From Antricoccus suffuscus (GTDB lineage Bacteria; Actinomycetota; Actinomycetes; Mycobacteriales; Antricoccaceae): 64,000 nt of DNA. The stretch is from the NCBI RefSeq assembly GCF_003003235.1, contig NZ_PVUE01000005.1, positions 62,001 through 126,000 of the forward strand, in the 5' to 3' direction. The number at the start of each line of letters is the position of its first letter. The stretch's first letter is position 1. Shown here one piece after another: positions 1-64,000 of this stretch. The position numbers and the translations under genes are program-made. Under the pieces are notes generated by a model that saw nothing but the letters and a program-made list of their open reading frames with translations, was not told where the DNA came from and did not search any database.

Positions 1-270
1 GGCCGCGCGCCCGAGACCGGACAAGGTCTCCATCGGCGTACGGAGGTATTCCCGGCCGCCTCCTCGGGTGGCCGCCGTCTGCGGCGTAAAGCCGGCATCC
101 ACGATCACCGTCGTCGACGGAGAGATCGCCGCCCACACATAGAAGTCCATCGGTGAGAGTTGATCCTGGCAATCATCGAAGCCATAGAAATGCTCCGCCC
201 GTACGCCGGACTCCCGGTGCGCGTAGCGCATCGCATAGACCTCGAACTCGTCCGTCGACTCACCACTCAT
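1..270 (-). CDS. N-acyl homoserine lactonase-like metallo-beta-lactamase family protein (partial)
   Basis: The gene runs off the left edge; only the first 90 codons are present. It opens with ATG at 268-270, preceded on the minus strand by a GGGAAGGA ribosome-binding site. The N-terminal text (YAMRYAHRES, then an aspartate-rich stretch and PMDFYVWAA, then VIVDAGFTP) matches the start of the N-acyl homoserine lactonase/AttM-like branch of the metallo-beta-lactamase fold, where the VDxGF strand precedes the HxHxDH zinc motif. That motif would lie beyond the edge, so activity cannot be judged. Such enzymes hydrolyse lactone rings or related esters; the substrate here is unknown. It is transcribed away from alkB. 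Confidence 0.7.
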   Translation of the reverse strand, partial: MSGESTDEFEVYAMRYAHRESGVRAEHFYGFDDCQDQLSPMDFYVWAAISPSTTVIVDAGFTPQTAATRGGGREYLRTPMETLSGLGRAA

Positions 271-405
271 CAGACAACGTCCTTCCCATTGACGTCTCGA
301 CCTTGCATGACTCACCTTCTCACGTCCGACCTGGCACGTGCGTTTACGTGCGGAATACTGGGCGACGTACTCGACCAGATTCCCGAGGACTGAGGAAGGG
401 GCACG

Positions 406-1056
406 ATGAGCGCGCTGTTTGATACCGGACGCAGGGAGATCGCCCAGGGCGCCGTTCACGTGCCCGGCTGGCTCGACCTCGATCAGCAGCGCCGTCTGGT
501 CGAGGCATGCCGCGAGTGGGCCCGCGGCCCGGTCCCCATACGTGCCGCGAAACTGCCTGGCGGCCACCAGATGTCGGTGCAGACGGTGTGTCTGGGGTGG
601 CACTGGGCGCCGTACAAATACACCCGGACCGCGGACGACGCCGGCGGCGCACGCGTCGGTGAGATGCCCGAGTGGCTCGCCCGACTCGGCCGCGAGGCCC
701 TTGTCGCGGCCTACCAGGACGATGCGACGACGTACCAACCCGATGTCGCGCTGGTCAACTTCTACGACGACAAGGCGAAAATGGGAATGCACCAGGACAA
801 GGACGAACGGTCTCGCGAGCCGGTCGTGTCGTTAAGCGTCGGCAATACGTGCCTCTTCCGGTTCGGCAACACCGAGAACCGCTCGAAGCCATACACCGAC
901 GTCGAGCTCGCCTCCGGAGACATGTTCGTCTTCGGCGGGCCGTCCCGGTTGGCGTTCCACGGCGTACCGAAGACCTATCCGCGAACCGCCCCTCCCGAGT
1001 GCGGCCTGGCCAACGGCCGACTCAACATCACGATGCGTGTCACTGGGATGGCCTAA
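406..1056 (+). CDS. alkB: AlkB family alpha-ketoglutarate-dependent DNA repair dioxygenase
   Basis: AlkB oxidatively demethylates 1-methyladenine and 3-methylcytosine in DNA using Fe(II), 2-oxoglutarate and oxygen. The protein is 216 residues, the same length as E. coli AlkB. The iron triad is visible as His129-x-Asp131 (MHQDKDE) and His185 (FHGVPK), and the C-terminal arginines of RLNITMRV at about 205-211 fit the 2-oxoglutarate site. The GAGGAAGGGG ribosome-binding site just upstream supports the ATG at 406. The gene ends 10 bp before a DNA-3-methyladenine glycosylase gene, so the two probably form an alkylation-repair operon. No Ada-type regulator is visible nearby. Confidence 0.95.
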   Translation: MSALFDTGRREIAQGAVHVPGWLDLDQQRRLVEACREWARGPVPIRAAKLPGGHQMSVQTVCLGWHWAPYKYTRTADDAGGARVGEMPEWLARLGREALVAAYQDDATTYQPDVALVNFYDDKAKMGMHQDKDERSREPVVSLSVGNTCLFRFGNTENRSKPYTDVELASGDMFVFGGPSRLAFHGVPKTYPRTAPPECGLANGRLNITMRVTGMA

Positions 1057-1066
1057 TGTCGGACCA

Positions 1067-1660
1067 ATGACGGCAACTGTTACCGGTGACGACGGCCTGG
1101 CGCGGCCGGTGTGGGCGAGCGTCGACCCCATGCTTCGCGACTACTACGACCACGAATGGGGCATGCCGGTCCGCGACGAGCACGGACTCTACGAACGGAT
1201 CAGTCTCGAGGCTTTCCAGGCCGGCCTGTCGTGGGCGACGATCCTGCGGAAGCGACCGGCGTTCCGCGCGGCGTTTGCAAACTTCGATCCCGACATCGTG
1301 GCGACGTACGACGAGGGCGACGTCGAGCGGTTGATGGCGGACGCCGGGATCGTCCGCAACAACCTCAAGATTCGGGCTGCGATCACCAACGCGAAGGCCA
1401 CCATCGCGATGCGCGAAGAGGGCGGCCTCGTCGATTTCGTCTGGTCGTTCCAGCCCAAGGAGACGCCTACTCCGGCGTCGCTCGAGGAGATCCCGACCAA
1501 GTCGCCCGAGTCAATCGCACTGTCCAAGGCGCTGCGCAAGAAGGGCTTCGCGTTCGTGGGCCCGACGACGATGTACGCGCTCATGGAGGCAATCGGAATC
1601 GTCGACACCCATCTGGTCGACAGCCACCGCCGCGGCAGCTCCGGCGTCTGGCCTGCCTAG
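1067..1660 (+). CDS. tag: DNA-3-methyladenine glycosylase I (Tag), zinc ligands not conserved
   Basis: Tag excises 3-methyladenine from alkylated DNA in base excision repair. The product is 197 residues from ATG 1067; an in-frame GTG at 1037 inside alkB is the alternative start. Family hallmarks are present: YYDHEWG, the catalytic-region glutamate Glu48 in SLEAFQAGLSW, and GFAFVGPTT. Aligning by eye with E. coli Tag, three of the four structural zinc ligands are replaced: Cys4 by Pro14, His17 by Tyr27, and Cys179 by Ser; the His175 equivalent in DTHLVDS is retained. The fold may therefore be held without the zinc snap. The position directly after alkB supports a role in alkylation repair. Confidence 0.93.
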   Translation: MTATVTGDDGLARPVWASVDPMLRDYYDHEWGMPVRDEHGLYERISLEAFQAGLSWATILRKRPAFRAAFANFDPDIVATYDEGDVERLMADAGIVRNNLKIRAAITNAKATIAMREEGGLVDFVWSFQPKETPTPASLEEIPTKSPESIALSKALRKKGFAFVGPTTMYALMEAIGIVDTHLVDSHRRGSSGVWPA

Positions 1661-1720
1661 CGGTGGTCAGATCCGCGGCCATCGGTAGACGTCACCGACA
1701 ATGGCGTCAATGATGGGCAG

Positions 1721-3172
1721 ATGCAATCAACCCCGAGCACCACAGAATTTGACCTGATCGTCGTCGGTGCCGGCGCGATCGGCGAAAACGTCGCCGACCG
1801 CGCAGCCCAAGGCGGACTTAGCGTCGCCATCGTCGAGTCCGCTCTCGTCGGGGGTGAGTGCAGCTACTGGGCCTGCATGCCGTCAAAGGCCCTGCTGCGC
1901 CCTGGTATTGCGATGCGCGCGGCGCAAGCCGTCGACGGTGCCCGACAAGCCGTCAACGGCACGCTCGACGTACCGGCGGTACTTCGTCACCGCGATGAGG
2001 TTGCGTCACATTGGCACGACGACAAGCAGGTCAAGTGGGTCGACAGCGCCGGAATCACGCTGATCCGCGGCCATGCCCGACTGACCGGCACGCGCACGAT
2101 CACGGTCGAGAGCGACGGCACGACCACGGCGTACGCCGCGCGGCACGCGGTCGCGCTGTGCACGGGATCGGCGGCGCTGCTGCCGGACATCCCGGGCCTT
2201 GCCGGCGCTCATCCTTGGACGAGTAAGGAAGCGACCAGCACACAGCAGATCCCCGATAGGTTGGCGATACTCGGTGGCGGAGTGGTGGCCGCGGAGATGG
2301 CGACGGCGTACGCGACCTTCGGCGCAGAGGTCACGATAATCGCGCGCGGCGGGCTGCTCACCCGCAACGAGCCCTTTGCCGGGGAGCTTGTCGGCGACGC
2401 GCTGCGCGAGTTGGGCGCGACGATTCGGAGCGGCGTAGAGACGACGGACGTACGGCGGCTGGAGTCCGGCGCCGTGCAGCTCACCTTCGATGACGGTACG
2501 ACGCTCGAGGCCGATGAGTTGCTCGTCGCTACCGGACGCATCCCGCACACCCAGGACCTCGGCCTCGCGTCGGTCGGGCTGGACAACGGCGATTGGCTAC
2601 CTGTCGATGACACGCTCCGCGTCGTCGACGGTTCCGGTGCTCCGGTAGGCGACGGATGGCTCTACGCGGTTGGGGACGTCAATCATCGCGTTTTGCTGAC
2701 GCACCAGGGGAAGTACCAGGCGAGAGCCGCGGGTGACGTGATCGCCGCGCGGGCCAACGGGACTGCGGTGGACGACGTACCGTGGGGCGCCCATGTCGCG
2801 ACGGCCGACCACGAAGCCGTGCCTCAGGTCGTATTCACCGATCCCGAGGTCGCGTCGGTCGGTCTCACAGCGGCCGAGGCCGAGAAGGCCGGCTACCGCA
2901 CTCGGGTCGTCGACTACGACATTGCAGGCGTGGCAGGCGCTTATGTGCACCGGGAAGACTACGTCGGCAAAGCTCGGATGGTCGTCGACGAGGATCGCGG
3001 CGTAATCGTGGGCGTCACATTTGTTGGCCCCGATGTTGCTGAACTAATCCATGCCGCCACGATTGCGGTGGTCGGTGAGGTACCGATCTCGCGGCTGTGG
3101 CACGCGGTTCCGTCGTACCCGACCATCAGCGAGATCTGGCTTCGCTTGCTTGAGACCTATGGTCGACCATAG
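1721..3172 (+). CDS. FAD/NAD(P)-dependent class I disulfide oxidoreductase family protein
   Basis: A 483-residue flavoprotein of the dihydrolipoamide dehydrogenase / glutathione reductase / mercuric reductase superfamily. The FAD-binding GAGAIG is at residues 16-21, the redox-active pair Cys47-x4-Cys52 lies in GGECSYWACMPSK, a second Rossmann motif GGGVVAAE is near residue 185, and the C-terminal dimerisation domain ends in SYPTISEIW. The C-terminal HPT...E signature of lipoamide dehydrogenases is altered: the active-site base position carries Ser-Tyr where His is expected. It is therefore probably not a true Lpd; the disulfide substrate is unknown. It stands alone between tag and a convergent XRE regulator. 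A perfect 16-bp palindrome overlaps its stop codon. Confidence 0.85.
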   Translation: MQSTPSTTEFDLIVVGAGAIGENVADRAAQGGLSVAIVESALVGGECSYWACMPSKALLRPGIAMRAAQAVDGARQAVNGTLDVPAVLRHRDEVASHWHDDKQVKWVDSAGITLIRGHARLTGTRTITVESDGTTTAYAARHAVALCTGSAALLPDIPGLAGAHPWTSKEATSTQQIPDRLAILGGGVVAAEMATAYATFGAEVTIIARGGLLTRNEPFAGELVGDALRELGATIRSGVETTDVRRLESGAVQLTFDDGTTLEADELLVATGRIPHTQDLGLASVGLDNGDWLPVDDTLRVVDGSGAPVGDGWLYAVGDVNHRVLLTHQGKYQARAAGDVIAARANGTAVDDVPWGAHVATADHEAVPQVVFTDPEVASVGLTAAEAEKAGYRTRVVDYDIAGVAGAYVHREDYVGKARMVVDEDRGVIVGVTFVGPDVAELIHAATIAVVGEVPISRLWHAVPSYPTISEIWLRLLETYGRP

Positions 3173-3190
3173 CTCGAGCACGGGATGTCG

Positions 3191-3760
3191 CTACTCGTCG
3201 CGAATGTGGATCTGTTCTCCGCGCGGGCTGAAAAGACCAAGCAGCTCAACGGGTTTGTCGTTAGCGCTGACGAAACCGTGCGGCGTACGGGTGTCGAACT
3301 CGGCGGCTTCCCCGGCCTCCACCGTGGTCACCACCCCGCCCAGTTTGAGGTGCAGAGCCCCCGCCAGCACATACACCCACTCATAGCCCTCGTGCGCGCG
3401 TTGAGGAATACGCACATCTTTCTTCGCGGCCGGAAGGATCATCTTGAAGGCCTGTACGCCGTCGGCATTGCGGGTCAGCGGAATGTAGATGCTGCCGTGA
3501 CGGCGGATCGGTTTGGGATGGATCCGCGGGTCGCCTGACGGCGGCGCGCCGACCAGGTCGTCGAGCGGCACCTGATAGATCTTGGCCAGTGGCAGCAGCA
3601 GGTCGAGTGACGGCTTGCGATTGCCGGACTCGAGCCGGGAAAGGGTGCTGACTGAAAACCCGGTGCGGTCGGCCACGTCCGAGAGTTTCAGTTTGCGCCG
3701 AGCCCGGACTTCCCTGAGCCGCGGGCCGACCGCGTCCAGTGCCGCCTCAACCTCGTCCAT
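3191..3760 (-). CDS. XRE family transcriptional regulator with C-terminal cupin domain
   Basis: A 189-residue regulator: a helix-turn-helix at about residues 14-68 (LSDVADRTGFSVSTLSRLES is the recognition region) and a cupin sensor at about 108-182, including the AHEGYEWVYVLAG and TPHGFVSA strands. XRE-cupin proteins usually repress a neighbouring operon and sense a small molecule through the cupin. The ATG at 3760 has a good GGAGGTG ribosome-binding site. It is divergent from the TrxR-like/methyltransferase pair, with repeated TTGCAGT elements in the 74-bp gap, so it most likely regulates both itself and that pair. The ligand is unknown. Confidence 0.9.
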   Translation of the reverse strand: MDEVEAALDAVGPRLREVRARRKLKLSDVADRTGFSVSTLSRLESGNRKPSLDLLLPLAKIYQVPLDDLVGAPPSGDPRIHPKPIRRHGSIYIPLTRNADGVQAFKMILPAAKKDVRIPQRAHEGYEWVYVLAGALHLKLGGVVTTVEAGEAAEFDTRTPHGFVSANDKPVELLGLFSPRGEQIHIRDE

Positions 3761-3777
3761 CTCGCACCTCCACTTAT

Positions 3778-3805
3778 TTGCAGTTTCCGCAACTTCACTT
3801 GCAGT
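3778..3805. promoter_or_regulatory. Candidate operator for the XRE-cupin regulator
   Basis: In the divergent gap, TTGCAGTTTCCGCAA (3778-3792) is an imperfect 15-bp palindrome, TTGCRG-N3-CYGCAA. The half-site TTGCAGT recurs at 3799-3805, 21 bp from the first copy, that is two helical turns on the same face. The placement between the regulator and its presumed target operon is what an autoregulated XRE operator would show. Assignment is by inference. Confidence 0.5.
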
Positions 3806-3834
3806 ATGGAGTCAGGGTAGCCCATAGTGATGGC

Positions 3835-4782
3835 ATGAATACGAATCGATGGGATGTTGTTGTAATCGGTGGCGGCCCTGCGGGCCTGAGCACGGCCTTG
3901 ACGCTAGTGCGGGCGCGCCGCCGGGTGCTAGTTCTCGACAGCGGGCTGCCACGCAATCGCTTTGCCGCGCACATGCACGGCGTCCTCGGGCACGACGGGA
4001 AGTCCCCGTTGACGCTCTTGGCCGAGGGCCGGGCCGAGGTCGAAGGGTACGGCGGCGTCATCCGCGAGGCTACCGTCGTGCGGACGGGCCGGGTCGACGA
4101 CGGATTCGAGGTCGAGGACAGCGACGGGCGCGTGGTCCTGGCTCGCAAGTTGGTCGTCGCGACGGGCTTGCGCGATGAGCTGCCCGACATCGAGGGCCTG
4201 GCCGACTACTGGGGGCGCGGGGTTGCCGTTTGCCCGTACTGCGACGGCTACGAAGTGCGCGACCGACGGATCGGCGTACTCGCGACGAGCCAGATGAGCG
4301 TGCCATACACGCAGTTGGTACGGCAATGGTCGTCCTCCGTCGTCTATCTCGCCGACACCGTCGGGCCTCCCACGGGTGCAGACCGAATGGGGTTCGACGC
4401 GCGCGGGATCGAGATCGAAGAGGGCGCGGTACGGCGCGTAATCGCCGACGCAGACGGCATCCGCGGCGTGGAAATGGCGGACGGGCGGACGATCGACCTG
4501 GACGCGATCTTCACCCACCCGCACTCGGTGGCACTTGACGAACCGCTTCGCCAGCTCGGTGCCGACCGGACCGAAACCCCGTTAGGGTCATTCGTGAACG
4601 TCGATCCCACGGGACGCACCAGCGTCGCAGGCGTCTGGGCCGTCGGCAATACGGTGAACGCCGCGGCCAACGTCCCGGCCTCCATCGGCGCGGGCTCCGC
4701 CGCCGGCGGCGCGCTTAACTACGACCTGGTGCTCGACGACGTGCAGCTGGCCCTCGGCGCCGCGAAAGAAGATGCGGCATGA
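3835..4782 (+). CDS. Thioredoxin-reductase-like NAD(P)/FAD-dependent oxidoreductase
   Basis: A 315-residue two-domain flavoprotein of the thioredoxin reductase-like class. It has an N-terminal FAD motif GGGPAG (residues about 12-17), the redox motif CPYCDGYE near residue 137, and a C-terminal FAD-binding stretch with VWAVGN. The second nucleotide-binding GxGxxG is degenerate (IGVLATSQ), which is common in the group found beside XRE-cupin regulators and methyltransferases, so NADPH use is uncertain. The ATG at 3835 begins the FAD fold directly. The gene overlaps the following methyltransferase by 4 bp (ATGA), showing translational coupling. It may reduce or oxidise a small molecule or a thiol partner. 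Confidence 0.85.
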   Translation: MNTNRWDVVVIGGGPAGLSTALTLVRARRRVLVLDSGLPRNRFAAHMHGVLGHDGKSPLTLLAEGRAEVEGYGGVIREATVVRTGRVDDGFEVEDSDGRVVLARKLVVATGLRDELPDIEGLADYWGRGVAVCPYCDGYEVRDRRIGVLATSQMSVPYTQLVRQWSSSVVYLADTVGPPTGADRMGFDARGIEIEEGAVRRVIADADGIRGVEMADGRTIDLDAIFTHPHSVALDEPLRQLGADRTETPLGSFVNVDPTGRTSVAGVWAVGNTVNAAANVPASIGAGSAAGGALNYDLVLDDVQLALGAAKEDAA

Positions 4783-5417
4783 GCAGCGAGCGGGTGGAGT
4801 TCTGGGAGAACTTTTATCAAGATGTCGACCGGGACTGGGGAACGCGGCCGAACGTCGTACTCGTCGATCTCCTCGACGAACTGCAGTTGCCGGCGGGCAC
4901 GGCGATGGATCTCGGCAGTGGGCATGGCGGTGATGCCGTATGGCTGGCATCGAACGGCTGGCGCGTCAGTGCGGTCGATGTGTCGACGACGGCACTTGCG
5001 CGTGTCGCCGCCGCAGCCGAGCGAGCCGGAGTGAGCGATCGAGTGACGACGACGCAGAGCGATCTCGAGTCGGAGGTTCCCAGCGGCACGTTCGATTTGG
5101 TCTATGCGGCGTACTTCCACTCCCCCGTCGAGACCTCTCGTTTTGACGCGCTGCGACGCGCGGCCCAGAACGTCGCACCGGGCGGGATCCTTGCGCTCAT
5201 CGACCACGGCTCGGGACCGTCGTGGTCGCAGCATGACCACGACCATTACCAGTTCCTGACGCCAGACGAGACGATTGCCGGCCTCGCGTTGGGCGATGGC
5301 TGGGACGTGGTGAAAGTTGGCGCCTCGGACCGGATCATGACCGGCCCAGAAGGCCAAACCGGCACCGTCATCGACAATGTGATCGTCGTACGCCGTTCCG
5401 CCGCGAGCGCGGACTAA
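4779..5417 (+). CDS. Class I SAM-dependent methyltransferase
   Basis: A 212-residue methyltransferase with motif I as MDLGSGHGGDAVWLA (about residues 43-57), an acidic end of strand 2 (AVDVSTTA), and a motif IV-like FDLVYAAYFHSP. A histidine-rich stretch HDHDHYQF follows near residue 152. The protein is translationally coupled to the flavoprotein upstream and is followed by a strong terminator, so the two genes form a two-gene operon controlled by the divergent XRE-cupin gene. The substrate is unknown; a small hydrophobic or thiol compound modified by both enzymes is possible. Confidence 0.87.
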   Translation: MSSERVEFWENFYQDVDRDWGTRPNVVLVDLLDELQLPAGTAMDLGSGHGGDAVWLASNGWRVSAVDVSTTALARVAAAAERAGVSDRVTTTQSDLESEVPSGTFDLVYAAYFHSPVETSRFDALRRAAQNVAPGGILALIDHGSGPSWSQHDHDHYQFLTPDETIAGLALGDGWDVVKVGASDRIMTGPEGQTGTVIDNVIVVRRSAASAD

Positions 5418-5419
5418 AG

Positions 5420-5457
5420 GGGAAGATCGGGCTTGGACTACCAGGCCCGATCTTCCC
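5420..5457 (+). terminator. Rho-independent-type hairpin without T-tract
   Basis: Two perfect 13-nt arms (5420-5432 and 5445-5457). The stem continues through one G-T pair and TGG/CCA to a four-base loop, giving about 17 bp. It starts two bases after the methyltransferase stop codon. There is no T-run, as is usual for actinobacterial terminators. Confidence 0.8.
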
Positions 5458-5492
5458 ACTAGTTGGTTCTGATTCGCCGCACTCTGCAGTCG

Positions 5493-5837
5493 CTAACCAC
5501 CGAGTCGTTTCAGGATGAACACGGCCACCCGATCCGACAGGTCACCGATCGTCTCGACGTCCGGCGCACCGTCGCGATAAAGCCACGCGTAGCGCGCGAA
5601 CGATTCGCGCTCTTCGTCCTCGAGGCGCTCGCGGGGCTCGCGGTCGTAGCCGGCGTACTCATCGAGCAGCCGGGCCGACCGGATTGCGCGTTCGGCCAGC
5701 CGCTCGGCCAGTTGCCGCGCGTGGTCGGGATGGGTCGCCTCCGCGGCGCTCGACCCGACTTCCGCGAACACCAGTTTCAACGCATGCGCGTCTCGCGCTC
5801 GACGTACTTGCGGCAGAGTGGTCACCCCTGGAATCAC
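5493..5837 (-). CDS. Hypothetical protein, possibly an N-terminally truncated remnant
   Basis: No family recognised. From GTG 5837 it gives 114 residues, rich in Ala, Arg, Glu and Asp and predicted helical, ending DRVAVFILKRLGG. The frame stays open and protein-like for 34 more codons upstream (for example ENLYKYAASQGLSRGDADLL) until a TAG at about 5940, with no ATG, GTG or TTG in that stretch and no clear ribosome-binding site at 5837. This suggests either an unusual start or loss of the original 5' end. It converges on the methyltransferase terminator. Confidence 0.5.
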   Translation of the reverse strand: MIPGVTTLPQVRRARDAHALKLVFAEVGSSAAEATHPDHARQLAERLAERAIRSARLLDEYAGYDREPRERLEDEERESFARYAWLYRDGAPDVETIGDLSDRVAVFILKRLGG

Positions 5838-6001
5838 GATCCGCGCAAGAAGGTCCGCGTCACCTCGCGAAAGGCCCTGGCTTGCGGCGTACTTGTATAG
5901 GTTCTCTGACTCGCTAGTGCGTAGCGCCGTATGTCTCCCCTATTCGGCCGCCACCGTAAAGATTAGCGACCGCACGAACCGTTAGCGGCGAGCGCGACGC
6001 A

Positions 6002-6886
6002 TCAGACGTTCGGGTAGTTGCCCGCCTCCAGATCAGCGAGAAGACTTGGGTGGGTCGGTTTCCAGCCGTAGGTCTCGCGCGTCCAAGCACTTGAGGCCGG
6101 CTGATCGATACTAAAGATCTCGCCGAGCGGTCCAAAGGTCTCGGCCGGCACTTCTTGCACCGGGACACCGAGCTGCGCGCCGATGGCTGTGGCGAGCGAC
6201 AGCATGGTGTCGCCTTCGTCGCCGACCGCGTTCACGACGGTGCCGGCCACGCCCTTTTCGAGCATGATGCGGAACAATGACGCGGCGTCGCGACGGTGCA
6301 CGGCCGGCCACCGCTGGCTCCCGTCGCCGACGTAAGCAGACACTCCGGAGCGCTGCGCCGCGGCGATCAGGATGCCCGCGAAGCCGTACGCGACATAGCG
6401 TTCGTGCACGGAACGAGGTAGGCGGACCGTCGACGTACGCACATCCCGAGAGGCGAGATCGAGGACCCGCTGCGAGTTGACGCCGCGGCCTCCGACTGGT
6501 CCGTCCGTCATGGTCGGATCTTGCTCGGTCGACGGTCGCCCGTCAGCGCTCGTGGTGCCCGAGACGATCACGAACGGCTTACCAGTGCCCACGAGGGCCG
6601 CGCCGATGGTATCCATGGCCAGGCCCTCCTCGGCGATGCTGCGCTCAAGATCGGAGAAATCGTTGCTGAAAGCAAGATGGATCACGCCGTCGACGTCGCC
6701 GGCCGCCTCCGTGAGCACTTCCAGGTCGCCGAGACCGCCGCGCACGGGCGTGCCACCCGCGTTGATGACCTTCTGCTCGGACGCTTCCGATCGGGCGAGC
6801 CCGACGACTTCGTGACCATGGGCTACGAGCTCTTCGACGACAACCGATCCGATTCCTCCGGATGCACCGGTAACGAAAACACGCAT
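6002..6886 (-). CDS. NAD-dependent epimerase/dehydratase-like extended SDR
   Basis: A 294-residue extended short-chain dehydrogenase family protein. The N-terminal cofactor motif is TGASGGIG at residues 7-14, and the DVDGVIHLAF and VIVSGTTSA strands follow. The YxxxK active-site motif is not evident: the expected region reads GGRGVNSQRVLDLA. The protein may therefore be an atypical SDR of the type encoded next to TetR regulators, acting as reductase or NADP sensor. It is divergent from the TetR gene and both are separated by two operator-like palindromes. The AAGGAG-like box upstream of ATG 6886 supports the start. Confidence 0.85.
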   Translation of the reverse strand: MRVFVTGASGGIGSVVVEELVAHGHEVVGLARSEASEQKVINAGGTPVRGGLGDLEVLTEAAGDVDGVIHLAFSNDFSDLERSIAEEGLAMDTIGAALVGTGKPFVIVSGTTSADGRPSTEQDPTMTDGPVGGRGVNSQRVLDLASRDVRTSTVRLPRSVHERYVAYGFAGILIAAAQRSGVSAYVGDGSQRWPAVHRRDAASLFRIMLEKGVAGTVVNAVGDEGDTMLSLATAIGAQLGVPVQEVPAETFGPLGEIFSIDQPASSAWTRETYGWKPTHPSLLADLEAGNYPNV

Positions 6887-6900
6887 GAGCAGACTCCTTA

Positions 6901-6924
6901 GTGATGCGACTTGTGTCCCATCAC
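6901..6924. promoter_or_regulatory. TetR operator copy 1
   Basis: A 24-bp near-perfect palindrome with arms GTGATGCGAC and GTCCCATCAC around TTGT. It lies 14 bp upstream of the SDR start and shares 18 of its 20 core bases with a second copy at 6933-6956. Confidence 0.75.
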
Positions 6925-6932
6925 CCTACGCC

Positions 6933-6956
6933 GCGATGCGACTAAAGTCCCATCAC
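6933..6956. promoter_or_regulatory. TetR operator copy 2
   Basis: A second copy of the palindrome, GATGCGAC-TAAA-GTCCCATC at its core, centred 32 bp (three helical turns) from copy 1 and ending 13 bp before the TetR start. The pair is well placed to repress both divergent genes. Confidence 0.75.
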
Positions 6957-6969
6957 TTACAATTGCGGG

Positions 6970-7542
6970 ATGCCACGCTGGGAACCGGACACACGCGAGC
7001 GTTTCGTCGTCGCCGCGTTGCAGCTTTTCACCGAGCAGGGTTACGACGAGACGACCGTTGCCCAGATCGCCGATCGGGCGGGCCTGACAAAGAGCACGTT
7101 CTTCCGTCACTTCGGCGACAAGCGCGAGGTGCTGGCCGCCGGCCAGGAGACTCTGTCGCGACTATTCGCGGAGGGTATCTCGGCGGCCCCGGCCGAGGCG
7201 AGCCCGCTCGCCGCTGTCGACGCCGGCCTCGCACACGCCGCCGACGCGATGACGCCGTTCAACCGAGAGCTCGGCCCCAGACTCGCGGCCGTGATCGCGA
7301 CCAGCTCCGAGCTGCAGGAGCGCGCCGTACTCAAGAAGGTCGGCATGGCCACGGCGATAGCCGATGCTCTGCGTCGCCGAGGCGTCGATGAGGCGATCGC
7401 CGACACGGCGGCCGAGCTCGGCGTACTCGCCTTTAAAGCCGGCTTCGAGGCCTGGACCGCCGAGGACAACGAGCTGAGTCTCGGCCAGCTCACCTCGGAA
7501 GCTCTGCGCCGCTTCCATTCCGCTATCAGGCAACTCGGCTGA
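6970..7542 (+). CDS. TetR/AcrR family transcriptional regulator
   Basis: A 190-residue regulator with a classical N-terminal TetR DNA-binding domain: residues about 9-55 contain FTEQGYDETTVAQIADRAG followed by the recognition helix LTKSTFFRHFGDK. The C-terminal ligand domain is not characteristic. It is divergent from the SDR gene at 6002-6886, and two copies of a GATGCGAC-N4-GTCCCATC palindrome fill the 83-bp gap. It most probably represses itself and the SDR gene until it binds an unknown small ligand. Confidence 0.93.
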   Translation: MPRWEPDTRERFVVAALQLFTEQGYDETTVAQIADRAGLTKSTFFRHFGDKREVLAAGQETLSRLFAEGISAAPAEASPLAAVDAGLAHAADAMTPFNRELGPRLAAVIATSSELQERAVLKKVGMATAIADALRRRGVDEAIADTAAELGVLAFKAGFEAWTAEDNELSLGQLTSEALRRFHSAIRQLG

Positions 7543-7584
7543 TGGCGTTGGTACGAACTGGTGGACCTTTCTCTATTGGAGTCT

Positions 7585-8448
7585 CTACGAGAGCGGGATG
7601 CCGCTGACCGCTGGCTGCTCGACCGAACGTGTACCAACACTGGTCGGATCTGTTGTCCTGCACAGCCTGAGCGCTACCCAACCGATCAAGGCGGTCGCGA
7701 TCAACGCCGAGATTGCCAAGTACGGCACGGCCCAGGTCTTTGGCTTCCAGGCACTGGCGACGGCAAGTGCGACGATCACCAAGGCAATCGTCAGACCTAC
7801 CAGGCCGGGCCACAACTGGCCCACGACGACGCGCTTGATCGACTTCGAGAGGAGCGATCCAACTACTAGGAACACTGCAGCCACTAGCAGCGCGCTGCCC
7901 ACAACGTCGCTCGGCCGGTGCCACCCCATCGACTGAACTCCCGCGCCGATCATCGCCGTCCAGCCAAGTAAAAGCGGAGCACACCACTTCAGCCAAACGC
8001 TCGGCACAACAATCAGCAGAGCCACCGTCACTACGGCGGCGACGGCGAAGTGTCCGCTTGGAAAACTCGGATCAACATCGCGGGAGATGACTAACCGGGG
8101 CCGGCCAGCGACGTTTTTGAAGACGTGGGTCGCGTAGATGGCGACCGGGGCTGCGACGACCACGGTCGCCATATCTCGCCAACGCCGACGCCGCACGGCG
8201 ATCAGTGCCGCGATTGCGACACCGACGACCGCCGTCTCTTCGCCGTGCGCAAAGGGCGGAAAGTCCAAGTAGTGGTAGAGCACGTAGATCAGGGTCTGGT
8301 CCTGATATCCGCCGAGTAACGAGTTCTCCGCGGTTTGTCCAAATACCGTCTGGTTGGAAGCTCCATATAAGGCAAGGAATCCCATTGCTAAGAGTCCGGC
8401 GTACGCCAAACGGACCAACCTCGATCGCCGGGGCGCGCCGTTAACCAA
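7585..8448 (-). CDS. PAP2 family membrane phosphatase
   Basis: A 287-residue multi-pass membrane protein of the type 2 phosphatidic acid phosphatase family. Motif C1 reads KNVAGRPRL (usual K-x6-RP, here ending RL), C2 is FPSGH, and C3 is GWHRPSD with the catalytic His and the Asp four residues on; the arginine normally six residues before this His is Val. At least six hydrophobic segments are visible. The open frame continues back through the tRNA-Lys gene and cannot be real there, so I place the start at TTG 8448, with GAGG five bases upstream. Likely substrates are lipid or isoprenyl phosphates on the outer membrane face. Confidence 0.82.
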   Translation of the reverse strand: MVNGAPRRSRLVRLAYAGLLAMGFLALYGASNQTVFGQTAENSLLGGYQDQTLIYVLYHYLDFPPFAHGEETAVVGVAIAALIAVRRRRWRDMATVVVAAPVAIYATHVFKNVAGRPRLVISRDVDPSFPSGHFAVAAVVTVALLIVVPSVWLKWCAPLLLGWTAMIGAGVQSMGWHRPSDVVGSALLVAAVFLVVGSLLSKSIKRVVVGQLWPGLVGLTIALVIVALAVASAWKPKTWAVPYLAISALIATALIGWVALRLCRTTDPTSVGTRSVEQPAVSGIPLS

Positions 8449-8600
8449 AATGACCTCGATTCCAGGATGCTCGGCTTTACCACGTCCGCATCCCACAAGA
8501 CCGGGTCTGCACCGCAGGGCCAACCTACCGGACTCGTCACTGGATCTACTGGGGCCGGCGCGCGGCCAAGCCAAGCGGTTTCTGCTGCCGAGAGCAAGAA

Positions 8601-8628
8601 GCCCCCGCCCGGCGAGTGCGGGAGGGGC
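8601..8628 (-). terminator. Terminator hairpin of tRNA-Lys
   Basis: GC-rich stem (GCCCC...CCCG paired with CGGG...GGGGC, one bulge) located 12 bp after the 3' end of tRNA-Lys on the minus strand and followed there by TTCTTGCTCT. Confidence 0.6.
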
Positions 8629-8639
8629 TCGTGCTGAAG

Positions 8640-8712
8640 TGGGCCCTGTGGGACTCGAACCCACAACCTACGGATTAAAAGTCCGCAGCTCTGCCAATTG
8701 AGCTAAAGGCCC
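8640..8712 (-). tRNA. tRNA-Lys(TTT)
   Basis: A 73-nt cloverleaf on the minus strand: acceptor GGGCCTT paired with AGGGCCC (one G-T pair), D-arm GCTCAATTGGCAGAGC, anticodon loop CTTTTAA with anticodon TTT, and T-arm GTGGGTTCGAGTCCCAC. The discriminator base is A. CCA is not encoded. Confidence 0.96.
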
Positions 8713-8788
8713 TCACTGTTGCCGTCGAAACAACGGTAACAGCGACGATCAAGTATGCCTGAACCGCACCACAAGGTAGCGGCGAGGT

Positions 8789-10279
8789 CTAGCGTCCGCG
8801 ACCGCCGGACGAAGTGCTGAAGCGCACCATCCCGCCCGAATCACTCGAACCGCGTCCACCGGTGGAGCGTCCACCGGATGATCGGCCGCCGCCGGACCCG
8901 CGCGACTGCCCGGAGCCGCCACCGGAGCGCGACTGCCCGCCGCGCCGGGGCTGGCCGCCCCCGTTGCGACCGCCACCGCCGCCGCCAGAGCGACGCGGAC
9001 CGCCGGAGCGGCCACCACTCGGGCGACCAGCAGACTGGGCCGCGACCGGCGCCGGTTTGACGTACGGCGCGATGTCGCCGACAAGTTTCGCGACCTGATC
9101 GGACTCGGCAGTCACCTGCTGGGGGCTGACCTTGATCGCGGCCTTGCGCATCAGCTGCGACAAGTCGCGGCGTTGCTCGGGAAGCGAGACGGTGACGACG
9201 TCACCAGCGCTACCGGCGCGCGCCGTACGACCCGAACGGTGCAGGTAGGCCTTGTGCTCGGTCGGCGGATCGACGTGTACGACGAGTTCGACCTCGTCGA
9301 CGTGTACGCCGCGGGCCGCGACGTCGGTCGCAACCAGGACCTTCGCCGTACCGGCGGAGAAGGCGGCGAGGTTGCGGTCACGGGCGCCCTGCGAAAGGTT
9401 GCCGTGCAGGTCGACCGACGGGATCCCATCCTGCGTGAGCTGACGGGCCAGTTTGCGCGCCTGGTGCTTGGTGCGCATAAACAGGATCCGCCGGCCGGTG
9501 CCGGACGCGAGTTTGCGGACGAGTTGCTTCTTGGCATCGACGCTGCCCACCTCGAACACGTGATGGGTCATCGCGGACACCGGCGAGTTGGCTTCATCGA
9601 CCGAATGCAGCACCTCGTTGTTGAGGAACCGCTTGACGATCTTGTCGACGCCGTTGTCGAGAGTCGCCGAGAAGAGCAGGTGCTGCGCCTTCGGCGGTGT
9701 GGCGTTGAGGATGCGCGTGACGACGGGCAGGAACCCGAGGTCGGCCATGTGATCGGCCTCGTCGAGTACGACGATTTCGACCGCTTCAAGGGTGAGGATC
9801 TTTTGGTTCATCAGGTCCTCGAGGCGGCCCGGGCAGGCGACGACGATGTCGATACCGCCGCGCAGGGCGACTTCCTGACGGTGCTGGGATACCCCGCCGA
9901 AGATCGCCGTGACCTTGAGTCCGTACGACGACGCTAGTGGCTCGAGCGCGGTCGCGATCTGGGTCGCGAGCTCGCGCGTCGGTGCGAGAATCAGTCCGAG
10001 CGGACGCCCGGGACGACGCTTGCCACCGGCGAGCTCGCCGGCGAGGCGCGCGACCATCGGGATCGCGAACGCGAGCGTCTTGCCGCTGCCGGTCTTGCCG
10101 CGACCGAGTACGTCGCGGCCGTTCAGCGTGTCCGGCAGGGTGTCTACCTGGATCGGAAACGGTGAGGTGATGCCTTTGCTGGTGAGAGTCTTAACTAGTG
10201 GGGCCGGTACGCCGAGCGACGCGAAGGTGGGCGTCGTCTCATCCGTAACGGTTGGGGCAGAAGTTACTACTGAGGTCAT
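8789..10279 (-). CDS. DEAD-box ATP-dependent RNA helicase with RGG-type tail
   Basis: A 496-residue helicase of the RhlE/DeaD type that unwinds structured RNA, likely in cold adaptation, ribosome assembly or mRNA turnover. In order: Q-motif region with FPIQ at about residue 40, Walker A GKTGSGKT (61-68), PTRELA, DEAD motif VLDEADHM, SAT (FSAT), and the HRSGRTARAG motif VI. The last 75 residues are a low-complexity Gly/Arg/Ser tail with several RGG and GGR repeats, a likely RNA-binding and condensate-forming segment. I chose ATG 10279 (AAAGG ten bases upstream); ATG 10300 is an alternative, and the frame stays open to 10609. The preceding 420 bp has no other gene, so the mRNA may have a long leader. 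Confidence 0.93.
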   Translation of the reverse strand: MTSVVTSAPTVTDETTPTFASLGVPAPLVKTLTSKGITSPFPIQVDTLPDTLNGRDVLGRGKTGSGKTLAFAIPMVARLAGELAGGKRRPGRPLGLILAPTRELATQIATALEPLASSYGLKVTAIFGGVSQHRQEVALRGGIDIVVACPGRLEDLMNQKILTLEAVEIVVLDEADHMADLGFLPVVTRILNATPPKAQHLLFSATLDNGVDKIVKRFLNNEVLHSVDEANSPVSAMTHHVFEVGSVDAKKQLVRKLASGTGRRILFMRTKHQARKLARQLTQDGIPSVDLHGNLSQGARDRNLAAFSAGTAKVLVATDVAARGVHVDEVELVVHVDPPTEHKAYLHRSGRTARAGSAGDVVTVSLPEQRRDLSQLMRKAAIKVSPQQVTAESDQVAKLVGDIAPYVKPAPVAAQSAGRPSGGRSGGPRRSGGGGGGRNGGGQPRRGGQSRSGGGSGQSRGSGGGRSSGGRSTGGRGSSDSGGMVRFSTSSGGRGR

Positions 10280-10703
10280 AGAGGTGGTGCCTTTCGGCAT
10301 AGCAATGCCAGGTCGGGCTGAGCGGTTTGTCAGCGTTGTTGTCTGATCGCCAACTATCCAGACCGGTGTGCAATGGGCGCGGTGTCGACTCGTCAGCAAA
10401 GGACGAACGGGTCGAGCGCGGCAACCGTTGACGCGGATCACCGCAGGTAGCGGCAGATTTCCGTAAGGTTGCGAAGAATATGGCCGATTCGTATCGAAGC
10501 CTGCGCGCCTTGCGGTGTACGCCAATACTTCGTTGCTTGATCGGGCAGTATCACTGTTGTTGCTTGGTAATCCTATCAGCGATCTCGCCCCTACCGGCCC
10601 GATGAGCACATCCGACGCTATGTATCCGGTCTCAGCGACCCCGTCACCGCAAGGTGGTTTAGTATAAAAATTAAATCATTGAAAGTGAGGATGGGACGAG
10701 ATC
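10280..10703. other. Intergenic region, possible long 5' leader and divergent promoters
   Basis: No convincing gene here. It separates the helicase (minus) from the thioesterase (plus). An AT-rich patch at 10658-10682 containing TATAAA (10663-10668) is a plausible -10 region for the thioesterase gene. The helicase side could carry a structured cold-responsive leader, as known for other bacterial DEAD-box genes, but no specific structure was identified. Confidence 0.35.
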
Positions 10704-11243
10704 ATGACAACTAGCGCCACCACGACGAATTCCGGCACCTTGAGGGCGGGCGGCTCGTCGAAAACCATCACCTGGCAAGACCCGTTCGCCTCGTTCGAGG
10801 CCGGCTCGAAGCTATCCGGGCTCGAGTACCTGCGCGCTGTAGTCGACGGTACGATTCCCGCGCCACCGATTGGCCAGCTGATGGGGTTCCGGTTGACCGC
10901 GGTCGAGCCAGGCCGCGCGGAGTTTCAGATAACGCCAGATGAATCGGTCTACAACCCGATCGGCGTCGTACACGGCGGGCTCGTGTGCACGCTGCTTGAC
11001 TCCGCAGCTGGATGTGCGGTCCACTCGACGTTGGCGCTCGGCCACGGCTATACCTCGATCGAGCTCAAGGTCAACTACCTGCGCGCCGTACATGCGGATG
11101 GCCTAGGGCTCCGTGCGATCGGAACCGTCCGCAAGAACGGCAGCCGAGTGGCGTTCGCGGACGCCGTCGTACTCAACGCCGACGACAAAGAGGTCGCCAC
11201 CGCATCAAGCACTCTGTTGGTCTTTCCGCTCCCGACCAAGTAG
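10704..11243 (+). CDS. PaaI/hotdog-fold acyl-CoA thioesterase
   Basis: A 179-residue hotdog-fold protein. The family signature NPIGVVHGGLVCTLLDSAAG sits at about residues 87-106, with the Asn, His-Gly-Gly and Asp-Ser positions expected for the PaaI-like catalytic site, followed by the strand YTSIELKVNYLRAV. Such enzymes hydrolyse aryl- or acyl-CoA thioesters, often clearing dead-end CoA esters. The first 30 residues are a Thr/Ser-rich extension. A GGGACGAG box precedes ATG 10704. It is monocistronic and followed by a long palindrome. Confidence 0.88.
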   Translation: MTTSATTTNSGTLRAGGSSKTITWQDPFASFEAGSKLSGLEYLRAVVDGTIPAPPIGQLMGFRLTAVEPGRAEFQITPDESVYNPIGVVHGGLVCTLLDSAAGCAVHSTLALGHGYTSIELKVNYLRAVHADGLGLRAIGTVRKNGSRVAFADAVVLNADDKEVATASSTLLVFPLPTK

Positions 11244-11260
11244 CGCGCCTCCGATCTCAC

Positions 11261-11312
11261 AGTTGTGTGGAAGTTCGGTGTACGCCGGCGTACGCCGGAC
11301 TTCCACACAACT
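11261..11312. repeat. 52-bp near-perfect palindrome downstream of thioesterase gene
   Basis: Outer arms of 14 bp are perfect (11261-11274 and 11299-11312, AGTTGTGTGGAAGT and complement). The inner 24 bp pairs with itself through CGGTGTACGCC / GGCGTACGCCG with one mismatch. It begins 17 bp after the stop codon, so it may act as terminator, or be a REP-like element. Confidence 0.7.
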
Positions 11313-11438
11313 TAAAAAGGGTCCTAGCCGCCCGCAAAATCCCGCTCCAGACCACTCAAATTGGGTCCCGTGTGGCGCGAACCCACCTGTTACTGCCAGA
11401 CTTGGGGCCACTATCGGATTATTGGGAGGATTTACAGG

Positions 11439-11840
11439 ATGAGCGCATGGGGCACGGGCCCGTTTGAGAATGACGACGCTCTTGACCTAATCGGGGAAAT
11501 CAACGAGTCGACCCCAGACGCTGTCGGTGAACTTCTCGCCGAGATATTGACTGTCCCCGATGACGACGATGACCTTGACGAGGTCGACGGCATGGAGGCG
11601 TACGCCGCCGCCGCGCTCCTCGCCGGTAAGCTCGAACGACTCAAGTTTGAGTCACCGGATGTGCTCGACGCGGTCGCGAAGATTCCGACCGACATGGTCG
11701 GCGCGCTGATCCCGGATGCCCGGGCGATGCTCGTGCGCATCCTTGGCCATAACAGCGAGTTCGCGGATCTGTGGATCGAGTCCGGCCGGCTGGAGAAGGT
11801 TCGCGGCGAGATCGGCAAGATCAAGGGCGCGCTGCGCTAA
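11439..11840 (+). CDS. DUF4259 domain-containing protein
   Basis: A 133-residue acidic protein. The N-terminal signature MSAWGTGPFENDDA is typical of DUF4259; the remainder is helical with an Asp-rich stretch (about residues 43-52). The function of the family is unknown; members are small cytoplasmic proteins often next to unrelated genes. ATG 11439 is preceded by GGGAGGA with eight bases spacing. The gene stands alone between the 11261 palindrome and the convergent acyl-CoA synthetase. Confidence 0.85.
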   Translation: MSAWGTGPFENDDALDLIGEINESTPDAVGELLAEILTVPDDDDDLDEVDGMEAYAAAALLAGKLERLKFESPDVLDAVAKIPTDMVGALIPDARAMLVRILGHNSEFADLWIESGRLEKVRGEIGKIKGALR

Positions 11841-11956
11841 CCCAAAACCCGGCTGCGGTAACCCAAAACCCACACCGCTTCACGCAAGCACGGTGAAGCG
11901 CCGACGTCCGTACGAACGGCAGCGGTAGCGCGTTCGCACGGACGTAGCGTCTCTCC

Positions 11957-13597
11957 CTAGGCAGTGCGCGTCTTTGCCGCGTCCTCCAGCCCCAACTTCT
12001 CGATGGAGGTCGCGCGCATCTCAATCTTGCGCACCTTGCCGGTCACCGTCATCGGGAACTCGTCCGCGATGACGACGTAGCGTGGAATCTTGTAGTGAGC
12101 CAGCCTGCCCGTGCAATAGTCGCGTACGGCGGCGGCATCAAGCGGCGTGGCACCGTCGCGCATCTGGATCCATGCGCACAGTTCCTCGCCGTACTTCAGG
12201 TCCGGTACGCCGACCACCTGTACGTCGGCGATGTCCGGATGCGAGTAGAGGAACTCCTCAATCTCCCGCGGATATACGTTTTCGCCACCGCGGATAACGA
12301 GGTCTTTGAGCCGGCCGACGATGTTGAGGTAACCGTTGTCGTCCATCACACCGAGGTCACCGGTGTGCATCCAGCCGGCGGAATCGATGGCGGCGGCGGT
12401 CTTCTCGGGGTCCTCCCAGTAACCGACCATCACCGAGTAGCCGCGGGTGCAAAACTCCCCCGTCTCGCCGCGAGGCACGGTGCGTCCGGTCGCCGGGTCG
12501 ATGATCTTGACCTGCACGTGCGGATGCACCCGCCCCACCGTCGAGACCCGAAGGTCGATCGCGTCATCCTTGCCCGTTTGCGTTGACACCGGAGACGTCT
12601 CGGTCATGCCGTAGGCGATCGTGACTTCCTCCATGTTCATCTCCGCGATGACCCGCTTCATGACCTCAACGGGACAGGGCGAGCCAGCCATGCAGCCGGT
12701 GCGCAGCGAACTGAGGTCATAGTCGCCGATGTTGGGCAGTGCCAACATCGCGATGAACATCGTCGGCACGCCGTACAACGCCGTACATTTCTCAGCTTGC
12801 ACCGCCTCAAGGGTCAGGGACGGATCGAATCCGGGAGCCGGGATGACGACGCACGCACCATGCACCATCGCACCCAAATTGCCCATCACCATGCCGAAGC
12901 AGTGGTAGAACGGCACCGGCACACAGATCTTGTCCTGTTCGGTGATGTCCTGCCCAGCGGTCAGATAGCGCCCGTTATTAAGGATGTTGAGGTGCGAAAG
13001 TGTCGCGCCCTTGGGAAAGCCGGTCGTACCGCTGGTGTACTGGATATTGATCGGATCGTCCCGATCGAGCGTGACGAGAATGTCGTTGATCCGAGAGGCG
13101 TCGGCGGCGGTCGCGGCGAGCGCATCCCATTCCGGCGTACCTACGTAGATGATGTTTCTCAGTTGCGGACAGTCGTCTTTTACTTCGTCGACGAGCGCGC
13201 GGTAGTCGCTCGTCTTGAACGACTCGGCGGACACGAGTGTCTCGATGCCGGCCTGCTTGAGCACGTAGGCCAACTCGTGCGAGCGGTACGCCGGATTGAT
13301 GTTGACCAGGATCGCGCCGATCTTGGCCGTCGCATATTGGGTGAGCATCCACTCGGGTGTGTTGGGCGACCACATGCCGACCCGATCGCCCGTCGTGACC
13401 CCGAGATCGAGCAGCCCGGTAGCGACCTTGTCAACAGCCTCGTTAAGTTGCGTATACGTCCACCGGCGGTTGGAGTCCATATCCACCAGGGCATCGCGAT
13501 CAGGGAACTGGGAGGTTGTCAGCTCCAGTTTCTCGCCGATCGTCTCGCCGAGCAACGGCGTACTCGACGGACCACTCGCATAACTCAAACCGCTCAT
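11957..13597 (-). CDS. AMP-binding acyl-CoA synthetase (FadD-like)
   Basis: A 546-residue member of the acyl-adenylate-forming superfamily that activates a carboxylic acid to an acyl-CoA via acyl-AMP. Visible motifs: P-loop [11 protein letters not shown], the YGMTETSP motif, GWMHTGDLG, the hinge [20 protein letters not shown], and the catalytic lysine in MTVTGKVRK near the C-terminus. The sequence resembles medium/long-chain fatty acyl-CoA synthetases. Start ATG 13597 has AGGAG seven to ten bases upstream; ATG 13615 lacks one. It is divergent from the racemase-like gene at 13862, which suggests shared use in branched fatty acid or sterol side-chain catabolism. Confidence 0.92.
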
Positions 13598-13861
13598 TAA
13601 GGCCGCTCCTAACATTTGGTGACACCGGCTAGCGACGTCTCAGCAACATGGCGCGCATCCGCACCCGCGGGTCACTAGGCATATGGCCATTCTCGCCCAG
13701 ATTCGCGGACATGACTAGGCCAAGTGGGTCGAGATCCGCGAGGCTGCATGAAATCGATATGCGCACGAAACACGACATCGGTGATCAGTCGCCAGTCGGC
13801 TACTCGTAAAGTCCAACGAGGTTAAGTCGCGCACGTCCACCATCATCGAGAGGCTAGTTAT

Positions 13862-15004
13862 ATGGGACCGTTAAGCGGAGTCAAAATTATCGAGATCGCC
13901 AGCCTTGCCCCGGCACCGTTCGGGACAACGATCCTCGCCGATCTAGGCGCAGAGGTCACGCTGATCGACCGCCCCGGTGGCACCAAGAGCAGCGCGGGCA
14001 CGCCCAAGGGCAGTCCGGCACGCCGCGGCCGCAAGTCGATCACGCTCGACTTGAAAAAACCCGAAGCCATCGAGGTCCTGCTGAAGCTCTGCGACGATGC
14101 GGACGTCTTCATCGAGGGGTTCCGTCCGGGTGTCACCGAGCGCCTCGGGCTCGGCCCGGAGGAGCTCGCTGCCCGCAACCCACGTCTGGTCTACGCGCGA
14201 ATGACGGGCTGGGGCCAAGAGGGTCCGCTCGCGCAGACCGCTGGCCACGACATCGACTACATCGCGATGAGCGGCATTCTGTCGATGATCGGCCGCGCCG
14301 GGGAGAAGCCCTACCCTCCGCTTAATCTCGTCGGCGACTTCGGTGGCGGCGGAATGCTGATGGCGATGGGCATCGTGACGGCGCTGTTCGAGCGCGAGAA
14401 GTCCGGGAAGGGCCAAGTCGTCGACGCGGCCATGGTCGACGGCGCCGCCCAACTGAGCAACTTCGTCTATGGCCTGCGCGCCGCAGGCGCCTGGAACGAG
14501 CCGCGCGGCGAAAACCTGCTCGACACCGGTTCGCCGTTCTACGACACCTACGAGTGCGCCGATGGCGGGTACGTCGCCGTCGGCGCGATCGAGCCGCAGT
14601 TCTACGCAGAGCTGCTCAAGGGCCTGCAGCTCGACCCGGCTTCGCTGCCCGCCCAGCACGACCGCACGCAGTGGGTCGCAATGAAGAAGACATTCACCGA
14701 TGCGTTCCTCGCACAGCCGCGGTCTCATTGGGAGAAGGTGTTCGACGGCACCGACGCCTGCGTTGCACCGGTCCTGACCCCTGAAGAGGCATTCGTGCAC
14801 CCGGCCAATACCGAGCGCGGCGTGTTCTTCGAGATGGACGGTGTCACCCAGCCCGCTCCGGCGCCGCGTTTCAGCCGGACGCCAGCAGGTCAGCCCAAAC
14901 CGGGTCCGGCAACGCAAGGTGTCGATACCGACGCCATTCTGGCCGGCATCGGCCTGTCTGGCGCCGAGATCGAGTCGCTCCGAAAAGGCGGCGCACTCGG
15001 CTAG
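13862..15004 (+). CDS. CaiB/BaiF family alpha-methylacyl-CoA racemase homologue
   Basis: A 380-residue type III CoA-transferase-fold protein. The acid/base pair of alpha-methylacyl-CoA racemase is present: His129 in AQTAGHDIDY and Asp159 in LVGDFGGGG, matching His126 and Asp156 of the mycobacterial enzyme Mcr. GSPFYDTYEC supplies the acidic loop. It epimerises 2-methylacyl-CoA so that beta-oxidation of branched or sterol side chains can proceed. A GAGAGG box precedes ATG 13862. The divergent acyl-CoA synthetase probably supplies its substrate. Confidence 0.9.
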   Translation: MGPLSGVKIIEIASLAPAPFGTTILADLGAEVTLIDRPGGTKSSAGTPKGSPARRGRKSITLDLKKPEAIEVLLKLCDDADVFIEGFRPGVTERLGLGPEELAARNPRLVYARMTGWGQEGPLAQTAGHDIDYIAMSGILSMIGRAGEKPYPPLNLVGDFGGGGMLMAMGIVTALFEREKSGKGQVVDAAMVDGAAQLSNFVYGLRAAGAWNEPRGENLLDTGSPFYDTYECADGGYVAVGAIEPQFYAELLKGLQLDPASLPAQHDRTQWVAMKKTFTDAFLAQPRSHWEKVFDGTDACVAPVLTPEEAFVHPANTERGVFFEMDGVTQPAPAPRFSRTPAGQPKPGPATQGVDTDAILAGIGLSGAEIESLRKGGALG

Positions 15005-15052
15005 ACTTGCGCCCTTGCCACGTACCTCGATGCGCTAAGGGAATGCACTCCG

Positions 15053-16732
15053 ATGAGCTCAGATTCTGCGGGAAATCCCACAGATGCCTCGAATGCTGAC
15101 GTCGCCGAGATGACCGACACCGCGAAGTCGTCCGACTCTCAGGGCGCGGACGACTTCGCGCCGGTGCCCGGCCGGTGGTACAAGCACATCGCGATTCGAG
15201 TCGCGGTGCGCATCGCTATCGCCATCCTCGGCGCGGTCCTCGGCGTACTCATCGGCGGCCACACGACCGCCGAGATCGGCCCGATGACGGTCAACGCTCA
15301 GCTCACGTTCGGCTGGGGCGGAGCGACGGTCAACATCCCACCACTCGGCGCCCTCAATGTCGACGCGTACGACGGCCCGCTCAACCTCGACATGACCGTG
15401 CTGCAGATCGACGAGAAGAAGGCAACGCAAGTAGTCAACGGCGGCGCCAGCCTCGATCAACTCACCTCGGAGATCGGGTCCGACGTACGGTCGGCCATCA
15501 TCGAACTCCTTGTGCAGTCGATGATCTGGGCGATTGTGGGCGCGGCGGCGATGAGTCTGCTGGTCTTCCGCCGTACCCGCGATGTCTTTATTTCAGCCGG
15601 TACGTCGATCGCACTGGTGCTTGCCACTCTCGCATTCGGCTATGCGACGTTTGATGCCAAGAAGCTCCAAGAACCGCGCTATACGGGCCTTTTGACGCAA
15701 GCGCCGGCACTCTTCGGCGACGCCGAGCACCTTGCCGATAAGTTCGCCGACTACCGCAAGTCACTGGTGAAGCTGGTGCAAAACGTCTCAACGCTGTACG
15801 CGGCCGTCTCCACCTTGCCGGCCAACCCGGCCAACAGCGACGTCATCCGCGTCCTGCACGTGTCGGACATGCATCTCAACCCGGCCGGGTTCGATCTGGT
15901 CAAAAACTTGACTAAGCAGTTCAACATCGATTTCATCGTCGATACCGGGGATCTGGTCGACTGGGGCAGCGCTCCGGAGGACCAGCTGCTTAACCAGATT
16001 GGCGGCTACGGCGTCCCCTACGTCTATGTGCGCGGCAACCACGACTCGACGACGACCCAGGCCAAGGTGACGAGTGAGCCGAACGCCGTCGTGCTGGACA
16101 ACTCGTTGACCGAAGTCGGTGGACTGACGATCGCTGGTATCGGTGACCCGCGGTTCACCCCAGACTTGACCACGTCGTACAGCAAGACCGAAAAGCAGCT
16201 TCTCAGTGACACAACCAAGAAACTCAAGACGACCATCGACGAGTCGAAAACAACGCCCGATATGGTCCTCATCCACGACCCGGAGCCGGCGAACATCCTG
16301 AAGGACTCCACGCCGCTGATCTTGGCCGGCCACAAACACAAGCGCAGCGTCAAGGCACTCGATAAGGACACGCTGCTGATGGTCGAGGGATCCACCGGTG
16401 GCGCAGGGCTGCGCGGCCTCGAGGGCGAGAAGCCAACGCCGCTCGAGGCCGACGTACTTTACTTCGACAAGAAGACCAAGGAACTGCAGGCGTACGACGA
16501 GATCACCGTCGGCGGTCTCGGCCTGACGCAGGTGAGCATCGAGCGCAAGGTCGCGCCGGTTGCCGGCAAGGAGGCCGAGAAGTCCGCCGAGAGCGCCGCC
16601 AGCGAGTCCGCCGGAAGCTCGTCAGGCGAGTCCGGAGGATCGGGTGGGTCCAGCGGATCCGGCGGCTCCAGCGAGCCCAGCACGCCGAAGCCGACGGACA
16701 GTCAGCCCGCGCCAGCGTCCCCCGGTGGCTGA
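15053..16732 (+). CDS. Membrane-anchored metallophosphoesterase
   Basis: A 559-residue protein with a polar N-terminus, a membrane segment at about 45-69, two more at about 150-196, and a calcineurin-like phosphoesterase domain. The metal-binding motifs occur in order: HVSDMHLNP (about 268), DTGDLVD (about 301), GNHD (about 328) and AGHKHKR (about 426). The last 60 residues are low-complexity Ser/Gly/Pro/Glu, probably an exposed linker or cell-wall segment. The catalytic domain follows an even number or three membrane passes depending on the topology, so its side of the membrane is unsure. The substrate is unknown. Confidence 0.88.
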   Translation: MSSDSAGNPTDASNADVAEMTDTAKSSDSQGADDFAPVPGRWYKHIAIRVAVRIAIAILGAVLGVLIGGHTTAEIGPMTVNAQLTFGWGGATVNIPPLGALNVDAYDGPLNLDMTVLQIDEKKATQVVNGGASLDQLTSEIGSDVRSAIIELLVQSMIWAIVGAAAMSLLVFRRTRDVFISAGTSIALVLATLAFGYATFDAKKLQEPRYTGLLTQAPALFGDAEHLADKFADYRKSLVKLVQNVSTLYAAVSTLPANPANSDVIRVLHVSDMHLNPAGFDLVKNLTKQFNIDFIVDTGDLVDWGSAPEDQLLNQIGGYGVPYVYVRGNHDSTTTQAKVTSEPNAVVLDNSLTEVGGLTIAGIGDPRFTPDLTTSYSKTEKQLLSDTTKKLKTTIDESKTTPDMVLIHDPEPANILKDSTPLILAGHKHKRSVKALDKDTLLMVEGSTGGAGLRGLEGEKPTPLEADVLYFDKKTKELQAYDEITVGGLGLTQVSIERKVAPVAGKEAEKSAESAASESAGSSSGESGGSGGSSGSGGSSEPSTPKPTDSQPAPASPGG

Positions 16733-16859
16733 CGATTGCGGGGTTCCGGCGTACCTGTGACCCCCCTCTGGGAGGTTGATGACCCATCAAGTATGCTTTT
16801 GCAGCCCCAAACGCGCGGCGGTAATCCCGAATGCTCGGAGCCGAAACGCGACGAGGTAA

Positions 16860-16932
16860 GGCCCCATCGTCTAGCGGTCCAGGACTCTGCCCTTTCACGG
16901 CAGCAGCACGGGTTCGAACCCCGTTGGGGTCA
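16860..16932 (+). tRNA. tRNA-Glu(TTC)
   Basis: A 73-nt cloverleaf: acceptor GGCCCCA with TGGGGTC (one G-T pair), anticodon arm CTGCC-CTTTCAC-GGCAG with anticodon TTC, and T-arm ACGGGTTCGAACCCCGT. Discriminator A; no encoded CCA. It leads a three-tRNA group. Confidence 0.95.
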
Positions 16933-17012
16933 CGCAGTAGTATGGGTCGCTGTTGACAACAGCATCCTGCACGACCAGCACCATCTGAATAAACGAACAG
17001 CAGTACAAGCAA

Positions 17013-17086
17013 GGCCCTGTGGCGCAGTTGGTTAGCGCGCCGCCCTGTCACGGCGGAGGTCGCGGGTTCGAGTCCCGTCAGGGTCG
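17013..17086 (+). tRNA. tRNA-Asp(GTC)
   Basis: A 74-nt cloverleaf: acceptor GGCCCTG with CAGGGTC, anticodon loop CTGTCAC with anticodon GTC, T-arm GCGGGTTCGAGTCCCGT. The discriminator is G, as required for aspartate identity. Confidence 0.96.
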
Positions 17087-17133
17087 CTCATAATAGAGCG
17101 ATGGTAGGCAGTACGACGTATTGACTACCGCAC

Positions 17134-17207
17134 GGCCAGGTAGCTCAGTTGGTACGAGCGTCCGACTGAAAATCGGAAGGTCGACGGTTCGACCCCGTCC
17201 CTGGCCA
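17134..17207 (+). tRNA. tRNA-Phe(GAA)
   Basis: A 74-nt cloverleaf: acceptor GGCCAGG with CCTGGCC, anticodon stem-loop CCGACTGAAAATCGG with anticodon GAA, T-arm GACGGTTCGACCCCGTC, discriminator A. It is the last tRNA of the group and is followed by a hairpin terminator. Confidence 0.96.
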
Positions 17208-17215
17208 CTTCCCGA

Positions 17216-17248
17216 AACCGCAGTTCAGGAATTTCCTGAACTGCGGTT
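17216..17248 (+). terminator. Terminator of the tRNA-Glu/Asp/Phe group
   Basis: Perfect 15-bp stem (17216-17230 with 17234-17248), loop ATT, starting nine bases after tRNA-Phe, followed by CTCGCGTTTGT. Confidence 0.85.
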
Positions 17249-17277
17249 CTCGCGTTTGTATCGCAGAGTCCGGTGTC

Positions 17278-17885
17278 CTAGGCTCGGTCGAGTGTCACCA
17301 CGCGCACTCCGGATTCGAGGAGCAGCGCATCGACCGCCGTGAACAACGTCGGCTCAAACGGGCCATCGAACATTGGGTCCCCGAACCAATCACTGCCGGA
17401 TTCTGCTTGATGACAAGCCGGTCGATCTCGGGAAGAAGACTGTGCGCCAACTTGCCGCCGCCGACCAGCCAGATGTCATTGCCTTCCTCTGCCTTCAGGT
17501 CCCGCACCCGGTCCAGCGCATCGCCCGTGACAAGCTCGATGTTGGCACCAGCCACGGTCGACAACGTCGTAGAGAAAACCAGGTGGCGCAGATGCGGATA
17601 GGCATCGTCGAGGCCCGCCGCCAATCCGGTCTCATAGGAGACCCGACCCTCGAGCACTGTGTCGAAAACCTGCCCCGGCCCCTCAATGCCCATGGCGTCA
17701 CGTGCTGGCGCCGGAAGTGTCTCCGGGAGCTTCGTCGCGATGAACTCAATCATGTCGGGAGTGATCGGGAAGAAGCTCTGATCACTTGGATCACCGCCGT
17801 CAGGGCCAGCGATGAAGCCGTCGAGCGTGCTGGCAACGTAGTAGACAAGTTTGCGCAAAGGATTCCGTTCTAGGTGCATGGTCAA
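17278..17885 (-). pseudogene. Dihydrofolate-reductase family (RibD C-terminal-like) protein, frameshifted
   Basis: The first 170 residues match the YwjB/YyaP-like DHFR family: RKLVYYVASTLDGFIAG, then IWLVGGGKLAHSLL near the middle. Translation then goes wrong after VIGSGT. Adding one base in the GGG run at 17375-17377 (plus strand) restores PMFDGPFEPTLFTAVDALL and a normal C-terminus ending at TAG 17278-17280; the unshifted frame gives an Arg/Ser-rich tail ending at 17295. So either a real one-base deletion or a sequence error in a homopolymer. Homologues begin at RKLVYY, which suggests TTG 17858 as the true start rather than ATG 17885. These proteins are poorly characterised reductase-like enzymes. 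Confidence 0.75.
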
Positions 17886-18229
17886 CCGGTACGGGTCCTG
17901 GCCGCGTCCGACCGGGGTCTCGCGACGCGGTGAACTCTAGACACCGTATTACGCGAGTGAACTACAGGGCTAACTCGGGATTGAAGCACGCTTCTCGGTT
18001 GAGGCCCGAGTTATCGCCTTCTCGACGGCACTCACTGGATGGCCGGACCTCGACCTTCCGATCACAAACCTTCTAGGCCTCGTCGTCGTCAACTTCATGA
18101 CCACGGTTCCTTTGCCCTGGTGGCGTCCCTTGCGGACGGCCTCACCACTGCTACGAATGCCCCCATCATGATCCGACAGTTCTTTGAGAAAAATTTCCGG
18201 AGGGTAGTTGTCTGAGTCCCGGCGATGCG
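17886..18229. other. Intergenic region with an inverted repeat
   Basis: No supported gene. A nine-base inverted repeat, TAACTCGGG (17971-17979) and CCCGAGTTA (18005-18013), brackets a 25-base loop. A 93-codon minus-strand frame overlaps the next gene's end but has no recognisable features or ribosome-binding site, so I do not call it. Confidence 0.4.
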
Positions 18230-19291
18230 TCAGGTCGATTCCCCGAGCCAATACCGCCGCATTTGATCGCTGCGGTACGACGTACCGTTCCGGGCGTCAA
18301 ACTTCGCTGCATTCGCCATCGCTTCGGCACGGTATTTCTCGCCGAGCGCCGCCGTTGCCGGGTCGGCCAGGTAGAACCGCGCGCACGCTGCCTGAAGGTG
18401 AAACACGGCCGGATTGGGGCTATCGAGCGGATCCGGATCGCACCAGTCGATGAGGCGCTGCACGGCGGGGCGGTCCTCAAGGAGAGCCAGCACGAGGTAT
18501 TCGACACCAACCTCTTCGTGGAGAACATCAAGCGTGAAGTCCTCGAGCAGCCCGCGCGCGATGGCCTCAGCCTCTACCGCACGTCCCTCCCGCACCAGAA
18601 GCGCCGACCGTGTGCCCCCGACATAGATGCGATCGTCGTCGTCCAGTTCTGCACCGGCGACCCGTTCGTCCACAAACTGCAGTCCGGCCTCGTGCATGCT
18701 CGTAGCCTCGTAGATCATCAACCCAAGTCGCAGCTGTAATGCCTGCGTCCACCCTTCGGGGTCAACAAGGAATGCTTCAAGGTGCCCGAGCGCCGCGGCA
18801 ATGTCTCCGGTCTCCGCGGCCCACTGCGCACGACACAACGCGACCGTCGACATCGGAGCACCCTCAAGCTGATGCGCGCGAACCATATGGTCGAGTACGG
18901 CGTCGATCCGCGCCGCGGGAATCCCCGGCAGCGCGATCATGGCGTCGATCGCGACCGGATAGATATGCAAAATGACCTGTCGAATTCCGGGCTCGATCTC
19001 CTCCGCTCGCGAGTCCCACAACTGAATCGCTCGCATGAACGTCTGAAGCGACTCGACCCTCGCCTCACGGTTGAACTCAGACGAGTACCGAAGTATTAGC
19101 GCGGTCATCATCCCCTGCGGGTAGTCAAGATCGACCGCATCGCGATATAGCCGTTCTGCGGTCTCTTCCGCCTCAATCCCGTCGTCTAGTTGTCCGGCAG
19201 TGTGGATACGTTCGTAAAAGTCTTCGAGCGCTGTGACGGTGGCTTCGTCGTACACAACATTCGAGCCTTCTTCGGCGTCGCGGTAATCCAT
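18230..19291 (-). CDS. Alpha-helical repeat protein partnered with HSP90-like ATPase
   Basis: A 353-residue acidic, almost entirely helical protein; repeated helix pairs (for example AVDAMIALPGIPAARIDAVL and GDIAAALGHLEAFLV) resemble TPR-like solenoids, but no canonical TPR consensus is clear. It starts two bases after the stop codon of the HSP90-like gene on the same strand, so the two are co-transcribed and probably work together, as a co-chaperone or substrate adaptor. Actinobacterial HSP90-like genes commonly have such a partner. There is no signal peptide or membrane segment. Confidence 0.8.
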   Translation of the reverse strand: MDYRDAEEGSNVVYDEATVTALEDFYERIHTAGQLDDGIEAEETAERLYRDAVDLDYPQGMMTALILRYSSEFNREARVESLQTFMRAIQLWDSRAEEIEPGIRQVILHIYPVAIDAMIALPGIPAARIDAVLDHMVRAHQLEGAPMSTVALCRAQWAAETGDIAAALGHLEAFLVDPEGWTQALQLRLGLMIYEATSMHEAGLQFVDERVAGAELDDDDRIYVGGTRSALLVREGRAVEAEAIARGLLEDFTLDVLHEEVGVEYLVLALLEDRPAVQRLIDWCDPDPLDSPNPAVFHLQAACARFYLADPATAALGEKYRAEAMANAAKFDARNGTSYRSDQMRRYWLGEST

Positions 19292-19293
19292 CG

Positions 19294-21078
19294 TTAGCGC
19301 TCCTCAACATGCGGTCGGGTGTCGAGACGTTCGGTCTGAGTGGCCGCCGAGATAAGAGTCGTCAGTGACTGGCTCAACAGCTGGGACTCATTCTCGACGA
19401 GCTTGTGCCCACCGAGGAGTACGGCGAGCACGTGCAGCGCGATGATCGAGTCACGGCGTACCCGCGGATCAATCCCGGCGCGCAACGCACGGACCGGCGG
19501 GCTCGCAACGTTCAGCACCAGCTTTGCAAGGCCAGACGGCCCGGATAGGTCGAGGTCTCCCATCAGGTCACCCCAAACGCCGGAATCGTCCTTAGGCGCC
19601 TGGTCGTCGGCCGGGACGTAGAACGCCGGCACAGACCCCGGCCGGAACGCCCGTACGTCGACCTCGACCTCGATGGACTCCAGAGTCTGCCGCGCCAGAT
19701 CCGTTAATTGGGCGGCCCACTCACTGTCCTCCTCCGGGGCCATCGGCAGACTGTCGGCCACTGTCCGCAGGTCGAGGCGGTCGATGTGCACGAGTGGACG
19801 AGACTCGGCAACGGCCCGCAGGATGTCTTCTTCGTATACGTATCCGGCATTGACCAGGACGATGTCCTGCGCGGCAGCGAGAGCAGACAGCGCGTTGTAG
19901 TCCTGAAGACGCGAGACGTACGAGATTTTCTGATATTTCTCGATCAGATCGTCAATGGGCAGCGAACCGACGGTCGACTGCACCGGCAAATGCTTACAGA
20001 CGAAGTCGAGCATCTCCGGATTCGAAATGGCCATCGCCCGCAGCCCCGTCGCGTGCACGTCGCGGAACCGCGTGAAGATCGCCGGCGACTCGTCAGCCAT
20101 AGCGCCGATGTGGTCACGGACCTGGTCCCCGATCCGCGCGCGCACGTCGGTCAGTACGCCACTTTCCTGCAGCGTCTCGCGAGATGCGGTCAGGCCGACA
20201 TCGCCGGCATCAATCACCGCGCGTAGGAAGAACGCCCAGTCCGGGACAAGCTGATCGTTCCGGGTGCTCACCAGCATTCCGTGGGAGTAGACCAGGTCAC
20301 CGGCACGATCGCCGAGTCTGCCTTTTGAATCGGTGATGAAGGCGACGCCATTCACCCCGGCCGCCTCGACCGTGAGCGGGACGACCGACAGCGGAAGGAA
20401 ACCGAAGGTGCGGCGGCAGTACTCCACGGCATCGTCCGGCGACATCCGCCACGGCGGCGTCTTAGCGCTGACCAGACTCGAATTCTCGCCCGACCGTACG
20501 ACGATGGGCACTTCGAGATGCTGCGCGAAGTCGTTTGCCAGCCGTTCGACGCGCTTCGGCGTACCCCATTCACGCTCGTCGGGACGCAGCACCAGGCGGA
20601 CCTGGCTACCGGCATGCTCGAGCCCGACGTCCACAGTCGAGACCGTGAAGGTGCCGTCGGCGTACCCGGTCCATTTGACGGTTTCGGCACCGGCGTCGCG
20701 GGCACTGCGGGAGTACACCTCGATCTCATCGGCGACAAGGAAGCAGGACAACAGCCCAATGCCGAACTGGCCAAGAAAGTCACGCCGAGCGGACTCGAAG
20801 TCCGTTCGTTTCGACGAGCTTCCGATGGTGGCTAGGAGAGTGCGCATCTCGTGCGCATTCAGGCCGACCCCGTTATCGGTGACCGTGACGATCGCGGCCG
20901 CTTCGTCGACGTCTATGAAAATCTCCGGCGCGAAAGAGTCACCAAGGTGTTCGCGAGCGACAATCGCGTCCCGAGCGTTCTGAACCAGCTCGCGCAGGTA
21001 GACCCGCGGACTGGAATACAAGTGATGCGACAGGATCTCAACGATCCCGCGGAGGTTTACCTGGAACTGCTCACGCAT
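19294..21078 (-). CDS. HSP90 family (HtpG-like) GHKL ATPase
   Basis: A 594-residue HSP90-family protein, shorter than E. coli HtpG (624). The ATP-binding motifs are intact: catalytic Glu30 and Asn34 in RELVQNARDA, Asp68-Asn-Gly in TDNGVGL, the lid-region GSSSKR and GQFGIGLLSC at 103-112. The middle domain carries LVPDWAFFLRAVID and a catalytic-loop-like TASRETLQES. The C-terminal third diverges from HtpG and ends in a helical segment. The start at ATG 21078 has AAAGG upstream. Together with the downstream helical-repeat protein it forms a two-gene unit distinct from a housekeeping htpG; clients are unknown. Confidence 0.92.
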   Translation of the reverse strand: MREQFQVNLRGIVEILSHHLYSSPRVYLRELVQNARDAIVAREHLGDSFAPEIFIDVDEAAAIVTVTDNGVGLNAHEMRTLLATIGSSSKRTDFESARRDFLGQFGIGLLSCFLVADEIEVYSRSARDAGAETVKWTGYADGTFTVSTVDVGLEHAGSQVRLVLRPDEREWGTPKRVERLANDFAQHLEVPIVVRSGENSSLVSAKTPPWRMSPDDAVEYCRRTFGFLPLSVVPLTVEAAGVNGVAFITDSKGRLGDRAGDLVYSHGMLVSTRNDQLVPDWAFFLRAVIDAGDVGLTASRETLQESGVLTDVRARIGDQVRDHIGAMADESPAIFTRFRDVHATGLRAMAISNPEMLDFVCKHLPVQSTVGSLPIDDLIEKYQKISYVSRLQDYNALSALAAAQDIVLVNAGYVYEEDILRAVAESRPLVHIDRLDLRTVADSLPMAPEEDSEWAAQLTDLARQTLESIEVEVDVRAFRPGSVPAFYVPADDQAPKDDSGVWGDLMGDLDLSGPSGLAKLVLNVASPPVRALRAGIDPRVRRDSIIALHVLAVLLGGHKLVENESQLLSQSLTTLISAATQTERLDTRPHVEER

Positions 21079-21182
21079 ACTGACGCCTTTACGGATCGTT
21101 GAGGCTTGGCCGTCAGCAAGACGACGGCGACGGCACGCCGGTTCCAGATTTAACTTAGATCACACCTCAGCGGTCACCGCGC

Positions 21183-21593
21183 CTACGAGCCGCTGTCCTG
21201 GGCTCGGACGCGTTCTCGCGCGAACAGGCACACTGCGGTTACGCCACTCGCCGCCAGTACGCCGAATCCGCCCCATCCGATGACGGGCATGATCTGCGGC
21301 CAGAACGCGAGCCCGAAGCCATTGGCGATAATGGCTGTCGCGACTCCGACGGCGAAGAGCAACGAACGTCCGCTTTTCCGCGCCCGCACCAAGCCGGCAA
21401 CGACGAGTACCGGCGCGAGGAACAACGCCACCACGACGATCCCCAGACGCGGGTCGGCGAGGAATCCCAAAAACAGAATCAGGTTGATAACCCCGATCGG
21501 CCCGAGCGCTACCAGCAGCACTACGGCGGGCAGCACACTGAGAACGGCCGCGATCACTCCCGCGCCGAACGCAATCCTGTCCCGACCATCCAT
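21183..21593 (-). CDS. Small multi-pass membrane protein, unknown function
   Basis: A 136-residue protein with four strongly hydrophobic segments (about residues 9-33, 36-66 broken by LADPRLG, 77-97 and 104-125) and short polar termini. No family recognised. ATG 21593 is preceded by an AGGAGGG box. It lies upstream of the HSP90-like gene on the same strand with 104 bp between, and is divergent from an SDR gene. Confidence 0.75.
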   Translation of the reverse strand: MDGRDRIAFGAGVIAAVLSVLPAVVLLVALGPIGVINLILFLGFLADPRLGIVVVALFLAPVLVVAGLVRARKSGRSLLFAVGVATAIIANGFGLAFWPQIMPVIGWGGFGVLAASGVTAVCLFARERVRAQDSGS

Positions 21594-21664
21594 CTTGAGG
21601 CCCTCCTGTCGTCGTCGATCCGACTGGCGGAGTGCAACGACGGTTCCGCGCCGAGACTTCCCGC

Positions 21665-21712
21665 TCCAGGGTCGGATTTGGTCGCGTCTTTGCGACCAAA
21701 TCCGACCCTGGA
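21665..21712. repeat. 21-bp perfect hairpin between divergent genes
   Basis: Arms 21665-21685 and 21692-21712 are perfectly complementary (core GGGTCGGATTTGGTCGC) with a six-base loop. It sits between two divergent genes, where a terminator would not be expected, so it is more likely a repeat element or a regulatory structure. Confidence 0.75.
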
Positions 21713-21814
21713 AGCGCGACCTCAGTAGGCGGCCAGGTCCAACTGCGGTATGAAGGTAGGAACGCTGGCCGGGCCGTTCTGCCCGACCGAATGACGTCCG
21801 TTCGAAGGAGCAAA

Positions 21815-22669
21815 ATGAGTAGATTCATCGTCACGGGCGGAGCGAGCGGAATCGGCCGCGCGACCGTCACGGCCATGCTGAAGCGCGGCGACTCGGTCGG
21901 CGTCATTGATTTCAACCAGGACTCACTCATCGCGATCGCCGCAGAATTTCCCGATGAGTCTCGCGATGGACGCCTCGCCACCGCTCAGGCGGACGTATCG
22001 CTCGAACCGGCGATGCAGGAAGCAATCGATTTCTTCGCCGCGCAGTTCGATGGGCTCGACGGCATCGTCAACAACGCGGGTATCGGCGGCGCGTTCGGTC
22101 ATTTGGCCGACCTGCAGGTCGAGGACTGGGACGCGACGTTCGCAGTCAACACCCGTGGTGTGTTCATCGGAATCAAGCACACCGCGCGAATCCTCGTAGA
22201 GCAGGGCACCGGCGGATCGATCGTCAACGTCGCTTCGGTCGCCGGGTTGATCGGCGACGCGGGTTCACAGGCATATTCCGCGTCCAAAGCTGCGGTCATC
22301 CAGATGGGCCGGGTGTTCGCGTCGGAGCTCGCACCACACAAGATCGCCGTCAATACCGTCAACCCCGGGCTGATTGCCACGCCCCTCAACCCGATCAGCA
22401 AACGACGTAACGAAGAGGCCTTCACCGCCGCCCAACCCTGGCCCGAGGTCGGCCGTCCCGAACACATTGCGCAAGCAATCCTCTTCTTCACCTCGCCGGA
22501 CACGTCGTTCATCACTGGGGAAGCGATCGCGGTCGACGGTGGACTCACCTCGATCGGCGCTCAGCCAGGCGACGCGCTTGGGACGAACTCACGAGGGTTC
22601 GGCGTCTACGGCATGAACTTCGGAAATACCGGCCGGTCCGCCGTAGTCCGCGGGAAGACGACCGAATAG
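21815..22669 (+). CDS. Classical SDR family oxidoreductase
   Basis: A 284-residue short-chain dehydrogenase. Cofactor motif TGGASGIG at about 6-13, an acidic residue after strand 2 (VIDFN) favouring NAD, NNAG at about 88-91, the catalytic Ser of VASVAG and YSASK for Tyr-x3-Lys. It ends in an unusual Gly-rich extension of about 40 residues beyond the normal VDGG end. AAGGAG four bases before ATG 21815 sets the start. The substrate is unknown. A 21-bp hairpin lies 100 bp upstream. Confidence 0.93.
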   Translation: MSRFIVTGGASGIGRATVTAMLKRGDSVGVIDFNQDSLIAIAAEFPDESRDGRLATAQADVSLEPAMQEAIDFFAAQFDGLDGIVNNAGIGGAFGHLADLQVEDWDATFAVNTRGVFIGIKHTARILVEQGTGGSIVNVASVAGLIGDAGSQAYSASKAAVIQMGRVFASELAPHKIAVNTVNPGLIATPLNPISKRRNEEAFTAAQPWPEVGRPEHIAQAILFFTSPDTSFITGEAIAVDGGLTSIGAQPGDALGTNSRGFGVYGMNFGNTGRSAVVRGKTTE

Positions 22670-22722
22670 CCCGGTCCAGCAACGCGCGGGTCGCCTAACT
22701 ATCCGGCGACAACCATTGTGCA

Positions 22723-22741
22723 TTAGGTTAGGCTAACTTCG
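22723..22741 (+). promoter_or_regulatory. IdeR/DtxR iron box
   Basis: TTAGGTTAGGCTAACTTCG matches the 19-bp IdeR/DtxR consensus (TWAGGTWAGSCTWACCTWA) perfectly over its first 15 bases. It lies 28 bp upstream of the siderophore-interacting protein start, where iron-loaded IdeR would repress transcription. Confidence 0.85.
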
Positions 22742-22769
22742 TACGAATGCTCTTACGGAGGTGCCAGCC

Positions 22770-23492
22770 GTGGCCAAAGTCCCGAAGATCCTTGCCGACC
22801 TCGCCGAGCGGCGCGGGTTCACCGCACGCGTCCTCGCTTCGGAGGTGCTTGCGCCGACCCTCACCCGGATCACGTTCACAAGCGACTATTTTCGTGATCA
22901 CGCCCTGTCGCCGTGCGACGTCACCTCATTTCGGATCGCCCCAGACGACTTCCGCCACTACACGCCGGAGTCGGTCGACACCGATTCCGGTACGGCGACG
23001 ATGCTGATTCACCGGCACGACGACTCCGACGCACCCGGGACGGCAATGTTGGACTCACTCCGGCCCGGCGACGAACTCACGTGGTGCGGAATGACGTCGG
23101 CACGCAACTTTCGGTGGACGTCTCCGGCGAATGCGGTCGCGATTGGCGACACGTCAACTCTCGGCTTGCTAGTTGCCATGACACGACGGGCTAAGCAGGA
23201 GGATGCACGCTTCCTCGCTGTCGCCGAGGTCGACCCATGCGCGCTCCCCTACGCACGTGAGCTCTTGCCGGGCAGCGTCGTACTCGCCGCGAACAGTACG
23301 CCGGGGGCTGCGGTGGACGACTGGCTGTCGACCTCGCAACCGAAGCTCGACGAGGTGGCGCAGGCTACCGTCTACCTAGCCGGACACGGGCAGTCGATCC
23401 AGCGCCAGCGCGACGCACTGCGCAATCGCGGCTTCGACCGCAAAGCGATCAAGACCCAGCCGTACTGGGCGACCGGCAAGGTCGGCCTCTAA
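22770..23492 (+). CDS. Siderophore-interacting protein (ferric-siderophore reductase)
   Basis: A 240-residue protein of the SIP/ViuB family: an N-terminal FAD-binding beta-barrel (ARVLASEVLAPTLTRITF; DVTSFRI), a central IGDTSTLG region, and the family C-terminal signature ending KTQPYWATGKVGL (usual YW-x-x-GK). These enzymes release iron from imported ferric siderophores by reduction in the cytoplasm. GTG 22770 is chosen because GGAGGTG lies six bases upstream; the earlier GTG 22761 overlaps that box. The iron box just upstream indicates induction under iron limitation. No transporter is adjacent. Confidence 0.92.
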   Translation: MAKVPKILADLAERRGFTARVLASEVLAPTLTRITFTSDYFRDHALSPCDVTSFRIAPDDFRHYTPESVDTDSGTATMLIHRHDDSDAPGTAMLDSLRPGDELTWCGMTSARNFRWTSPANAVAIGDTSTLGLLVAMTRRAKQEDARFLAVAEVDPCALPYARELLPGSVVLAANSTPGAAVDDWLSTSQPKLDEVAQATVYLAGHGQSIQRQRDALRNRGFDRKAIKTQPYWATGKVGL

Positions 23493-23536
23493 CGACGCAT
23501 ACGATTGGGCAACAGCAGTCGTAAGGAAAGGTCACG

Positions 23537-23938
23537 ATGAGCAATTCCAACGACCCCGGATCAGCAGACCCGACCCCCGCCGACTCGAGCCCCGCCGACT
23601 CGAGCCCTGCCGACCCGGCGCCCGCCGATCCGAAGCCGGCAGACTCAAGGGCCACGGACCCGTCGGCGATTAATCCTGCGGCCGTCATTCCTGCGCCCGC
23701 GGACTCCGATTTCGATTTGCCGAAGTCCCCACTGCCAGATGGCTATTACGACGAGCGCGGCGTGCCGGGTTTTGACGCGGTCCGCGAGCGAATCGAGCAG
23801 ATAACCGCGCAGGCCGACGGCCAGGAGGTCCTCGACGAGGAGTCCGACAAAGGCATCGATTACGCGCAGGAACGCGAAAAACTCAACAAGGCAGGCAAAG
23901 ACCGACTCGAACAGATCCGCAAGTCAATGGGCCTGTGA
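23537..23938 (+). CDS. Small acidic protein with Pro-Ala-Asp-Ser repeats
   Basis: A 133-residue protein, unrecognised. Residues about 7-57 are a low-complexity run of imperfect PADSS/PADP repeats encoded by GC-rich 15-bp units. Residues 60-133 are charged and helical (PDGYYDERGVPGFDAVRERIEQI, then REKLNKAGKDRLEQIRKSMGL) and look like a folded or coiled-coil domain. There is no signal peptide. AAGGAAAGG upstream supports ATG 23537. It is 44 bp after the siderophore-interacting gene, perhaps co-transcribed. Confidence 0.7.
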   Translation: MSNSNDPGSADPTPADSSPADSSPADPAPADPKPADSRATDPSAINPAAVIPAPADSDFDLPKSPLPDGYYDERGVPGFDAVRERIEQITAQADGQEVLDEESDKGIDYAQEREKLNKAGKDRLEQIRKSMGL

Positions 23939-23983
23939 CCGGCTGACAAAACTGACAGACGCCGCGGACACTGGGAGATCAGC

Positions 23984-24754
23984 ATGGACCTTGCGAATGT
24001 GCAGTACGTCGTACGCGATCGAGTTGCCGAGATAACGATGACCCGCGCGCCGGTCAACGCCCTCAACCACGCACTCGTCGATGACATCCTGGCGGCGTAC
24101 CGGCTGGCGAAAGACGACCCCGACGTACGGGCGGTCATCTTGACGAGCGCCTTCGACAACGCCTTCAGCGCAGGCATGGACCTGGCGATGATCCGCGGCG
24201 GCACCGGCATGGACCTTCGCCGCTTCTTGGGGAAGCTCTACTTCGAGATGCACGACCTTCAGTACCGCATGGGAAAGCCGACCATAGCCGCGCTTACCGG
24301 CCCGGCCCGCGCGGCCGGGGTGACCCTCGCCGTGTCGTGCGACGTAATCGTTGCCGATGCCGCAACGGATCTTTCGTACCCAGAGATCAACGTCGGCGTG
24401 ATTCCGGCGATGCACTTCGTGCATTTACCCCGCCAGATCGGCCGACATAAGGCATTCGAGTTGCTCTTCAGCGGCGATCCGATCTCGGCGCTCGATGCGG
24501 AACGACGCGGGCTGATCAACCACGCCGTACCGCACGACCAGGTCATGACTAAGGCGCGGGAGATCGCCCGTGGATTCGCCGCGAAGTCGCCGGTCGTCAT
24601 GAAACTCGCGCGCGACTCGTTTATGCGTCAGAACGACTTCGAATATCGGCGGGCTATCGAAAACGTCGTCGAGACGATCTGCAACATCATCGCCACCGAC
24701 GACGCTCAAGAGGGACTGAACGCATTCAACGAAAAACGCGCACCTCGCTGGTGA
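23984..24754 (+). CDS. Enoyl-CoA hydratase/isomerase family protein
   Basis: A 256-residue crotonase-fold protein. The oxyanion-hole segments are NAFSAGMDLAMI (about residue 63-74) and the TGPARAAGVTLAVSCD region, where the usual GxAxGGG reads GPARAAG. The glutamate of YPEINVGVIP is retained while the second catalytic Glu position is His (AMHFVHLPR). So a full hydratase mechanism is uncertain; an isomerase or thioesterase-type crotonase is possible. It probably acts in fatty acid or aromatic CoA-ester breakdown. It is convergent with the SDR gene at 24823. Confidence 0.88.
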   Translation: MDLANVQYVVRDRVAEITMTRAPVNALNHALVDDILAAYRLAKDDPDVRAVILTSAFDNAFSAGMDLAMIRGGTGMDLRRFLGKLYFEMHDLQYRMGKPTIAALTGPARAAGVTLAVSCDVIVADAATDLSYPEINVGVIPAMHFVHLPRQIGRHKAFELLFSGDPISALDAERRGLINHAVPHDQVMTKAREIARGFAAKSPVVMKLARDSFMRQNDFEYRRAIENVVETICNIIATDDAQEGLNAFNEKRAPRW

Positions 24755-24822
24755 CGCTCGTCCGTCGTTGACGAATCGTCACCCTCTCGACATTCGCGAC
24801 CGACTGGCCGACGTGAGCCGCC

Positions 24823-25587
24823 TCAGCCGGCCTCGATGCCGCCGCCGACGGTGAACGACGAACCGGTGCAGAACGACGCACGATCCGACAGCAGCCACAC
24901 GACGAGTTCGGCGACCTCGTCGACCGTGCCGTAGCGTCCCATCGGCACGCGCTCCATCCGCTTGTCGTCGCCCTGCTTCGTCCCATTCGTCATCGGCGTC
25001 GTGACATACCCCGGGCACAGCGCATTGACGCGGATCCCGGTCTTCGCATACTCAAGAGCGGAGGCCTTGGTCAGTCCGACGACCGCGTGCTTGCTCGCGG
25101 TGTACGGCGAGGCGCCGGCGAGGCCGATCAGTCCCGCGACCGATGCGGTGTTGAGGATCGCTCCGGCTCCGCGCTTCTCCATGCTTTGCAGCTCGCGCCG
25201 GAGGCACAGAAACACGCCGTTGAGGTTGACGCCGAGCACGTCCTGCCAGGCTTGGAAGGATGTTTGCGCAGTGAGCGTCCCCGGCACATGGTCACGGCCA
25301 CGCGCGATGCCGGCGTTGTTGAACGCACAGTCGAGCGGCCCGAACGCGTCCTCCGCGGCCGTCACCATCGCGTCGACCTGGACTTCGTCGGTGACGTCCA
25401 CTTCGACAGCGACAGCCCTCCCGCCGGCCTGAGTGATCATGTCGACGGTCTCTTGGGCGCCGGCCAACTTGATGTCGGCGACGGTCACCGCTCCGCCCTC
25501 GCGAGCAACTGCCTGCGCGCTCGCCCGCCCGATCCCCGATCCAGCACCGGTCACGAGCACCGACTTGTTTTCCAGCAAACCCGACAT
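24823..25587 (-). CDS. Classical SDR family oxidoreductase
   Basis: A 254-residue short-chain dehydrogenase with TGAGSGIG at about 12-19, VADIK (acidic, NAD-preferring) after strand 2, FNNAGIA, the NTASVAG serine and YTASK for Tyr-x3-Lys, and the family ending SFTVGGGIEAG. AAGGAG seven bases before ATG 25587 fixes the start; the frame remains open upstream to 25623. A 13-bp palindrome about 75 bp upstream may be its operator. The substrate is unknown. Confidence 0.93.
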   Translation of the reverse strand: MSGLLENKSVLVTGAGSGIGRASAQAVAREGGAVTVADIKLAGAQETVDMITQAGGRAVAVEVDVTDEVQVDAMVTAAEDAFGPLDCAFNNAGIARGRDHVPGTLTAQTSFQAWQDVLGVNLNGVFLCLRRELQSMEKRGAGAILNTASVAGLIGLAGASPYTASKHAVVGLTKASALEYAKTGIRVNALCPGYVTTPMTNGTKQGDDKRMERVPMGRYGTVDEVAELVVWLLSDRASFCTGSSFTVGGGIEAG

Positions 25588-25661
25588 CCGAAACGCTCCT
25601 TCATCCTCAGTGGCTACCGACACTTCGCGATGGACGTTACCCAGATGCTGGCCTCAGGGCT

Positions 25662-25674
25662 AGAACTAAGTTCT
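25662..25674. promoter_or_regulatory. Candidate TetR-type operator
   Basis: AGAACTAAGTTCT is a perfect 13-bp palindrome 75 bp upstream of the SDR gene (minus strand). The AGAAC/GTTCT half-sites recall actinobacterial TetR operators for lipid genes, but the three-base spacer does not fit KstR. Confidence 0.4.
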
Positions 25675-25682
25675 GAAACGCG

Positions 25683-26555
25683 CTAGGCGTCGGACTCCAT
25701 CGGCAATTCGGCCCGGGTCGACCACTCGAGCAACGAGTTGTCGTAGAGCGCCCAGTCCTCGTGACCAATCAGCTCGAGCGCGAACGCGTCTGTGCTGGCG
25801 GCGATCCCTCCCCCGCAGTACGTAACCGCACGCTGGGTTGGTGCCACACCCGCCTCGGCAAAAGCCTTTTCGATCACGTCGTTCGACTGGTACATATGGG
25901 TCTTCGGATCGACGAGTTCGGCAGCCGGGACACTGACACTTCCCGGTATCCGCCCCGGGCGCCCGTAGTGGGCACCGCCGGTACCGGCGAACTGATTGCG
26001 CCCAAGGGAGTTGACCAGCACCGTGGCGTCGTCGTCGATCGCCGCACGGACATCGTCGCGATCGACGTACCGGCGCGGGTCGAATCGTGAACGGTAGACC
26101 GTGGGTTCGTACGCCGGCACCTCCGTCACCACCGGCAGCCCCTCGGACTCCCAACGCGCAAACCCGCCATCAAGGAGCGAGACCTGCTGGTGGCCAAGCG
26201 CCCGCAGGACGTACCACACGCGCGTTACCGTCATCGGGGCGCTGCGCGCGTAGAGGATCACCCGATGTTCATTCCCGATACCGAGCTTGCTGAACAGCGC
26301 GTCGAGCTGGCCGGGTTTTGGCAATGTGTAGGGATATTCGCCGCTGGGGTCGGACATCTGCGTCACCATGTCGACATGTTGCGCGCCGGGAATGTGGCCT
26401 TTCCGGTAGTCCGGCAGGCCGCTGTCGATCTTCGACGGGCCCGTCGGCTGCGCCGTCATGTACGTCGTACAGTCCAGAATTCTGATATCCGGATCATCCA
26501 GGTGCTCCGCGAGCCACTGCGGCTCTACCAACAGCTCACTACGTCGTTTAGCCAT
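25683..26555 (-). CDS. Two-domain thiosulfate/3-mercaptopyruvate-type sulfurtransferase
   Basis: A 290-residue protein with two rhodanese domains. The N-terminal one is inactive (loop LYARSAP lacks cysteine). The C-terminal domain has the catalytic cysteine in VTYCGGGIAAST at about residue 244, the usual six-residue active loop. DYRKGHIPGAQHVD and GRIPGSVSVP are the paired GHIPGA-like signatures. It would transfer sulfur from thiosulfate or mercaptopyruvate to a thiophilic acceptor in the cytoplasm. ATG 26555 begins MAKRR; tandem repeats follow directly upstream. Confidence 0.92.
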   Translation of the reverse strand: MAKRRSELLVEPQWLAEHLDDPDIRILDCTTYMTAQPTGPSKIDSGLPDYRKGHIPGAQHVDMVTQMSDPSGEYPYTLPKPGQLDALFSKLGIGNEHRVILYARSAPMTVTRVWYVLRALGHQQVSLLDGGFARWESEGLPVVTEVPAYEPTVYRSRFDPRRYVDRDDVRAAIDDDATVLVNSLGRNQFAGTGGAHYGRPGRIPGSVSVPAAELVDPKTHMYQSNDVIEKAFAEAGVAPTQRAVTYCGGGIAASTDAFALELIGHEDWALYDNSLLEWSTRAELPMESDA

Positions 26556-26571
26556 GGTCTCAACCTACCCA

Positions 26572-26637
26572 CGATCCGTGGCAAGTCGCCCCGCGATCCG
26601 TGGCAAGTCGCCTGCCGATCCGCGGGAAATGTTTGTC
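26572..26637. repeat. Tandem repeat, 22-bp period, about three copies
   Basis: Copies start at 26572, 26594 and 26616 with CGATCCGTGGCAAGTCGCC in the first two and a decayed third (CGATCCGCGGGAAATG). They fill the gap between the divergent sulfurtransferase and amidase genes. Confidence 0.75.
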
Positions 26638-26680
26638 GTGTCGGCGCGAACGGATAGTGTTTGGACCGAGGTGATTGGAA

Positions 26681-27979
26681 ATGGGTGCAGCACAGGAGCT
26701 CGTCGACGCGATCGCGGGCGGAAAAACGACGGCCGTCGAGGCGACAGAGCAGGCAATCAAGCGGATCGAGGACGGCGACGGCGACATTAACGCGGTAGTC
26801 GTGCGCGACTTCGACCGCGCTCGCGCAGAGGCGAAGGAAGCCGACGCGCGGCTAGCCCGCGGCGAGCGCGCTCCGCTGCTCGGTCTGCCGATGACCGTCA
26901 AGGAGAGCATCAACATCGCGGGCCTGCCGACCACGTGGGGGTACGCCGAGCACGCCAACTTCATCGCCGATCGTGATGCCGTACTGGCCACACGGCTCAA
27001 GAAGGCCGGCGCCGTGATCGTCGGCAAGACCAACGTGCCACCCGGACTGGCAGACCTGCAATCGGTCAACCCGGTGTACGGCGCGACCCATAACCCGCAC
27101 ATGCACGGCCGCTCTTCGGGCGGATCGTCGGGCGGTGCGGCCGCGTCGCTCGCCGCTGGATTCGTGACGGCCGAGGTCGGCAGCGACATTGGCGGCTCAA
27201 TCCGTACGCCGGCGGCATTCTGCGGCGTATGGGGACTCAAGCCGACGCACGGCATCATTTCCAAGGCCGGGCACTCGATGCCGGGCACCGACGGATCCGA
27301 CGACGTACTGTCCGTCGTGGGTCCGATGGCGCGGTCGGCGGAGGACCTGGACCTGCTGCTCGGCGTACTCGCCGACCATCCACTCCCGGCGCCGCGCGAA
27401 GGCAAATTGGCCGGGCTACGCGTCGCGGTCGTCGCCGCGCACCCGCTCGCGCCGATGAGTTCCGACGTGGCGAGCACACTCGAGGCGCGGGCCGCGCAGC
27501 TCGAGACACTGGGCGCGACTATCGATCGGACCCCGAAGCTGCCGGACCTCGAGGCGATGCACCGCGACTACTTGCGGTTGCTCAATACGGTCATGTCGCA
27601 CGGCATCCCTCCGGCCGGCCGGGAACCGGTCACCCTCGCGGCCTGGTTTGACATGCTCGACACACACGCGCGGACCGGACGAGAATGGGATGCGGCACTA
27701 AGTGAGCGGTACGACGCCGTCCTCGCGCCGGTCTTCGGCACTACGGCGTTCCCGCTCGACGACAACGATATCGCGAGCCGGATGATCGAGATAGACGGAC
27801 GATCCGAACCGTGCGCATCACAATTGGCCTGGGCGGGTCTAGCGATCTACCCCGGCCTACCGAGCGTCTCTTTCCCAGCAGGTAAGGGAAGCGAGGGACT
27901 CCCGATCGGGTTGCAGTTGATCGGGCCCAGGTACGCCGACCGCGAGGTGCTCCGCATCGCCAGCCAGATCGCGATCTGA
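26681..27979 (+). CDS. Amidase signature family protein
   Basis: A 432-residue amidase. The Ser-cisSer-Lys triad is intact: Lys74 in MTVKESINI, the cis-serine at 150 in GRSSGGSSGGA, and the nucleophile Ser173 in SDIGGSIRTP. The family hydrolyses amide bonds; substrate classes range from aryl-acyl amides to Gln-tRNA, and the absence of gatB/C neighbours argues against GatA. GAGGTG seven bases upstream selects ATG 26681. Downstream, two CCCATCCGT units occur. Confidence 0.92.
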   Translation: MGAAQELVDAIAGGKTTAVEATEQAIKRIEDGDGDINAVVVRDFDRARAEAKEADARLARGERAPLLGLPMTVKESINIAGLPTTWGYAEHANFIADRDAVLATRLKKAGAVIVGKTNVPPGLADLQSVNPVYGATHNPHMHGRSSGGSSGGAAASLAAGFVTAEVGSDIGGSIRTPAAFCGVWGLKPTHGIISKAGHSMPGTDGSDDVLSVVGPMARSAEDLDLLLGVLADHPLPAPREGKLAGLRVAVVAAHPLAPMSSDVASTLEARAAQLETLGATIDRTPKLPDLEAMHRDYLRLLNTVMSHGIPPAGREPVTLAAWFDMLDTHARTGREWDAALSERYDAVLAPVFGTTAFPLDDNDIASRMIEIDGRSEPCASQLAWAGLAIYPGLPSVSFPAGKGSEGLPIGLQLIGPRYADREVLRIASQIAI

Positions 27980-27985
27980 TTTCCG

Positions 27986-28010
27986 CCCATCCGTAACGAC
28001 GCCCATCCGT
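27986..28010. repeat. Two CCCATCCGT direct repeats, 16-bp spacing
   Basis: CCCATCCGT occurs at 27986-27994 and 28002-28010 right after the amidase gene. It shares the ATCCGT core with the 22-bp tandem repeats at 26572 and 31324. Confidence 0.5.
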
Positions 28011-28081
28011 GGGTCCGCGCCTACGATTCCCAACTATCTGCGCTAACGTTGCGTCGTATACACATAGTCCGACGGGGCGCG

Positions 28082-29647
28082 TCAATTAGTCGCAGAGCGC
28101 AATCGAGCGAGCAGGTCGGTCCCCACCGGTACGCCGAGACCGGTGCACGCATCCCATCCGGCCTTCGCCGTATAGGCGCCGTTGTTGCCTTCGATCACGT
28201 CCCTAAACCCGGCTCCCACAGCGCCGGCAACGAGTCCGGCGTACAGCGTCGGCTGCAGGAATCCGAGAGACCGGCCGATCGACCGCGACAGGATGCACAC
28301 CAGCGCCGCCCACAGCGGAGCCACCGCACTGGTGCCGCCGTAGACGACGTCCTTGCCGTCGACACGGACCGCGTAGCCGGTCTCTGGGTCGGCGTCGGCC
28401 GCTACATCCGGGACACCTCGACCGGCCCCCGACGTAGTCGGACGCGCCGGTACGCCGACCCCACTTTGCCACGCTGGCAAGGAAAACGCGTCGCTGACGC
28501 CGCCGCCGGTCGCACCGTGCGGCGGGTCGTTCCACACAGTTTCGCTGCTCACCGTGCCGCGCGCTACGTCGTACTCCAGGCGCGTCCCGCCGCAGCCGAG
28601 CGCGTAGGGACTCGAGGCGGGAAAGTCGCAATGTGCCTTGGCGTCGGTGGCCCTGTCGCTGCTGCCGCCATCTCCGGCCGCGACGGTGACGGTCACCCCG
28701 AGCGCGGCCGCATCGATGAATGCGTCGTTGAGTGCGTTTCGCCCCTGCGCTGTCCAGACATCCTCGGAGTCACCCCAGCTAATCGACAGCGCTGCCGGTG
28801 TTGGTGAGGCGTGGATCGCCGTACTGACCCCGTCGACGAACCCCGCGTCGGTGTTGGGCGCGAAGTAGACGTCGATCATCGTCCCGGGTGTCAGTGCGCC
28901 GGCAATCTCGATGTCCAGCATGACCTCCCCATCGGCACCGGTGGGATCCTTGCCGGGCGCATTAGCCGAGCCATCGACGCCGTACGCCGTCACGACCGGT
29001 TCGGGTACGCCGATCCCGGCAAAGTAGCTTGTCAAGTCCGCGGCGGTAAATCCGCCGCCGAGTTCAAGGATCGCCAGGTGCTGCTCGGAACTCGCCGCCT
29101 CGGCCGGGAATTGGTACGCCGCAGCGAGTTCCGGCGGCGTATAGCTGACCTTTGGCTCGACGGCAGCCCGCAGGTGGGCGCGGGACTGCGGCCTGTCGTC
29201 GAGGCCCAGTACGGCGACGACGATCGCCGAAAGCGCGGCGGGCACGGTGAGTTCCCCGGTGCGATGCCGGTGCGTCACCGATTGGTCAGTCACCGGATCG
29301 AGGCTCTCGACCTGTTCCATGGATGATCCGAACAGGGCACCCAGCGCCGCGGCAGTGCCGGCTACGCGCATCCGCCGGGACGCCAGGTGGGTCTCTAGTA
29401 CGTCGATTTCCGCAGCATGCAGTACATCGGCGACAATCTGCACGTCGCCCGGATCGGCGCCGTAACTCTCCGCGAACTCGCTTGAGGTGATCCTGACCGG
29501 GCCGGTAGCCGTCACCGGCACGGACGCACGACGGCGCAAGATCAGCGTGATAGCAATGCGCTCATCGGCCGGTAAGGCTCGCGCGCCGACGACGTGGCTC
29601 ACCGGCCGCCGCGAACTGCCTGGAAGCACGACCGACTTTCCGTTCAT
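28082..29647 (-). CDS. S53 family (sedolisin/kumamolisin-like) serine-carboxyl peptidase
   Basis: A 521-residue peptidase. An N-terminal pro-domain (about 1-165) includes LILRRR and the autoinhibitory SMEQVESL region. The catalytic domain shows the Glu...Asp pair in GEVMLDIEIAG (about residue 240), oxyanion Asp in VAAGDGGSSD (about 322) and the nucleophile in YGGTSAVAPLW (about 442), followed by a C-terminal calcium-site-like FRDVIEGNNGAY. This is the sedolisin SED triad, giving activity at acidic pH. No signal peptide or Tat motif is visible, which is unusual for a normally secreted family. Confidence 0.92.
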   Translation of the reverse strand: MNGKSVVLPGSSRRPVSHVVGARALPADERIAITLILRRRASVPVTATGPVRITSSEFAESYGADPGDVQIVADVLHAAEIDVLETHLASRRMRVAGTAAALGALFGSSMEQVESLDPVTDQSVTHRHRTGELTVPAALSAIVVAVLGLDDRPQSRAHLRAAVEPKVSYTPPELAAAYQFPAEAASSEQHLAILELGGGFTAADLTSYFAGIGVPEPVVTAYGVDGSANAPGKDPTGADGEVMLDIEIAGALTPGTMIDVYFAPNTDAGFVDGVSTAIHASPTPAALSISWGDSEDVWTAQGRNALNDAFIDAAALGVTVTVAAGDGGSSDRATDAKAHCDFPASSPYALGCGGTRLEYDVARGTVSSETVWNDPPHGATGGGVSDAFSLPAWQSGVGVPARPTTSGAGRGVPDVAADADPETGYAVRVDGKDVVYGGTSAVAPLWAALVCILSRSIGRSLGFLQPTLYAGLVAGAVGAGFRDVIEGNNGAYTAKAGWDACTGLGVPVGTDLLARLRSATN

Positions 29648-29695
29648 AGTTCCATTGCGCGCCCATTTTCGGATGATTGCAACGTTTTGGGTGGA

Positions 29696-30523
29696 CTACT
29701 TTTCGCATCCCTTGTCGCCGGGCAGCAGCGGGCGCATGGCGAACGTCGTCGGCGTCTCCGTGCCGACCTGCCACAGGTCATCGGCATCCGCATCCTGCGC
29801 GGCCGCGGCGAGAATGTTCGCCTCGTCGCCGTCGACCACAATGCAGGTGGGCGAACCATTCGACGCGGGCGGCGCGGTAGCGATCGGCCATGGCTTGACC
29901 GGTTCGGATCCGGAGCCTTCGTCGGCGGGCAGTCGGTAGATCACGATCGCGTCGGGCGCGTAGTCGACCGTATCCGTAGCGAGTTCATCGATGTGATCGA
30001 TGAAGTCACGCAACTGCGCCCGCCTTTTCTGCGCTGGCCCGGACAGGTCGTCGTCGTGCTCATCGAAGTAGAGCGCGTAGGCCGATTGGCTGTAGCTTGT
30101 GTCGTCGACATTGACGGCCACGGACGTCGACGGCATGTCGGTCACATTGGGCTGGTCGTAGTCACTCTCGGGACCCAGAATGCCTGCATTGTCGGCATTC
30201 TTGACGATATCCGAAATCTGCGCGGTACCGATCGTTGCCATCTCGAGGGACACGAGCGCGTCGCCGTAATCACCGTCGGCGACGATGAGCGTGCCATCAC
30301 CCAATAGCGTGTACGACGCTGTTGTCCGCAGATAGGAGGACAGAGGCGCGTAGCCGCCGGCCGTCACTACTTGTACGACGACATCGTCGGGCCCGGTCGG
30401 GGGTGTGAAGGTATGCCGCGTCGATCCACGACCGTCGAGCGTAATCGAGCAACCGCAGAGGAGGGCCACGGCTGCCGCGGTCAGCGACAGCACGCGCCAA
30501 GATTTCCTCGTGCCGGCCCTCAT
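29696..30523 (-). CDS. Lipoprotein of unknown function
   Basis: A 275-residue protein with a lipoprotein signal: basic MRAGTRKSW, hydrophobic stretch, and lipobox LLCGC placing the lipid-bearing cysteine at about residue 25. The mature part is acidic with no recognised domain. It is not clearly linked to its neighbours: 48 bp downstream of the S53 peptidase gene's start region and 56 bp from a VOC gene on the same strand. It would be anchored on the outer face of the membrane. Confidence 0.82.
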   Translation of the reverse strand: MRAGTRKSWRVLSLTAAAVALLCGCSITLDGRGSTRHTFTPPTGPDDVVVQVVTAGGYAPLSSYLRTTASYTLLGDGTLIVADGDYGDALVSLEMATIGTAQISDIVKNADNAGILGPESDYDQPNVTDMPSTSVAVNVDDTSYSQSAYALYFDEHDDDLSGPAQKRRAQLRDFIDHIDELATDTVDYAPDAIVIYRLPADEGSGSEPVKPWPIATAPPASNGSPTCIVVDGDEANILAAAAQDADADDLWQVGTETPTTFAMRPLLPGDKGCEK

Positions 30524-30579
30524 GGGACGACTGACGCTGCCGTCGCCGCAAGCGTTCCGCTTCGGTCAGCCGATCCGGC

Positions 30580-31290
30580 TCAGGCGACGAAGTTGATCGC
30601 TACGCCGCACAGATTCGTCGTACGCGCGACGCCGTCTGCCGCGCGTACGTCGATCGCAGTCACGCCGTCGCCGCGATCGTCGCCGGTCGGCACAAACCGA
30701 AGGACGCCCTCGTCGAGTTCGATGTGCGACTCGTTGCCCTGGGTGGTGACGTCACGCCCGAGCACGGTCCCCCACCGTTTCGCCATCGCGGCAGGATCGT
30801 CGGACTGAACCGCGACGCCGACCATGTCGGTCACCGTCTCGGTCTTAATGTGCTCGCGCCAGCCTGGCCCGGCCCAGTCCCAGTCGTCCCACTTCTCGCT
30901 CTGGTCGACCGAGAGGATTGCGCCGCCCACATCTTTGGGGTGCAGGTGCAGGCCGGCGATCGTCTCGCCCTTCGGCTCGCTGACGATCCGGACGCCGTTC
31001 TCGTCAATGCGCGAGCGCAGCGAAGCGAGATCATCGACTTGCAAGATGACCATGTAGCCGCCGTCGCCACTGCGCTTCTCGAGCAGGCGTCCCGCGGTCG
31101 TCCCGTCTTCTTGCGGCGAGACCACCTCAAGCAGTTTGTCGCCGACCGGATACAGCGCGTTTTTCAGGCCGTACTTCCCGACGCCCGGGTCACGGAAACA
31201 CAGCTCCACCCCGAGCTCGTTCTCGATCTGCTGCTCTACCGGTCCAAGATCCGTGGCCACAAAGGCCACCTGACGAAGTCGCATTCTCAT
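30580..31290 (-). CDS. VOC superfamily (glyoxalase/dioxygenase-like) protein
   Basis: A 236-residue protein with two vicinal-oxygen-chelate modules: the first at about 3-130 (LRQVAFVATDLGPVEQQIEN, then MVILQVDDLASLRSRIDENG), the second at about 145-236 (MVGVAVQSDDPAAMAKRWG). Metal ligands cannot be assigned with confidence by eye. The substrate is unknown. ATG codons at 31290 and 31284 are both possible starts. Four copies of a 22-bp repeat lie upstream. Confidence 0.85.
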   Translation of the reverse strand: MRMRLRQVAFVATDLGPVEQQIENELGVELCFRDPGVGKYGLKNALYPVGDKLLEVVSPQEDGTTAGRLLEKRSGDGGYMVILQVDDLASLRSRIDENGVRIVSEPKGETIAGLHLHPKDVGGAILSVDQSEKWDDWDWAGPGWREHIKTETVTDMVGVAVQSDDPAAMAKRWGTVLGRDVTTQGNESHIELDEGVLRFVPTGDDRGDGVTAIDVRAADGVARTTNLCGVAINFVA

Positions 31291-31323
31291 TTTCGGAGCC
31301 TATAACGCCACGCTCTCCTACCG

Positions 31324-31411
31324 CCATCCGTCACAAATTTCGGCTCCGTCCGTCACAAAGTTCGGCTCCGTCCGTCACAAAATCCCCGACCATCCGTCAC
31401 CACGGTTGGCT
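31324..31411. repeat. Tandem repeat, 22-bp period, four copies
   Basis: Copies start at 31324, 31346, 31368 and 31390; the first half CCRTCCGTCACAAA is well kept in copies 1-3 and decays in copy 4. Same period and ATCCGT-like core as the array at 26572. The surrounding 277-bp gap (31291-31567) has no supported gene. Confidence 0.85.
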
Positions 31412-31567
31412 CACCGGACTGCCGGCTCGGGTCACGAACGGCGTAACGGTGACGGGCGGGCGTTCCCTTGTCTCGCCAACCTCCCCCTTGTGCTGGATCA
31501 CGAGGCGTGACCAGCAGGGGTCTGCCGCGACAGGGAGCGAGCGGATGGCAACAACACGCGGGCCCTT

Positions 31568-31939
31568 TCATGAACGCGGAATGCGGTGTGCCGCGATTCG
31601 TTGCTCAGCATCGTCCAGCCCAATCGTTCCCTCGGCGACGCCGAGGACAAAGTCGAATCCTTCATCGGCGGTGAAGTCATGTTGGTATCCGTTGATCCAC
31701 AGGAAGAGGACCAGGAGCGTCCAGCCCGTGCGCTTGTTGCCATCTACGAGGGCGTGGTTGCGGACGGCAGACTCCAGTAGCGCGGCGGCCTTCCGGTCCA
31801 GAGTCTCGTAGGCGTCCACGCCGAACATGGACGCCGACGGTCGACCGAGCGCCGACGCCAACAACCCCGCGTCACGTACATGAAATCCATACCGCTGGAT
31901 AACTTGGAGCGCATCGGCAAGTTGGAGAAAGTCCGTCAC
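31568..31939 (-). CDS. Death-on-curing (Doc) family toxin
   Basis: A 123-residue Fic-fold toxin. The shortened Fic motif is HALVDGNKR, His62 to Arg70, typical of Doc proteins, which phosphorylate elongation factor Tu rather than AMPylate. The position of Phe in the HxFx(D/E)GN consensus is Leu64. Its start codon overlaps the stop of the antitoxin gene (ATGA at 31936-31939), the usual antitoxin-first order. The family name is well supported; activity depends on the cognate antitoxin. Confidence 0.92.
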   Translation of the reverse strand: MTDFLQLADALQVIQRYGFHVRDAGLLASALGRPSASMFGVDAYETLDRKAAALLESAVRNHALVDGNKRTGWTLLVLFLWINGYQHDFTADEGFDFVLGVAEGTIGLDDAEQRIAAHRIPRS

Positions 31940-32142
31940 GCGTCTTCGAGCCGACTTAACAACTCGGCGTCATGGTCCATGACGAAGTCAATACCACGGT
32001 CAATTTCTTCTCGACGCGCCCTGGTGCGCACGATGAGCTCGACACCTTGCAAAACGAGCGAGTGCTTTGAAACATGCTCACGGGCGGCCAACTCCTCGAG
32101 TTGTCGGTCAAGCGCTTCAGGAATCCGCACATTCATGGCCAT
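31936..32142 (-). CDS. Ribbon-helix-helix antitoxin of the Doc pair
   Basis: A 68-residue protein. MNVRIPEALDRQLEELAA followed by SKHSLVLQGVELIV is a ribbon-helix-helix DNA-binding fold (Arc/CopG-like); the C-terminal acidic helix would bind and neutralise the toxin. ATG 32142 or 32136 may be the start; no strong ribosome-binding site is visible, so the mRNA may be nearly leaderless. The frame is open further upstream to 32445, but that stretch is not protein-like. A TACCA direct repeat lies at the start. Confidence 0.85.
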   Translation of the reverse strand: MAMNVRIPEALDRQLEELAAREHVSKHSLVLQGVELIVRTRARREEIDRGIDFVMDHDAELLSRLEDA

Positions 32143-32157
32143 ACCAAAACGGTACCA
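32142..32157. promoter_or_regulatory. Candidate antitoxin operator
   Basis: TACCA-AAACGG-TACCA: two direct TACCA half-sites with GGTACC at the second, at the 5' end of the antitoxin gene. The spacing of 11 bp suits tandem ribbon-helix-helix dimers. Inferred from position only. Confidence 0.35.
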
Positions 32158-32210
32158 CTTCAGGCCTGCCGGCTGCGTGGCCAAAACGATCGCCGCGGCG
32201 CCATTCCGCG

Positions 32211-32258
32211 ACGATTTGACTGCAACGTTTTGTCCGGACGTCGTACACAAACGTTGCA
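32211..32258 (+). repeat. 48-bp direct repeat, left copy
   Basis: Matches 34822-34869 at 47 of 48 positions, in the same orientation. Each copy contains an internal inverted repeat TGCAACGTTT...AAACGTTGCA. The pair flanks the SipW-type cluster. Confidence 0.85.
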
Positions 32259-32473
32259 GTTGAGCCTCTGACTGCCGCGAGGAGCACACGTCCCACGCGC
32301 CTGGATGGGGGGCACCGCGGGTAGAACGCACGAGCGATTGCATCGCATTTCCGCTGGTAGCGGCGGCGACGTCAGCCCACCTGTGCCTTTTCTGTGCTAG
32401 AAATGCGGCTGGGCCCTGTGCACGCTGATCGGCACTACGAACCATTTCTGCAACTACTGAGGAAGGTAGATCA

Positions 32474-33073
32474 ATGACCGTGACCGCAGCATCTCACCCT
32501 AAACATCGATTCCGGATTCGCGCTCTGCTGGCAATTGGAGCTGTCGTCGGGTTGGGCGCCGCGCTGACCATGGCGGCATTCACCGACGAAGGCAATGTCG
32601 GGGCGACATTCTCCACCGGAAGCCTGGACATCAGCTTCGACCAGCCGCCGGGCACCAACCAGGGCCCCGAGTCCGCGCCGTACACCACGACTCTCGGAAT
32701 CGCCGCCGGCAAGCTGGGATCGGTCGCCGTGGCTCCGTTGCAGGTAAACAACAGCGGTTCGCTTGCTTTTACATACGGAATGACCACGACGGCCGCCGGT
32801 GACACCGGATTAGCCGGCGCCTTAAAGGTGACGGTTGCGGTCGCCGCTACGACCTGCACTCAGGCCGGCGGTCTTGTCGGCGGCACTGTCATCATCGATG
32901 GCGTAACCGGCCTGAAGAACGCCACGATGGCTGCGACTCGGCCGCTCGCGCCAGCTGCGAACGAGATCCTGTGCTTCAAGGTTGAATTGCCGGATATACC
33001 GGCAAACAACGTGCCGGCGATCCAAGGCAAGACGACTACCGCGACCTTCAAGTTCACCGCGACGCAGTCCTGA
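32474..33073 (+). CDS. SipW-type signal-peptide exported protein (TasA/camelysin-like)
   Basis: A 199-residue secreted protein. A long basic N-terminus is followed by a hydrophobic segment (about residues 16-34) and the SipW-type processing motif MAAFTDEGNVGATFSTGSLDI, typical of TasA/camelysin-like fibre or spore-coat-like proteins that are cut by a dedicated SipW-type peptidase. The mature beta-rich part has two cysteines (about 137 and 173) that could form a disulfide. GAGGAAGG precedes ATG 32474. The matching peptidase is encoded 0.7 kb downstream. Confidence 0.85.
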   Translation: MTVTAASHPKHRFRIRALLAIGAVVGLGAALTMAAFTDEGNVGATFSTGSLDISFDQPPGTNQGPESAPYTTTLGIAAGKLGSVAVAPLQVNNSGSLAFTYGMTTTAAGDTGLAGALKVTVAVAATTCTQAGGLVGGTVIIDGVTGLKNATMAATRPLAPAANEILCFKVELPDIPANNVPAIQGKTTTATFKFTATQS

Positions 33074-33126
33074 CCGGATTGCCCGGCGCATTCACGTTTT
33101 CGTCGTGACGTCAGGTTCTTCAGATC

Positions 33127-33750
33127 GTGAGAGTCCTTCGACACGTCCAGATACGAGTCGCGTTGAGCATGTGTGCCGCCCTCGGGCTGGTCGGCTATGC
33201 CACAAGCGCGGCATTCACTGACGCCGGCTCGGTGGGCGCAAGCTTCGTGAGTGGCAAGCTCGACCTCAGCGTCAGCGACGGTACGACCCCCGGCCAGGGC
33301 GCTCCGACGCCGTACCCGTTTAATGCGCTGACCGTCGATGGCATGTATCCGGGCGGGCCCGCGTCGTACGCCGAGCTACGCCTGGTTAACAGCGGCACGC
33401 TACCGCTCACCGTCACTACGATCGGCTCGAGCGCGGCCACCGCCGGTTCGTCGACGACCGCGCAGGCCGACGCGTTGGGTACGGCGGTCCGCCTACGTTT
33501 CGTCACCCTCGGACCCAGCGACGTGTGCAACGCCAACTTCATGGATGTAGTGAACGGATCGGGAACCGGCAGTCCGATCCCCACCACGGTGAACGTCAGC
33601 GCGCAGCAGGGCGCCACGCTCGGCGCCGGGGCGAACTGGCGACTGTGTTTCAAACTGGCGATACCGGCCGATACCGTACCGCCTGCGGCCGCCCAAGGAG
33701 CGTCGATGCGGGTCATGCTCGCCGTGGACGCCCGGCAGGTCCAGCCATGA
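33127..33750 (+). CDS. Second SipW-type signal-peptide exported protein
   Basis: A 207-residue paralogue-like protein with a hydrophobic segment at about 10-28 and the motif SAAFTDAGSVGASFVSGKLDLSV, parallel to the preceding gene. The mature domain is Thr/Ser/Val-rich with two cysteines (about 137 and 181). It starts at GTG 33127 with only a weak ribosome-binding site. Its stop overlaps the start of the signal peptidase gene (ATGA), so production of peptidase and substrate is coupled. Confidence 0.83.
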   Translation: MRVLRHVQIRVALSMCAALGLVGYATSAAFTDAGSVGASFVSGKLDLSVSDGTTPGQGAPTPYPFNALTVDGMYPGGPASYAELRLVNSGTLPLTVTTIGSSAATAGSSTTAQADALGTAVRLRFVTLGPSDVCNANFMDVVNGSGTGSPIPTTVNVSAQQGATLGAGANWRLCFKLAIPADTVPPAAAQGASMRVMLAVDARQVQP

Positions 33751-34817
33751 GGCGACTTCGGCACATCGCGGCCGAAACTCTCCTCACGCTCGCCGCGATC
33801 ATGGGGGTTATCTGTCTGTTGGGGGCGGCAGCAGGGTTCTTCTTCGACATTCGACCATTGGTCTTCAGGTCCGGATCGATGTCGCCGGAGATCAAGACCG
33901 GCGCGTTGGCCCTGGCGCGGCAGACGCCGGCCTCGGAGCTCGACGTCGGAGACATCGTTAGCGTGCCCAATGCCAAAGGCGTCCGGGTGACCCACCGTCT
34001 CGTGGCGATCGAGCCGATCGGCGGCGGGGTCTACGCGCTCACGATGAAGGGCGACGCTAATCCCGAGAACGACACTGAGCAATACCTAGCGTCCAAAGCA
34101 GATCGGGTGATGTGGCATCAAAACGGACTCGGTTACGTCGTCGAGGAGATCCAGAAGCCTCCGTACGTCTTCGGCGTCGGCGTACTGGTCGGGGGCGTGC
34201 TCGTCTTCTCGGTGCGAACGAAGAAAGAACGGGAACGCGAGCCGCCAGACGACTCGCGCGGTCATAACGAACCGGACGACTCCGCCGACGATGACGACCC
34301 CTCATCGGTTGTGCCAAGTTTCGGGGCTGGCGGAGGTCGGTCCGGCGACGAGCGCATAGCGCGGCATTCCGTCGACGAGCCGCCCGATCCTCGCTCAAGC
34401 CGCATCACGGCGCTAGTCGCCTTGCCGGTGTTGTTGATGAGCGCGACCGCACTGATCCGTCCGCAGCCCACGTTGGCGGCGTTTACCGATCACGCCGACA
34501 TTTCCTCAGGTGTCGCGAGTGCCGCGATGAACCCGTATCCCCCGACTGGCATTAAGTGCAAGACCATTGGGGTGCCAGGCCGAGCACGCATCTCGTGGTC
34601 CGCTCCAGCCGTTGCCCCAGCCCGATATGTGCTGTCCTTCACCGATCGTGCTGACGTCCCCGTTTCGGTCGGCACCAGGACGTACGACGTGACGAGCCTG
34701 TTGGGTCTCGGCACCGCGATCACTGTCACGGTGAAGGCTGTCCAGTTCGGCACTTGGGTCAGCGTCGGCACGCCGTCCGTGACGGTAAGCAAGAACCTGT
34801 TGGGCGCGTCGTGCTGA
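33747..34817 (+). CDS. SipW-type signal peptidase I with C-terminal SipW-substrate-like extension
   Basis: A 356-residue protein. Residues 1-157 form an ER/SipW-type signal peptidase: membrane segment 10-32, the nucleophile Ser44 in RSGSMSP, His83 in VTHRLV in place of the usual bacterial lysine, Asp103 in KGDANPEND, and a second membrane segment at 140-156. Then comes an acidic, disordered linker (160-218), a third hydrophobic segment (220-238), and LAAFTDHADISSGVASA at 243-259, which closely copies the processing motif of the two upstream exported proteins. A beta-rich tail with fibronectin-like spacing follows, ending in Cys. So enzyme and substrate-like part are fused. ATG 33747 overlaps the previous gene by four bases. 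Confidence 0.85.
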   Translation: MRRLRHIAAETLLTLAAIMGVICLLGAAAGFFFDIRPLVFRSGSMSPEIKTGALALARQTPASELDVGDIVSVPNAKGVRVTHRLVAIEPIGGGVYALTMKGDANPENDTEQYLASKADRVMWHQNGLGYVVEEIQKPPYVFGVGVLVGGVLVFSVRTKKEREREPPDDSRGHNEPDDSADDDDPSSVVPSFGAGGGRSGDERIARHSVDEPPDPRSSRITALVALPVLLMSATALIRPQPTLAAFTDHADISSGVASAAMNPYPPTGIKCKTIGVPGRARISWSAPAVAPARYVLSFTDRADVPVSVGTRTYDVTSLLGLGTAITVTVKAVQFGTWVSVGTPSVTVSKNLLGASC

Positions 34818-34821
34818 AAAC

Positions 34822-34869
34822 ACGATTTGACTGCAACGTTTTGTCCGTACGTCGTACACAAACGTTGCA
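34822..34869 (+). repeat. 48-bp direct repeat, right copy
   Basis: Second copy of the 32211-32258 repeat, one mismatch. It begins four bases after the stop of the signal peptidase gene; its inverted-repeat arms could serve as terminator. Confidence 0.85.
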
Positions 34870-34887
34870 CTCAAACCGCGGCGTGAG

Positions 34888-35268
34888 CTATTTCTTGCCG
34901 TTGATGAAAAACGAGTTGCCGTCCGGGTCCTCGAAGTGCGCGCCGACGTCGCCCCATGGCATCTTCTCCGGCGGCCCCGAGAAGCTCACGCCTTTCGCCT
35001 TCATCTCCTCGTACCAGGAGGTGACGTCGTCGATCACAAACGAGATGCCGCTGTCGCCACCGATTCGATCGGTCGACTGGCCGAACTTGGCCGCCTCGTT
35101 GATCGCCAGCTCCGCGAAAGATCCTTCCGGGGCAACGGTCACGAACGTGTTGTCCGGACCCATTTGCTGGTCGATGCGCCGTTCGAATCCGAGCGTGCCT
35201 TCCCAGAATTCGAGCGCCTTTTTCTGATTACTGACCCAGACTGCCGCTGAGTGCACATGCATAGCCAT
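34888..35268 (-). CDS. VOC family protein (glyoxalase-like)
   Basis: A 126-residue single-module VOC protein with the babbab layout: HVHSAAVWVSNQKKALEFW at the start and HFEDPDGNSFFING at the end, where the Glu of the usual FxDPDGN-x-(x)E metal ligand is replaced (SFFI). It resembles the many small glyoxalase/bleomycin-resistance-like proteins without assigned substrate. The start may be ATG 35268 or 35262. It converges with the signal peptidase gene. Confidence 0.85.
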   Translation of the reverse strand: MAMHVHSAAVWVSNQKKALEFWEGTLGFERRIDQQMGPDNTFVTVAPEGSFAELAINEAAKFGQSTDRIGGDSGISFVIDDVTSWYEEMKAKGVSFSGPPEKMPWGDVGAHFEDPDGNSFFINGKK

Positions 35269-35340
35269 GGAAACAACGATAGGTAGGTACGACGCTGCTG
35301 TCTTCTTCGATCTTGCGCTCTTGACGAGGACTCGCCGCGA

Positions 35341-36513
35341 TCAGAGCTCGTCGAGCGGCAGGCCGGTGTAGTTTTCGGCGAGTGACCGAGCGGCCGCCTC
35401 CGACGTCGCGACGTACCGCAGCTGGGAGAGCTGCAACTGCTGATCGAACTCGTCACCGTGCACATGCATCATCGTGGTCATCCACCACGAGAAGTGCGTC
35501 TTGCGCCAGACATTGCGCAGCGCCGTCTCGGGATACGCGTCCAGCAGCGCCGTACTCCCATTGTCGTAGTACGCCGTGAGCGCTTTTGCCAGCAGGCGTA
35601 CGTCGGCAACGGCGAGGTTGAGTCCCTTGGCGCCGGTTGCCGGCACGATGTGCGCGGCATCCCCCGCCAAGAACAGCTGTCCGTGCCGCATCGGCGTACT
35701 GACGAAACTTCGCATGGGCGCCAGCAGCTTTTCCAGCACCGGGCCCTCGTTGAGGGTCCAGCCGTCGATCTCGAACCGGGTGGCGAGCTCGGACCAGATC
35801 CGGTCGTCGGACCAGTCGTCGAGGTTCTCATCGGGGTCGACCTGCAGGTAGAGCCTGCTGAGCTTCTGCGAGCGCATGCTGTGCAGTGCGAATCCGTTCG
35901 GATGCCAGGCATAGATCAAATCGTCGGTCGATGGGGGTACGTCGGCGAGGATCCCGAGCCAGGAGAACGGGTAGTCCCGCTGCCACGTCGTACGCAGCGC
36001 ATCGGGGATCGCCGGGCGGCTCACGCCATGGAATCCATCCGCGCCGACGATCACGTCGCAGGCGATGGTCTGTGCCGCGCCGGATGCGTCGGTGAACCCA
36101 ATCGAGGGCCTGTTGGAATCGATGTCGCGCACGGAGGTATCGGAGACTTCGAAGTAGAGCGGCAAACCGGCGCCCAGTCGTTCGGTGATGAGGTCTTTGA
36201 CGACCTCGGTCTGGCCGTAGACCCAGACCGACCTGCCACACAGCGCGGGAAAGTCCAGATGGTGCCGGGTCCCGGGCCACTGCAGGTAAATCCCGTCATG
36301 CCGGATTCCCTCGCGCTGCAGCCGTTCTCCGACGCCGGTGTCGACGAGCATCTCGGCGGTCTCCTGCTCGAGGATGCCCGCCCGGATCCGCGCCTCGACG
36401 TACTCGCGGGATCGGTTCTCTACGACGATCGACTCAATCCCCTGGCGCGCGAGCAGATGCGCCAGGACAAGACCCGCGGGACCGGCGCCGATGATTCCTA
36501 CCTGAGTGCGCAC
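35341..36513 (-). CDS. pobA: 4-hydroxybenzoate 3-monooxygenase
   Basis: A 390-residue flavoprotein hydroxylase that converts 4-hydroxybenzoate to protocatechuate with NAD(P)H and O2. Length matches characterised PobA (394). FAD motif GAGPAGL at 9-15, RIRAGILEQ at about 42-50, the DG motif in VGADGFHGVSR, and GDAAHIVPATGAKGLN near residue 290 are all typical. It sits at the end of a three-gene minus-strand unit with an amidohydrolase (3-bp gap) and a CoA ligase, and its product feeds the PcaHG dioxygenase encoded divergently. Confidence 0.95.
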   Translation of the reverse strand: MRTQVGIIGAGPAGLVLAHLLARQGIESIVVENRSREYVEARIRAGILEQETAEMLVDTGVGERLQREGIRHDGIYLQWPGTRHHLDFPALCGRSVWVYGQTEVVKDLITERLGAGLPLYFEVSDTSVRDIDSNRPSIGFTDASGAAQTIACDVIVGADGFHGVSRPAIPDALRTTWQRDYPFSWLGILADVPPSTDDLIYAWHPNGFALHSMRSQKLSRLYLQVDPDENLDDWSDDRIWSELATRFEIDGWTLNEGPVLEKLLAPMRSFVSTPMRHGQLFLAGDAAHIVPATGAKGLNLAVADVRLLAKALTAYYDNGSTALLDAYPETALRNVWRKTHFSWWMTTMMHVHGDEFDQQLQLSQLRYVATSEAAARSLAENYTGLPLDEL

Positions 36514-36516
36514 GAC

Positions 36517-37386
36517 TTACAGCCCCAGCATCCGGATTGCATTGTCCTTGAGAATCATCGGCCGCACGTCGGGCTTGATGTCCAGCGCGTCGAAGTCGCG
36601 CATCCACCGATCCGGCGTCACCACGGGGAAGTCCGACCCAAACAGCACCTTCGTCTTGAGCATCGTGTTGGCCGCGCGCACCAGCTGCGGCGGAAAGTAT
36701 TTCGGTGACCAGCCGGACAGGTCGATGTAGACGTTGGCCTTGTGGGTGGCCATCGAGATCGCCTCGTCCTGCCACGGCACCGACGGATGCGCCAGCACGA
36801 TTGTCAAGTTTGGGAAGTCCGCGGCGACGTCGTCGAGGAGCATCGGCTGCGAGTAACGCAGCTTGATCCCGTGCCCGCCAGGCAATCCGGCGCCGATCCC
36901 GGTCTGCCCGGTGTGGAACAACGCCGGTACGCCGAGGGCCTGGATCGCCTCGTAGAGCGGATAGAACTGTCGATCATTGGGCTCGAACGCCTGCATGCTC
37001 GGGTGAAATTTGAACCCGCGTACGCCGAACTCCTCGACCAGGTTGCGCGCCCGCCGTACGCTGCCGAGGCCGCCGTGCGGATCCACCGAGCCGAACGGGA
37101 TGAGCACGTCGGGGTACGCCGCGGCGGCCGTCGCGATGTCCTCACTTGACAGCGCGGGGTGACCGCTGCCGGAGGTCGCGTCGACGGTGAAGACGACCGC
37201 AGCCATCTTGCGCTCCCGGTAGTACGCCGCGATATCGGCGACCGTAGGTGTCTGGTTCTGGTCGGACTTGAAGTATTTCGCCGCGGCGTCGATCAGTTCG
37301 CTGTCCAGCGAGAAGTGACCGTGATCGTCCTGCTCGACGTGCGTGTGTACGTCGATCGCGACGAGTGACTCCAGATCAAGGGTCAT
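36517..37386 (-). CDS. Amidohydrolase family protein (ACMSD-like)
   Basis: A 289-residue TIM-barrel metal hydrolase of the amidohydrolase-2/decarboxylase group. Metal ligands fit His-x-His in VAIDVHTHVEQ (13-15 region), FHTGQTG, VLAHPSVPW and the terminal aspartate in LFGSDFPVV. Group members hydrolyse or decarboxylate aromatic-derived acids. It is packed between pobA and a CoA ligase with gaps of three bases, so it likely works on an aromatic compound upstream of 4-hydroxybenzoate. The exact reaction cannot be read from the sequence. Confidence 0.85.
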   Translation of the reverse strand: MTLDLESLVAIDVHTHVEQDDHGHFSLDSELIDAAAKYFKSDQNQTPTVADIAAYYRERKMAAVVFTVDATSGSGHPALSSEDIATAAAAYPDVLIPFGSVDPHGGLGSVRRARNLVEEFGVRGFKFHPSMQAFEPNDRQFYPLYEAIQALGVPALFHTGQTGIGAGLPGGHGIKLRYSQPMLLDDVAADFPNLTIVLAHPSVPWQDEAISMATHKANVYIDLSGWSPKYFPPQLVRAANTMLKTKVLFGSDFPVVTPDRWMRDFDALDIKPDVRPMILKDNAIRMLGL

Positions 37387-37389
37387 GAT

Positions 37390-38889
37390 TCAGTCCTCCG
37401 TTATCCATTCTGAGGCGGTACGGCGCAGGTCGGTCCGGCGTACCTTGCCGGTGGCACTGCGCGGAAGTTCGTCCACAAACCGAAAGTACTTGGGCACCTT
37501 GTACTTCGCGAGGTTGCTCTCGAGGTGCGCACGCAGCGTCGCCTCGGACAAGCCGGTGCGGCGTACGACGAAGGCAGCGCCCACCTCGCCCCACCGCTCG
37601 TCCGGGACCGCGACCACGGCACAGTCGGCGACCTCGTCGCGCTGCAGCATGATCGCCTCCACCTCGGCCGGATAGACGTTTTCCGCGCCGGAGATGATCA
37701 TGTCCTTGACGCGATCGACCACGGAAGACCAGCCGTCCGGATCCTGGCGTACGACGTCACCGGTGCGAAACCAGCCGTCCACGAACGACGCGGCGGTGTC
37801 CTCCTCACGCTCCCAGTAGCGGGAGAACACGTTGGCCCCGCGCACGAGCAACTCGGCCGGTTCACCCGCGACCAGGGCCGCCGCGTGATCATCGCGCAGC
37901 CCGGCGATCTCGGTGTAGAAATGCGGCGGCCCCACCGACACCGGGCGCTCCAGCGCACCCTCGCCGAGCGCCATCGTCACGCCGGCGGTCGTCTCGGTCA
38001 TGCCGTATCCCTGGTAGAGCATCACGCCCTTGTCCTGCCAGGCGCGCGCGACCCGCTCCTCGACCGCGGACCCGCCGTAGTTCACATAACGCAGCGACGA
38101 CAGATCCGCAGCCGGCCACGACGGATGCTCACTCATCAGCTTCAACATCACCGGTACGGCGGCAAACCCGGCAATCCGACCGCGCGAGATCGCGGCCAGC
38201 ACCTCGCCAGGTTCGAACCGGGCGACGACCTCGACGCAGCCGCCCTTGAACAACGTCGGCATGGTCACCTGCCCGAGCCCGGTCACATGGAACAGCGGCG
38301 CGATGCACAGCACCCGGTCAGTGCCGAGCGCGTCGTAGTGCGCGAGCTGGTTCATGGTGTTCCAGGTCAGGTTGCCATGAGTGAGTACGGCGCCCTTGGG
38401 CTTGCCCGTCGTACCGGACGTGTAGAGGATGACTGCCGCCTCTTCCAGCCCGACCGGTTCGAGCGCCACATCCGCGGACCCGCTCTGCACGAGCTGCTCG
38501 TAGTCATCTGGGCCGACCAGGTGCGCTGAAATGCCCGAGGGCAATGTCATCCCGGCGCCGTACGCCAACACCGACGCGCCGCAGTCCTCAAGCATATAGC
38601 CGATCTCGACCGCCGATAACCTGATGTTGAGCGGCACGAAGAGGGCGCCGATCTGGCCTGCGGCAAAGAACATCTCCAGCGCCGAAATGTCGTTGGCGCC
38701 AAGGTAGGCGACCCGGTCACCGCGTCGTACGCCGAGGCCGCGAAGCGCCTCACCCAGACGGCGGGTGCGTTCGGCGAGCGCCCGGTAGGTCACCGTCCGG
38801 TCTCCCTGCGCCAGCGCGATGCGGTCCGGGGTGATCCGCGCGCGGCGCCACGGCCAGGAACCGACGCCGAGCCCCGGGTTATCGAGCAT
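37390..38889 (-). CDS. AMP-binding acid-CoA ligase, aromatic locus
   Basis: A 499-residue acyl-adenylate ligase: P-loop YTSGTTGKPKGA, YGMTETTAG, GWFRTGDVV, hinge DRVKDMIISGAENVYPAEVE and catalytic lysine in SATGKVRR. Position with pobA and the amidohydrolase, and divergent from MarR-pca, suggests activation of an aromatic acid such as a hydroxycinnamate or hydroxybenzoate, though side-chain-shortening genes are not in the window. ATG 38889 has GGAGGTG eight bases upstream; the GTG at 38901 overlaps that box, so I prefer ATG. Confidence 0.9.
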   Translation of the reverse strand: MLDNPGLGVGSWPWRRARITPDRIALAQGDRTVTYRALAERTRRLGEALRGLGVRRGDRVAYLGANDISALEMFFAAGQIGALFVPLNIRLSAVEIGYMLEDCGASVLAYGAGMTLPSGISAHLVGPDDYEQLVQSGSADVALEPVGLEEAAVILYTSGTTGKPKGAVLTHGNLTWNTMNQLAHYDALGTDRVLCIAPLFHVTGLGQVTMPTLFKGGCVEVVARFEPGEVLAAISRGRIAGFAAVPVMLKLMSEHPSWPAADLSSLRYVNYGGSAVEERVARAWQDKGVMLYQGYGMTETTAGVTMALGEGALERPVSVGPPHFYTEIAGLRDDHAAALVAGEPAELLVRGANVFSRYWEREEDTAASFVDGWFRTGDVVRQDPDGWSSVVDRVKDMIISGAENVYPAEVEAIMLQRDEVADCAVVAVPDERWGEVGAAFVVRRTGLSEATLRAHLESNLAKYKVPKYFRFVDELPRSATGKVRRTDLRRTASEWITED

Positions 38890-38923
38890 CTCCGCTGCCA
38901 CCTCCTAATCACCATGACCCTGC

Positions 38924-38949
38924 GTTAACATCGACTAACAGGTTTCCTG
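38924..38949. promoter_or_regulatory. Candidate MarR operator region
   Basis: Between the divergent CoA ligase and MarR genes, GTTA-ACATCGAC-TAAC (38924-38939) and CAGG-TTT-CCTG (38939-38949) are adjacent inverted repeats. MarR operators are usually 15-20 bp palindromes in such gaps. Inferred from position. Confidence 0.45.
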
Positions 38950-38998
38950 ATACTGACCCGAGTTAGATCGGAACGCAAGCCCCCGGAAGGAGCCCGCG

Positions 38999-39439
38999 GT
39001 GGTCACTGTGCACACGCCCTCCCTGCTGTACGCCGTCAAGCAGGTGGAGCTGGCAGTGCGCTCCCGCCTCGACACGATCGTCAAGCCCAGCAAGATCACG
39101 GCATTGCAGTACACCGCGCTCACGGTGCTCGAGCGTCACGATGGCATTTCCGCCGCGCAACTCGCCCGCAACTCGTTCATCACGGCGCAGTCGATGGCCG
39201 ACCTCGTGGGCACATTGCAGCGCCGCGGGTTCATCGACCGCCGCCAGGACCCGTCCAATCGTCGTCGCCTTCTGATCACCCTGACCGAGGACGGACGCAA
39301 GCTACTTGCCCAGCACGAAACGGAAGTCCGTGCCCTGGAGGACCGGATGTTGCACGGACTGAGCAGCCGGGAAGTCGCGACGCTACGGCGTACGCTCAAT
39401 AACTGCCGAGCGTCCCTGGCCGACGAGCGTGAGGAGTGA
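38999..39439 (+). CDS. MarR family transcriptional regulator of the pca locus
   Basis: A 146-residue winged-helix regulator: ISAAQLARNSFITAQSMADLVGTLQRRGFIDRR spans the recognition helix and the wing at about residues 50-85, followed by DPSNRRRLLITLTEDG. GTG 38999 has GGAAGGAG upstream. Its stop lies three bases before the pcaH ATG, so it is the first gene of the pca operon and is probably autoregulated with it. Control of pca genes by a MarR protein is less usual than by IclR-type PcaR; ligand likely an aromatic acid or its CoA ester. Confidence 0.9.
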   Translation: MVTVHTPSLLYAVKQVELAVRSRLDTIVKPSKITALQYTALTVLERHDGISAAQLARNSFITAQSMADLVGTLQRRGFIDRRQDPSNRRRLLITLTEDGRKLLAQHETEVRALEDRMLHGLSSREVATLRRTLNNCRASLADEREE

Positions 39440-39441
39440 CC

Positions 39442-40164
39442 ATGAGCGAGCTTCTGGTGCCGCATTATCCGCAGATCACCGGCGTACACCCGCCGATGGA
39501 CTTCCCGGACTACCGAAGTACGGCGCTGCGCCACCCGACACAGCCGCTTCAGGTCCTGCCGCAGCGGCTGACGGAGATCACCGGGCCACTGCTGGGCGAG
39601 TCACGCGTCGGGCCGACCGACCACGACCTGACCGTGCAGCACGACGGCGAACCGTTCGGGCAGCGGATCATCGTGCGCGGCCGGGTCCTAGACACCCGCG
39701 GTACGCCGATCCCGCACACGCTCATCGAGATCTGGCAGGCCAACGCGAGCGGCCGTTACCGGCACATCGGCGACAATTGGCCCGCACCTCTCGATCCCAA
39801 CTTCACCGGCGTCGGGCGCACAATGACTGATGCGCAAGGAAACTACGAATTCCTGACGGTCAAGCCGGGCGCCTACCCGTGGAAGAACCACGACAACGCC
39901 TGGCGGCCAGCGCATATCCACTTCTCGCTGTTCGGCCGCGCATTCACCCAGCGGCTGGTCACCCAGATGTACTTCCCCGACGACCCGCTGTTCAGCCAAG
40001 ACCCGATCTTCAACTCGGTGCGCGATGTCGCGGCCAGGGAGCGCATGATCGCGACGTTCAATCTCGCGGAGACGAAACCCGAGTGGGCGCTGGCCTTCGA
40101 CTTCGACATCGTGCTGCGTGGTCCGGACGCGAGCGTGTTCGAGGAGGAGGACGACGATGACTGA
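39442..40164 (+). CDS. pcaH: Protocatechuate 3,4-dioxygenase beta subunit
   Basis: A 240-residue non-haem Fe(III) intradiol dioxygenase subunit, the one that carries iron. The ligands are visible: Tyr106 (SGRYRHIG), Tyr145 (GAYPWKN), His158 and His160 (RPAHIHFS). With PcaG it cleaves protocatechuate to 3-carboxy-cis,cis-muconate. GAGGAG five bases ahead picks ATG 39442. The 3' end overlaps pcaG by eight bases. Confidence 0.96.
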   Translation: MSELLVPHYPQITGVHPPMDFPDYRSTALRHPTQPLQVLPQRLTEITGPLLGESRVGPTDHDLTVQHDGEPFGQRIIVRGRVLDTRGTPIPHTLIEIWQANASGRYRHIGDNWPAPLDPNFTGVGRTMTDAQGNYEFLTVKPGAYPWKNHDNAWRPAHIHFSLFGRAFTQRLVTQMYFPDDPLFSQDPIFNSVRDVAARERMIATFNLAETKPEWALAFDFDIVLRGPDASVFEEEDDDD

Positions 40165-40735
40165 AGACTTCGGCCTAACCCCGTCGCAGACTGTCGGCCC
40201 GTTCTTGCACATCGCGTTAACGTGGGAGGACGGGAACCTCGTCGTACCAAGGGATTTCCCCGACGCTATCCGGATCGTCGGCACGCTGTACGACGGCGCG
40301 GAATCCCAGATCCCGGACGGACTGATCGAGACGTGGCAGGCCGACCCGGAGGGCAGGTTCGACCACCCGGATGACCTCCGCGGCGAGAAAGAACCACCCG
40401 AGGGGTTCATCGCGTTCGGACGCGCGACGACGCTGGATGGCGGTCATTTCGAGATCGTGACCGCCAAGCCGGGTCCTCTGCCGGCCGGCGGCGGCGAGAT
40501 CGAGGCGCCGCATCTCAACGTGTCCGTCTTCGCCCGCGGCATGCTCGACCGGGTGGTGACCCGCATCTATTTCTCCGACGAACCCGAGGCCAATGCTGTC
40601 GACCCGGTTCTCAACTCCGTCGACCCGGAACGCCGATCCCGACTGATCGCTGAGGCGTCGGCTAAGGATCCAGCGACGTACCTGTTCGACATATATCTAC
40701 AAGGTGAGCATGAGTCCGTCTTCTTCGAGCTCTGA
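40157..40735 (+). CDS. pcaG: Protocatechuate 3,4-dioxygenase alpha subunit
   Basis: A 192-residue subunit that pairs with PcaH. LTPSQTVGPFLHIAL, DGLIETWQADPEGRF and HLNVSVFARGMLDRVVTRIYF are typical; the iron-binding histidines of PcaH are replaced here (PHLNVSV), as expected for the catalytically silent alpha chain that supplies part of the substrate pocket. ATG 40157 lies inside the end of pcaH, so translation is coupled. Confidence 0.96.
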   Translation: MTEDFGLTPSQTVGPFLHIALTWEDGNLVVPRDFPDAIRIVGTLYDGAESQIPDGLIETWQADPEGRFDHPDDLRGEKEPPEGFIAFGRATTLDGGHFEIVTAKPGPLPAGGGEIEAPHLNVSVFARGMLDRVVTRIYFSDEPEANAVDPVLNSVDPERRSRLIAEASAKDPATYLFDIYLQGEHESVFFEL

Positions 40736-42080
40736 ATCCTTGAGCGCGCCGTACGACGGGCTGCTCGGCTCGCTGCCTGGAGACGCCTTGGTCGACGCGG
40801 CGATCGGCGACGCGGCTCTCGTATCGGCGATGCTGCGGGTCGAGGCGACGATGGCCTCGGCGCAGGCTGCCACAGGGCTGATCCCGCAGTCGTCCGCCGA
40901 CGTGATCGCCACGGTGGTCGCGGATGCCCACTACGACGTACGCGAACTCGGCCGCGCCGCCGTCGCGGCGGGAAATCCCGTCGTACCGCTGGCGTCGTGG
41001 CTGACCCGCGACGTGCGCGCCCGCGACGCATCCGCAGCGGCGCACGTGCATTTCGGTACGACGAGCCAGGACATCTTGGACACGGCACTGATGCTGATCG
41101 CCCGTGACGCCGTGGCGGTCATTCTCGACCGTCTAGACGCATGCTCCGGGCTCTTAGTCTCGTTGGCACGCGAGCACGCACGGGCGCTGATGACCGGCCG
41201 AAGCCTTGGCCAGATCGCCGCCCCGATTACGTTTGGGCTCAAGGCAGTCGGTTGGCTCGGCGGGGTCGATGCGGCCCGGGACCGGCTGGAGGCCGCTTCC
41301 TCGCGGTTTGCTGTACAGCTTGGTGGCCCGGTGGGCACGCGCGTCGCCTGGGGCGCTCACGCTCCTCGGCTCGCCGCATCCGTCGCGTCCGCACTCGGCC
41401 TGGCCGATGCGCCGCCCTGGCACACAGAACGCAGCAGGATCGTCGACCTCGCGAGCGCCCTCGGTCAGGTGGTCGCGGCGCTCGGCACCATCGCCACCGA
41501 CGTCATCTTGCTGTCCCAGAATGAGATCGGCGAGCTGTCCGAAAGTCCGTCCGCTGGGCGCGGCTCGTCGTCGGCGATGCCGCACAAACGCAATCCGATC
41601 GGTTCGATCCTGGTGCGTTCAGCCACGCTGCAGTCCCCCGGTCTCGTGTCGACGCTGCTAGCCGCGGCCGTGCACGACAACGAGCGCGCCGCTGGCGCGT
41701 GGCATGCCGAATGGACCCCGCTTCGCGAACTGCTGCATCTCGCCGGTGGCGCTGGCGCGGAGATGTCCGGCGTACTGTCCGGGCTCGTCGTACACGCCGA
41801 CACCATGCGCGAGAACGTGACCGGCCGCGGATCGGTGATGTTTGCCGAGTCCGTCGCCCGCGCGCTGATGCGGCACGTCGACCGCGCCGAGGCTCAGTCG
41901 ATCGTGGCCGATGCGTCTGTTGTGGCGACCTCAAGCGGGAGGTCGCTGCGCGACGTACTAGAGGACTCCCCCGCTTCAGGTCATCTCTCGGCCGAGGACC
42001 TCGACGCGGCGTTTGACCCCACCGACCACATCGATGCGGCCGCCCGCCTCGTCGAGCAGACACTTGGAGCGCGCACATGA
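40710..42080 (+). CDS. pcaB: 3-carboxy-cis,cis-muconate cycloisomerase
   Basis: A 456-residue fumarase/aspartase superfamily enzyme. The mobile active loop signature GSSSAMPHKRNP is at about residue 287-298 and the HVHFGTTSQDILDT motif at about 113-126. It converts 3-carboxy-cis,cis-muconate to 4-carboxymuconolactone. ATG 40710 (or GTG 40704) begins inside the 3' end of pcaG, and the stop overlaps pcaC by four bases. Confidence 0.95.
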   Translation: MSPSSSSSESLSAPYDGLLGSLPGDALVDAAIGDAALVSAMLRVEATMASAQAATGLIPQSSADVIATVVADAHYDVRELGRAAVAAGNPVVPLASWLTRDVRARDASAAAHVHFGTTSQDILDTALMLIARDAVAVILDRLDACSGLLVSLAREHARALMTGRSLGQIAAPITFGLKAVGWLGGVDAARDRLEAASSRFAVQLGGPVGTRVAWGAHAPRLAASVASALGLADAPPWHTERSRIVDLASALGQVVAALGTIATDVILLSQNEIGELSESPSAGRGSSSAMPHKRNPIGSILVRSATLQSPGLVSTLLAAAVHDNERAAGAWHAEWTPLRELLHLAGGAGAEMSGVLSGLVVHADTMRENVTGRGSVMFAESVARALMRHVDRAEAQSIVADASVVATSSGRSLRDVLEDSPASGHLSAEDLDAAFDPTDHIDAAARLVEQTLGART

Positions 42081-42475
42081 GCGATCTCACCGACAGCGAA
42101 CGACACGACCAAGGGATGGCCGTACGCCGCGCCGTACTCGGTGATGCGCACGTGGATCGGTCCGTCGCGAACACCTCACCGTTTACCGAGGCGTTTCAGG
42201 ACTACATCACCCGCACGGCGTGGGGTGATGTGTGGACGCGGCCGGGGCTGGACCGGCGTACGCGCTCAATCATTACGCTGACCGCGCTGCTGTCCCTCGG
42301 CCACGAAGGCGAACTGCGACTACACATCCGCGGCGCACTCAACAACGGGCTCACCCGCGAGGAGATCGGCGAGGTGTTCCTGCACGCGGCCGTGTACGCC
42401 GGCGTACCGGCGGCCAACTCCGCCTTCGCCGTCGCACAAGAAGTCTTCGCCGCCCTCGACGCCGAAGACCGCTAG
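42077..42475 (+). CDS. pcaC: 4-carboxymuconolactone decarboxylase
   Basis: A 132-residue CMD/AhpD-fold protein. RTRSIITLTALLSLGHEGELRLHIRGALNNGLTREEI is the family core, with the His of the HIRGAL helix and the glutamate implicated in catalysis. It yields 3-oxoadipate enol-lactone. It is a stand-alone PcaC, not fused to PcaD as PcaL. pcaD, pcaIJ and pcaF are absent from the window, so the pathway must be completed elsewhere. Confidence 0.95.
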   Translation: MSDLTDSERHDQGMAVRRAVLGDAHVDRSVANTSPFTEAFQDYITRTAWGDVWTRPGLDRRTRSIITLTALLSLGHEGELRLHIRGALNNGLTREEIGEVFLHAAVYAGVPAANSAFAVAQEVFAALDAEDR

Positions 42476-42516
42476 ACCTGGTCCACGTTCGCGCCCAGAT
42501 CGTACGGATCTAACAG

Positions 42517-45500
42517 TTACCCAGCGACGAACAGCACATCGACCCAGTAGTTACCGCCGTTGTAGGTGTCCGTCGGGAACGCGCTGGCGGAGCCGTACTT
42601 GTAGACCCCGTTGCCCCCGTCGGTCCCCGTCTGGAGTGCCTCGAGCGGGCCACTCACGACATTCCGGCTGGCGAAGTAACCGCCGTCTGCCGAGTACATA
42701 CCTTTCGGCGCGAAATATGACACCACATACGTGTTGCCGGGTGTGAGCGAGACCGGGGTGGTGAACATGGCTGACTGCCAACCCCGCGCGGTCTCGGCTC
42801 CGAACGTCACGCTCGCGAGCAGAGTTCCGTCCGCCGCCCACAGATTCCCGACATGCGATCCGCTGTTGGCAGGGCCACCCTTATAGAACCGCACCCCCTG
42901 AACCGCACCCGCGGAACTGGCTCGGAACTTCGTTCCAACTTCGAGCGGGCCGGTGTCGTTAACCAGAAGCGTTGCGGGGACGACGTTATTGGGCCAGATC
43001 GAGACGACAGTGGCACCGATCGTCTGGAAGCTCCACGTCGTCGGCGAGGCAATCGGGTTGCCTTGCAGGTCGGTCGCGGCCTCCACGGACGCGGTGAACG
43101 ACGCCGAACCCGACAAAGGGCTAGTGGGCGTGAACGTGACGGTGTTGCTACCGCTGTCGTACGCCGACGCGCCGGCGACGACACCGCCGCCGCTGTCGCG
43201 CAGCTTGATCGAGATCGACGACGGGATGACCGGCTCGCTGAAGGTCGCGGACATGGTCGCCGTCAAGGCGACTCCCGTCTCCCCAGAAACTGGAGTGACC
43301 GAGGTGACCGTTGGAGCCGCGGTGTCGACGAAGATGGCGTCAACCCAGTAGTTGGTCGCGTTATAGCTACTGTTCGGGAATCCGCCAGCGCCGTACTTGT
43401 ACAACCCGTTGGGTGCAGATCCCGTCGAGGCGGGTGCCTGCAGTGGTGCCCTAGTAACGGCGGCTGACAAACCGCCCGCGTCGGCTGCGTAGTGGCCGTT
43501 CGGCGCGAAGTACGACGCGACTAGCGGCACGCCGGCGGTGACCTGGATTGGCGCACCAAAGAGCGCCTGCTGCCACCCCACCGCAGATTCGTTGGAGAAC
43601 GTGGCGGTTCCGAGCAGGGCGCCGTCGGCAGCCCACAGGTGCCCGACGTGTGAGCCTGTATTCCCGGAGCCCTTATAGAACCGAATGCCGGTGATTTGGC
43701 CATCACTCTGCGGGACAATTCGAACGCCGACCTCGATCGCCAGACCATCGGAGCTTGCGGCCGATGCAGGGATCGAGGAGGTGTCCCACAGAGTCGCCGG
43801 AGTAGCCCCGGCGACAGTCGCCGTCGTGAACTTCCACGTCATCGGTGCGGCCATCGCATTGCCGCTGAGGTCTTTAGCCGACACCGACGCCGTGTAGGTG
43901 ACATTTTGGGCGAGCGCCGAGTTCGGCGTCAACGTGGCGGTGCTCGTGCCTCCGTCGTACGCGACGCTTGATGCCACCGTCGCCCCGCTCGCTGTCTTCA
44001 GACTGAACGTCAGCGATCCACTGTCGATCGGCTCGCTGAACGTCACGCGTATTGCCTGAGTAGTCGCAACCGCGAGAATGTCCGCGGCCGGCTCGACGTT
44101 GACCACCTGTGGTGCCGTGTTGTCGGCAGCCATGACGAATACCACGTCAGCCCAGTAGTTCGCATTCCCGTAGGAATCGGAGGGGAAGCCGCTCGGCCCG
44201 TAACGATAGACACCGTTGAGCGCCCCTGTCACGCTTTGTGGTGCGTGAATAGCGCCTCGGTCGGCCGCGCTAGATGTGAAGTATCCGCTGCTCAGGCCAT
44301 ATACGCCGTTGGGCGAGAAGTATGACACGAAGTAGGTAGTGCTCTTCGTGATGGCGATAGGAGTCGCGAGATTTGCCTGCTGCCAACCGGAGGATGTTTC
44401 ATCTGAGAAGGGCGCGGTCGCTAGTAACGTCCCCGACGCCGACCACAGATGACCCACGTGCGAGCCCGTCGTACCCGGCGCCTTGTAGTAACGCAGCCCG
44501 GTGACCGTCCCGTCGACATCAGACGTGAATCGCACCCCGAGCTCGACGGCACTTGTCTCATTCGAGGAGATCGTCGCGGGCGCCGCGGAGGTGTCCCAAA
44601 TGCTCGTCGGTGATGTGCCGGGGTCGCCGGTCGTGCTGAACTCCCAGGAGTACGGAGCCGCCATCGGGTTACCTGCCGCATCATTGCCGGAGGTGACCGT
44701 AACCGTGTGCAGCGCCAGCGCCCCGAGCTGGGCGGTGGGCGTGAACGTCACTGTCCGTGTGGCTACGTCGTACGTCGTGGATCCGGCGACGAGCGCGTTA
44801 GTCGCGTCCCTCAACTCAACGACAATCGAGGCTTCGGTCATCGGCTCGCTGAAAGTCGCGGTGACCGCCGTCGTCCGAACTACTGACTGAATTTTCGTCG
44901 CCGGAGAGTGGTCGACGACCTTAGGAGCTTCGTTGTTGTCGTCGCTAAGAACAACATCAACCCAGTAGTTGGTCGACCCGAATGTGTCAGTCGGAAATCC
45001 CGTTGAGCCATATCGGTATACGCCGTTGGAGCCAGACTCACCGTTTGCGAGGGCTCTTAAGGGTGGGAGTTCAAACGCTTGTGCAAAGTAACCGGCGTCG
45101 GCCGCATAGTGACCATTGGGCATGAAGACGGAGGCGACATAGGTAGTCCCGGCGGTGACGGGTACCGGAGAGATCGAGACTACCTGCCAGCCAGTCGCGG
45201 ACTCGTTAGCGAAGGTTCCCGTCGCAAGCTGTTCGCCGGCGGCGGTCCACAGAGTGCCCACATGCGTACCGGTATTGCCCGCTCCCTTATAGAAGCGGAC
45301 ACCGGTGATGAATCCTTCGACCGCACTTTGGAATTTGACACCGGCTTCGATTGCACCACCGTCGTCAGATGAGGCAACCGTCGGGGTGAAGTCCGTGGGC
45401 CAGATCGAGCACGGCAGCGATCTAGGGCCTCCGACGAAGCTTCGCTGCGCGCCTGGCGACTCGATGTTGCAACTGTCGTCAATCGCGCGCACTGTAATCG

Positions 45501-47349
45501 GCACTTGACCGGTCGCGAGAGGCGTAAATACGTAGCTCCATGAGTCTTTGCCCGTCGCCGGGTGCCACGTCGTCCCCCCATCGGTGGATGCCTCAATCCC
45601 TGCGACTGTGCCCCCGCCTGCATCGACCGACGTGCCAGCGACCGTAATGGCGGTCCCGATCGGGAAAACGGCGCCTTCTGCCGGTGTCACGATCGCGGTC
45701 GTTGGGGGCAGAGTGTCGGCAGACTTCGTCGCGACCGTCAGCCCGGACTGCAAGGTTGACGGCTGCGCCCCCATATCGGCGAGTACGTTGATCGTCGCTT
45801 GCTGCATTACCGGATCGGTCGGCGTTCCGGGGTCGGTGATGTGATAGTCGTCGAGGCCGTAGGACCATTGAACGGTGCCGGTACCGAATACGAGCGCGCC
45901 ACTGGCCGCCCGGTACATGACTAAGTTGTGAACACACGTGCCCGCGATGTACGTCGCGCCGTAGTCGATAAGCAGTTGTGGCGTCTGCGCCGTCGTGCTT
46001 GACAGGTGGATAAGACCGGCGGGCCGAAATCCGTTGTCGACGTCGCAGTCAAACTCGTAGCCCAAAGTGTTGGGCGCCAACGTGCGGACTTGTCCGCTCG
46101 TTAGCGTAGCGACGGCCGTGTTGCGCCAGAGCCGCATCTTTGCGTACTCGGCCGGCACGGTGATCTCGAGGTCGGGCTCATTACTGGGCAGTATCGAACG
46201 GAAGAACTGTCCAGTCAGCTCATTTTCGGGACGTCCTCCGTTGGACGGCGGGCTGAACCTGGGATCGCGCCACGTGCCGGTCCATTCCGGCGTCGGGTCG
46301 GTCTTGGCACTGTCGAGGGTCTCTTTGTAACAGACCATTGTGCGGTCTGCGGTGTTGGAGCCATCAATCGACGGGGCGAAGCGTACTTTCCAGAAGTATT
46401 CGTTGCCTGACATGAAGATCATGTTGACGCCGGCATCGCGCCCGGCCGTTACGTTCGCTCGTTGCTCGCCGGAGACGTACTCATCGTGACCGGAAGAGAT
46501 GAACACCTTGCGTCCATTGAGGACAGCTGCGTTCTGGTGGACATCGATCCCACCGCAATATGAGACGTCGTACCCGTTGCGCTCGAGCCATCGGACAAGC
46601 GCGACCTCTGAGCTCAGGAACATGTTGGCCGGATCGGGATCTCGGAGGAAGGGCCGGTTGTAACTGACCTTGTATGCGCGACCTACCGGGTCGCCGTAGT
46701 ACAAACTGTTGCCGCCGTACCGGTTGTAGGCGTGCTGGGTCATCTCGGACGTTTGGACCAACACGTCTGACGGCCCGGTCCGACGCACTACAAAGTGCGT
46801 GTAGTTGGACGAGTTGGAGATGTCCTGGCGCTCGAACAGCGCATAATAGATTCCCGATACGGCGTCGGATGGAATAGTCCACGACGCGGACGGCGCCCAG
46901 TTGCCGCAATCGACCAGCCCGGTCGCAGCCTCGGTCTTTGGATCTGGCTGGTTCTGCGGAAGCGTGGCAGAGGGGGTGACATCTTGAAGATGTCGCGCGC
47001 CCTTACCGGCGTACCAACCGAGCCGAAAGATGCGGACTCGATAATTAGTCGATGGCGTGTCGATCTTGAAAGTCACGGTCTCGCCGGGCAGGTAGCTGTA
47101 CTGAGTCGTGTAGCCCTGAATTGACTCGTCGTTCCATGATTCCCAGTCCGACTCCGGCGAACCACTCAACGCGTTCTCGGCCGACACCGAGTTAGGCGTG
47201 GCAGCGAAGGCCGTGCCGGACATCATCGCGGCCGCCGTACCGGCCACGCCGGCCGCACTTGAATACTTTAGGAAGTTCCGACGGCTGACACCGCGCCCAA
47301 GAATTCCACCGTTAGAGCCCGCGCCCGATTTATCATCCGATTTACCCAC
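42517..47349 (-). CDS. Tat-exported multidomain protein: DMFase-large-subunit-like, Ig-like and four DUF4082 domains
   Basis: A 1610-residue secreted protein. Tat signal with SRRNFLKY (Arg23-Arg24) and cleavage after AFA at about 49. Residues about 60-535 resemble the N,N-dimethylformamidase beta-subunit-like domain seen in surface proteins (RIFRLGWYAGKGAR; SSGHDEYVSGEQR). An Ig-like domain spans about 545-640. Four DUF4082 domains begin near 647, 916, 1186 and 1450, each with a S-I/L-W-(P/D) start, GVRFYKG, and a YWVD end. Three SbsA-type Ig domains (ATFSEP motif) separate them. The GTG start at 47349 has only a weak ribosome-binding site. It probably decorates or remodels the cell surface; DUF4082 links it to the secreted protein at 60362. 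Confidence 0.88.
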   Translation of the reverse strand: MGKSDDKSGAGSNGGILGRGVSRRNFLKYSSAAGVAGTAAAMMSGTAFAATPNSVSAENALSGSPESDWESWNDESIQGYTTQYSYLPGETVTFKIDTPSTNYRVRIFRLGWYAGKGARHLQDVTPSATLPQNQPDPKTEAATGLVDCGNWAPSASWTIPSDAVSGIYYALFERQDISNSSNYTHFVVRRTGPSDVLVQTSEMTQHAYNRYGGNSLYYGDPVGRAYKVSYNRPFLRDPDPANMFLSSEVALVRWLERNGYDVSYCGGIDVHQNAAVLNGRKVFISSGHDEYVSGEQRANVTAGRDAGVNMIFMSGNEYFWKVRFAPSIDGSNTADRTMVCYKETLDSAKTDPTPEWTGTWRDPRFSPPSNGGRPENELTGQFFRSILPSNEPDLEITVPAEYAKMRLWRNTAVATLTSGQVRTLAPNTLGYEFDCDVDNGFRPAGLIHLSSTTAQTPQLLIDYGATYIAGTCVHNLVMYRAASGALVFGTGTVQWSYGLDDYHITDPGTPTDPVMQQATINVLADMGAQPSTLQSGLTVATKSADTLPPTTAIVTPAEGAVFPIGTAITVAGTSVDAGGGTVAGIEASTDGGTTWHPATGKDSWSYVFTPLATGQVPITVRAIDDSCNIESPGAQRSFVGGPRSLPCSIWPTDFTPTVASSDDGGAIEAGVKFQSAVEGFITGVRFYKGAGNTGTHVGTLWTAAGEQLATGTFANESATGWQVVSISPVPVTAGTTYVASVFMPNGHYAADAGYFAQAFELPPLRALANGESGSNGVYRYGSTGFPTDTFGSTNYWVDVVLSDDNNEAPKVVDHSPATKIQSVVRTTAVTATFSEPMTEASIVVELRDATNALVAGSTTYDVATRTVTFTPTAQLGALALHTVTVTSGNDAAGNPMAAPYSWEFSTTGDPGTSPTSIWDTSAAPATISSNETSAVELGVRFTSDVDGTVTGLRYYKAPGTTGSHVGHLWSASGTLLATAPFSDETSSGWQQANLATPIAITKSTTYFVSYFSPNGVYGLSSGYFTSSAADRGAIHAPQSVTGALNGVYRYGPSGFPSDSYGNANYWADVVFVMAADNTAPQVVNVEPAADILAVATTQAIRVTFSEPIDSGSLTFSLKTASGATVASSVAYDGGTSTATLTPNSALAQNVTYTASVSAKDLSGNAMAAPMTWKFTTATVAGATPATLWDTSSIPASAASSDGLAIEVGVRIVPQSDGQITGIRFYKGSGNTGSHVGHLWAADGALLGTATFSNESAVGWQQALFGAPIQVTAGVPLVASYFAPNGHYAADAGGLSAAVTRAPLQAPASTGSAPNGLYKYGAGGFPNSSYNATNYWVDAIFVDTAAPTVTSVTPVSGETGVALTATMSATFSEPVIPSSISIKLRDSGGGVVAGASAYDSGSNTVTFTPTSPLSGSASFTASVEAATDLQGNPIASPTTWSFQTIGATVVSIWPNNVVPATLLVNDTGPLEVGTKFRASSAGAVQGVRFYKGGPANSGSHVGNLWAADGTLLASVTFGAETARGWQSAMFTTPVSLTPGNTYVVSYFAPKGMYSADGGYFASRNVVSGPLEALQTGTDGGNGVYKYGSASAFPTDTYNGGNYWVDVLFVAG

Positions 47350-47706
47350 AACTCGCCCACCACAGTCTTGGGACGCCCCTGAATTAGCGTCTCCCCCACA
47401 GCCGCAACTTCATCACAAGCGACTAACCCAAGCAACCGTCCCGCGACGAAGTTTCATTAGCACATGTAATAGGCAAAATTGCAAGCAGATTCCGGCGTGA
47501 ACCAAGTCCCGGCACGCAAGGGCGCCAGTCGCAGGTCGGCGCAGCCTAGGTCCGGACCCAATCACGTTGAAGACTTGTAACTCGGCACACGAATCTGCAT
47601 CCGCACCATGAGGATCGGAAAATATGCTCTGCGCACGAGGGCCCCAAGCGTCTGTATAGTCCCGGGAATACATCACTTCAGTTCTAGGGCGCGGGGAGAA
47701 ATTCTA
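47350..47706. other. Intergenic region between divergent surface genes
   Basis: No supported gene. It must hold promoters for the 1610-residue protein and for the methyltransferase gene. TATAGT at about 47656-47661 is a possible -10 element, without a clear -35. Confidence 0.3.
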
Positions 47707-48462
47707 ATGCACGCCGACTCAGGCTCGTCGATAAGTCCATGCGCGAGTTTAGAAGGCGCACATGAGCATCCACAAACGGCCGCTGCAGAGACCGAACGTC
47801 GAGGCGCACGGGTTCGCCGTCTTCTTGTTGACTCGCCGACGTCAGTGGGCGCCCGTGCACGTGCCCGACGCTGGATGTTATTGCAGAGGAATTTCCCAGG
47901 TCTCGGCGGCATGCGCGTACTCGACCTGGGAGGCACCTTGGAATGGTGGCGACGCGCGCCATTGCGTCCAGCGCAAGTGATCACCGTCAATTTGGAAGAT
48001 CAGGATAGCGGGTCAGACCGCTCGCTCCGGCATGTGACAGGCGACGCTTGCACGGCCAGAGAAGTACTAGATGCCGCTGGCCTGTCGAGAGAATTTGATC
48101 TCGTGTTCTCGAATTCTCTGATCGAGCACGTGGGTGGGCACGCTCGGCGAGCCGAACTCGCGCATCAAATACAAGACCTCGCGCCGAATCACTGGATCCA
48201 GACACCGTATCGATATTTCCCGGTCGAGCCGCATTGGCTGTTTCCCGGGATGCAGTTCCTTCCAATGGCTGCGCGCAGTCGCATCGCTTTGTCTTGGCCA
48301 CTCACGCACACGCGTGCCAAGACGTTAGCGGAAGCGCGTGACGGCGCGATGTGGACTGAACTAATAGGGCTAACCGAAATTCGATCCTACTTCCCGGACT
48401 CAGAAATTGCCATCGAGCGCTTCCTTGGCATACCTAAGTCGCTTATCGCTATCAAAGCGTAG
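47707..48462 (+). CDS. Class I SAM-dependent methyltransferase, surface polysaccharide locus
   Basis: A 251-residue methyltransferase: VLDLGGTLEWWRR as a modified motif I near residue 75, EFDLVFSNSLIEHVGGH as motif IV and post-motif. The SNSLIEH text is typical of methyltransferases in polysaccharide and glycan clusters. GGGGAG eight bases upstream supports ATG 47707. The neighbouring glycosyltransferases suggest a sugar or glycolipid substrate. Confidence 0.82.
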   Translation: MHADSGSSISPCASLEGAHEHPQTAAAETERRGARVRRLLVDSPTSVGARARARRWMLLQRNFPGLGGMRVLDLGGTLEWWRRAPLRPAQVITVNLEDQDSGSDRSLRHVTGDACTAREVLDAAGLSREFDLVFSNSLIEHVGGHARRAELAHQIQDLAPNHWIQTPYRYFPVEPHWLFPGMQFLPMAARSRIALSWPLTHTRAKTLAEARDGAMWTELIGLTEIRSYFPDSEIAIERFLGIPKSLIAIKA

Positions 48463-48472
48463 CGACGCGTGT

Positions 48473-49822
48473 CTACTGTGGCGCCGACCGCTCTAGAACG
48501 AAGCGGCGCAGTTCGTCAGCGTCATCGAGATCCACGAATTCCTGGCCGCGCTCCTCGTCAATCGACGTTCGAGCACGCAGAGCCTCCAACGTAGTTCCCG
48601 ATTCCGCGGCCAGCCCCGATTCGCGACCGACTAGCTCGTCGTATACGCCGACGTACTTCTCCGCTTGTGGTCGCCAATCAAGCTCCTTTACGACTCGGCC
48701 GCGCGCGCGAAGCGACATCGTGGCCCGCAACTCCGCATCATCTAGCAGCCGGGCTACCGAATCGGCAAACGCCTTCACGTCACCCGGCGTCACGTACAGC
48801 ACCGCTTCCGCACCAGAGACCCGAGTCTCGGCCAGGTCAAATGACACCGATGGCAGGGCATATGCCATGTACTCCATCGTCTTGTTCATCGTGGAAATAT
48901 CGTTGAGTGGCGTCTTCCGGTCAGGACACATGCCGATATCGGCCGCGCTGAGATAGTCAGCGATCATGCCCTTGTCTGCCCGACCGGTGAAGGTTACATA
49001 GTCATCAAGCCCGAGTTGGGTGGACTGACGACGAAGATCCTCGAAGCAGTCACCAAAACCGAGTAATGCCGCGTGAACGTCAGTGCGTCCACGCCAATTT
49101 ACCAATTCGTCCATCACCTCGAGCACCACGTCGACGCCGTCTTGCGGTCCCATGATGCCGAGGTATACCAGAAGGTACCGCCCGTTTCGGCGTATTGATG
49201 GCGGTGGATATATAGGGCGCATCAACTGCGTATCCGGACCGCTTCGTACAACGGTGACCTCATCCGCACGACGATGTCCCCGGGAGATTGCGATCTTCTT
49301 GTAGGACTCATTGGTAGATATCACGCGATGCGCAGCACGAAACGTCATACGCTCCAGCCACAGCAAGCCATTCAACTGAACGCGACCACCGAAGCTGGAG
49401 GGCTTCCCAAAACGTGACAAATAGAGTTCGGGATTGAGATCATGGTGGTCGAATATGAACTTGACCCCACGTATCCGCCACAGTCTGGCTAGGAGCCAGT
49501 AGGTGTCGGGCGGATTGCACGCTTGAATGATGTCAAATCCGCGGTCACGCCATACCCGGAGCGAGAGCAAAGCGGTGCGCAGCCATGAGTAGACGAACTC
49601 GACGATAAAACCTCCGACACCCTTAGCCTCAGGTGCCGGTCGATATTTGTAGATCGCGACACCATCGAGTGTCTGCCGTGAGGGATCGCCCGGACCCTTG
49701 GGACATATCACGCTCACCGCGTAACCCCGTGCGATGAGCGCCTGACACTCAAGCCAGACACGACGATCCAACGGGACCGGAAGATTCTGAACGATTATCA
49801 GAACTCGTCGTCCGATAGACAT
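48473..49822 (-). CDS. Glycosyltransferase family 4
   Basis: A 449-residue GT-B fold transferase. The N-terminal donor/acceptor region starts RVLIIVQNLPVPLDRRVWLECQAL, and the nucleotide-sugar site is seen as YLGIMGPQDGVDVVLEVMDELV and GRADKGMIADYLSAADIGMCPD with the E-x7-E-like NKTMEYMAY. It is converted to membrane-associated work on lipid-linked or surface glycans. GGAGGGG upstream sets ATG 49822. Divergent from the Wzz-like gene; donor sugar unknown. Confidence 0.9.
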   Translation of the reverse strand: MSIGRRVLIIVQNLPVPLDRRVWLECQALIARGYAVSVICPKGPGDPSRQTLDGVAIYKYRPAPEAKGVGGFIVEFVYSWLRTALLSLRVWRDRGFDIIQACNPPDTYWLLARLWRIRGVKFIFDHHDLNPELYLSRFGKPSSFGGRVQLNGLLWLERMTFRAAHRVISTNESYKKIAISRGHRRADEVTVVRSGPDTQLMRPIYPPPSIRRNGRYLLVYLGIMGPQDGVDVVLEVMDELVNWRGRTDVHAALLGFGDCFEDLRRQSTQLGLDDYVTFTGRADKGMIADYLSAADIGMCPDRKTPLNDISTMNKTMEYMAYALPSVSFDLAETRVSGAEAVLYVTPGDVKAFADSVARLLDDAELRATMSLRARGRVVKELDWRPQAEKYVGVYDELVGRESGLAAESGTTLEALRARTSIDEERGQEFVDLDDADELRRFVLERSAPQ

Positions 49823-49976
49823 AGTGGATTCCCCTCCGAAGAGTTGGTTGGGTTCGTGACCGAGTCGGCAACCACATTTAATAGTGCCAGACCAGTTCAC
49901 ACGGCATTTTTAGGGTAGGCCGAGTACTCTCGGGACTGTAGTTGCAAGCTGCTTCGTGGCGTTATGAAGGGACAGT

Positions 49977-50738
49977 ATGTATTTCGGGGATGTCCTGAAG
50001 GCACTCGGACGCAGGTGGTACGTCCTTGTAGCGGGTCTCGTGGTAATCGCCGTCGCGGCAGGTTTGGCAATAAAGTGGGTACCGACGCAGTACGAGGCGT
50101 CAGGGCAGATGCTGCTCTTGCTCCCAGCGGACGCGACCGGTATCACAACACCGACTAACCCGTACATTAACCTGCAGGCCGGACTCATCACCACTGCGTC
50201 CGTGGTCGCGGGAACGCTAAGCACCAAAGATAGCCAGCGCGAAATGAAAGCCAAGGGGTTCACGTCCGAATACGCTGTCGCGCTCGACCCCGGAGGCGGC
50301 CCGCTGCTGCTTATCACCGCCGACGACACGAACCCACAACGCGCAGTTGCCACCCGGGACGAAGTAATCAAGCGGCTCGACGGAGAACTTGCCCGCATCC
50401 AACAAGATGAGAATGTTCCAGTTACCCAGTTGATCCACTCGCGCACATTCAGCGTTACACAGTTTGCCGAGGCGCTACCAGGTAGCAAGATCCGCGCACT
50501 CGCAGTGATCGGTGCGGTAGGCGTGATCCTCACTCTGATCGTCGCGTTGATGATTGACCGGTATCGGCCGGCTCGCAAACGGCCGAGGCGCTCTCGCGCA
50601 CGCCGCAGTCGCGAGACCGGGCCGGACGACGAAACGCAAGCCGATCCACAATCCCCATCGGTCGACAATGACAGCGAACTGGCATCCAGCGCAACGTCGA
50701 CCGTTGAGCATGAGGTCGTCGGTGAGCCTCGCCGCTGA
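49977..50738 (+). CDS. Wzz/chain-length-determinant-like membrane protein
   Basis: A 253-residue polysaccharide co-polymerase-like protein: membrane segments at about 15-32 and 173-193 flanking an external helical domain, and a basic C-terminus followed by an acidic disordered tail. No Walker motifs, so no attached tyrosine kinase. The family sets polymer length in Wzy-dependent or ABC-type systems. AAGGGA precedes ATG 49977. It overlaps the following ligase-like gene by 29 bp. Confidence 0.8.
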   Translation: MYFGDVLKALGRRWYVLVAGLVVIAVAAGLAIKWVPTQYEASGQMLLLLPADATGITTPTNPYINLQAGLITTASVVAGTLSTKDSQREMKAKGFTSEYAVALDPGGGPLLLITADDTNPQRAVATRDEVIKRLDGELARIQQDENVPVTQLIHSRTFSVTQFAEALPGSKIRALAVIGAVGVILTLIVALMIDRYRPARKRPRRSRARRSRETGPDDETQADPQSPSVDNDSELASSATSTVEHEVVGEPRR

Positions 50739-52152
50739 AACACCGGTCCGACGCGAACGAACGCAGCGCATCCCGGCACTAGTCTTCGTTCTCGTCTACG
50801 TCGCGCTACTGCTCTGCATTCCTTCGCGGCTAATCGTCGGACCACTAGGCGCATCGGGGACGCCCGCAAATCTTTGGGGATTGGCGGCGCTGCTCTGGTG
50901 GGTCTGCGCCGCGGTCGGCGGATTCAACACAGGTCGCCACTCGCCAGTACGGATTGCAATAGCCGTTCTGACCCTTGCGGTGTTCGCAAGTTACGTGTCC
51001 GGAATGTCGAACGGCTGGTTCATTCCACCGACTATTCACGAAGCAACTAGCGACGTTATTAACCTGGTCCCGGCCACCATTGGGCAAATCAACGAGAAAA
51101 TGGTGAACGCTGCGGACCGCGGACTGCTCTCGTTCGGTGGGTGGCTCGGAATCGTGCTGGTCACTTCAAGCGGTCTGCGTTCCTGGCGGGACCTCGAAAC
51201 GGTCGCAAAGTGGCTCACCTGGCTGGGGACTTTCGTAGCGGCTCTGGGAATACTTCAGTTCTTCACCGCGATAGACATCGCCTCGTTCTTCAAGATTCCC
51301 GGGCTGGTCGCGAACTCCGATTTCGGCGAGGTCGCAACCCGTTCGGTGCTCAACCGCGTCTCAAGCACGGCGATACATCCCATCGAGTTCGGCGTCGTCA
51401 TGGCCTGCATCTTCGTTTTTGCGTTGCACCGGGCAATTCACAACCCGAGCGCAATTCCACCCTGGATACCCGTTGTTTGCATCGGGATCGCGATCCCGAT
51501 GTCCGTGTCACGATCTGCGATCCTCACGGCCGCGATCGCGTTGATCATCATGCTGATCAGTTGGCCTCCACGGTGGCGATGGCGCGCTCTCTTCATCGCG
51601 CCCTTCGCAGCCATCGCGCTCAGACTCATGATCCCGGGGCTCGTCGGCACCATCACGTCACTGTTCACGAATCTATCCAATGACCCGAGTATCAGCGGTC
51701 GCACCGACGACTACGGCCCCGTCTTCGATCTCTACACAAACCATCCGATACTCGGTCGCGGTCTGTTCACTTTCGCCGCGAATTATTACCGGATCCTCGA
51801 CAACCAATACTTTGGCATGCTGGTTGAAATCGGAGCGGTTGGCCTGTCCGCAGCCGTAGCCCTCTTCCTAATTGGCTACTTCTGCGCCCGCGGCGCGCGA
51901 CGACGCACAACCAATCCTCGGTCTCGACACCTCGCGCTCGCGCTGTCCGGCGCAATCGCCGGTGTTGTGATCAGTTACGTGACGTTCGATGCGTGGGCCT
52001 TTCCAATGGCCGCTGGACTCACTTTTCTCCTGATTGGGATGGCCGGCGCCGCGTGGCAGATTGCTCGCTACGAGTCACAGCAATCGGATCCTGCCGCGGC
52101 GGAGGCCGCGGCTCCTGCATCCGGCTATTCGCCAAGCCAGGAAGTTGCATGA
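50710..52152 (+). CDS. O-antigen ligase/Wzy-like polymerase, membrane protein
   Basis: A 480-residue multi-pass membrane protein with about 11 hydrophobic segments and a large periplasmic-type loop (about 325-375) that includes SISGRTDDYGPVFDLYTNHPILGRGLF, the G-x-G-x5-Y-N-like region of the O-antigen ligase/Wzy family. Whether it ligates or polymerises glycan repeats cannot be told. It starts at ATG 50710 inside the Wzz-like gene (GTG 50722 possible) and overlaps the next gene by four bases. Confidence 0.8.
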   Translation: MRSSVSLAAETPVRRERTQRIPALVFVLVYVALLLCIPSRLIVGPLGASGTPANLWGLAALLWWVCAAVGGFNTGRHSPVRIAIAVLTLAVFASYVSGMSNGWFIPPTIHEATSDVINLVPATIGQINEKMVNAADRGLLSFGGWLGIVLVTSSGLRSWRDLETVAKWLTWLGTFVAALGILQFFTAIDIASFFKIPGLVANSDFGEVATRSVLNRVSSTAIHPIEFGVVMACIFVFALHRAIHNPSAIPPWIPVVCIGIAIPMSVSRSAILTAAIALIIMLISWPPRWRWRALFIAPFAAIALRLMIPGLVGTITSLFTNLSNDPSISGRTDDYGPVFDLYTNHPILGRGLFTFAANYYRILDNQYFGMLVEIGAVGLSAAVALFLIGYFCARGARRRTTNPRSRHLALALSGAIAGVVISYVTFDAWAFPMAAGLTFLLIGMAGAAWQIARYESQQSDPAAAEAAAPASGYSPSQEVA

Positions 52153-53081
52153 AACAGACTGAAGAGATTGTGATCGTTGCCGTGGTCACATTTAACAGCG
52201 AGTCAGTACTTGAAGGCCTGATCTCATCGCTGAGCGCAGGATTCGCCGACGTCCTACACCATCTTGTCGTCGCGGATAATGCCTCGACCGATGGCAGCGT
52301 CGCAACCGTCAGGCGCCTCGCGCCCGAGGCAACGGTTGTCGAGGTCGGTCGAAATGCCGGCTATGCAGCAGGGATCAACGCAGCCGTGGCGGCTGCGCCC
52401 GCGCACACCGCGGTGCTCGCCCTGAATCCCGACGTCCGGCTCGGCGAAGGCAGTATCCCCGTACTGCTGCGCGCCCTTCGCGAACCAGGGACCGGAATCG
52501 CAGTTCCGCGGCTGATCGACGCACACGGACGGCTCATTGAGTCGATCCGACGTCGCCCAACCGTAACCAGAGCACTCGCTGATGCGCTGCTCGGCGCGCG
52601 CCGAGCTGGCCGCTACCCGCTGCTCGGCGAAGTAGCGAGTGATCCGGCCGTTTACGACGTCGAAGGTCCGATCGACTGGGCGGAGGGCTCCACGCAGCTC
52701 ATCAGCGCCGAATGCTGGAAAGCCTGTGGACCATGGGACGAGTCGTACTTCCTATATTCCGAGGAGACCGACTTCGACTTACGTGCCGGCGACGCTGGCT
52801 TCGCCACGAGATTTGTGCCATCCGCGCAAGCCACTCACCTTGAGGGCGGCTCTGGCGCGTCACCGGAATTGTGGTCGCTGCTGATGATGAACCGAGTGCG
52901 ACTGTTCCGTCGCCATCGCGGCACCCTGCCAACCATACCGTTCTGGGCGGCAACGCTTCTCCGAGAATCAAGTCGGGCGCTCCAGGGCAAAGCCACGAGC
53001 CGAGCCGCCGTGCGCGCGCTCGTCAATCCGTCACGCATGCGTGAGACGCCCGGACCCCATTCGATTCGGGCATCGCGTTAG
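52149..53081 (+). CDS. Glycosyltransferase family 2 (rhamnosyltransferase-like)
   Basis: A 310-residue GT2 enzyme. IVAVVTFNSESVLEGLISSL, LVVADNASTDGS and LALNPDVRLG give the Asp motifs of the GT-A fold; EGSTQLISAECWKACGPWDESYFLYSEETDFDLRAGDAG is the acceptor-side ED-x-D region, resembling WbbL-type rhamnosyltransferases. ATG 52149 overlaps the ligase-like gene by four bases, so all three plus-strand genes form one operon. Confidence 0.9.
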   Translation: MKQTEEIVIVAVVTFNSESVLEGLISSLSAGFADVLHHLVVADNASTDGSVATVRRLAPEATVVEVGRNAGYAAGINAAVAAAPAHTAVLALNPDVRLGEGSIPVLLRALREPGTGIAVPRLIDAHGRLIESIRRRPTVTRALADALLGARRAGRYPLLGEVASDPAVYDVEGPIDWAEGSTQLISAECWKACGPWDESYFLYSEETDFDLRAGDAGFATRFVPSAQATHLEGGSGASPELWSLLMMNRVRLFRRHRGTLPTIPFWAATLLRESSRALQGKATSRAAVRALVNPSRMRETPGPHSIRASR

Positions 53082-53105
53082 CGGGCCAACAAGAGCTATA
53101 TCCCT

Positions 53106-53783
53106 CTACCGCAACCGTTTGACAAGTCCGACGGCAGCGGAGCGGGCACGTTGCCGTGGTGTTGCCGGTCTGAGCGCGCTCGCGCGAAGCGAAGCGGGCG
53201 TGTCATCGCTGCGAACGCTGAACCGCGGTTGCATCCACTGGCCGGCCCGCGCAACCTTCCGGTCGCTGGTGTGTACGGTCTCGTAGCCGAGTCGACGCAG
53301 ATCACCCAATAACCGTCGGTCGTATCTGCCAAGTGGTAATGCCGCCGCTCTAACTGCTTCGCCACTTATCTCGGCTAAACGAGCGCGGGCCTCGACAAGC
53401 TCGCGGTCCCGCGTCGCAGGATCCATCCCTCGCCACGGTCGATGATCCATGCCGTGCGAGCCGATTGACATCCCATGTTTTCTTAGCTCAACGACACCGT
53501 CGGGGTCGAGACTGCCGGCCGTCTCCAGGCGCCCGGCCAATACGAAGAACGTTGCCGTGAGGTCCCGTTGACGCAGTGCCGGGAGCCCGAACTCGATGTC
53601 GGAGGTGTTTCCGTCGTCGAAGCTCAGACGCACGTTTGGCCAGCCGGCGATCTCATCGAGGATCCAGTGGAACTTCTCCTCGGTTATCCAGTACGCCGAC
53701 TCGCCCTCCTCAAGTTCCCGGCCGGGCGTCCCGATTCCGTGGAAACAGATGTTGATGATCTTGGTGTCAGGCACAACTGTCAC
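53106..53783 (-). CDS. Polysaccharide deacetylase (NodB-like) family protein
   Basis: A 225-residue carbohydrate esterase 4 protein. Motif 1 is LSFDDGNTSD with the catalytic-base and metal aspartates; motif 2 is GSHGMDHRPW (H-x3-H). Motif 3 reads ALPLGRYDRRL, where the usual RPPYG arginine is not at the same position. It would deacetylate an N-acetylated sugar in the glycan. No signal peptide is seen, so it may act on a cytoplasmic, lipid-linked intermediate. It overlaps the upstream GT2 gene by 17 bp. Confidence 0.87.
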   Translation of the reverse strand: MTVVPDTKIINICFHGIGTPGRELEEGESAYWITEEKFHWILDEIAGWPNVRLSFDDGNTSDIEFGLPALRQRDLTATFFVLAGRLETAGSLDPDGVVELRKHGMSIGSHGMDHRPWRGMDPATRDRELVEARARLAEISGEAVRAAALPLGRYDRRLLGDLRRLGYETVHTSDRKVARAGQWMQPRFSVRSDDTPASLRASALRPATPRQRARSAAVGLVKRLR

Positions 53784-54675
53784 CCCGGACGATGGGTGTC
53801 GCAGGACGCGTTGAGTTGTCTTGTCCCCAGGGCTCCGCGGCGCCGGCGTTCCGCCGTGCCAGAAATGCCGCCCAGACAGTGATCGCGACGTAGACCACGG
53901 CGGCTGGGGCGAGCCTTGGCTCTGGCACGATCACGTCGCGCAACCAGGAGAACCGGTCAGCGTTGCGTACCGGCACCGTAACCTGGCCTTCCCTTGCCGC
54001 AGCTCGCATTGCCGCGTTGCCGCGTCGTACCCTTACTAAGCGCCGCACTAAGTCGCGCGTGCGCAGTGGCGCGGCTACGACTGTTTCAATTTGATCGACT
54101 TCGGACTTCTCGCCTTGGTCGAACACGGAATCCAGGAATAAGTCATCGGCGACCATGTCCGGGAAGCGCTCGAACCGCGCCCGCCCGGCCCGCGACACCG
54201 CGATTGCGCCGCGGCCGAACAGCCCGTGCCTAAAGACTGGCAGCCTACTGTTTATTGCGAAATATGCACGGACCATTAGCGGACGCGCGCGTAGATCGAG
54301 TGTGCGGCGCGGGACGGCCGCGAGCGTTGGACAACCTGCCGGACGGGTCGCTTTGGGCGGGCAGAGCAGTGCATCTCGGAGCGCACGGGCGCCCGCTGTC
54401 GTGAGGACGATGTCGGCATCGAGGTAAATCCGCGGAAAAGCGTCGATAGCCGCATCTCCGGCATTGAGCGCCGCCGGTTTGCTTGGCTCCGCTAACTCAA
54501 TGACCCGGACCGTATTTCGGGCTGCCGCGATTGTGGCGGTCGCATCGTCGCAACCGTTGGCCACGACCACGATCTCGAACTCATCCGGCAATGAATCGGC
54601 CAGTAAGTTATCCAGACAGCGACCGATGACCGACGCCTCGTTGTGTGCTGCGATCACGACGCCCGTCATCGCCAC
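53767..54675 (-). CDS. Glycosyltransferase family 2 with C-terminal membrane segment
   Basis: A 302-residue GT2 protein: GVVIAAHNEASVIGRCLDNLL, IVVVANGCDDAT, and IYLDADIVLT as the D-x-D motif, then a MVADDLFLDSVF acidic region. One hydrophobic helix is near residue 260-276. The gene overlaps the deacetylase gene, suggesting that a newly added sugar is deacetylated. ATG 54675 has no clear ribosome-binding site. Confidence 0.85.
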   Translation of the reverse strand: MAMTGVVIAAHNEASVIGRCLDNLLADSLPDEFEIVVVANGCDDATATIAAARNTVRVIELAEPSKPAALNAGDAAIDAFPRIYLDADIVLTTAGARALRDALLCPPKATRPAGCPTLAAVPRRTLDLRARPLMVRAYFAINSRLPVFRHGLFGRGAIAVSRAGRARFERFPDMVADDLFLDSVFDQGEKSEVDQIETVVAAPLRTRDLVRRLVRVRRGNAAMRAAAREGQVTVPVRNADRFSWLRDVIVPEPRLAPAAVVYVAITVWAAFLARRNAGAAEPWGQDNSTRPATPIVRGDSCA

Positions 54676-54798
54676 TCACCCCGTCGACGTGTCGCCTCAA
54701 TCCCGTTGCGATTGTCAAACGTCACGCATTCCCCCCTGGTCGGACGCTAGTTCTTTGCTATCGTATGCGAAGGGGGCGGTGCCGGGTGAATACCTGTT

Positions 54799-55701
54799 AT
54801 GAGTTTGTGTGCGTTTTCGGGGCTAATCAATATGTCCACTAAAGTCTCGGTCGAGTTGAGCGCTATCACGGTCGCCGACTTGGTGCCAATCGGGCACTTC
54901 CTGCACGATAACTTGAACCACCACGTCGCCCCCGAGGCATGGGTGCGCGCCGTCAATCCCGCGTGGATGTCCGACGCCCCTAACCACGGATTCATGCTGC
55001 AGACACGCGACGGCAAAATCGTCGGCGTATATCTCGCGTTCTACTCGGCGCGGCAGATCGCCGGCGCGACCGAACGGTTCTGCAATCTCGCCGCGTGGTG
55101 CGTGCTCGAAGCGCACCGGGGACACGGCCTGCGGCTGGTACGAGCGCTGCTGGCACAGGTCGGTTACCACTTCACCGACCTCTCACCTAGTGGAAATGTG
55201 GTCCCGCTAAACAAACGGCTCAAGTTCCAAGAACTCGACACAACGACCGCGCTGGTTCCCAACCTGCCGCGGGTCGGCTCGTCTCGGACGCGCATTACGA
55301 CCAATCCCACGAAAATCGCTCGCGTGCTGACCGGGAACGACCTCACGATTTACCGCGACCACGCGCACACACCGGCGGCGAACCATCTTGTGGTGCAGCG
55401 TGGAAGCGAATCGTGCTACGTGATCTTCCGACGGGACCGGAGAAAGAACCTCCCGCTGTTTGCCTCGATCCTCTACGTCGGCAACCCGAACCTGTTTCGC
55501 ACTGTTGCGAGGAATGTCTATGGGCACCTACTCGTGCGGCACGGAATACCCGTCACGCTTGCCGAGCTTCGCATCGTCGGAGACCAGCCACTCGGTTCGC
55601 GGCTGTTGCGGTCGGCACGTCCAAAGATGTTTCGCAGTAGCCACCTCCAGCCAGATCAGATCGATTACCTCTACAGCGAACTGACCTGCGTGGCCTGGTA
55701 A
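54799..55701 (+). CDS. GNAT-like acyltransferase, first gene of the exosortase-A-like module
   Basis: A 300-residue protein, or 289 from ATG 54832. Residues about 12-150 resemble the GNAT fold (LVPIGHFLHDNL; IVGVYLAFYS; AAWCVLEAHRGHGLRLVRALL, with the R-G-H-G acyl-CoA loop). The C-terminal half is not recognised. GNAT-like acyltransferases are a standard part of exosortase-A-associated gene sets in Gram-negative bacteria, and this one precedes the other members of that set by 27 bp. A role in acylating a glycan or amino compound is inference. Confidence 0.7.
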   Translation: MSLCAFSGLINMSTKVSVELSAITVADLVPIGHFLHDNLNHHVAPEAWVRAVNPAWMSDAPNHGFMLQTRDGKIVGVYLAFYSARQIAGATERFCNLAAWCVLEAHRGHGLRLVRALLAQVGYHFTDLSPSGNVVPLNKRLKFQELDTTTALVPNLPRVGSSRTRITTNPTKIARVLTGNDLTIYRDHAHTPAANHLVVQRGSESCYVIFRRDRRKNLPLFASILYVGNPNLFRTVARNVYGHLLVRHGIPVTLAELRIVGDQPLGSRLLRSARPKMFRSSHLQPDQIDYLYSELTCVAW

Positions 55702-55728
55702 GCCACAACGAGACACCGGGAATCAACA

Positions 55729-57309
55729 ATGCAGACCAACCTTCATCACCTGATAGAACATCGCGCGACGTCAAACGGCGACGCGCCTGCGCTCACGTTC
55801 AAGGACACGACGTTCACCTATGCGGAACTTTGGGCGCAGACTCAACAAGTGGCGGCCGGTCTCGCCCGGCTTGGCCTGCGATCTGGCGACCGGGTCGGAG
55901 TGTTTCTCGACAAACGCATCGAGACGGTGACCTCGATCTTCGGATCGTCCGCGGCCAGTGCCGTATTCGTGCCGGTCAATCCACTACTCAAGCCCGCGCA
56001 GGTCGTGCACATCCTCAACGACTGCGATGTCCGAGTGCTGGTCACCACGCCCGAGCGTCTCGCGCTGCTCGCTGATGACCTGAAGGAATGCGATGCGCTG
56101 AGCAGCGTCATATTGGTCGCGACGGGCATCACGCCCAAAGATGCACCCGACCTCGGGGATGTCGATGTGCACCAATGGAGTGTCGTGTTCGACAACGACG
56201 GATCGTCGTCGCAACTTCGCTCGGCGATCGATCTCGATATCGCCGCCATCCTTTACACGTCCGGGAGCACAGGCCGGCCCAAGGGCGTCGTTCTGAGCCA
56301 TCGCAATCTGATCGTCGGCGCCGAGAGTGTGAGTCAGTACCTGGGCAACACCGCTGACGACGTCATCCTGGCCGCGCTGCCCTTGAGCTTTGATGCCGGT
56401 TTCAGCCAGTTGACGACGGCATTCAGTGCCGGCGCCCACGTGATACTGATGAACTACCTGCTGCCACGTGATGTCGTGCGACTATGCGAAAAGCATTCGG
56501 TTACCGGACTGACCTGTGTCCCGCCGCTGTGGATTCAGATCGCCGCGCAGGAGTGGCCCCCGGCCGCAACCGAGAATCTGCGCTACTTCGCAAACACCGG
56601 TGGACGTATGCCCCGAACGACCCTCGACAAGTTACGCGACCAGTTTCCTGCGGCGACGCCGTACCTCATGTATGGACTCACCGAAGCATTTAGGTCGACC
56701 TACCTGGACCCCGCGGAGATCGATCGCAGACCTGATTCGATCGGCAAAGCGATCCCGAACGCCGAGGTCATGGTCGTCCGACCGGATGGCTCGCCATGCG
56801 ACTTCGGTGAGGAGGGTGAACTGGTGCACCGCGGCGCGCTGGTCGCGCTGGGCTATTGGAATGATCCGGAGCGTACGGCTGAACGGTTCCGACCCGTGCC
56901 CGGCCGGAACCAAGACTGGCGTTCGCCCGAGGTCGCGGTCTTCTCCGGTGATGCTGTTGTGACGGACAACGATGGCTTTCTGTACTTCGTTGGGCGCAAG
57001 GACGAAATGATTAAGACCTCGGGGTACCGGGTCAGCCCGACCGAGGTCGAGGAGGCGGCTTACAGCACTGGCTTGGTACGTGACGTGGTAGCGCTTGGAG
57101 TCGATGACGCCACACTGGGTCAGAAGATACTTCTCGTGGTCAGTCCGTCCGGTTCCGATCCACTTGACGAAGCCGCGCTGATTGCCGCGATGCGGCATCG
57201 ACTACCACTCTTCATGGTGCCCTCTAGCGTCGTCACCCGCAGCGCGATCCCACGCACTCCTAACGGTAAGTTCGACCGCAAGCTACTACGCGAAGAGGTC
57301 GGTGCATGA
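55729..57309 (+). CDS. AMP-forming acyl-CoA ligase, exosortase-A-associated type
   Basis: A 526-residue adenylate-forming ligase with P-loop YTSGSTGRPKGV, YGLTEAFRST in place of the TE motif, GDAVVTDNDG, GRKDEMIKTSGYRVSPTEVE hinge, and catalytic lysine in RTPNGKFDR. The combination with a PLP decarboxylase (four-base overlap), acyl carrier protein and GNAT-like gene is the arrangement annotated as exosortase-A system-associated in Gram-negative genomes. It could load an amino or hydroxy acid onto the carrier protein encoded downstream rather than onto CoA. Confidence 0.85.
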   Translation: MQTNLHHLIEHRATSNGDAPALTFKDTTFTYAELWAQTQQVAAGLARLGLRSGDRVGVFLDKRIETVTSIFGSSAASAVFVPVNPLLKPAQVVHILNDCDVRVLVTTPERLALLADDLKECDALSSVILVATGITPKDAPDLGDVDVHQWSVVFDNDGSSSQLRSAIDLDIAAILYTSGSTGRPKGVVLSHRNLIVGAESVSQYLGNTADDVILAALPLSFDAGFSQLTTAFSAGAHVILMNYLLPRDVVRLCEKHSVTGLTCVPPLWIQIAAQEWPPAATENLRYFANTGGRMPRTTLDKLRDQFPAATPYLMYGLTEAFRSTYLDPAEIDRRPDSIGKAIPNAEVMVVRPDGSPCDFGEEGELVHRGALVALGYWNDPERTAERFRPVPGRNQDWRSPEVAVFSGDAVVTDNDGFLYFVGRKDEMIKTSGYRVSPTEVEEAAYSTGLVRDVVALGVDDATLGQKILLVVSPSGSDPLDEAALIAAMRHRLPLFMVPSSVVTRSAIPRTPNGKFDRKLLREEVGA

Positions 57310-58532
57310 CGCCCAAACCCGTTATCGCCGCCTTTGGCTCTCAGAACGGTCAACTGACCGTGGGCGGTATCCCAGTCGAGCGACTCGCTGAGCGCGTCGG
57401 CAGCACGCCATTCTTCGCTTACGACCGGGGTCTCCTCACGACGCGAGTAGAGCTTCTGCGCGCGACGCTGCCCGCCGGTATCGAGCTGAGTTACGCGATG
57501 AAGGCGAATCCGATGCCGGCGGTCGTTCAGCACATCTCCGGACTCGTTGATTCGATCGATGTCGCGTCCGCATTGGAGATGCAGACGGCGTTGGATACCC
57601 CGCTCACCGCTTCACACATCAGTTTCGCCGGTCCCGGGAAGACCGATCAGGAACTGAGTCAGGCTGTAGCCGCGGGTGTCACGATCGAATTAGAGTCCGC
57701 GTCGGAGGCTGCCCGGGTGGTGAGCGCTGGCGACCGGCTTGGACTGCGACCGAGGGTCGCCATCCGAGTCAACCCGGACTTCCAGGTCAAAGGGTCCGGG
57801 ATGCGTATGGGTGGTGGCCCGCAGCAGTTTGGGGTGGATGTCGAGCAGGTGCCCGCCTTATTGACGGACTTGGCGTCTGCCGACGTCGAGCTTCTTGGGT
57901 TCCATGTATTCGCCGGGTCGCAGAATCTGCACGCCGACATTTTGGCCGAAGCGCAGCGGAAGACGGTCGAATTGGTCTTAGCGCTCGCGGACAAGTCACT
58001 ATCGCCAATCCGCTATCTAAATCTCGGCGGCGGTTTCGGCATTCCGTACTTCGATAAGGATCAGCCGCTCGATCTCGAAGCGATCGGCGATAATCTATCT
58101 GCGCTGCTCACGGATGAGATCCGCCCGAACCTGCCCGACGCCCGTGTCGTAATGGAGCTCGGGCGATACATTGTTGGCGAGTGTGGTGTCTACATCACTC
58201 GGATCGTCGATCGCAAGGTGTCGCGTGGACGGAACTATGTCGTCGTCGACGGCGGCATGCACCATCAGCTGGCCGCGTCGGGCAACTTTGGCCAGGTGAT
58301 CCGCCGCAATTACCCACTCGCCGTCGCCAACAAGATCGATGTACCGGTTGATGAGTCGGTCACGGTCGTCGGATGCCTCTGCACCCCTCTCGACCTTCTC
58401 GGCGACAACGTCGACCTGCCACGGTCCGAAGTCGGTGACCTCGTCGCGCTGTTTCAGGCCGGCGCATACGGGCTCACGGCAAGTCCGACCGCGTTTCTGG
58501 GCCACCCAGCGCCCGCCGAAATACTCGTTTGA
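57306..58532 (+). CDS. Fold-type III PLP-dependent decarboxylase (LysA/ornithine-decarboxylase-like)
   Basis: A 408-residue enzyme with the PLP lysine Lys66 in SYAMKANPMP, glycine-rich phosphate loop NLGGGFGIPY, GRYIVGECGVY, and the active-site cysteine-containing GCLCTPLDLLGD, as in diaminopimelate decarboxylase. Sequence features such as FYD-to-LFQAGAYG spacing agree with the decarboxylase partner of exosortase-A-associated ligases. It may decarboxylate an amino acid loaded by the ligase. The gene overlaps the ligase gene by four bases. Confidence 0.85.
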   Translation: MTPKPVIAAFGSQNGQLTVGGIPVERLAERVGSTPFFAYDRGLLTTRVELLRATLPAGIELSYAMKANPMPAVVQHISGLVDSIDVASALEMQTALDTPLTASHISFAGPGKTDQELSQAVAAGVTIELESASEAARVVSAGDRLGLRPRVAIRVNPDFQVKGSGMRMGGGPQQFGVDVEQVPALLTDLASADVELLGFHVFAGSQNLHADILAEAQRKTVELVLALADKSLSPIRYLNLGGGFGIPYFDKDQPLDLEAIGDNLSALLTDEIRPNLPDARVVMELGRYIVGECGVYITRIVDRKVSRGRNYVVVDGGMHHQLAASGNFGQVIRRNYPLAVANKIDVPVDESVTVVGCLCTPLDLLGDNVDLPRSEVGDLVALFQAGAYGLTASPTAFLGHPAPAEILV

Positions 58533-58561
58533 ACACAGCAACATCCAAAGGGGAACACACA

Positions 58562-58825
58562 ATGGAAAGCACCAGTACATCCACATTAGACGGCGTCAAG
58601 GCAGTAATCGTCCAAGTTCTCGGCATCGAAGACCGCGCGGACACGCTTGAGGCCTCAACGCCCCTCTTCGGCAGCATGCCCGAACTCGACTCGCTCGCTG
58701 TCGTCGAACTGGCCGCCGCGCTCGAGTCACACTTCGACTTTGAAATCGACGACGCCGACTTCACCGGCGAGGTCTTCGAGACCGTCGGAACTCTCGCGCA
58801 ATTCGTCGACGACAGCCATAAGTAA
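58562..58825 (+). CDS. Acyl carrier protein
   Basis: An 87-residue acidic four-helix carrier protein. The phosphopantetheine attachment site is Ser44 in MPELDSLAVVEL. A GGGG box precedes ATG 58562. It follows the decarboxylase by 29 bp and precedes a secreted beta-helix gene by 10 bp, indicating one operon. The carrier would hold the acyl or aminoacyl group made by the ligase for transfer, plausibly by the GNAT-like enzyme. Confidence 0.93.
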   Translation: MESTSTSTLDGVKAVIVQVLGIEDRADTLEASTPLFGSMPELDSLAVVELAAALESHFDFEIDDADFTGEVFETVGTLAQFVDDSHK

Positions 58826-58835
58826 GTTCAGCTAG

Positions 58836-59756
58836 ATGCGCACCCGCCGCACGTTAGCGGTTGCTTCCACGGCCGCCGCGGTGATCGTTATCGCCGCAGT
58901 CGCCATCGTGGTAATCGCGCGATCAGGTGACACCACGTCGCATTCGACCAGCGCCGAGACCGACAACTCCGGTGTGCACGAGGGCTTTCCTGGACCGTCG
59001 AACACCGGGGTGCCTTCCGGGACAAAACTCGCGGATTACAGCGGACCGTGCACGATCACCAAACCAGATACGGTGATTGACGCAAAGCAGGTTACATGCG
59101 ATGACCTGCTGATTGCGACTTCGGGCGTGAAAGTCACCCGGAGCAAGACCAATCGGATCGATGCCGACGGCGATAATATTTCGATCACCATCGAAGACTC
59201 CGAGATAGATGGCGGCACCTGGAACGGCGCCGCAATCGGGTTCAATAATCTCACTCTGAAACGAGTCAATGTGCACGGCGCGCGCGTTTCAGTCCTGTGC
59301 GGTTCCAACTGCCTTGTGCAAGATTCCTGGTTACACAAACAGTACATGCCGTCTGACGTTCCCTGGCACGTCAATGGTTACGTAAGTAATGGCGGATCTA
59401 ACGTCCTTGTCAAGCACAACACAATCGCATGCGACGTGCAGGACAACAGCGCGGGTGGCGGATGTACCGGACCTGCCGCTTCGTTCGGCGACTTCGCGCC
59501 GTTAAAAGACATTACCTATGACGGGAACCTGCTCGTAGCCACCCCTGGGGGCTACTGCCTTTCCGCTGGATACAACCCAGCCAAATCGTTCGGAAGTAAT
59601 CCGACCAGAATAGTTGTCAGAAACAACATTTTCGCGCGCGGGTCCACCGGAAAATGCGGATCGTACGGTCCCGCTACCTCATTTCTGGCGAACGGCACGG
59701 GAAACGTGTGGTCGAATAACAAATGGGACGATGGGAGTCCGCTACAGGCCCCGTAA
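58836..59756 (+). CDS. Secreted right-handed beta-helix-like protein
   Basis: A 306-residue protein with an uncleaved-type signal anchor (hydrophobic residues about 11-29), a Ser/Thr-rich linker, and a repetitive domain from about 50 that is rich in N-x-T/I-V coils (VLCGSNCLVQDSW, HNTIACDVQDNS, GNLLVATPGG), as in pectate-lyase-like beta-helices. Several cysteines are spaced for disulfides. Most of the domain is paralogous to the C-terminal part of the protein at 60362. It is probably a surface glycan-binding or glycan-modifying protein. It has no clear ribosome-binding site, so translation may be coupled to the ACP gene. Confidence 0.8.
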   Translation: MRTRRTLAVASTAAAVIVIAAVAIVVIARSGDTTSHSTSAETDNSGVHEGFPGPSNTGVPSGTKLADYSGPCTITKPDTVIDAKQVTCDDLLIATSGVKVTRSKTNRIDADGDNISITIEDSEIDGGTWNGAAIGFNNLTLKRVNVHGARVSVLCGSNCLVQDSWLHKQYMPSDVPWHVNGYVSNGGSNVLVKHNTIACDVQDNSAGGGCTGPAASFGDFAPLKDITYDGNLLVATPGGYCLSAGYNPAKSFGSNPTRIVVRNNIFARGSTGKCGSYGPATSFLANGTGNVWSNNKWDDGSPLQAP

Positions 59757-60361
59757 GGCGAATTAACCCGCATGTCTGTGTGCCTCAGCGCGGACTGGCG
59801 ACGGGAAGCGGCAAGACGTAACCCGAGCGACGGTAGCGCGACGCCTCGACCGCTTCCATAAGGCGACGGGATCGGATTGCTCAAAGACTAGAGCGGATCT
59901 ATTTCAGTGACGATTAGCACATTCGCTATATTTGGCCGGCCGCAAGCACGATTTTGGGGCCTTCCGGGCGCGCGCACAGGCGACGCAAGGCAAAGCAAGA
60001 ATGCGATCAGTTCAATTTGGAACCACGAGAAAGTCGAGGCCATCGCACCTGTGGCGCGAAACGGGCGGCCTGCAAAAACCACGGGTCCCCGATCTCTCCG
60101 CACTTTGGTCCACACCTACATAGTCGGGCGTCCACAATCAAGGCCTCTCGGCCAAATCTGCGGTGTTTGACGATTCACGTTGTGCTCGCAGCGGAAGTCC
60201 TCATAGACTTCCTGAGTCGATGTCCACCCGGTGATTCGTAGATCCCGGTCGCCCCCAAATCCCGGACGTCGTGGCGGTCTTTCCTTGCGCACTATCGGGC
60301 ACACGCGCGCCGACCGTCGCCATCGGTGTGGATGGCACCTACCAAATAGGAGTAACTCATT
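59757..60361. other. 600-bp intergenic region between paralogues
   Basis: No supported gene. It contains a separated inverted repeat TTTGGCCG (about 59931) / CGGCCAAA (about 60148) and may carry its own promoter for the following gene, as the gap is far larger than others in the operon. Base composition is visibly less GC-rich than in the first 40 kb. Confidence 0.35.
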
Positions 60362-61837
60362 ATGCGTGTTAATTCACGTCGTTCCCACACGCCCACCAGG
60401 CGACGAATGGCGCTCGTTCGCCTACTTACCGGCGCGATGGGGTTGGCACTCGTCGGCAGCGCTGCAATGGCCACATCGCACCAAAGTAGCGATGCGTACG
60501 CAGAGTCGCCAACCAATCAAACCATCTGGCAAGGCAACCCGACGCCGAAGAACCCGGCAGACAGCGATACGTCCTCGGTCGAACTAGGAACTGTTTTTGC
60601 GAGCAGCGAGAACGGGACAGTATCCGGAATCCAGTTCTACAAATCTGCCCAGAACACGGGCACTCATACCGGGAAACTCTGGAATTCAGATGGTAAGCAG
60701 ATCGCATCAGTCACCTTCAACGGCGAGACGGCAAGTGGCTGGCAAACAGCGTCGCTGTCCTCGCCAGTCGCCGTAGCGAAGGGTCAGAAGTACACGGTCT
60801 CGTACAACGCGCCGAACGGCCAATACGCCGATGACACCGGCGTCCTCTCACCCGGTAAGACCATTACCTCTGGCAGCCTGACTGCATACAGCGGTGTCTA
60901 CACGTACGGCGCCGGGATGCCGAACCAAACCTGGATGGATTCCAGCTACTACGTTGACGTTGTTTTCAAGGCCGGTGAAGCTGCTACCCCGCCTGCGACT
61001 ACCACTCCCGTGGATCCAGTCGTGACCGACCCGGCACCGGGAACCGATCCGCCGCCACCGGCGACTACCAGTTTCCCCGGCCCTTCGAATACGGGTGTTC
61101 CTGCAGGCGTCGCGCTGACCCCTTACAGCGGACCATGCACGATCACGACGCCAAATACGGTTATTGATGCGAAGGCAATCAGTTGTGATCTAGTGATCGC
61201 CGCTCCTAATGTCCAGATCTCACGCAGCACCACAAAACACATTGACTCGGATAGCGACTCGGCCTCCGTATCGATTACGGACTCCGAAGTCGACGGCGGT
61301 ACCTCAGAGACCCCAGCTGTCGGGTACAGCAACATCACGATGAAGCGCGTAAATGTGCACGGCGCACGCGTCTCGGTATTGTGCGGTTCAAACTGCTCGA
61401 TATCTGATTCATGGTTGCACAGCCAGTACATGGCGCCCGGTTCGGACTGGCATGTCAATGGCTACGTGAGCAACGGCGGGTCGAACGTTCTCGTTCAGCA
61501 CAACACCATCGCTTGTGACGTCCAAGACAATAGCAACGGGGGCGGATGCACGGGTCCGGCTGCTTCGTTCGGAGACTTCGCACCGCTCAGCAACATTACG
61601 TACGACAATAATCTGTTTGTTGCCTCGCCCGGAGGCTATTGTCTTGCCGCTGGTCTCAACCCCAGCAAACCCTACGGCAGCAACCCGACCGGAATCGTAG
61701 TGACCAATAACGTGTTCCAACGCGGAAATAACGGAAAGTGCGGCGCATTTGGAGCCGCGACATCGTTCCCCGCAGGCGGTAGTGGGAACGTTTGGTCCAA
61801 CAACAGTTGGGATGATGGCAAGATCCTCAACCCTTAA
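60362..61837 (+). CDS. Secreted DUF4082 plus beta-helix-like protein
   Basis: A 491-residue exported protein: signal peptide (hydrophobic about 17-37, cleavage near AYA), one DUF4082 domain at about 52-205 (TIWQGNPTPKN, GIQFYKSAQNTGTH, YYVDVVFK), a Pro/Thr-rich linker, and from about 240 to the end a beta-helix domain closely related to that of the preceding protein (VNVHGARVSVLCGSNC, GGGCTGPAASFGDFAPL shared). GGAG upstream of ATG 60362 supports the start. The DUF4082 domain links it to the 1610-residue protein of the same locus. It ends at a strong terminator. Confidence 0.88.
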   Translation: MRVNSRRSHTPTRRRMALVRLLTGAMGLALVGSAAMATSHQSSDAYAESPTNQTIWQGNPTPKNPADSDTSSVELGTVFASSENGTVSGIQFYKSAQNTGTHTGKLWNSDGKQIASVTFNGETASGWQTASLSSPVAVAKGQKYTVSYNAPNGQYADDTGVLSPGKTITSGSLTAYSGVYTYGAGMPNQTWMDSSYYVDVVFKAGEAATPPATTTPVDPVVTDPAPGTDPPPPATTSFPGPSNTGVPAGVALTPYSGPCTITTPNTVIDAKAISCDLVIAAPNVQISRSTTKHIDSDSDSASVSITDSEVDGGTSETPAVGYSNITMKRVNVHGARVSVLCGSNCSISDSWLHSQYMAPGSDWHVNGYVSNGGSNVLVQHNTIACDVQDNSNGGGCTGPAASFGDFAPLSNITYDNNLFVASPGGYCLAAGLNPSKPYGSNPTGIVVTNNVFQRGNNGKCGAFGAATSFPAGGSGNVWSNNSWDDGKILNP

Positions 61838-61884
61838 GATTCATCGATTCCCAACCATCAAATTAGGCGTCGAACATTGCACGC

Positions 61885-61926
61885 GAGGCGGCGTCTCCAG
61901 CCCCAAATTGCTGGAGATGTCGCCTC
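61885..61926 (+). terminator. Terminator of the surface-protein operon
   Basis: 17-nt arms (61885-61901 and 61910-61926) with two G-T pairs and an eight-base loop, 48 bp after the stop codon. Confidence 0.75.
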
Positions 61927-62023
61927 GATCACTACCATGCGCGTCTGATTACTGGTTCTCGACGCCAAATTCGGACTCAAAATAACTGCAGCTATTTTAG
62001 AAATGTCTTATCCCTAGAATTCC

Positions 62024-63289
62024 TCACCTGTTATTGCCCCCACTATCGGCAATACTTTGTAATTCCGGACTGGGCGGTCCATAAACTTCATCCTCGACAA
62101 TTCTGACCACATCGGCCTGCGCCGGTCGCCACATGTCGCCTCTGACACTGGATGCCGCCTGCAACGCACGCGCCTCAATTGCCTCGGCTTCGACCAGTGC
62201 GCAAAGTGCGTCTGCGATGGCTCCCGGCGTCGGCTTCGCCCACGACGCGAACTCACTTGGTAGATCCGCGCGCGCGTAAGGCGAGTCGTTTACGACTGGA
62301 ATCGTGCCGGCTGCGAGCATTTCTTCGGCTACAAGCGAGATATTCGTAAACGACATCGCTATTCCGGCAATTGTTTTGTTGTAGAGTTCATTCAATTGGG
62401 CAGGGGTGAGTCGCCCATGATTCGTCACAGGAAACGGCAAATCGACCGTTTTCTGCCCGTATACGTGAATCTCCTGCTCCGGATGACGCTGATGAAATTT
62501 CTCCAATGCCAACGTGCCGAGTAAATAGCCGCGGCGCGCATTTACTGGACGGGTATAGAAGACGACACCTGAACGCGATTGCGGTCCCAGATGCCGATAC
62601 ACGTTTGTATCACATCCAAATTCGGTAACATCCGCATCGACTCCCACTTCCGAGCGGAGGAGGTCTCCTACCATTCGACCCAACGCTATGCATCGAAATC
62701 CGAATCTGTACGTATCTTCTGCCAAGGCATATTCGGAACCTCGAGCGTAAAAATACGGTTCATAGTCTTGGACGAAGTAGAGCCGACGCATCGCCTGGGT
62801 TCCTGCGCTAGCCAGGACATGCGCTGATGGCCAACCCGTCGCAATGCATGCATCAACGCCTCGGATTCCTCCAGCGACGTCTACGACCTCCGATCGGACG
62901 TCGGGCCACCCTTCACGGACGATACGTTCGTGGTGACGCACGTCGCCGCCAAATCGGTCGTGCAGAAAGAGTACGGTCGCGTGGCCGGCTTCCTCAAGCG
63001 CCTGGATCATGCGAAACATGGTCGTGTGACCGCCCGATCCGAGGCTTGGCGGCGTACATATCCACCCGATCCGCAGGCGGCTTCCACGGGCAGGACGGAC
63101 ATCAGGAGCAGCTAGCCGCAACCGTGTTGAATCTGCTATGTCCCTGACGTCAAGCGGAACCTCAAGTTCAGATGCCCCTAACGTCTGATAGGCGAAGCGG
63201 GCGGCCCTCTGTGCAGCCGCCCGCGCACCTTGCTGTCGAAGCGTGCGGCTTCCTACTGCGAGCATATGAAAGGCACGCGAGGTCGACAT
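62024..63289 (-). CDS. Glycosyltransferase (WsaF-like rhamnosyltransferase)
   Basis: A 421-residue GT-B type transferase. An N-terminal helical region is followed by RIGWICTPPSLGSGGHTTMFRMIQALEEAG, as in WsaF-like rhamnan transferases, and a C-terminal site with HGRLTPAQLNELYNKTIAGIAMSFTNISLVAEEMLAAG, where the acidic pair Glu-Glu sits in the usual E-x7-E place. It is encoded eight bases downstream of an aminotransferase on the same strand, suggesting amino-sugar or rhamnose-containing glycan assembly. Confidence 0.85.
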   Translation of the reverse strand: MSTSRAFHMLAVGSRTLRQQGARAAAQRAARFAYQTLGASELEVPLDVRDIADSTRLRLAAPDVRPARGSRLRIGWICTPPSLGSGGHTTMFRMIQALEEAGHATVLFLHDRFGGDVRHHERIVREGWPDVRSEVVDVAGGIRGVDACIATGWPSAHVLASAGTQAMRRLYFVQDYEPYFYARGSEYALAEDTYRFGFRCIALGRMVGDLLRSEVGVDADVTEFGCDTNVYRHLGPQSRSGVVFYTRPVNARRGYLLGTLALEKFHQRHPEQEIHVYGQKTVDLPFPVTNHGRLTPAQLNELYNKTIAGIAMSFTNISLVAEEMLAAGTIPVVNDSPYARADLPSEFASWAKPTPGAIADALCALVEAEAIEARALQAASSVRGDMWRPAQADVVRIVEDEVYGPPSPELQSIADSGGNNR

Positions 63290-63297
63290 CGTTGTTC

Positions 63298-64000
63298 CTA
63301 ACGGCCACGTTGATTAGAGGCTGCCGGCTCGAGCGCACTGACCTTCACGACCGCGACTCGTACAGCGTCGGCGACACGCAGTTGTTGCTCCTCCGTAATA
63401 CCAGGAAATAGCGGTAGTGAGACGATCCGTCCGGATGCGCGTTCTGAGACCGGAAAATCGCCAGTGCTGTAGCCGAGATGAGCGAACGCCGGAACCGAGT
63501 GAACAGGGGCCGGATAGTGAATGCCCGCGCCGATTCCGGCTCCGTTCAACTCGGCGAGGACGCGGTCCCGATCGTCGACCGCGACGACATACAAATGCCA
63601 GACATGCTCATTACCCGGTGCCGTGACCGGAAGGTCAACTCCCTGTACGTCGGCCAAAAGCTCGGTATAGAAGGCAGCTGCGGCGCGGCGTTCGTCGTTC
63701 CAGTCATCGAGCACCGCCAACTTTGCGGAAAGCACAACCGCTTGAAGGCTGTCGAGCCGCGAGTTGAACCCGAAATGCTCATGTTCATACTTCCGGATTC
63801 CACCGTGGTTACGGACTGCCTGGAGTCGCTCTGCAACCGCCTGATCGGAGGTGAGCACCGCGCCCGCATCGCCATATGCCCCAAGATTCTTTCCGGGATA
63901 AAAGCTCGTGGCCGCAGCCTGCCCAAATGATCCTGAACGTTGCCCGTTCTGCCTCGCGCCTTGCGACTGGGCCGCATCTTCGATCAAAATTACGTCAGGC
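63298..64000 (-). CDS. DegT/DnrJ/EryC1 family sugar aminotransferase (5' end cut by window)
   Basis: The C-terminal 234 codons of a PLP-dependent sugar aminotransferase; the frame continues past the right edge. The PLP lysine lies in SFYPGKNLGAYGDAGA, and IRKYEHEHFGFNSRLDSLQAVVL plus LPLFPGITEEQQ are typical. The enzyme makes an amino sugar nucleotide used by nearby glycosyltransferases. It overlaps no other gene and is eight bases before the WsaF-like gene. Confidence 0.93.
   Translation of the reverse strand, partial: PDVILIEDAAQSQGARQNGQRSGSFGQAAATSFYPGKNLGAYGDAGAVLTSDQAVAERLQAVRNHGGIRKYEHEHFGFNSRLDSLQAVVLSAKLAVLDDWNDERRAAAAFYTELLADVQGVDLPVTAPGNEHVWHLYVVAVDDRDRVLAELNGAGIGAGIHYPAPVHSVPAFAHLGYSTGDFPVSERASGRIVSLPLFPGITEEQQLRVADAVRVAVVKVSALEPAASNQRGR

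Follow-up and report, generated by a model that had tools for sequence, protein, structure and literature searches.

The window, a 64,000-nucleotide stretch of the Antricoccus suffuscus genome, contains four closely spaced open reading frames (ORFs) on the plus strand at positions 54799-58825, all of which we confirmed at the coordinates below. They encode a predicted acyltransferase, a ligase, a decarboxylase, and an acyl carrier protein (ACP), and are located beside genes predicted to act on glycans:

48473-49900, minus strand: GT4 glycosyltransferase (PF13692)
50554-52152, plus strand: Wzy/O-antigen-ligase family protein (PF04932, E 1e-13); translation probably starts downstream of 50554
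51993-53081, plus strand: GT2 glycosyltransferase (PF00535)
53106-53783, minus strand: polysaccharide deacetylase with no apparent signal peptide (PF01522, E 9e-22; SFDDG and SHGMDH motifs)
53767-54675, minus strand: GT2 glycosyltransferase (PF00535)
54799-55701, plus strand: tandem-GNAT acyltransferase, a proposed omega-aminoacyl-ACP:amino-sugar N-acyltransferase (300 amino acids; structural model and fold matches)
55729-57309, plus strand: AMP-forming amino acid:ACP ligase (526 amino acids; TIGR03098)
57306-58532, plus strand: BtrK-like PLP-dependent decarboxylase, with a proposed aminoacyl-ACP substrate (408 amino acids; TIGR03099)
58562-58825, plus strand: stand-alone ACP with a DSL phosphopantetheine site (PF00550; the ORF extends from 58529, 98 amino acids)
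60362-61837, plus strand: predicted exported DUF4082 protein (PF13313, E 5e-46)

The first gene may have an alternative start at ATG 54832. For the ACP gene, the ATG at 58562, preceded by a ribosome-binding-site-like AAAGGGGAA, is a more likely start than the TTG at 58529 and gives a protein of about 87 amino acids. The Wzy-like protein matches TIGR03097 below the cutoff, and, beyond the ligase and the decarboxylase, no neighbor in the 64-kb window exceeds the cutoff of an XrtA family.

The initial annotation had read the ligase, decarboxylase, and ACP as the trio associated with exosortase A, and the profile searches agree. With TIGR03098 (cutoff 592.35) the ligase reaches 760.9 bits, and with TIGR03099 (cutoff 478.45) the decarboxylase reaches 582.5 bits; both families are named "exosortase A system-associated", and the ACP alongside has a PP-binding domain (PF00550, E 1e-9). 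The genome contains about 100 AMP-ligase matches, of which the second best, after the locus ligase, reaches only 294 bits; we therefore assign the ligase to TIGR03098 proper and not to generic NRPS-type enzymes. A role of the decarboxylase as LysA was considered and rejected. Its match to the LysA model TIGR01048 (234 bits) is under the cutoff of 297.9, the C-E-(S/T)-G-D motif is absent, with CTPLD in place of CETGD, and a canonical lysA is found on another contig (460 bits), so that the enzyme at the locus is not the one for lysine biosynthesis. SMb20651, which we take to be another ACP of Sinorhizobium meliloti, was also looked up, and we made no link between it and the locus in that species.

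We searched the whole A. suffuscus genome (4.68 Mb, 97.8% complete, not closed) for the sorting machinery. There is no exosortase by PF09721 at E<=1 or by TIGR04178, and no tail by the PEP-CTERM model TIGR02595, which extends to the genome what had been reported for the window. The models performed well on positive controls: with TIGR02595, three XrtA genomes yield 6, 38, and 13 tails, and PF09721 finds an exosortase in 24 of 35 pseudomonadotal carriers from a sample of 299 Pseudomonadota genomes. Nineteen genomes in that sample exceed the TIGR03099 cutoff; 18 encode an exosortase, and in the sole exception the locus is of the exosortase-free type. Conversely, 44 of the 45 carrier genomes of the exosortase-free version have no PF09721 match over the cutoff, the exception being a Rhodospirillales MAG with a full-length exosortase. 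We are nearly certain that the locus represents the trio in an exosortase-independent form, and with glycosyltransferase, deacetylase, and Wzy neighbors it is, as first described, a separable unit placed in a glycan cluster.

The module had been noted in one actinobacterium. It is not peculiar to it: loci of the exosortase-free type are common among both actinobacteria and rhizobia. Thirteen of 297 genomes of the class, A. suffuscus included, exceed the TIGR03099 cutoff. A scan of GTDB genomes yielded at least 539 encoded relatives; we took the best 80 of these at least 539, so the sample is weighted toward close relatives. Among these best 80 are sequences from Nakamurella (77% identical), Micromonospora, Actinoplanes, Jiangella, Nocardioides, Cryobacterium, Microbacterium, Cellulomonas, Mycolicibacterium, and others, and from the alphaproteobacteria Mesorhizobium, Bradyrhizobium, Rhizobium, and Mycoplana. 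Plasmid records include the S. meliloti megaplasmid pSymB (72% identity) and Aureimonas.

We counted gene content in loci spanning 19 kb or more and looked for homologues of the first gene within roughly 20 kb. Fifty-five exosortase-free loci contain such a homologue (hereafter GNAT+ loci). The ACP is present in all 55 and the ligase in 53, accompanied by the deacetylase (41), the GT2 enzyme at 51993-53081 (39), the GT4 enzyme (32), the Wzy-like protein (31), the second GT2 enzyme (21), and DUF4082 proteins (39). The GNAT and decarboxylase genes are more than 3 kb apart in six loci. No GNAT+ locus contains the XrtA hydrolases, FemAB, or export protein. The 17 XrtA loci contain hydrolase 1 in every case, a second hydrolase-position protein in 13, and FemAB in 11, and the first gene has no homologue in any of them within the roughly 20 kb examined. 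The gene order beginning with a GNAT is thus not the XrtA pattern for which it had been taken.

A quick decarboxylase tree, with SH-aLRT support only, places the exosortase-free sequences on one branch (86 rows, support 99), which the XrtA-type sequences adjoin. The A. suffuscus decarboxylase shares 49% identity with an XrtA member from Sphingomonas and 65-77% with members of its own clade. Rhizobial sequences are interspersed among actinobacterial ones, which suggests transfer between phyla. The positions of BtrK and the diaminopimelate decarboxylase (DAPDC) outgroup are uncertain in detail, since both form long branches.

The first gene had been called GNAT-like. By sequence this label is marginal (PF00583, E 0.011): no Pfam or NCBIfam family is above cutoff in profile searches, and only 3 of 43 homologues reach PF00583 at E<0.01. 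The structural prediction gives it firmer ground, since an AlphaFold model built from the 43-member alignment has two GNAT folds (mean pLDDT 92.7, pTM 0.88; residues 1-12 are of low confidence). A Foldseek search with the model returned GNATs at E 1e-8, with tandem GNATs and N-myristoyltransferases among the matches, and the model aligns with structures of both kinds along residues 15-295. Nearly all homologues end at the same point, and the chain closes with a conserved YSEL(T)xxxW. N-myristoyltransferase uses its own C-terminal carboxylate, and by analogy one idea is that the C-terminal carboxylate of this family has a similar role. Homology of the first gene to the XrtA FemAB was rejected at the sequence level (hhalign probability 1.5), and a distant fold relation is possible; there were no FemX-type structures among the 50 matches listed by VIA-align for the model.

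Distant homologues of the first gene adjoin other adenylate-forming enzymes (Shinella; Rhizobium T1470). In Paludibaculum, a homologue occurs with a deacetylase and glycosyltransferases, and a HAD-IIIC enzyme replaces the trio; we identified no ACP beside the GNAT homologue in that locus. HAD-IIIC/FkbH-like enzymes are known to make glyceryl-ACP, and this context therefore suggests that the GNAT family accepts different carrier-bound acyl groups.

We consider it probable that the genes form an exosortase-independent cassette for glycan N-acylation, in which the trio supplies an omega-aminoacyl-ACP and the GNAT transfers the acyl group to a glycan amine. The ligase would take an amino dicarboxylic acid (aspartate or glutamate being the likeliest), activate it at its side-chain carboxylate, and load it onto the ACP. 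The decarboxylase would take the alpha-carboxylate off the ACP-bound amino acid, giving an omega-aminoacyl-ACP (beta-alanyl or 4-aminobutyryl). We propose that the deacetylase, which appears to be cytoplasmic, exposes the acceptor, a sugar amine on the glycan precursor. The tandem GNAT would then move the omega-aminoacyl group from the ACP onto the sugar amine of the cytoplasmic polysaccharide precursor, and the GT2 and GT4 enzymes and the Wzy-like protein would build and polymerize the glycan.

The analysis establishes gene content, family membership, the predicted fold of the transferase, the lack of an exosortase, and co-conservation; we infer which substrate, donor, and acceptor are used and in what order the steps occur. 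A carrier-bound amine or amide that decorates the local glycan, the role suggested initially, is the best-supported function. N-myristoyltransferase and most GNATs use acyl-CoA donors, so ACP as the donor is a prediction from gene content. A deacetylase is not recognizable in 14 of the 55 GNAT+ loci, within the stretch fetched, and for this reason the acylated group may instead be a hydroxyl or a different amine, such as one made by a DegT aminotransferase. We found no chemically characterized glycan for any carrier.

The product of the trio could instead be diffusible or secreted, either an omega-amino acid amide or a natural product, with the GNAT releasing it onto a small amine and no attachment to polysaccharide. 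Such enzymes are used for the natural products butirosin and vicenistatin, and the exosortase-free branch of the decarboxylase tree contains a nested group of PKS-type sequences (17 rows, support 99). A third group of 13 loci has neither the first gene nor XrtA genes, and several of its annotated loci are PKS clusters with free-standing condensation-domain proteins. The deacetylase, however, is found in none of these 13 loci, and the neighbors in GNAT+ loci are glycosyltransferases, the deacetylase, and Wzy. A diffusible product thus appears unlikely for the GNAT+ version.

A second alternative divides the module: the decarboxylase would be a stand-alone enzyme for lysine, ornithine, or diaminopimelate, and the ligase, ACP, and GNAT would carry out a separate acylation, for example with a fatty or hydroxy acid. 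The below-cutoff TIGR01048 match is consistent with the first part, and the second gains from additional matches of the ligase to fatty acyl-CoA ligases. The closest stand-alone solved relative of the ligase is 3wvn, an NRPS-type adenylation enzyme. The Asp of A-domains, which anchors the substrate amino group, is kept in the ligase (D222), along with R322/S323/K514, and argues against a fatty or hydroxy acid; an Arg and a Ser in the specificity region are invariant in a 27-sequence alignment. The ten-position pocket code is DAS[C/G]ATMRSK in 59 of 62 ligases from the GNAT context; ligases of PKS clusters have nearly the same code, and those of XrtA loci mostly (12 of 17) have DYN[G/A]TSMRSK. 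We assigned this code by motif numbering and not from a substrate-bound structure, so the Arg is a putative binder of a second carboxylate.

For the decarboxylase, the best solved relative is BtrK (244 bits), annotated as "L-glutamyl-[BtrI acyl-carrier protein] decarboxylase", with the DAP decarboxylase 2p3e at 152 bits. It shares the CTP motif with BtrK, where 2p3e has CET, and differs in the RPS segment. The BtrK residue set in place of the DAPDC motif speaks against a stand-alone role, as does the 4 bp overlap with the ligase gene, its neighbor in nearly all loci. Closer by sequence to BtrK than to DAPDC, and with a ligase and an ACP adjoining, the decarboxylase is predicted to be of the BtrK/VinO type, and we regard a divided module as distinctly unlikely.

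It is improbable that the GNAT acceptor is the amine of a protein or peptide, as for N-myristoyltransferase, with secreted surface DUF4082 proteins as candidates. N-myristoyltransferases do rank first among the VIA-align matches of the model (Z 15.6, 268 residues, rmsd 4.4, up to the N-myristoyltransferase C-terminus), and DUF4082 proteins occur in 39 of the 55 GNAT+ loci. Yet the identity to N-myristoyltransferase is about 12%, at which the acceptor is not deducible from the similarity in fold, and the co-conservation of the deacetylase and glycosyltransferases argues for a sugar. A decayed or partial XrtA/PEP-CTERM system, with its exosortase lost or in a gap of the unclosed assembly, is very improbable despite the adjoining position of XrtA-type decarboxylases in the tree, given the near absence of exosortases from carrier genomes, the lack of PEP-CTERM tails (6-38 in controls) and of XrtA hydrolases, FemAB, and export protein, and the distinct conserved partner gene, the GNAT.

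Glycan N-acylation may extend beyond A. suffuscus. We tentatively suggest, as a reading slightly less likely than not, a pathway widespread in actinobacteria and rhizobia in which, with no exosortase, a carrier-bound omega-amino acid is used to N-acylate the amines of polysaccharides; the reaction would be carried out by a bacterial N-myristoyltransferase-like tandem GNAT and would leave a free positive charge on the extracellular glycan. The unit that provides the donor would be exchangeable (in A. suffuscus the trio, in Paludibaculum a HAD-IIIC enzyme), with the GNAT, deacetylase, and glycosyltransferases constant, and XrtA systems would use the same trio with a different transferase. The descriptions of the trio families tie them to the sorting reaction, and we know of no study that has worked out the role of the trio in XrtA/PEP-CTERM systems. 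The widespread exosortase-free version, with its dedicated transferase, deacetylase, and glycosyltransferases, argues that the trio supplies a carrier-bound acyl group for glycan decoration, outside protein sorting as such. The NCBI name "exosortase A system-associated" is misleading for the exosortase-free clade and mis-describes many actinobacterial and rhizobial proteins. Sinorhizobium meliloti is a genetically tractable carrier of the locus.

As far as our searches show, these are known enzyme families in an arrangement not described so far; literature searches on the trio in exosortase and exopolysaccharide contexts returned no description, which does not prove its absence from the literature. 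Among the closest systems is the trio of XrtA/PEP-CTERM loci, with the same TIGR03098 and TIGR03099 families, an ACP, and a glycan context. The A. suffuscus locus differs in having no exosortase, PEP-CTERM tail, XrtA hydrolases, or FemAB, in its tandem GNAT and glycosyltransferase set, and in the ligase pocket (DAS..AT, compared with mostly DYN..TS).

Butirosin BtrI/BtrK resembles the proposed pathway in the decarboxylation of an ACP-bound amino acid, and BtrK is the closest solved relative of the decarboxylase, although it is on a separate long branch; the A. suffuscus genes lie in a polysaccharide locus and include a GNAT as well as an AMP-forming ligase. Vicenistatin VinN/VinL/VinO and fluvirucin FlvN share the logic of an AMP ligase, a stand-alone ACP, and a PLP decarboxylase, in a macrolactam polyketide context that has no GNAT or deacetylase. 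In the vicenistatin system, a ligase charges a free-standing ACP with 3-methylaspartate, and decarboxylation by the PLP enzyme follows only once the thioester has formed; the substrate of FlvN is aspartate (PMC11284099).

NodC, NodB, and NodA are similar in logic only: a GT2 enzyme, a deacetylase, and an ACP-dependent N-acyltransferase act in series, and the A. suffuscus locus has genes for a deacetylase, an ACP, a GT2 enzyme, and a predicted acyltransferase. NodA transfers an acyl group from ACP onto the terminal sugar deacetylated by NodB (PMC5080398). That group is a fatty acyl in the Nod-factor pathway, whereas we propose an aminoacyl group and a polymerized glycan. Eukaryotic N-myristoyltransferase is also a tandem GNAT, with a fold match over the whole length to the C-terminus, but it uses a CoA donor and a protein acceptor, where the enzyme described here would use an ACP donor and a sugar acceptor.

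Next to the module, on its ACP side, the window encodes two predicted exported proteins:

58836-59756, predicted exported protein with a C-terminal domain common to both neighbours (FPGPSNTGVP...TVIDAK...NTIACDVQDNS)
60362-61837, predicted exported protein with the same C-terminal domain and, as its extra part, an N-terminal DUF4082

DUF4082 proteins are also found in 39 of the 55 related exosortase-free loci that have a GNAT homologue. At the flank of the glycan cluster there is a gene for a 1610 amino acid TAT-signal protein (42517-47349, minus strand); it contains an N,N-dimethylformamidase-like domain, four DUF4082 domains, and three Big_5 domains.

The YSEL C-terminus of the GNAT recurs in a distant homologue on a Paludibaculum fermentans plasmid:

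4252-10234 (L198), distant GNAT homologue and its neighbours, a deacetylase, a GT2, an O-antigen ligase, and a HAD-IIIC enzyme

This locus has the same core as the GNAT-containing loci, with what is apparently a different acyl donor.

Three actinobacterial carriers (L044-L046; genomes G192, G059, and G276) encode an exosortase/archaeosortase-like protein that scores over the TIGR04178 cut-off, in each case elsewhere in the genome, away from the module. A single contig of a Rhodospirillales MAG carries two ligase-decarboxylase pairs (L113 and L179), one of the exosortase-free and one of the XrtA type, and an exosortase is also present in this genome.

In four loci from Herbidospora, Acrocarpospora, and Nonomuraea (L094, L108, L093, and L133), the same ligase-decarboxylase-ACP trio has an aminotransferase and free-standing condensation-domain proteins as its neighbours; L094 additionally contains a PKS. 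A known product of such a cluster would reveal the substrate of the trio.

Follow-up and report, generated by a model that had tools for sequence, protein, structure and literature searches.

Paired beta-helix proteins behind a ligase–decarboxylase–carrier protein module as probable extracytoplasmic partners of a surface polysaccharide in Antricoccus suffuscus

What would two extracytoplasmic beta-helix proteins have to do with a gene module that seems to work on a carrier-bound small molecule inside the cell? The question is raised by a 64,000-nucleotide stretch of the Antricoccus suffuscus genome (contig NZ_PVUE01000005.1, positions 62,001 to 126,000; hereafter, the window), where two paralogous genes, BH1 (58836..59756, + strand) and BH2 (60362..61837, +), lie directly behind genes for a ligase, a decarboxylase, and an acyl/peptidyl carrier protein (ACP). 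An earlier note on this DNA suggested that their products may recognise the finished glycan as receptors or act on it as enzymes, a proposal that we keep in conditional form. Based on the evidence presented here, we infer that BH1 and BH2 probably serve the surface polysaccharide from this locus as its dedicated partners outside the cytoplasm.

The module comprises four genes on the + strand: (i) a GNAT-like acyltransferase candidate (54799..55701), which is conserved in the four-gene loci and whose match to PF00583 is weak and below the cut-off (E 0.011); (ii) an AMP-forming ligase (55729..57309; TIGR03098, 760.9 bits against a cut-off of 592.35) and (iii) a PLP-dependent decarboxylase (57306..58532; TIGR03099, 582.5 bits against 478.45), both of exosortase A system-associated families that are curated only as hypothetical equivalogs; and (iv) the ACP (58562..58825; PF00550, E 7.3e-10). 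This module is embedded in a Wzy-type polysaccharide locus, with a Wzy_C/O-antigen ligase family membrane protein (50554..52152, +; PF04932, E 1.4e-13), a GT2 glycosyltransferase (51993..53081, +; PF00535, E 4.6e-12), and, both recurring in the cluster, a polysaccharide deacetylase (53106..53783, −; PF01522, E 8.9e-22) and a second GT2 glycosyltransferase (53767..54675, −; PF00535, E 2e-9). Farther out on that side lie a GT4 glycosyltransferase (48473..49900, −; PF13692, E 2.3e-20), distantly XrtA-system-like with 69 bits to TIGR04063, below its cut-off, and a 1,610-residue secreted protein with a DMFA2_C domain, three Big_5 domains, and four DUF4082 domains (42517..47349, −). Beyond BH2 follow a WsaF-like glycosyltransferase (62024..63289, −; PF22772, E 7.8e-10) and the C-terminal part of a DegT-type sugar aminotransferase (63298..63987, −; PF01041, E 2e-59), a gene that probably extends past the window's end because the match begins inside the profile (positions 142 to 360). 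Exosortase (PF09721) had no match at E 1 in the organism's own genome, which is 97.77% complete. The ACP stop codon ends at 58825 and the BH1 start codon is at 58836, so the 10-bp, operon-like spacing described earlier is correct; a scan of the intergenic stretches for promoters and terminators yielded nothing above shuffled sequences.

The paralogy claimed for 58836 to 61837 likewise stands, with coordinates right and both quoted blocks present: the beta-helix domains of BH1 (58986 to 59753) and BH2 (61073..61834, +) are identical at 179 of 253 residues (71%; E 9e-130), far beyond chance. In BH1, the domain follows an N-terminal hydrophobic stretch without an obvious cleavage site, whereas BH2 opens with a signal peptide-like segment that ends in AYA and continues with a DUF4082 domain (60542..60955, +; residues 61 to 198; PF13313, E 4.8e-46, 156.7 bits against a cut-off of 28.4) and a Pro/Thr-rich linker. 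Both N termini were read from sequence only, and on this reading BH1 is more likely membrane tethered than released, so that the earlier description of the pair as secreted suits BH2 better than BH1. DUF4082 and the linker are indeed present in BH2, but that they were "gained" does not follow: the direction of change is unpolarised, with the DUF4082-helix architecture also found in L008, L060, and L056 and the anchor-helix architecture in L057 to L059.

Structure prediction and comparison, which the earlier note had proposed as a check, bore out the expected fold. The AlphaFold2 model of the beta-helix domain (mean pLDDT 73.9, pTM 0.80) consists of short stacked strands, and VIA-align places it at Z 15 to 17 to many solved right-handed beta-helices; as modelled, the domain is a right-handed, pectate-lyase-like beta-helix. 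The Z values are tied across many unrelated functions and single out no specific family, and we therefore left the neighbours unranked, the absence of a family from the neighbour list proving nothing. Foldseek gave a best E value of only 0.014, and neither protein matched Pfam Beta_helix (PF13229) at E 0.1, a model that matches 14 of 33 relatives at E 0.01. The DUF4082 domain of BH2 is modelled at pLDDT 90.5, and among solved structures it comes nearest in fold to a lectin-like domain, that of Cwp84 (Z 13.5).

Do these proteins act on the polymer or bind it? An H-x-D-x-x-Q motif is kept across the wide family and in a subgroup that we call type B. BH1 and BH2 both fall into type A, which has lost the motif's D and Q and carries conserved cysteines instead. 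The histidine (H128 in BH1 domain numbering) is invariant (33/33), whereas D130 is found in 22 of 23 wider relatives against none of the 10 close ones, window proteins included, and the glutamine in 21 of 23 against 0 of 10; these counts are unselected, and the alignment (A4) omits L070 and L040, in which part of the motif is missing, and the weak L155 member. In BH1, the H128-V129-N130 codons (59367..59375, +) occupy the position of H-x-D in relatives. By sequence, the window proteins are a diverged branch of the helix family that also includes the motif-intact branch. The type B relatives, which retain the motif and in three genomes lie in one locus with type A, are the likelier enzymes; M673_RS17865 of Aureimonas is one of them, and the conserved D, H, D, and Q of this type fall at positions 101, 128, 130, and 133 when numbered by the BH1 domain. 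As a separate observation, 2 of 27 motif-intact members matched a tail-spike PHROG.

The alternative that survives best is that BH1 and BH2 are themselves enzymes that cleave or epimerise polysaccharide (a lyase, a hydrolase, or a C5-epimerase) and so trim the polymer, release it, or remodel it, the type A active site being changed. Among the nearest solved folds are AlgE/AlgG epimerases, PL6, GH87, GH136, and RbmB (Z 15 to 17); RbmB, a lyase that acts on the matrix polysaccharide of Vibrio and for which a parallel beta-helix is predicted (available text of PMC11637428), offers a precedent; and H117, H128, D169, K200, and R218 are kept in 10 of 10 close type A relatives. Yet the motif of the wide family is gone in type A, those Z values tie over unrelated functions, and neither window protein is matched by a Pfam or NCBIfam model for a lyase or glycosidase, so that we regard this alternative as unlikely. 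Neither protein bore a pectate-lyase catalytic signature, and pectate-lyase catalysis specifically was rejected, given also the loss of the family motif. A PDB profile search with the motif-intact set returned only BcAlyPL6 (E 0.0098), with a best stretch of 9.6 bits that leaves the motif itself unmatched, and therefore we name no enzyme class. The absence of the motif's D and Q from both window proteins leads us to lean modestly toward polymer binding or retention over catalysis for type A BH1 and BH2.

That the helix proteins belong with the module is suggested by their distribution. A helix-family member accompanies the module in 15 of 15 four-gene loci examined (12 from Actinomycetota and 3 from Alphaproteobacteria, which carry the same module and helix set), compared to none of the 9 module-type loci that lie in other settings and none of the 20 stretches drawn at random. 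Two of the members are weak, that of G815 (43 bits, partial) and that of G271 (76 bits, 12 kb off). The locus-by-locus reading passed over the single decarboxylase record from Azoarcus, NZ_CP021802 of S. meliloti, and the other records from S. meliloti and Rhizobium. On pSymB of the S. meliloti strains Rm41 and SM11, the decarboxylase and the helix both have matches. In an order-level sample of 397 genomes, the decarboxylase exceeded its cut-off in 12 and a helix match of >100 bits occurred in 6, all within the 12 and each time on the same contig at ≤10 kb (Fisher 1.8e-10, for genomes that are related to one another); in a genus-level sample of 101 genomes, the module was present in 9 and the helix in 4, all within the 9 (Fisher 3.1e-5). 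At the phylum level, a helix-only search found no member in any of the 22 genomes with sub-cut-off TIGR03099 matches. Spacing varies: four genomes, which represent two families, have ACP-to-helix gaps of 10, 14, 14, and 14 bp, and a 24-bp gap separates decarboxylase and helix genes in Aureimonas, whereas a distance of 2 to 17 kb puts the helix gene outside the operon in G001, G107, Cryobacterium, Rhizobium, S. meliloti, and G271. The recurrence of this pairing in distant bacteria makes it probable that BH1 and BH2 bind the finished surface polymer or process it.

The association is not an exclusive one, however. The earlier note had named a family occurring mostly without the module as evidence against it, and this is what we find for the wide family, with the module missing in 23 of the 29 order-sample genomes that have a helix-domain match. 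Polysaccharide genes lie near 20 of these 29 helix loci, compared to 1 of 20 controls, so that the common partner is an exopolysaccharide locus, of which the module is one variant. The helix family is associated with many different loci, as would also be expected if BH1 and BH2 were general surface adhesins or matrix scaffolds that do not act on that polymer and whose genes merely travel in polysaccharide islands; the best PDB match of the family profile is the Streptococcus pneumoniae adhesin PfbA (3zpp, E 6.4e-5), also a fold match (Z 16.3), and the likeness of DUF4082 to the Cwp84 domain points the same way. Against this, close type A members occur only in module genomes, L007 excepted, and operon-like gaps recur, and we consider such a role improbable. 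When the nine loci are taken together, helix and decarboxylase distances correlate (r 0.81, p 0.004), a value driven by one genus; with one g17 genome kept (six loci), the correlation is gone (r −0.17, p 0.70), so helix and decarboxylase are not inherited in lockstep, and we rejected lockstep coevolution. The window decarboxylase is 69% identical to that of Rhizobium and 65% to that of G001, a member of its own family, which points to transfer. Both results would suit hitch-hiking, in which the helix gene is linked only through movement of the whole variable polysaccharide island, but the contrast between 15/15 four-gene loci and 0/9 other module-type loci and the 10- to 24-bp spacing recurring in unrelated genomes make this the least probable of the three alternatives. 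As for a phage origin, there was no match among 50,697 phage records.

Taken as dedicated partners of the polymer, BH1 and BH2 would act at the end of the following pathway. Inside the cell, the ligase would load a small amino acid onto the ACP, the decarboxylase would trim it there, as BtrK does with BtrI-bound glutamate, and the GNAT-like enzyme would move the trimmed group to an amino sugar that the deacetylase has freed; the Wzy-type machinery would then polymerise and export the decorated chain, which, outside the cell, membrane-tethered BH1 and released BH2, with its lectin-like DUF4082, may hold or process. A broader and, in our estimation, doubtful extension is that Actinomycetota and Rhizobiales have in common a mobile, exosortase-free polysaccharide system whose polymer is decorated with a decarboxylated amino acid made on the carrier, and whose own beta-helix proteins read the decoration outside—type B as a motif-intact enzyme and type A as a motif-lost, disulphide-rich reader. 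In the window, a second reader with a fused lectin-like domain would then take the place of the enzyme.

Among openly licensed PMC papers, we found no account of the module-helix pairing, and the available part of Haft 2006 (PMC1569441) does not contain the words ligase, decarboxylase, or acyl carrier. A link to the S. meliloti PPP polysaccharide, placed at smb21252-smb21271 in the accessible text of PMC10128002 and PMC10315480, was dropped: the 795- to 880-kb stretch of strain 1021 pSymB, picked from the coordinates of SMb21240 and SMb21245 given in part of PMC12542648, so that the PPP position is approximate, holds neither module nor helix genes. PfbA resembles the window proteins as a surface beta-helix and has no close sequence relation to them. 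It is not known to be tied to any polysaccharide locus. The ligase part of the butirosin BtrJ/BtrI/BtrK chemistry is BtrJ. By analogy, the window module resembles this chemistry in combining a ligase, a small carrier, and an alanine-racemase-fold PLP decarboxylase—BtrK decarboxylates BtrI-bound glutamate in the butirosin pathway, according to the available text of PMC7857480—but lies in a polysaccharide locus. RbmB (Z 15.3), too, is a beta-helix protein that has a matrix polysaccharide as its partner (PMC11637428, as available); the likeness shown is one of fold, we found no sequence relation, and the window proteins differ in being tethered (BH1) or carrying DUF4082 (BH2). The exosortase A (XrtA/PEP-CTERM) exopolysaccharide loci of Gram-negative bacteria, in a Sphingomonas example, have the TIGR03098 ligase, TIGR03099 decarboxylase, ACP, polysaccharide deacetylase, and XrtA-like glycosyltransferase in common with the window. 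Unlike them, the source genome has no exosortase and so falls outside exosortase A protein sorting, its decarboxylase and that of Sphingomonas share only 50% identity, and the 31-kb Sphingomonas stretch has no helix-family member. An exosortase-A-associated pair thus occurs here without exosortase, in a defined four-gene unit, and the extracellular protein family that accompanies this unit in two phyla provides a handle on the module's product.

Comparison of the beta-helix proteins BH1 (58836-59756) and BH2 (60362-61837) bears out the earlier note's description of 58836-61837 as a pair of paralogs, one of which carries a DUF4082 domain: they are 71% identical over 253 residues, and DUF4082 occupies residues 61 to 198 of BH2. 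BH1 starts, as had been claimed, 10 bp behind the stop of the ACP gene. Upstream of the pair, on the same strand, lie genes for a GNAT-like protein, a ligase (above the TIGR03098 cut-off), a decarboxylase (above the TIGR03099 cut-off), and the ACP. This module is flanked by a polysaccharide deacetylase, GT2 and GT4 glycosyltransferases, a Wzy_C protein, a WsaF-like glycosyltransferase, and a DegT aminotransferase, and no exosortase was found in the organism's own genome (97.77% complete). The window also encodes a 1610-aa TAT-signal protein (42517-47349, minus strand) that combines DMFA2_C with three Big_5 and four DUF4082 domains and whose relatives recur in several of the polysaccharide loci compared below, and a 284-aa ORF without a Pfam match (47608-48462, plus strand) that recurs at ~50% identity in L057, L058, and L157 and is matched in L127 too.

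No Pfam or NCBIfam model of a beta-helix fold matched the helix domains of BH1 and BH2; Pfam Beta_helix was matched by 14 of 33 relatives at E 0.01. An AlphaFold2 model of the helix domain, built from four sequences (pLDDT 73.9, pTM 0.80, weak loops), consists of short, stacked parallel strands, and VIA-align scored it at Z 15 to 17 alike against solved structures of alginate epimerases, PL6, GH families, tailspikes, PfbA, NosD, and RbmB; the best Foldseek E was 0.014. Based on the stacked strands and these Z values, the structure prediction and fold comparison proposed in the earlier note identify the fold as a right-handed beta-helix. Since the Z values are alike across many functions, the modeled fold alone does not single out a function.

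To relate this helix family to the module, we read the decarboxylase neighborhood in every genome of our order, phylum, genus g17, and genus g5 samples whose decarboxylase exceeded the cut-off (18 in total). The four-gene form (GNAT relative, ligase, decarboxylase, and ACP) is present in 11 of them (G000, G001, G107, G204, G211, G271, G314, G334, G783, G792, and G815), with ten GNAT relatives 47 to 64% identical to the window protein, and in each of the 11, tblastn or a profile built from the 33-row alignment identifies a member of the helix family, the weakest being those of G271 (75.6 bits, at a distance of 12 kb) and G815 (a partial match of 42.9 bits). A twelfth four-gene locus, from Cryobacterium lactosi (L008), was retrieved via the helix and hence is no independent test; three plasmid loci, in Rhizobium sp. 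T1473, Sinorhizobium meliloti ml46 (pSymB), and Aureimonas AU20 (where the ACP gene lies apart from the other module genes), combine the four-gene form with a helix as well. The form is absent from the other seven genomes (G057, G090, G281, G376, G535, G810, and G834; in G535, a GNAT relative is present at 41% identity, with no ACP match) and from Burkholderia and Sphingomonas plasmid loci, and none of these nine loci held a helix member at E 1 (48 to 60 kb searched for the seven genomes, 25 to 31 kb for the two plasmid loci). A helix member thus accompanies 15 of 15 four-gene loci versus 0 of 9 other module-type loci (Fisher 7.6e-7); the 20 control stretches, drawn from the same sample's genomes, held none. 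TIGR03099 genes over the cut-off also occur in a nonpolysaccharide context (L064-L067, L126, L156, and L191), so the family name does not by itself settle the role; 22 genomes of family f32 have a TIGR03099 relative scoring 407 to 424 bits, under the cut-off and with no helix match, possibly a further module type.

Because the genomes are related, P values overstate the evidence from the samples, where helix matches over 100 bits fall in six of 397 order genomes, all within the 12 with a decarboxylase over the cut-off (Fisher 1.8e-10) and each with such a match at most 10 kb from it on the same contig, and where, in g17 (101 genomes), all four helix genomes lie inside the nine decarboxylase genomes (Fisher 3.1e-5). 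In g5, one of 17 genomes has the module and also the two strongest helix matches, with weaker matches in five others; the phylum sample (396 genomes) gave weak helix matches in four genomes besides our own and a decarboxylase over the cut-off in two. The co-occurrence that the earlier note proposed to check holds for presence but not for exclusivity: at E 0.001, 23 of the 29 helix genomes in the order sample lack a decarboxylase over the cut-off. Among 29 module-free helix stretches, 20 match the window glycosyltransferases, deacetylase, or Wzy protein, versus 1 of 20 controls (Fisher 6e-6), showing that the helix family is a companion of polysaccharide loci generally; three of the nine misses began as very weak helix matches, and several of the stretches come from short contigs. 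Among plasmid records, 35 match BH1 and 34 match the decarboxylase; 29 appear in both lists, 26 of them S. meliloti strains.

The histidine of an H-x-D-x-x-Q motif is invariant (33/33), and the wider group keeps D in 22 and Q in 21 of 23 rows. The ten closest relatives, including BH1 and BH2, have neither D nor Q and share cysteines at six positions (10/10) and two more (8/10). These ten (type A) form a starred clade (95/93), which has no members outside module loci except L007, on a MAG contig from Hamadaea with no module across the 19 kb covered, and a second copy in G107. With D and Q lost and the cysteines present, type A catalysis may have been changed or lost. A second, diverged set from g17 module loci and Aureimonas (type B) keeps H-x-D-G-x-Q, and G204, G314, and G783 carry one helix of each type. 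Type A comprises three architectures: a hydrophobic N-terminal anchor plus helix (BH1, L057-L059); signal peptide, DUF4082, linker, and helix (BH2, L008, L056, and L060); and another N-terminal part (Rhizobium). The DUF4082 model (pLDDT 90.5) is nearest to the Cwp84 lectin-like domain among solved structures (Z 13.5, rmsd 3.1 over 140 residues), with PHR domains at Z 12. Rhizobium sp. T1473 has a second helix gene broken by a frame change (L169:34987-35421 and L169:35055-35390); over the first 55 residues matched, it shares 65% identity with BH1, above the whole-domain identity of any intact nonwindow relative.

The ACP-to-helix gap, 10 bp in the window, is 14 bp in G204, G314, and G211, the type B gene of Aureimonas lies 24 bp behind the decarboxylase gene, and the helix gene is convergent with the ACP gene in G334, G792, and G815. 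Elsewhere the distance from the ACP gene is ~2 kb (Cryobacterium), ~5 kb (G107), ~7 kb (Rhizobium), ~8 kb (G001), or ~17 kb (S. meliloti). The window decarboxylase is closer to that of Rhizobium (69%) than to that of G001 from its own family (65%), which suggests that the cluster was transferred. The helix and decarboxylase trees both unite G001 with Cryobacterium but differ in where they place Rhizobium, and helix and decarboxylase distances show no correlation after one genus is cut to a single genome. In S. meliloti ml46, the module and two helix genes lie behind wzz and a tyrosine kinase in an accessory polysaccharide locus (pSymB 1104463-1160000; L166 and L170), whose glf-GT2 stretch occurs in 21 Sinorhizobium records, strain 1021 not included.

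We infer the substrate, the product, and all extracellular steps. A precedent for ACP-bound decarboxylation is BtrK, which decarboxylates glutamate bound to BtrI (PMC7857480); together with the GNAT-like gene and the deacetylase, it suggests that an amino acid-derived acyl group would be placed on an amino sugar. RbmB, a matrix-polysaccharide lyase with a predicted beta-helix (PMC11637428), offers a precedent for cleavage. For BH1 and BH2, we rank polymer binding or retention above cleavage.
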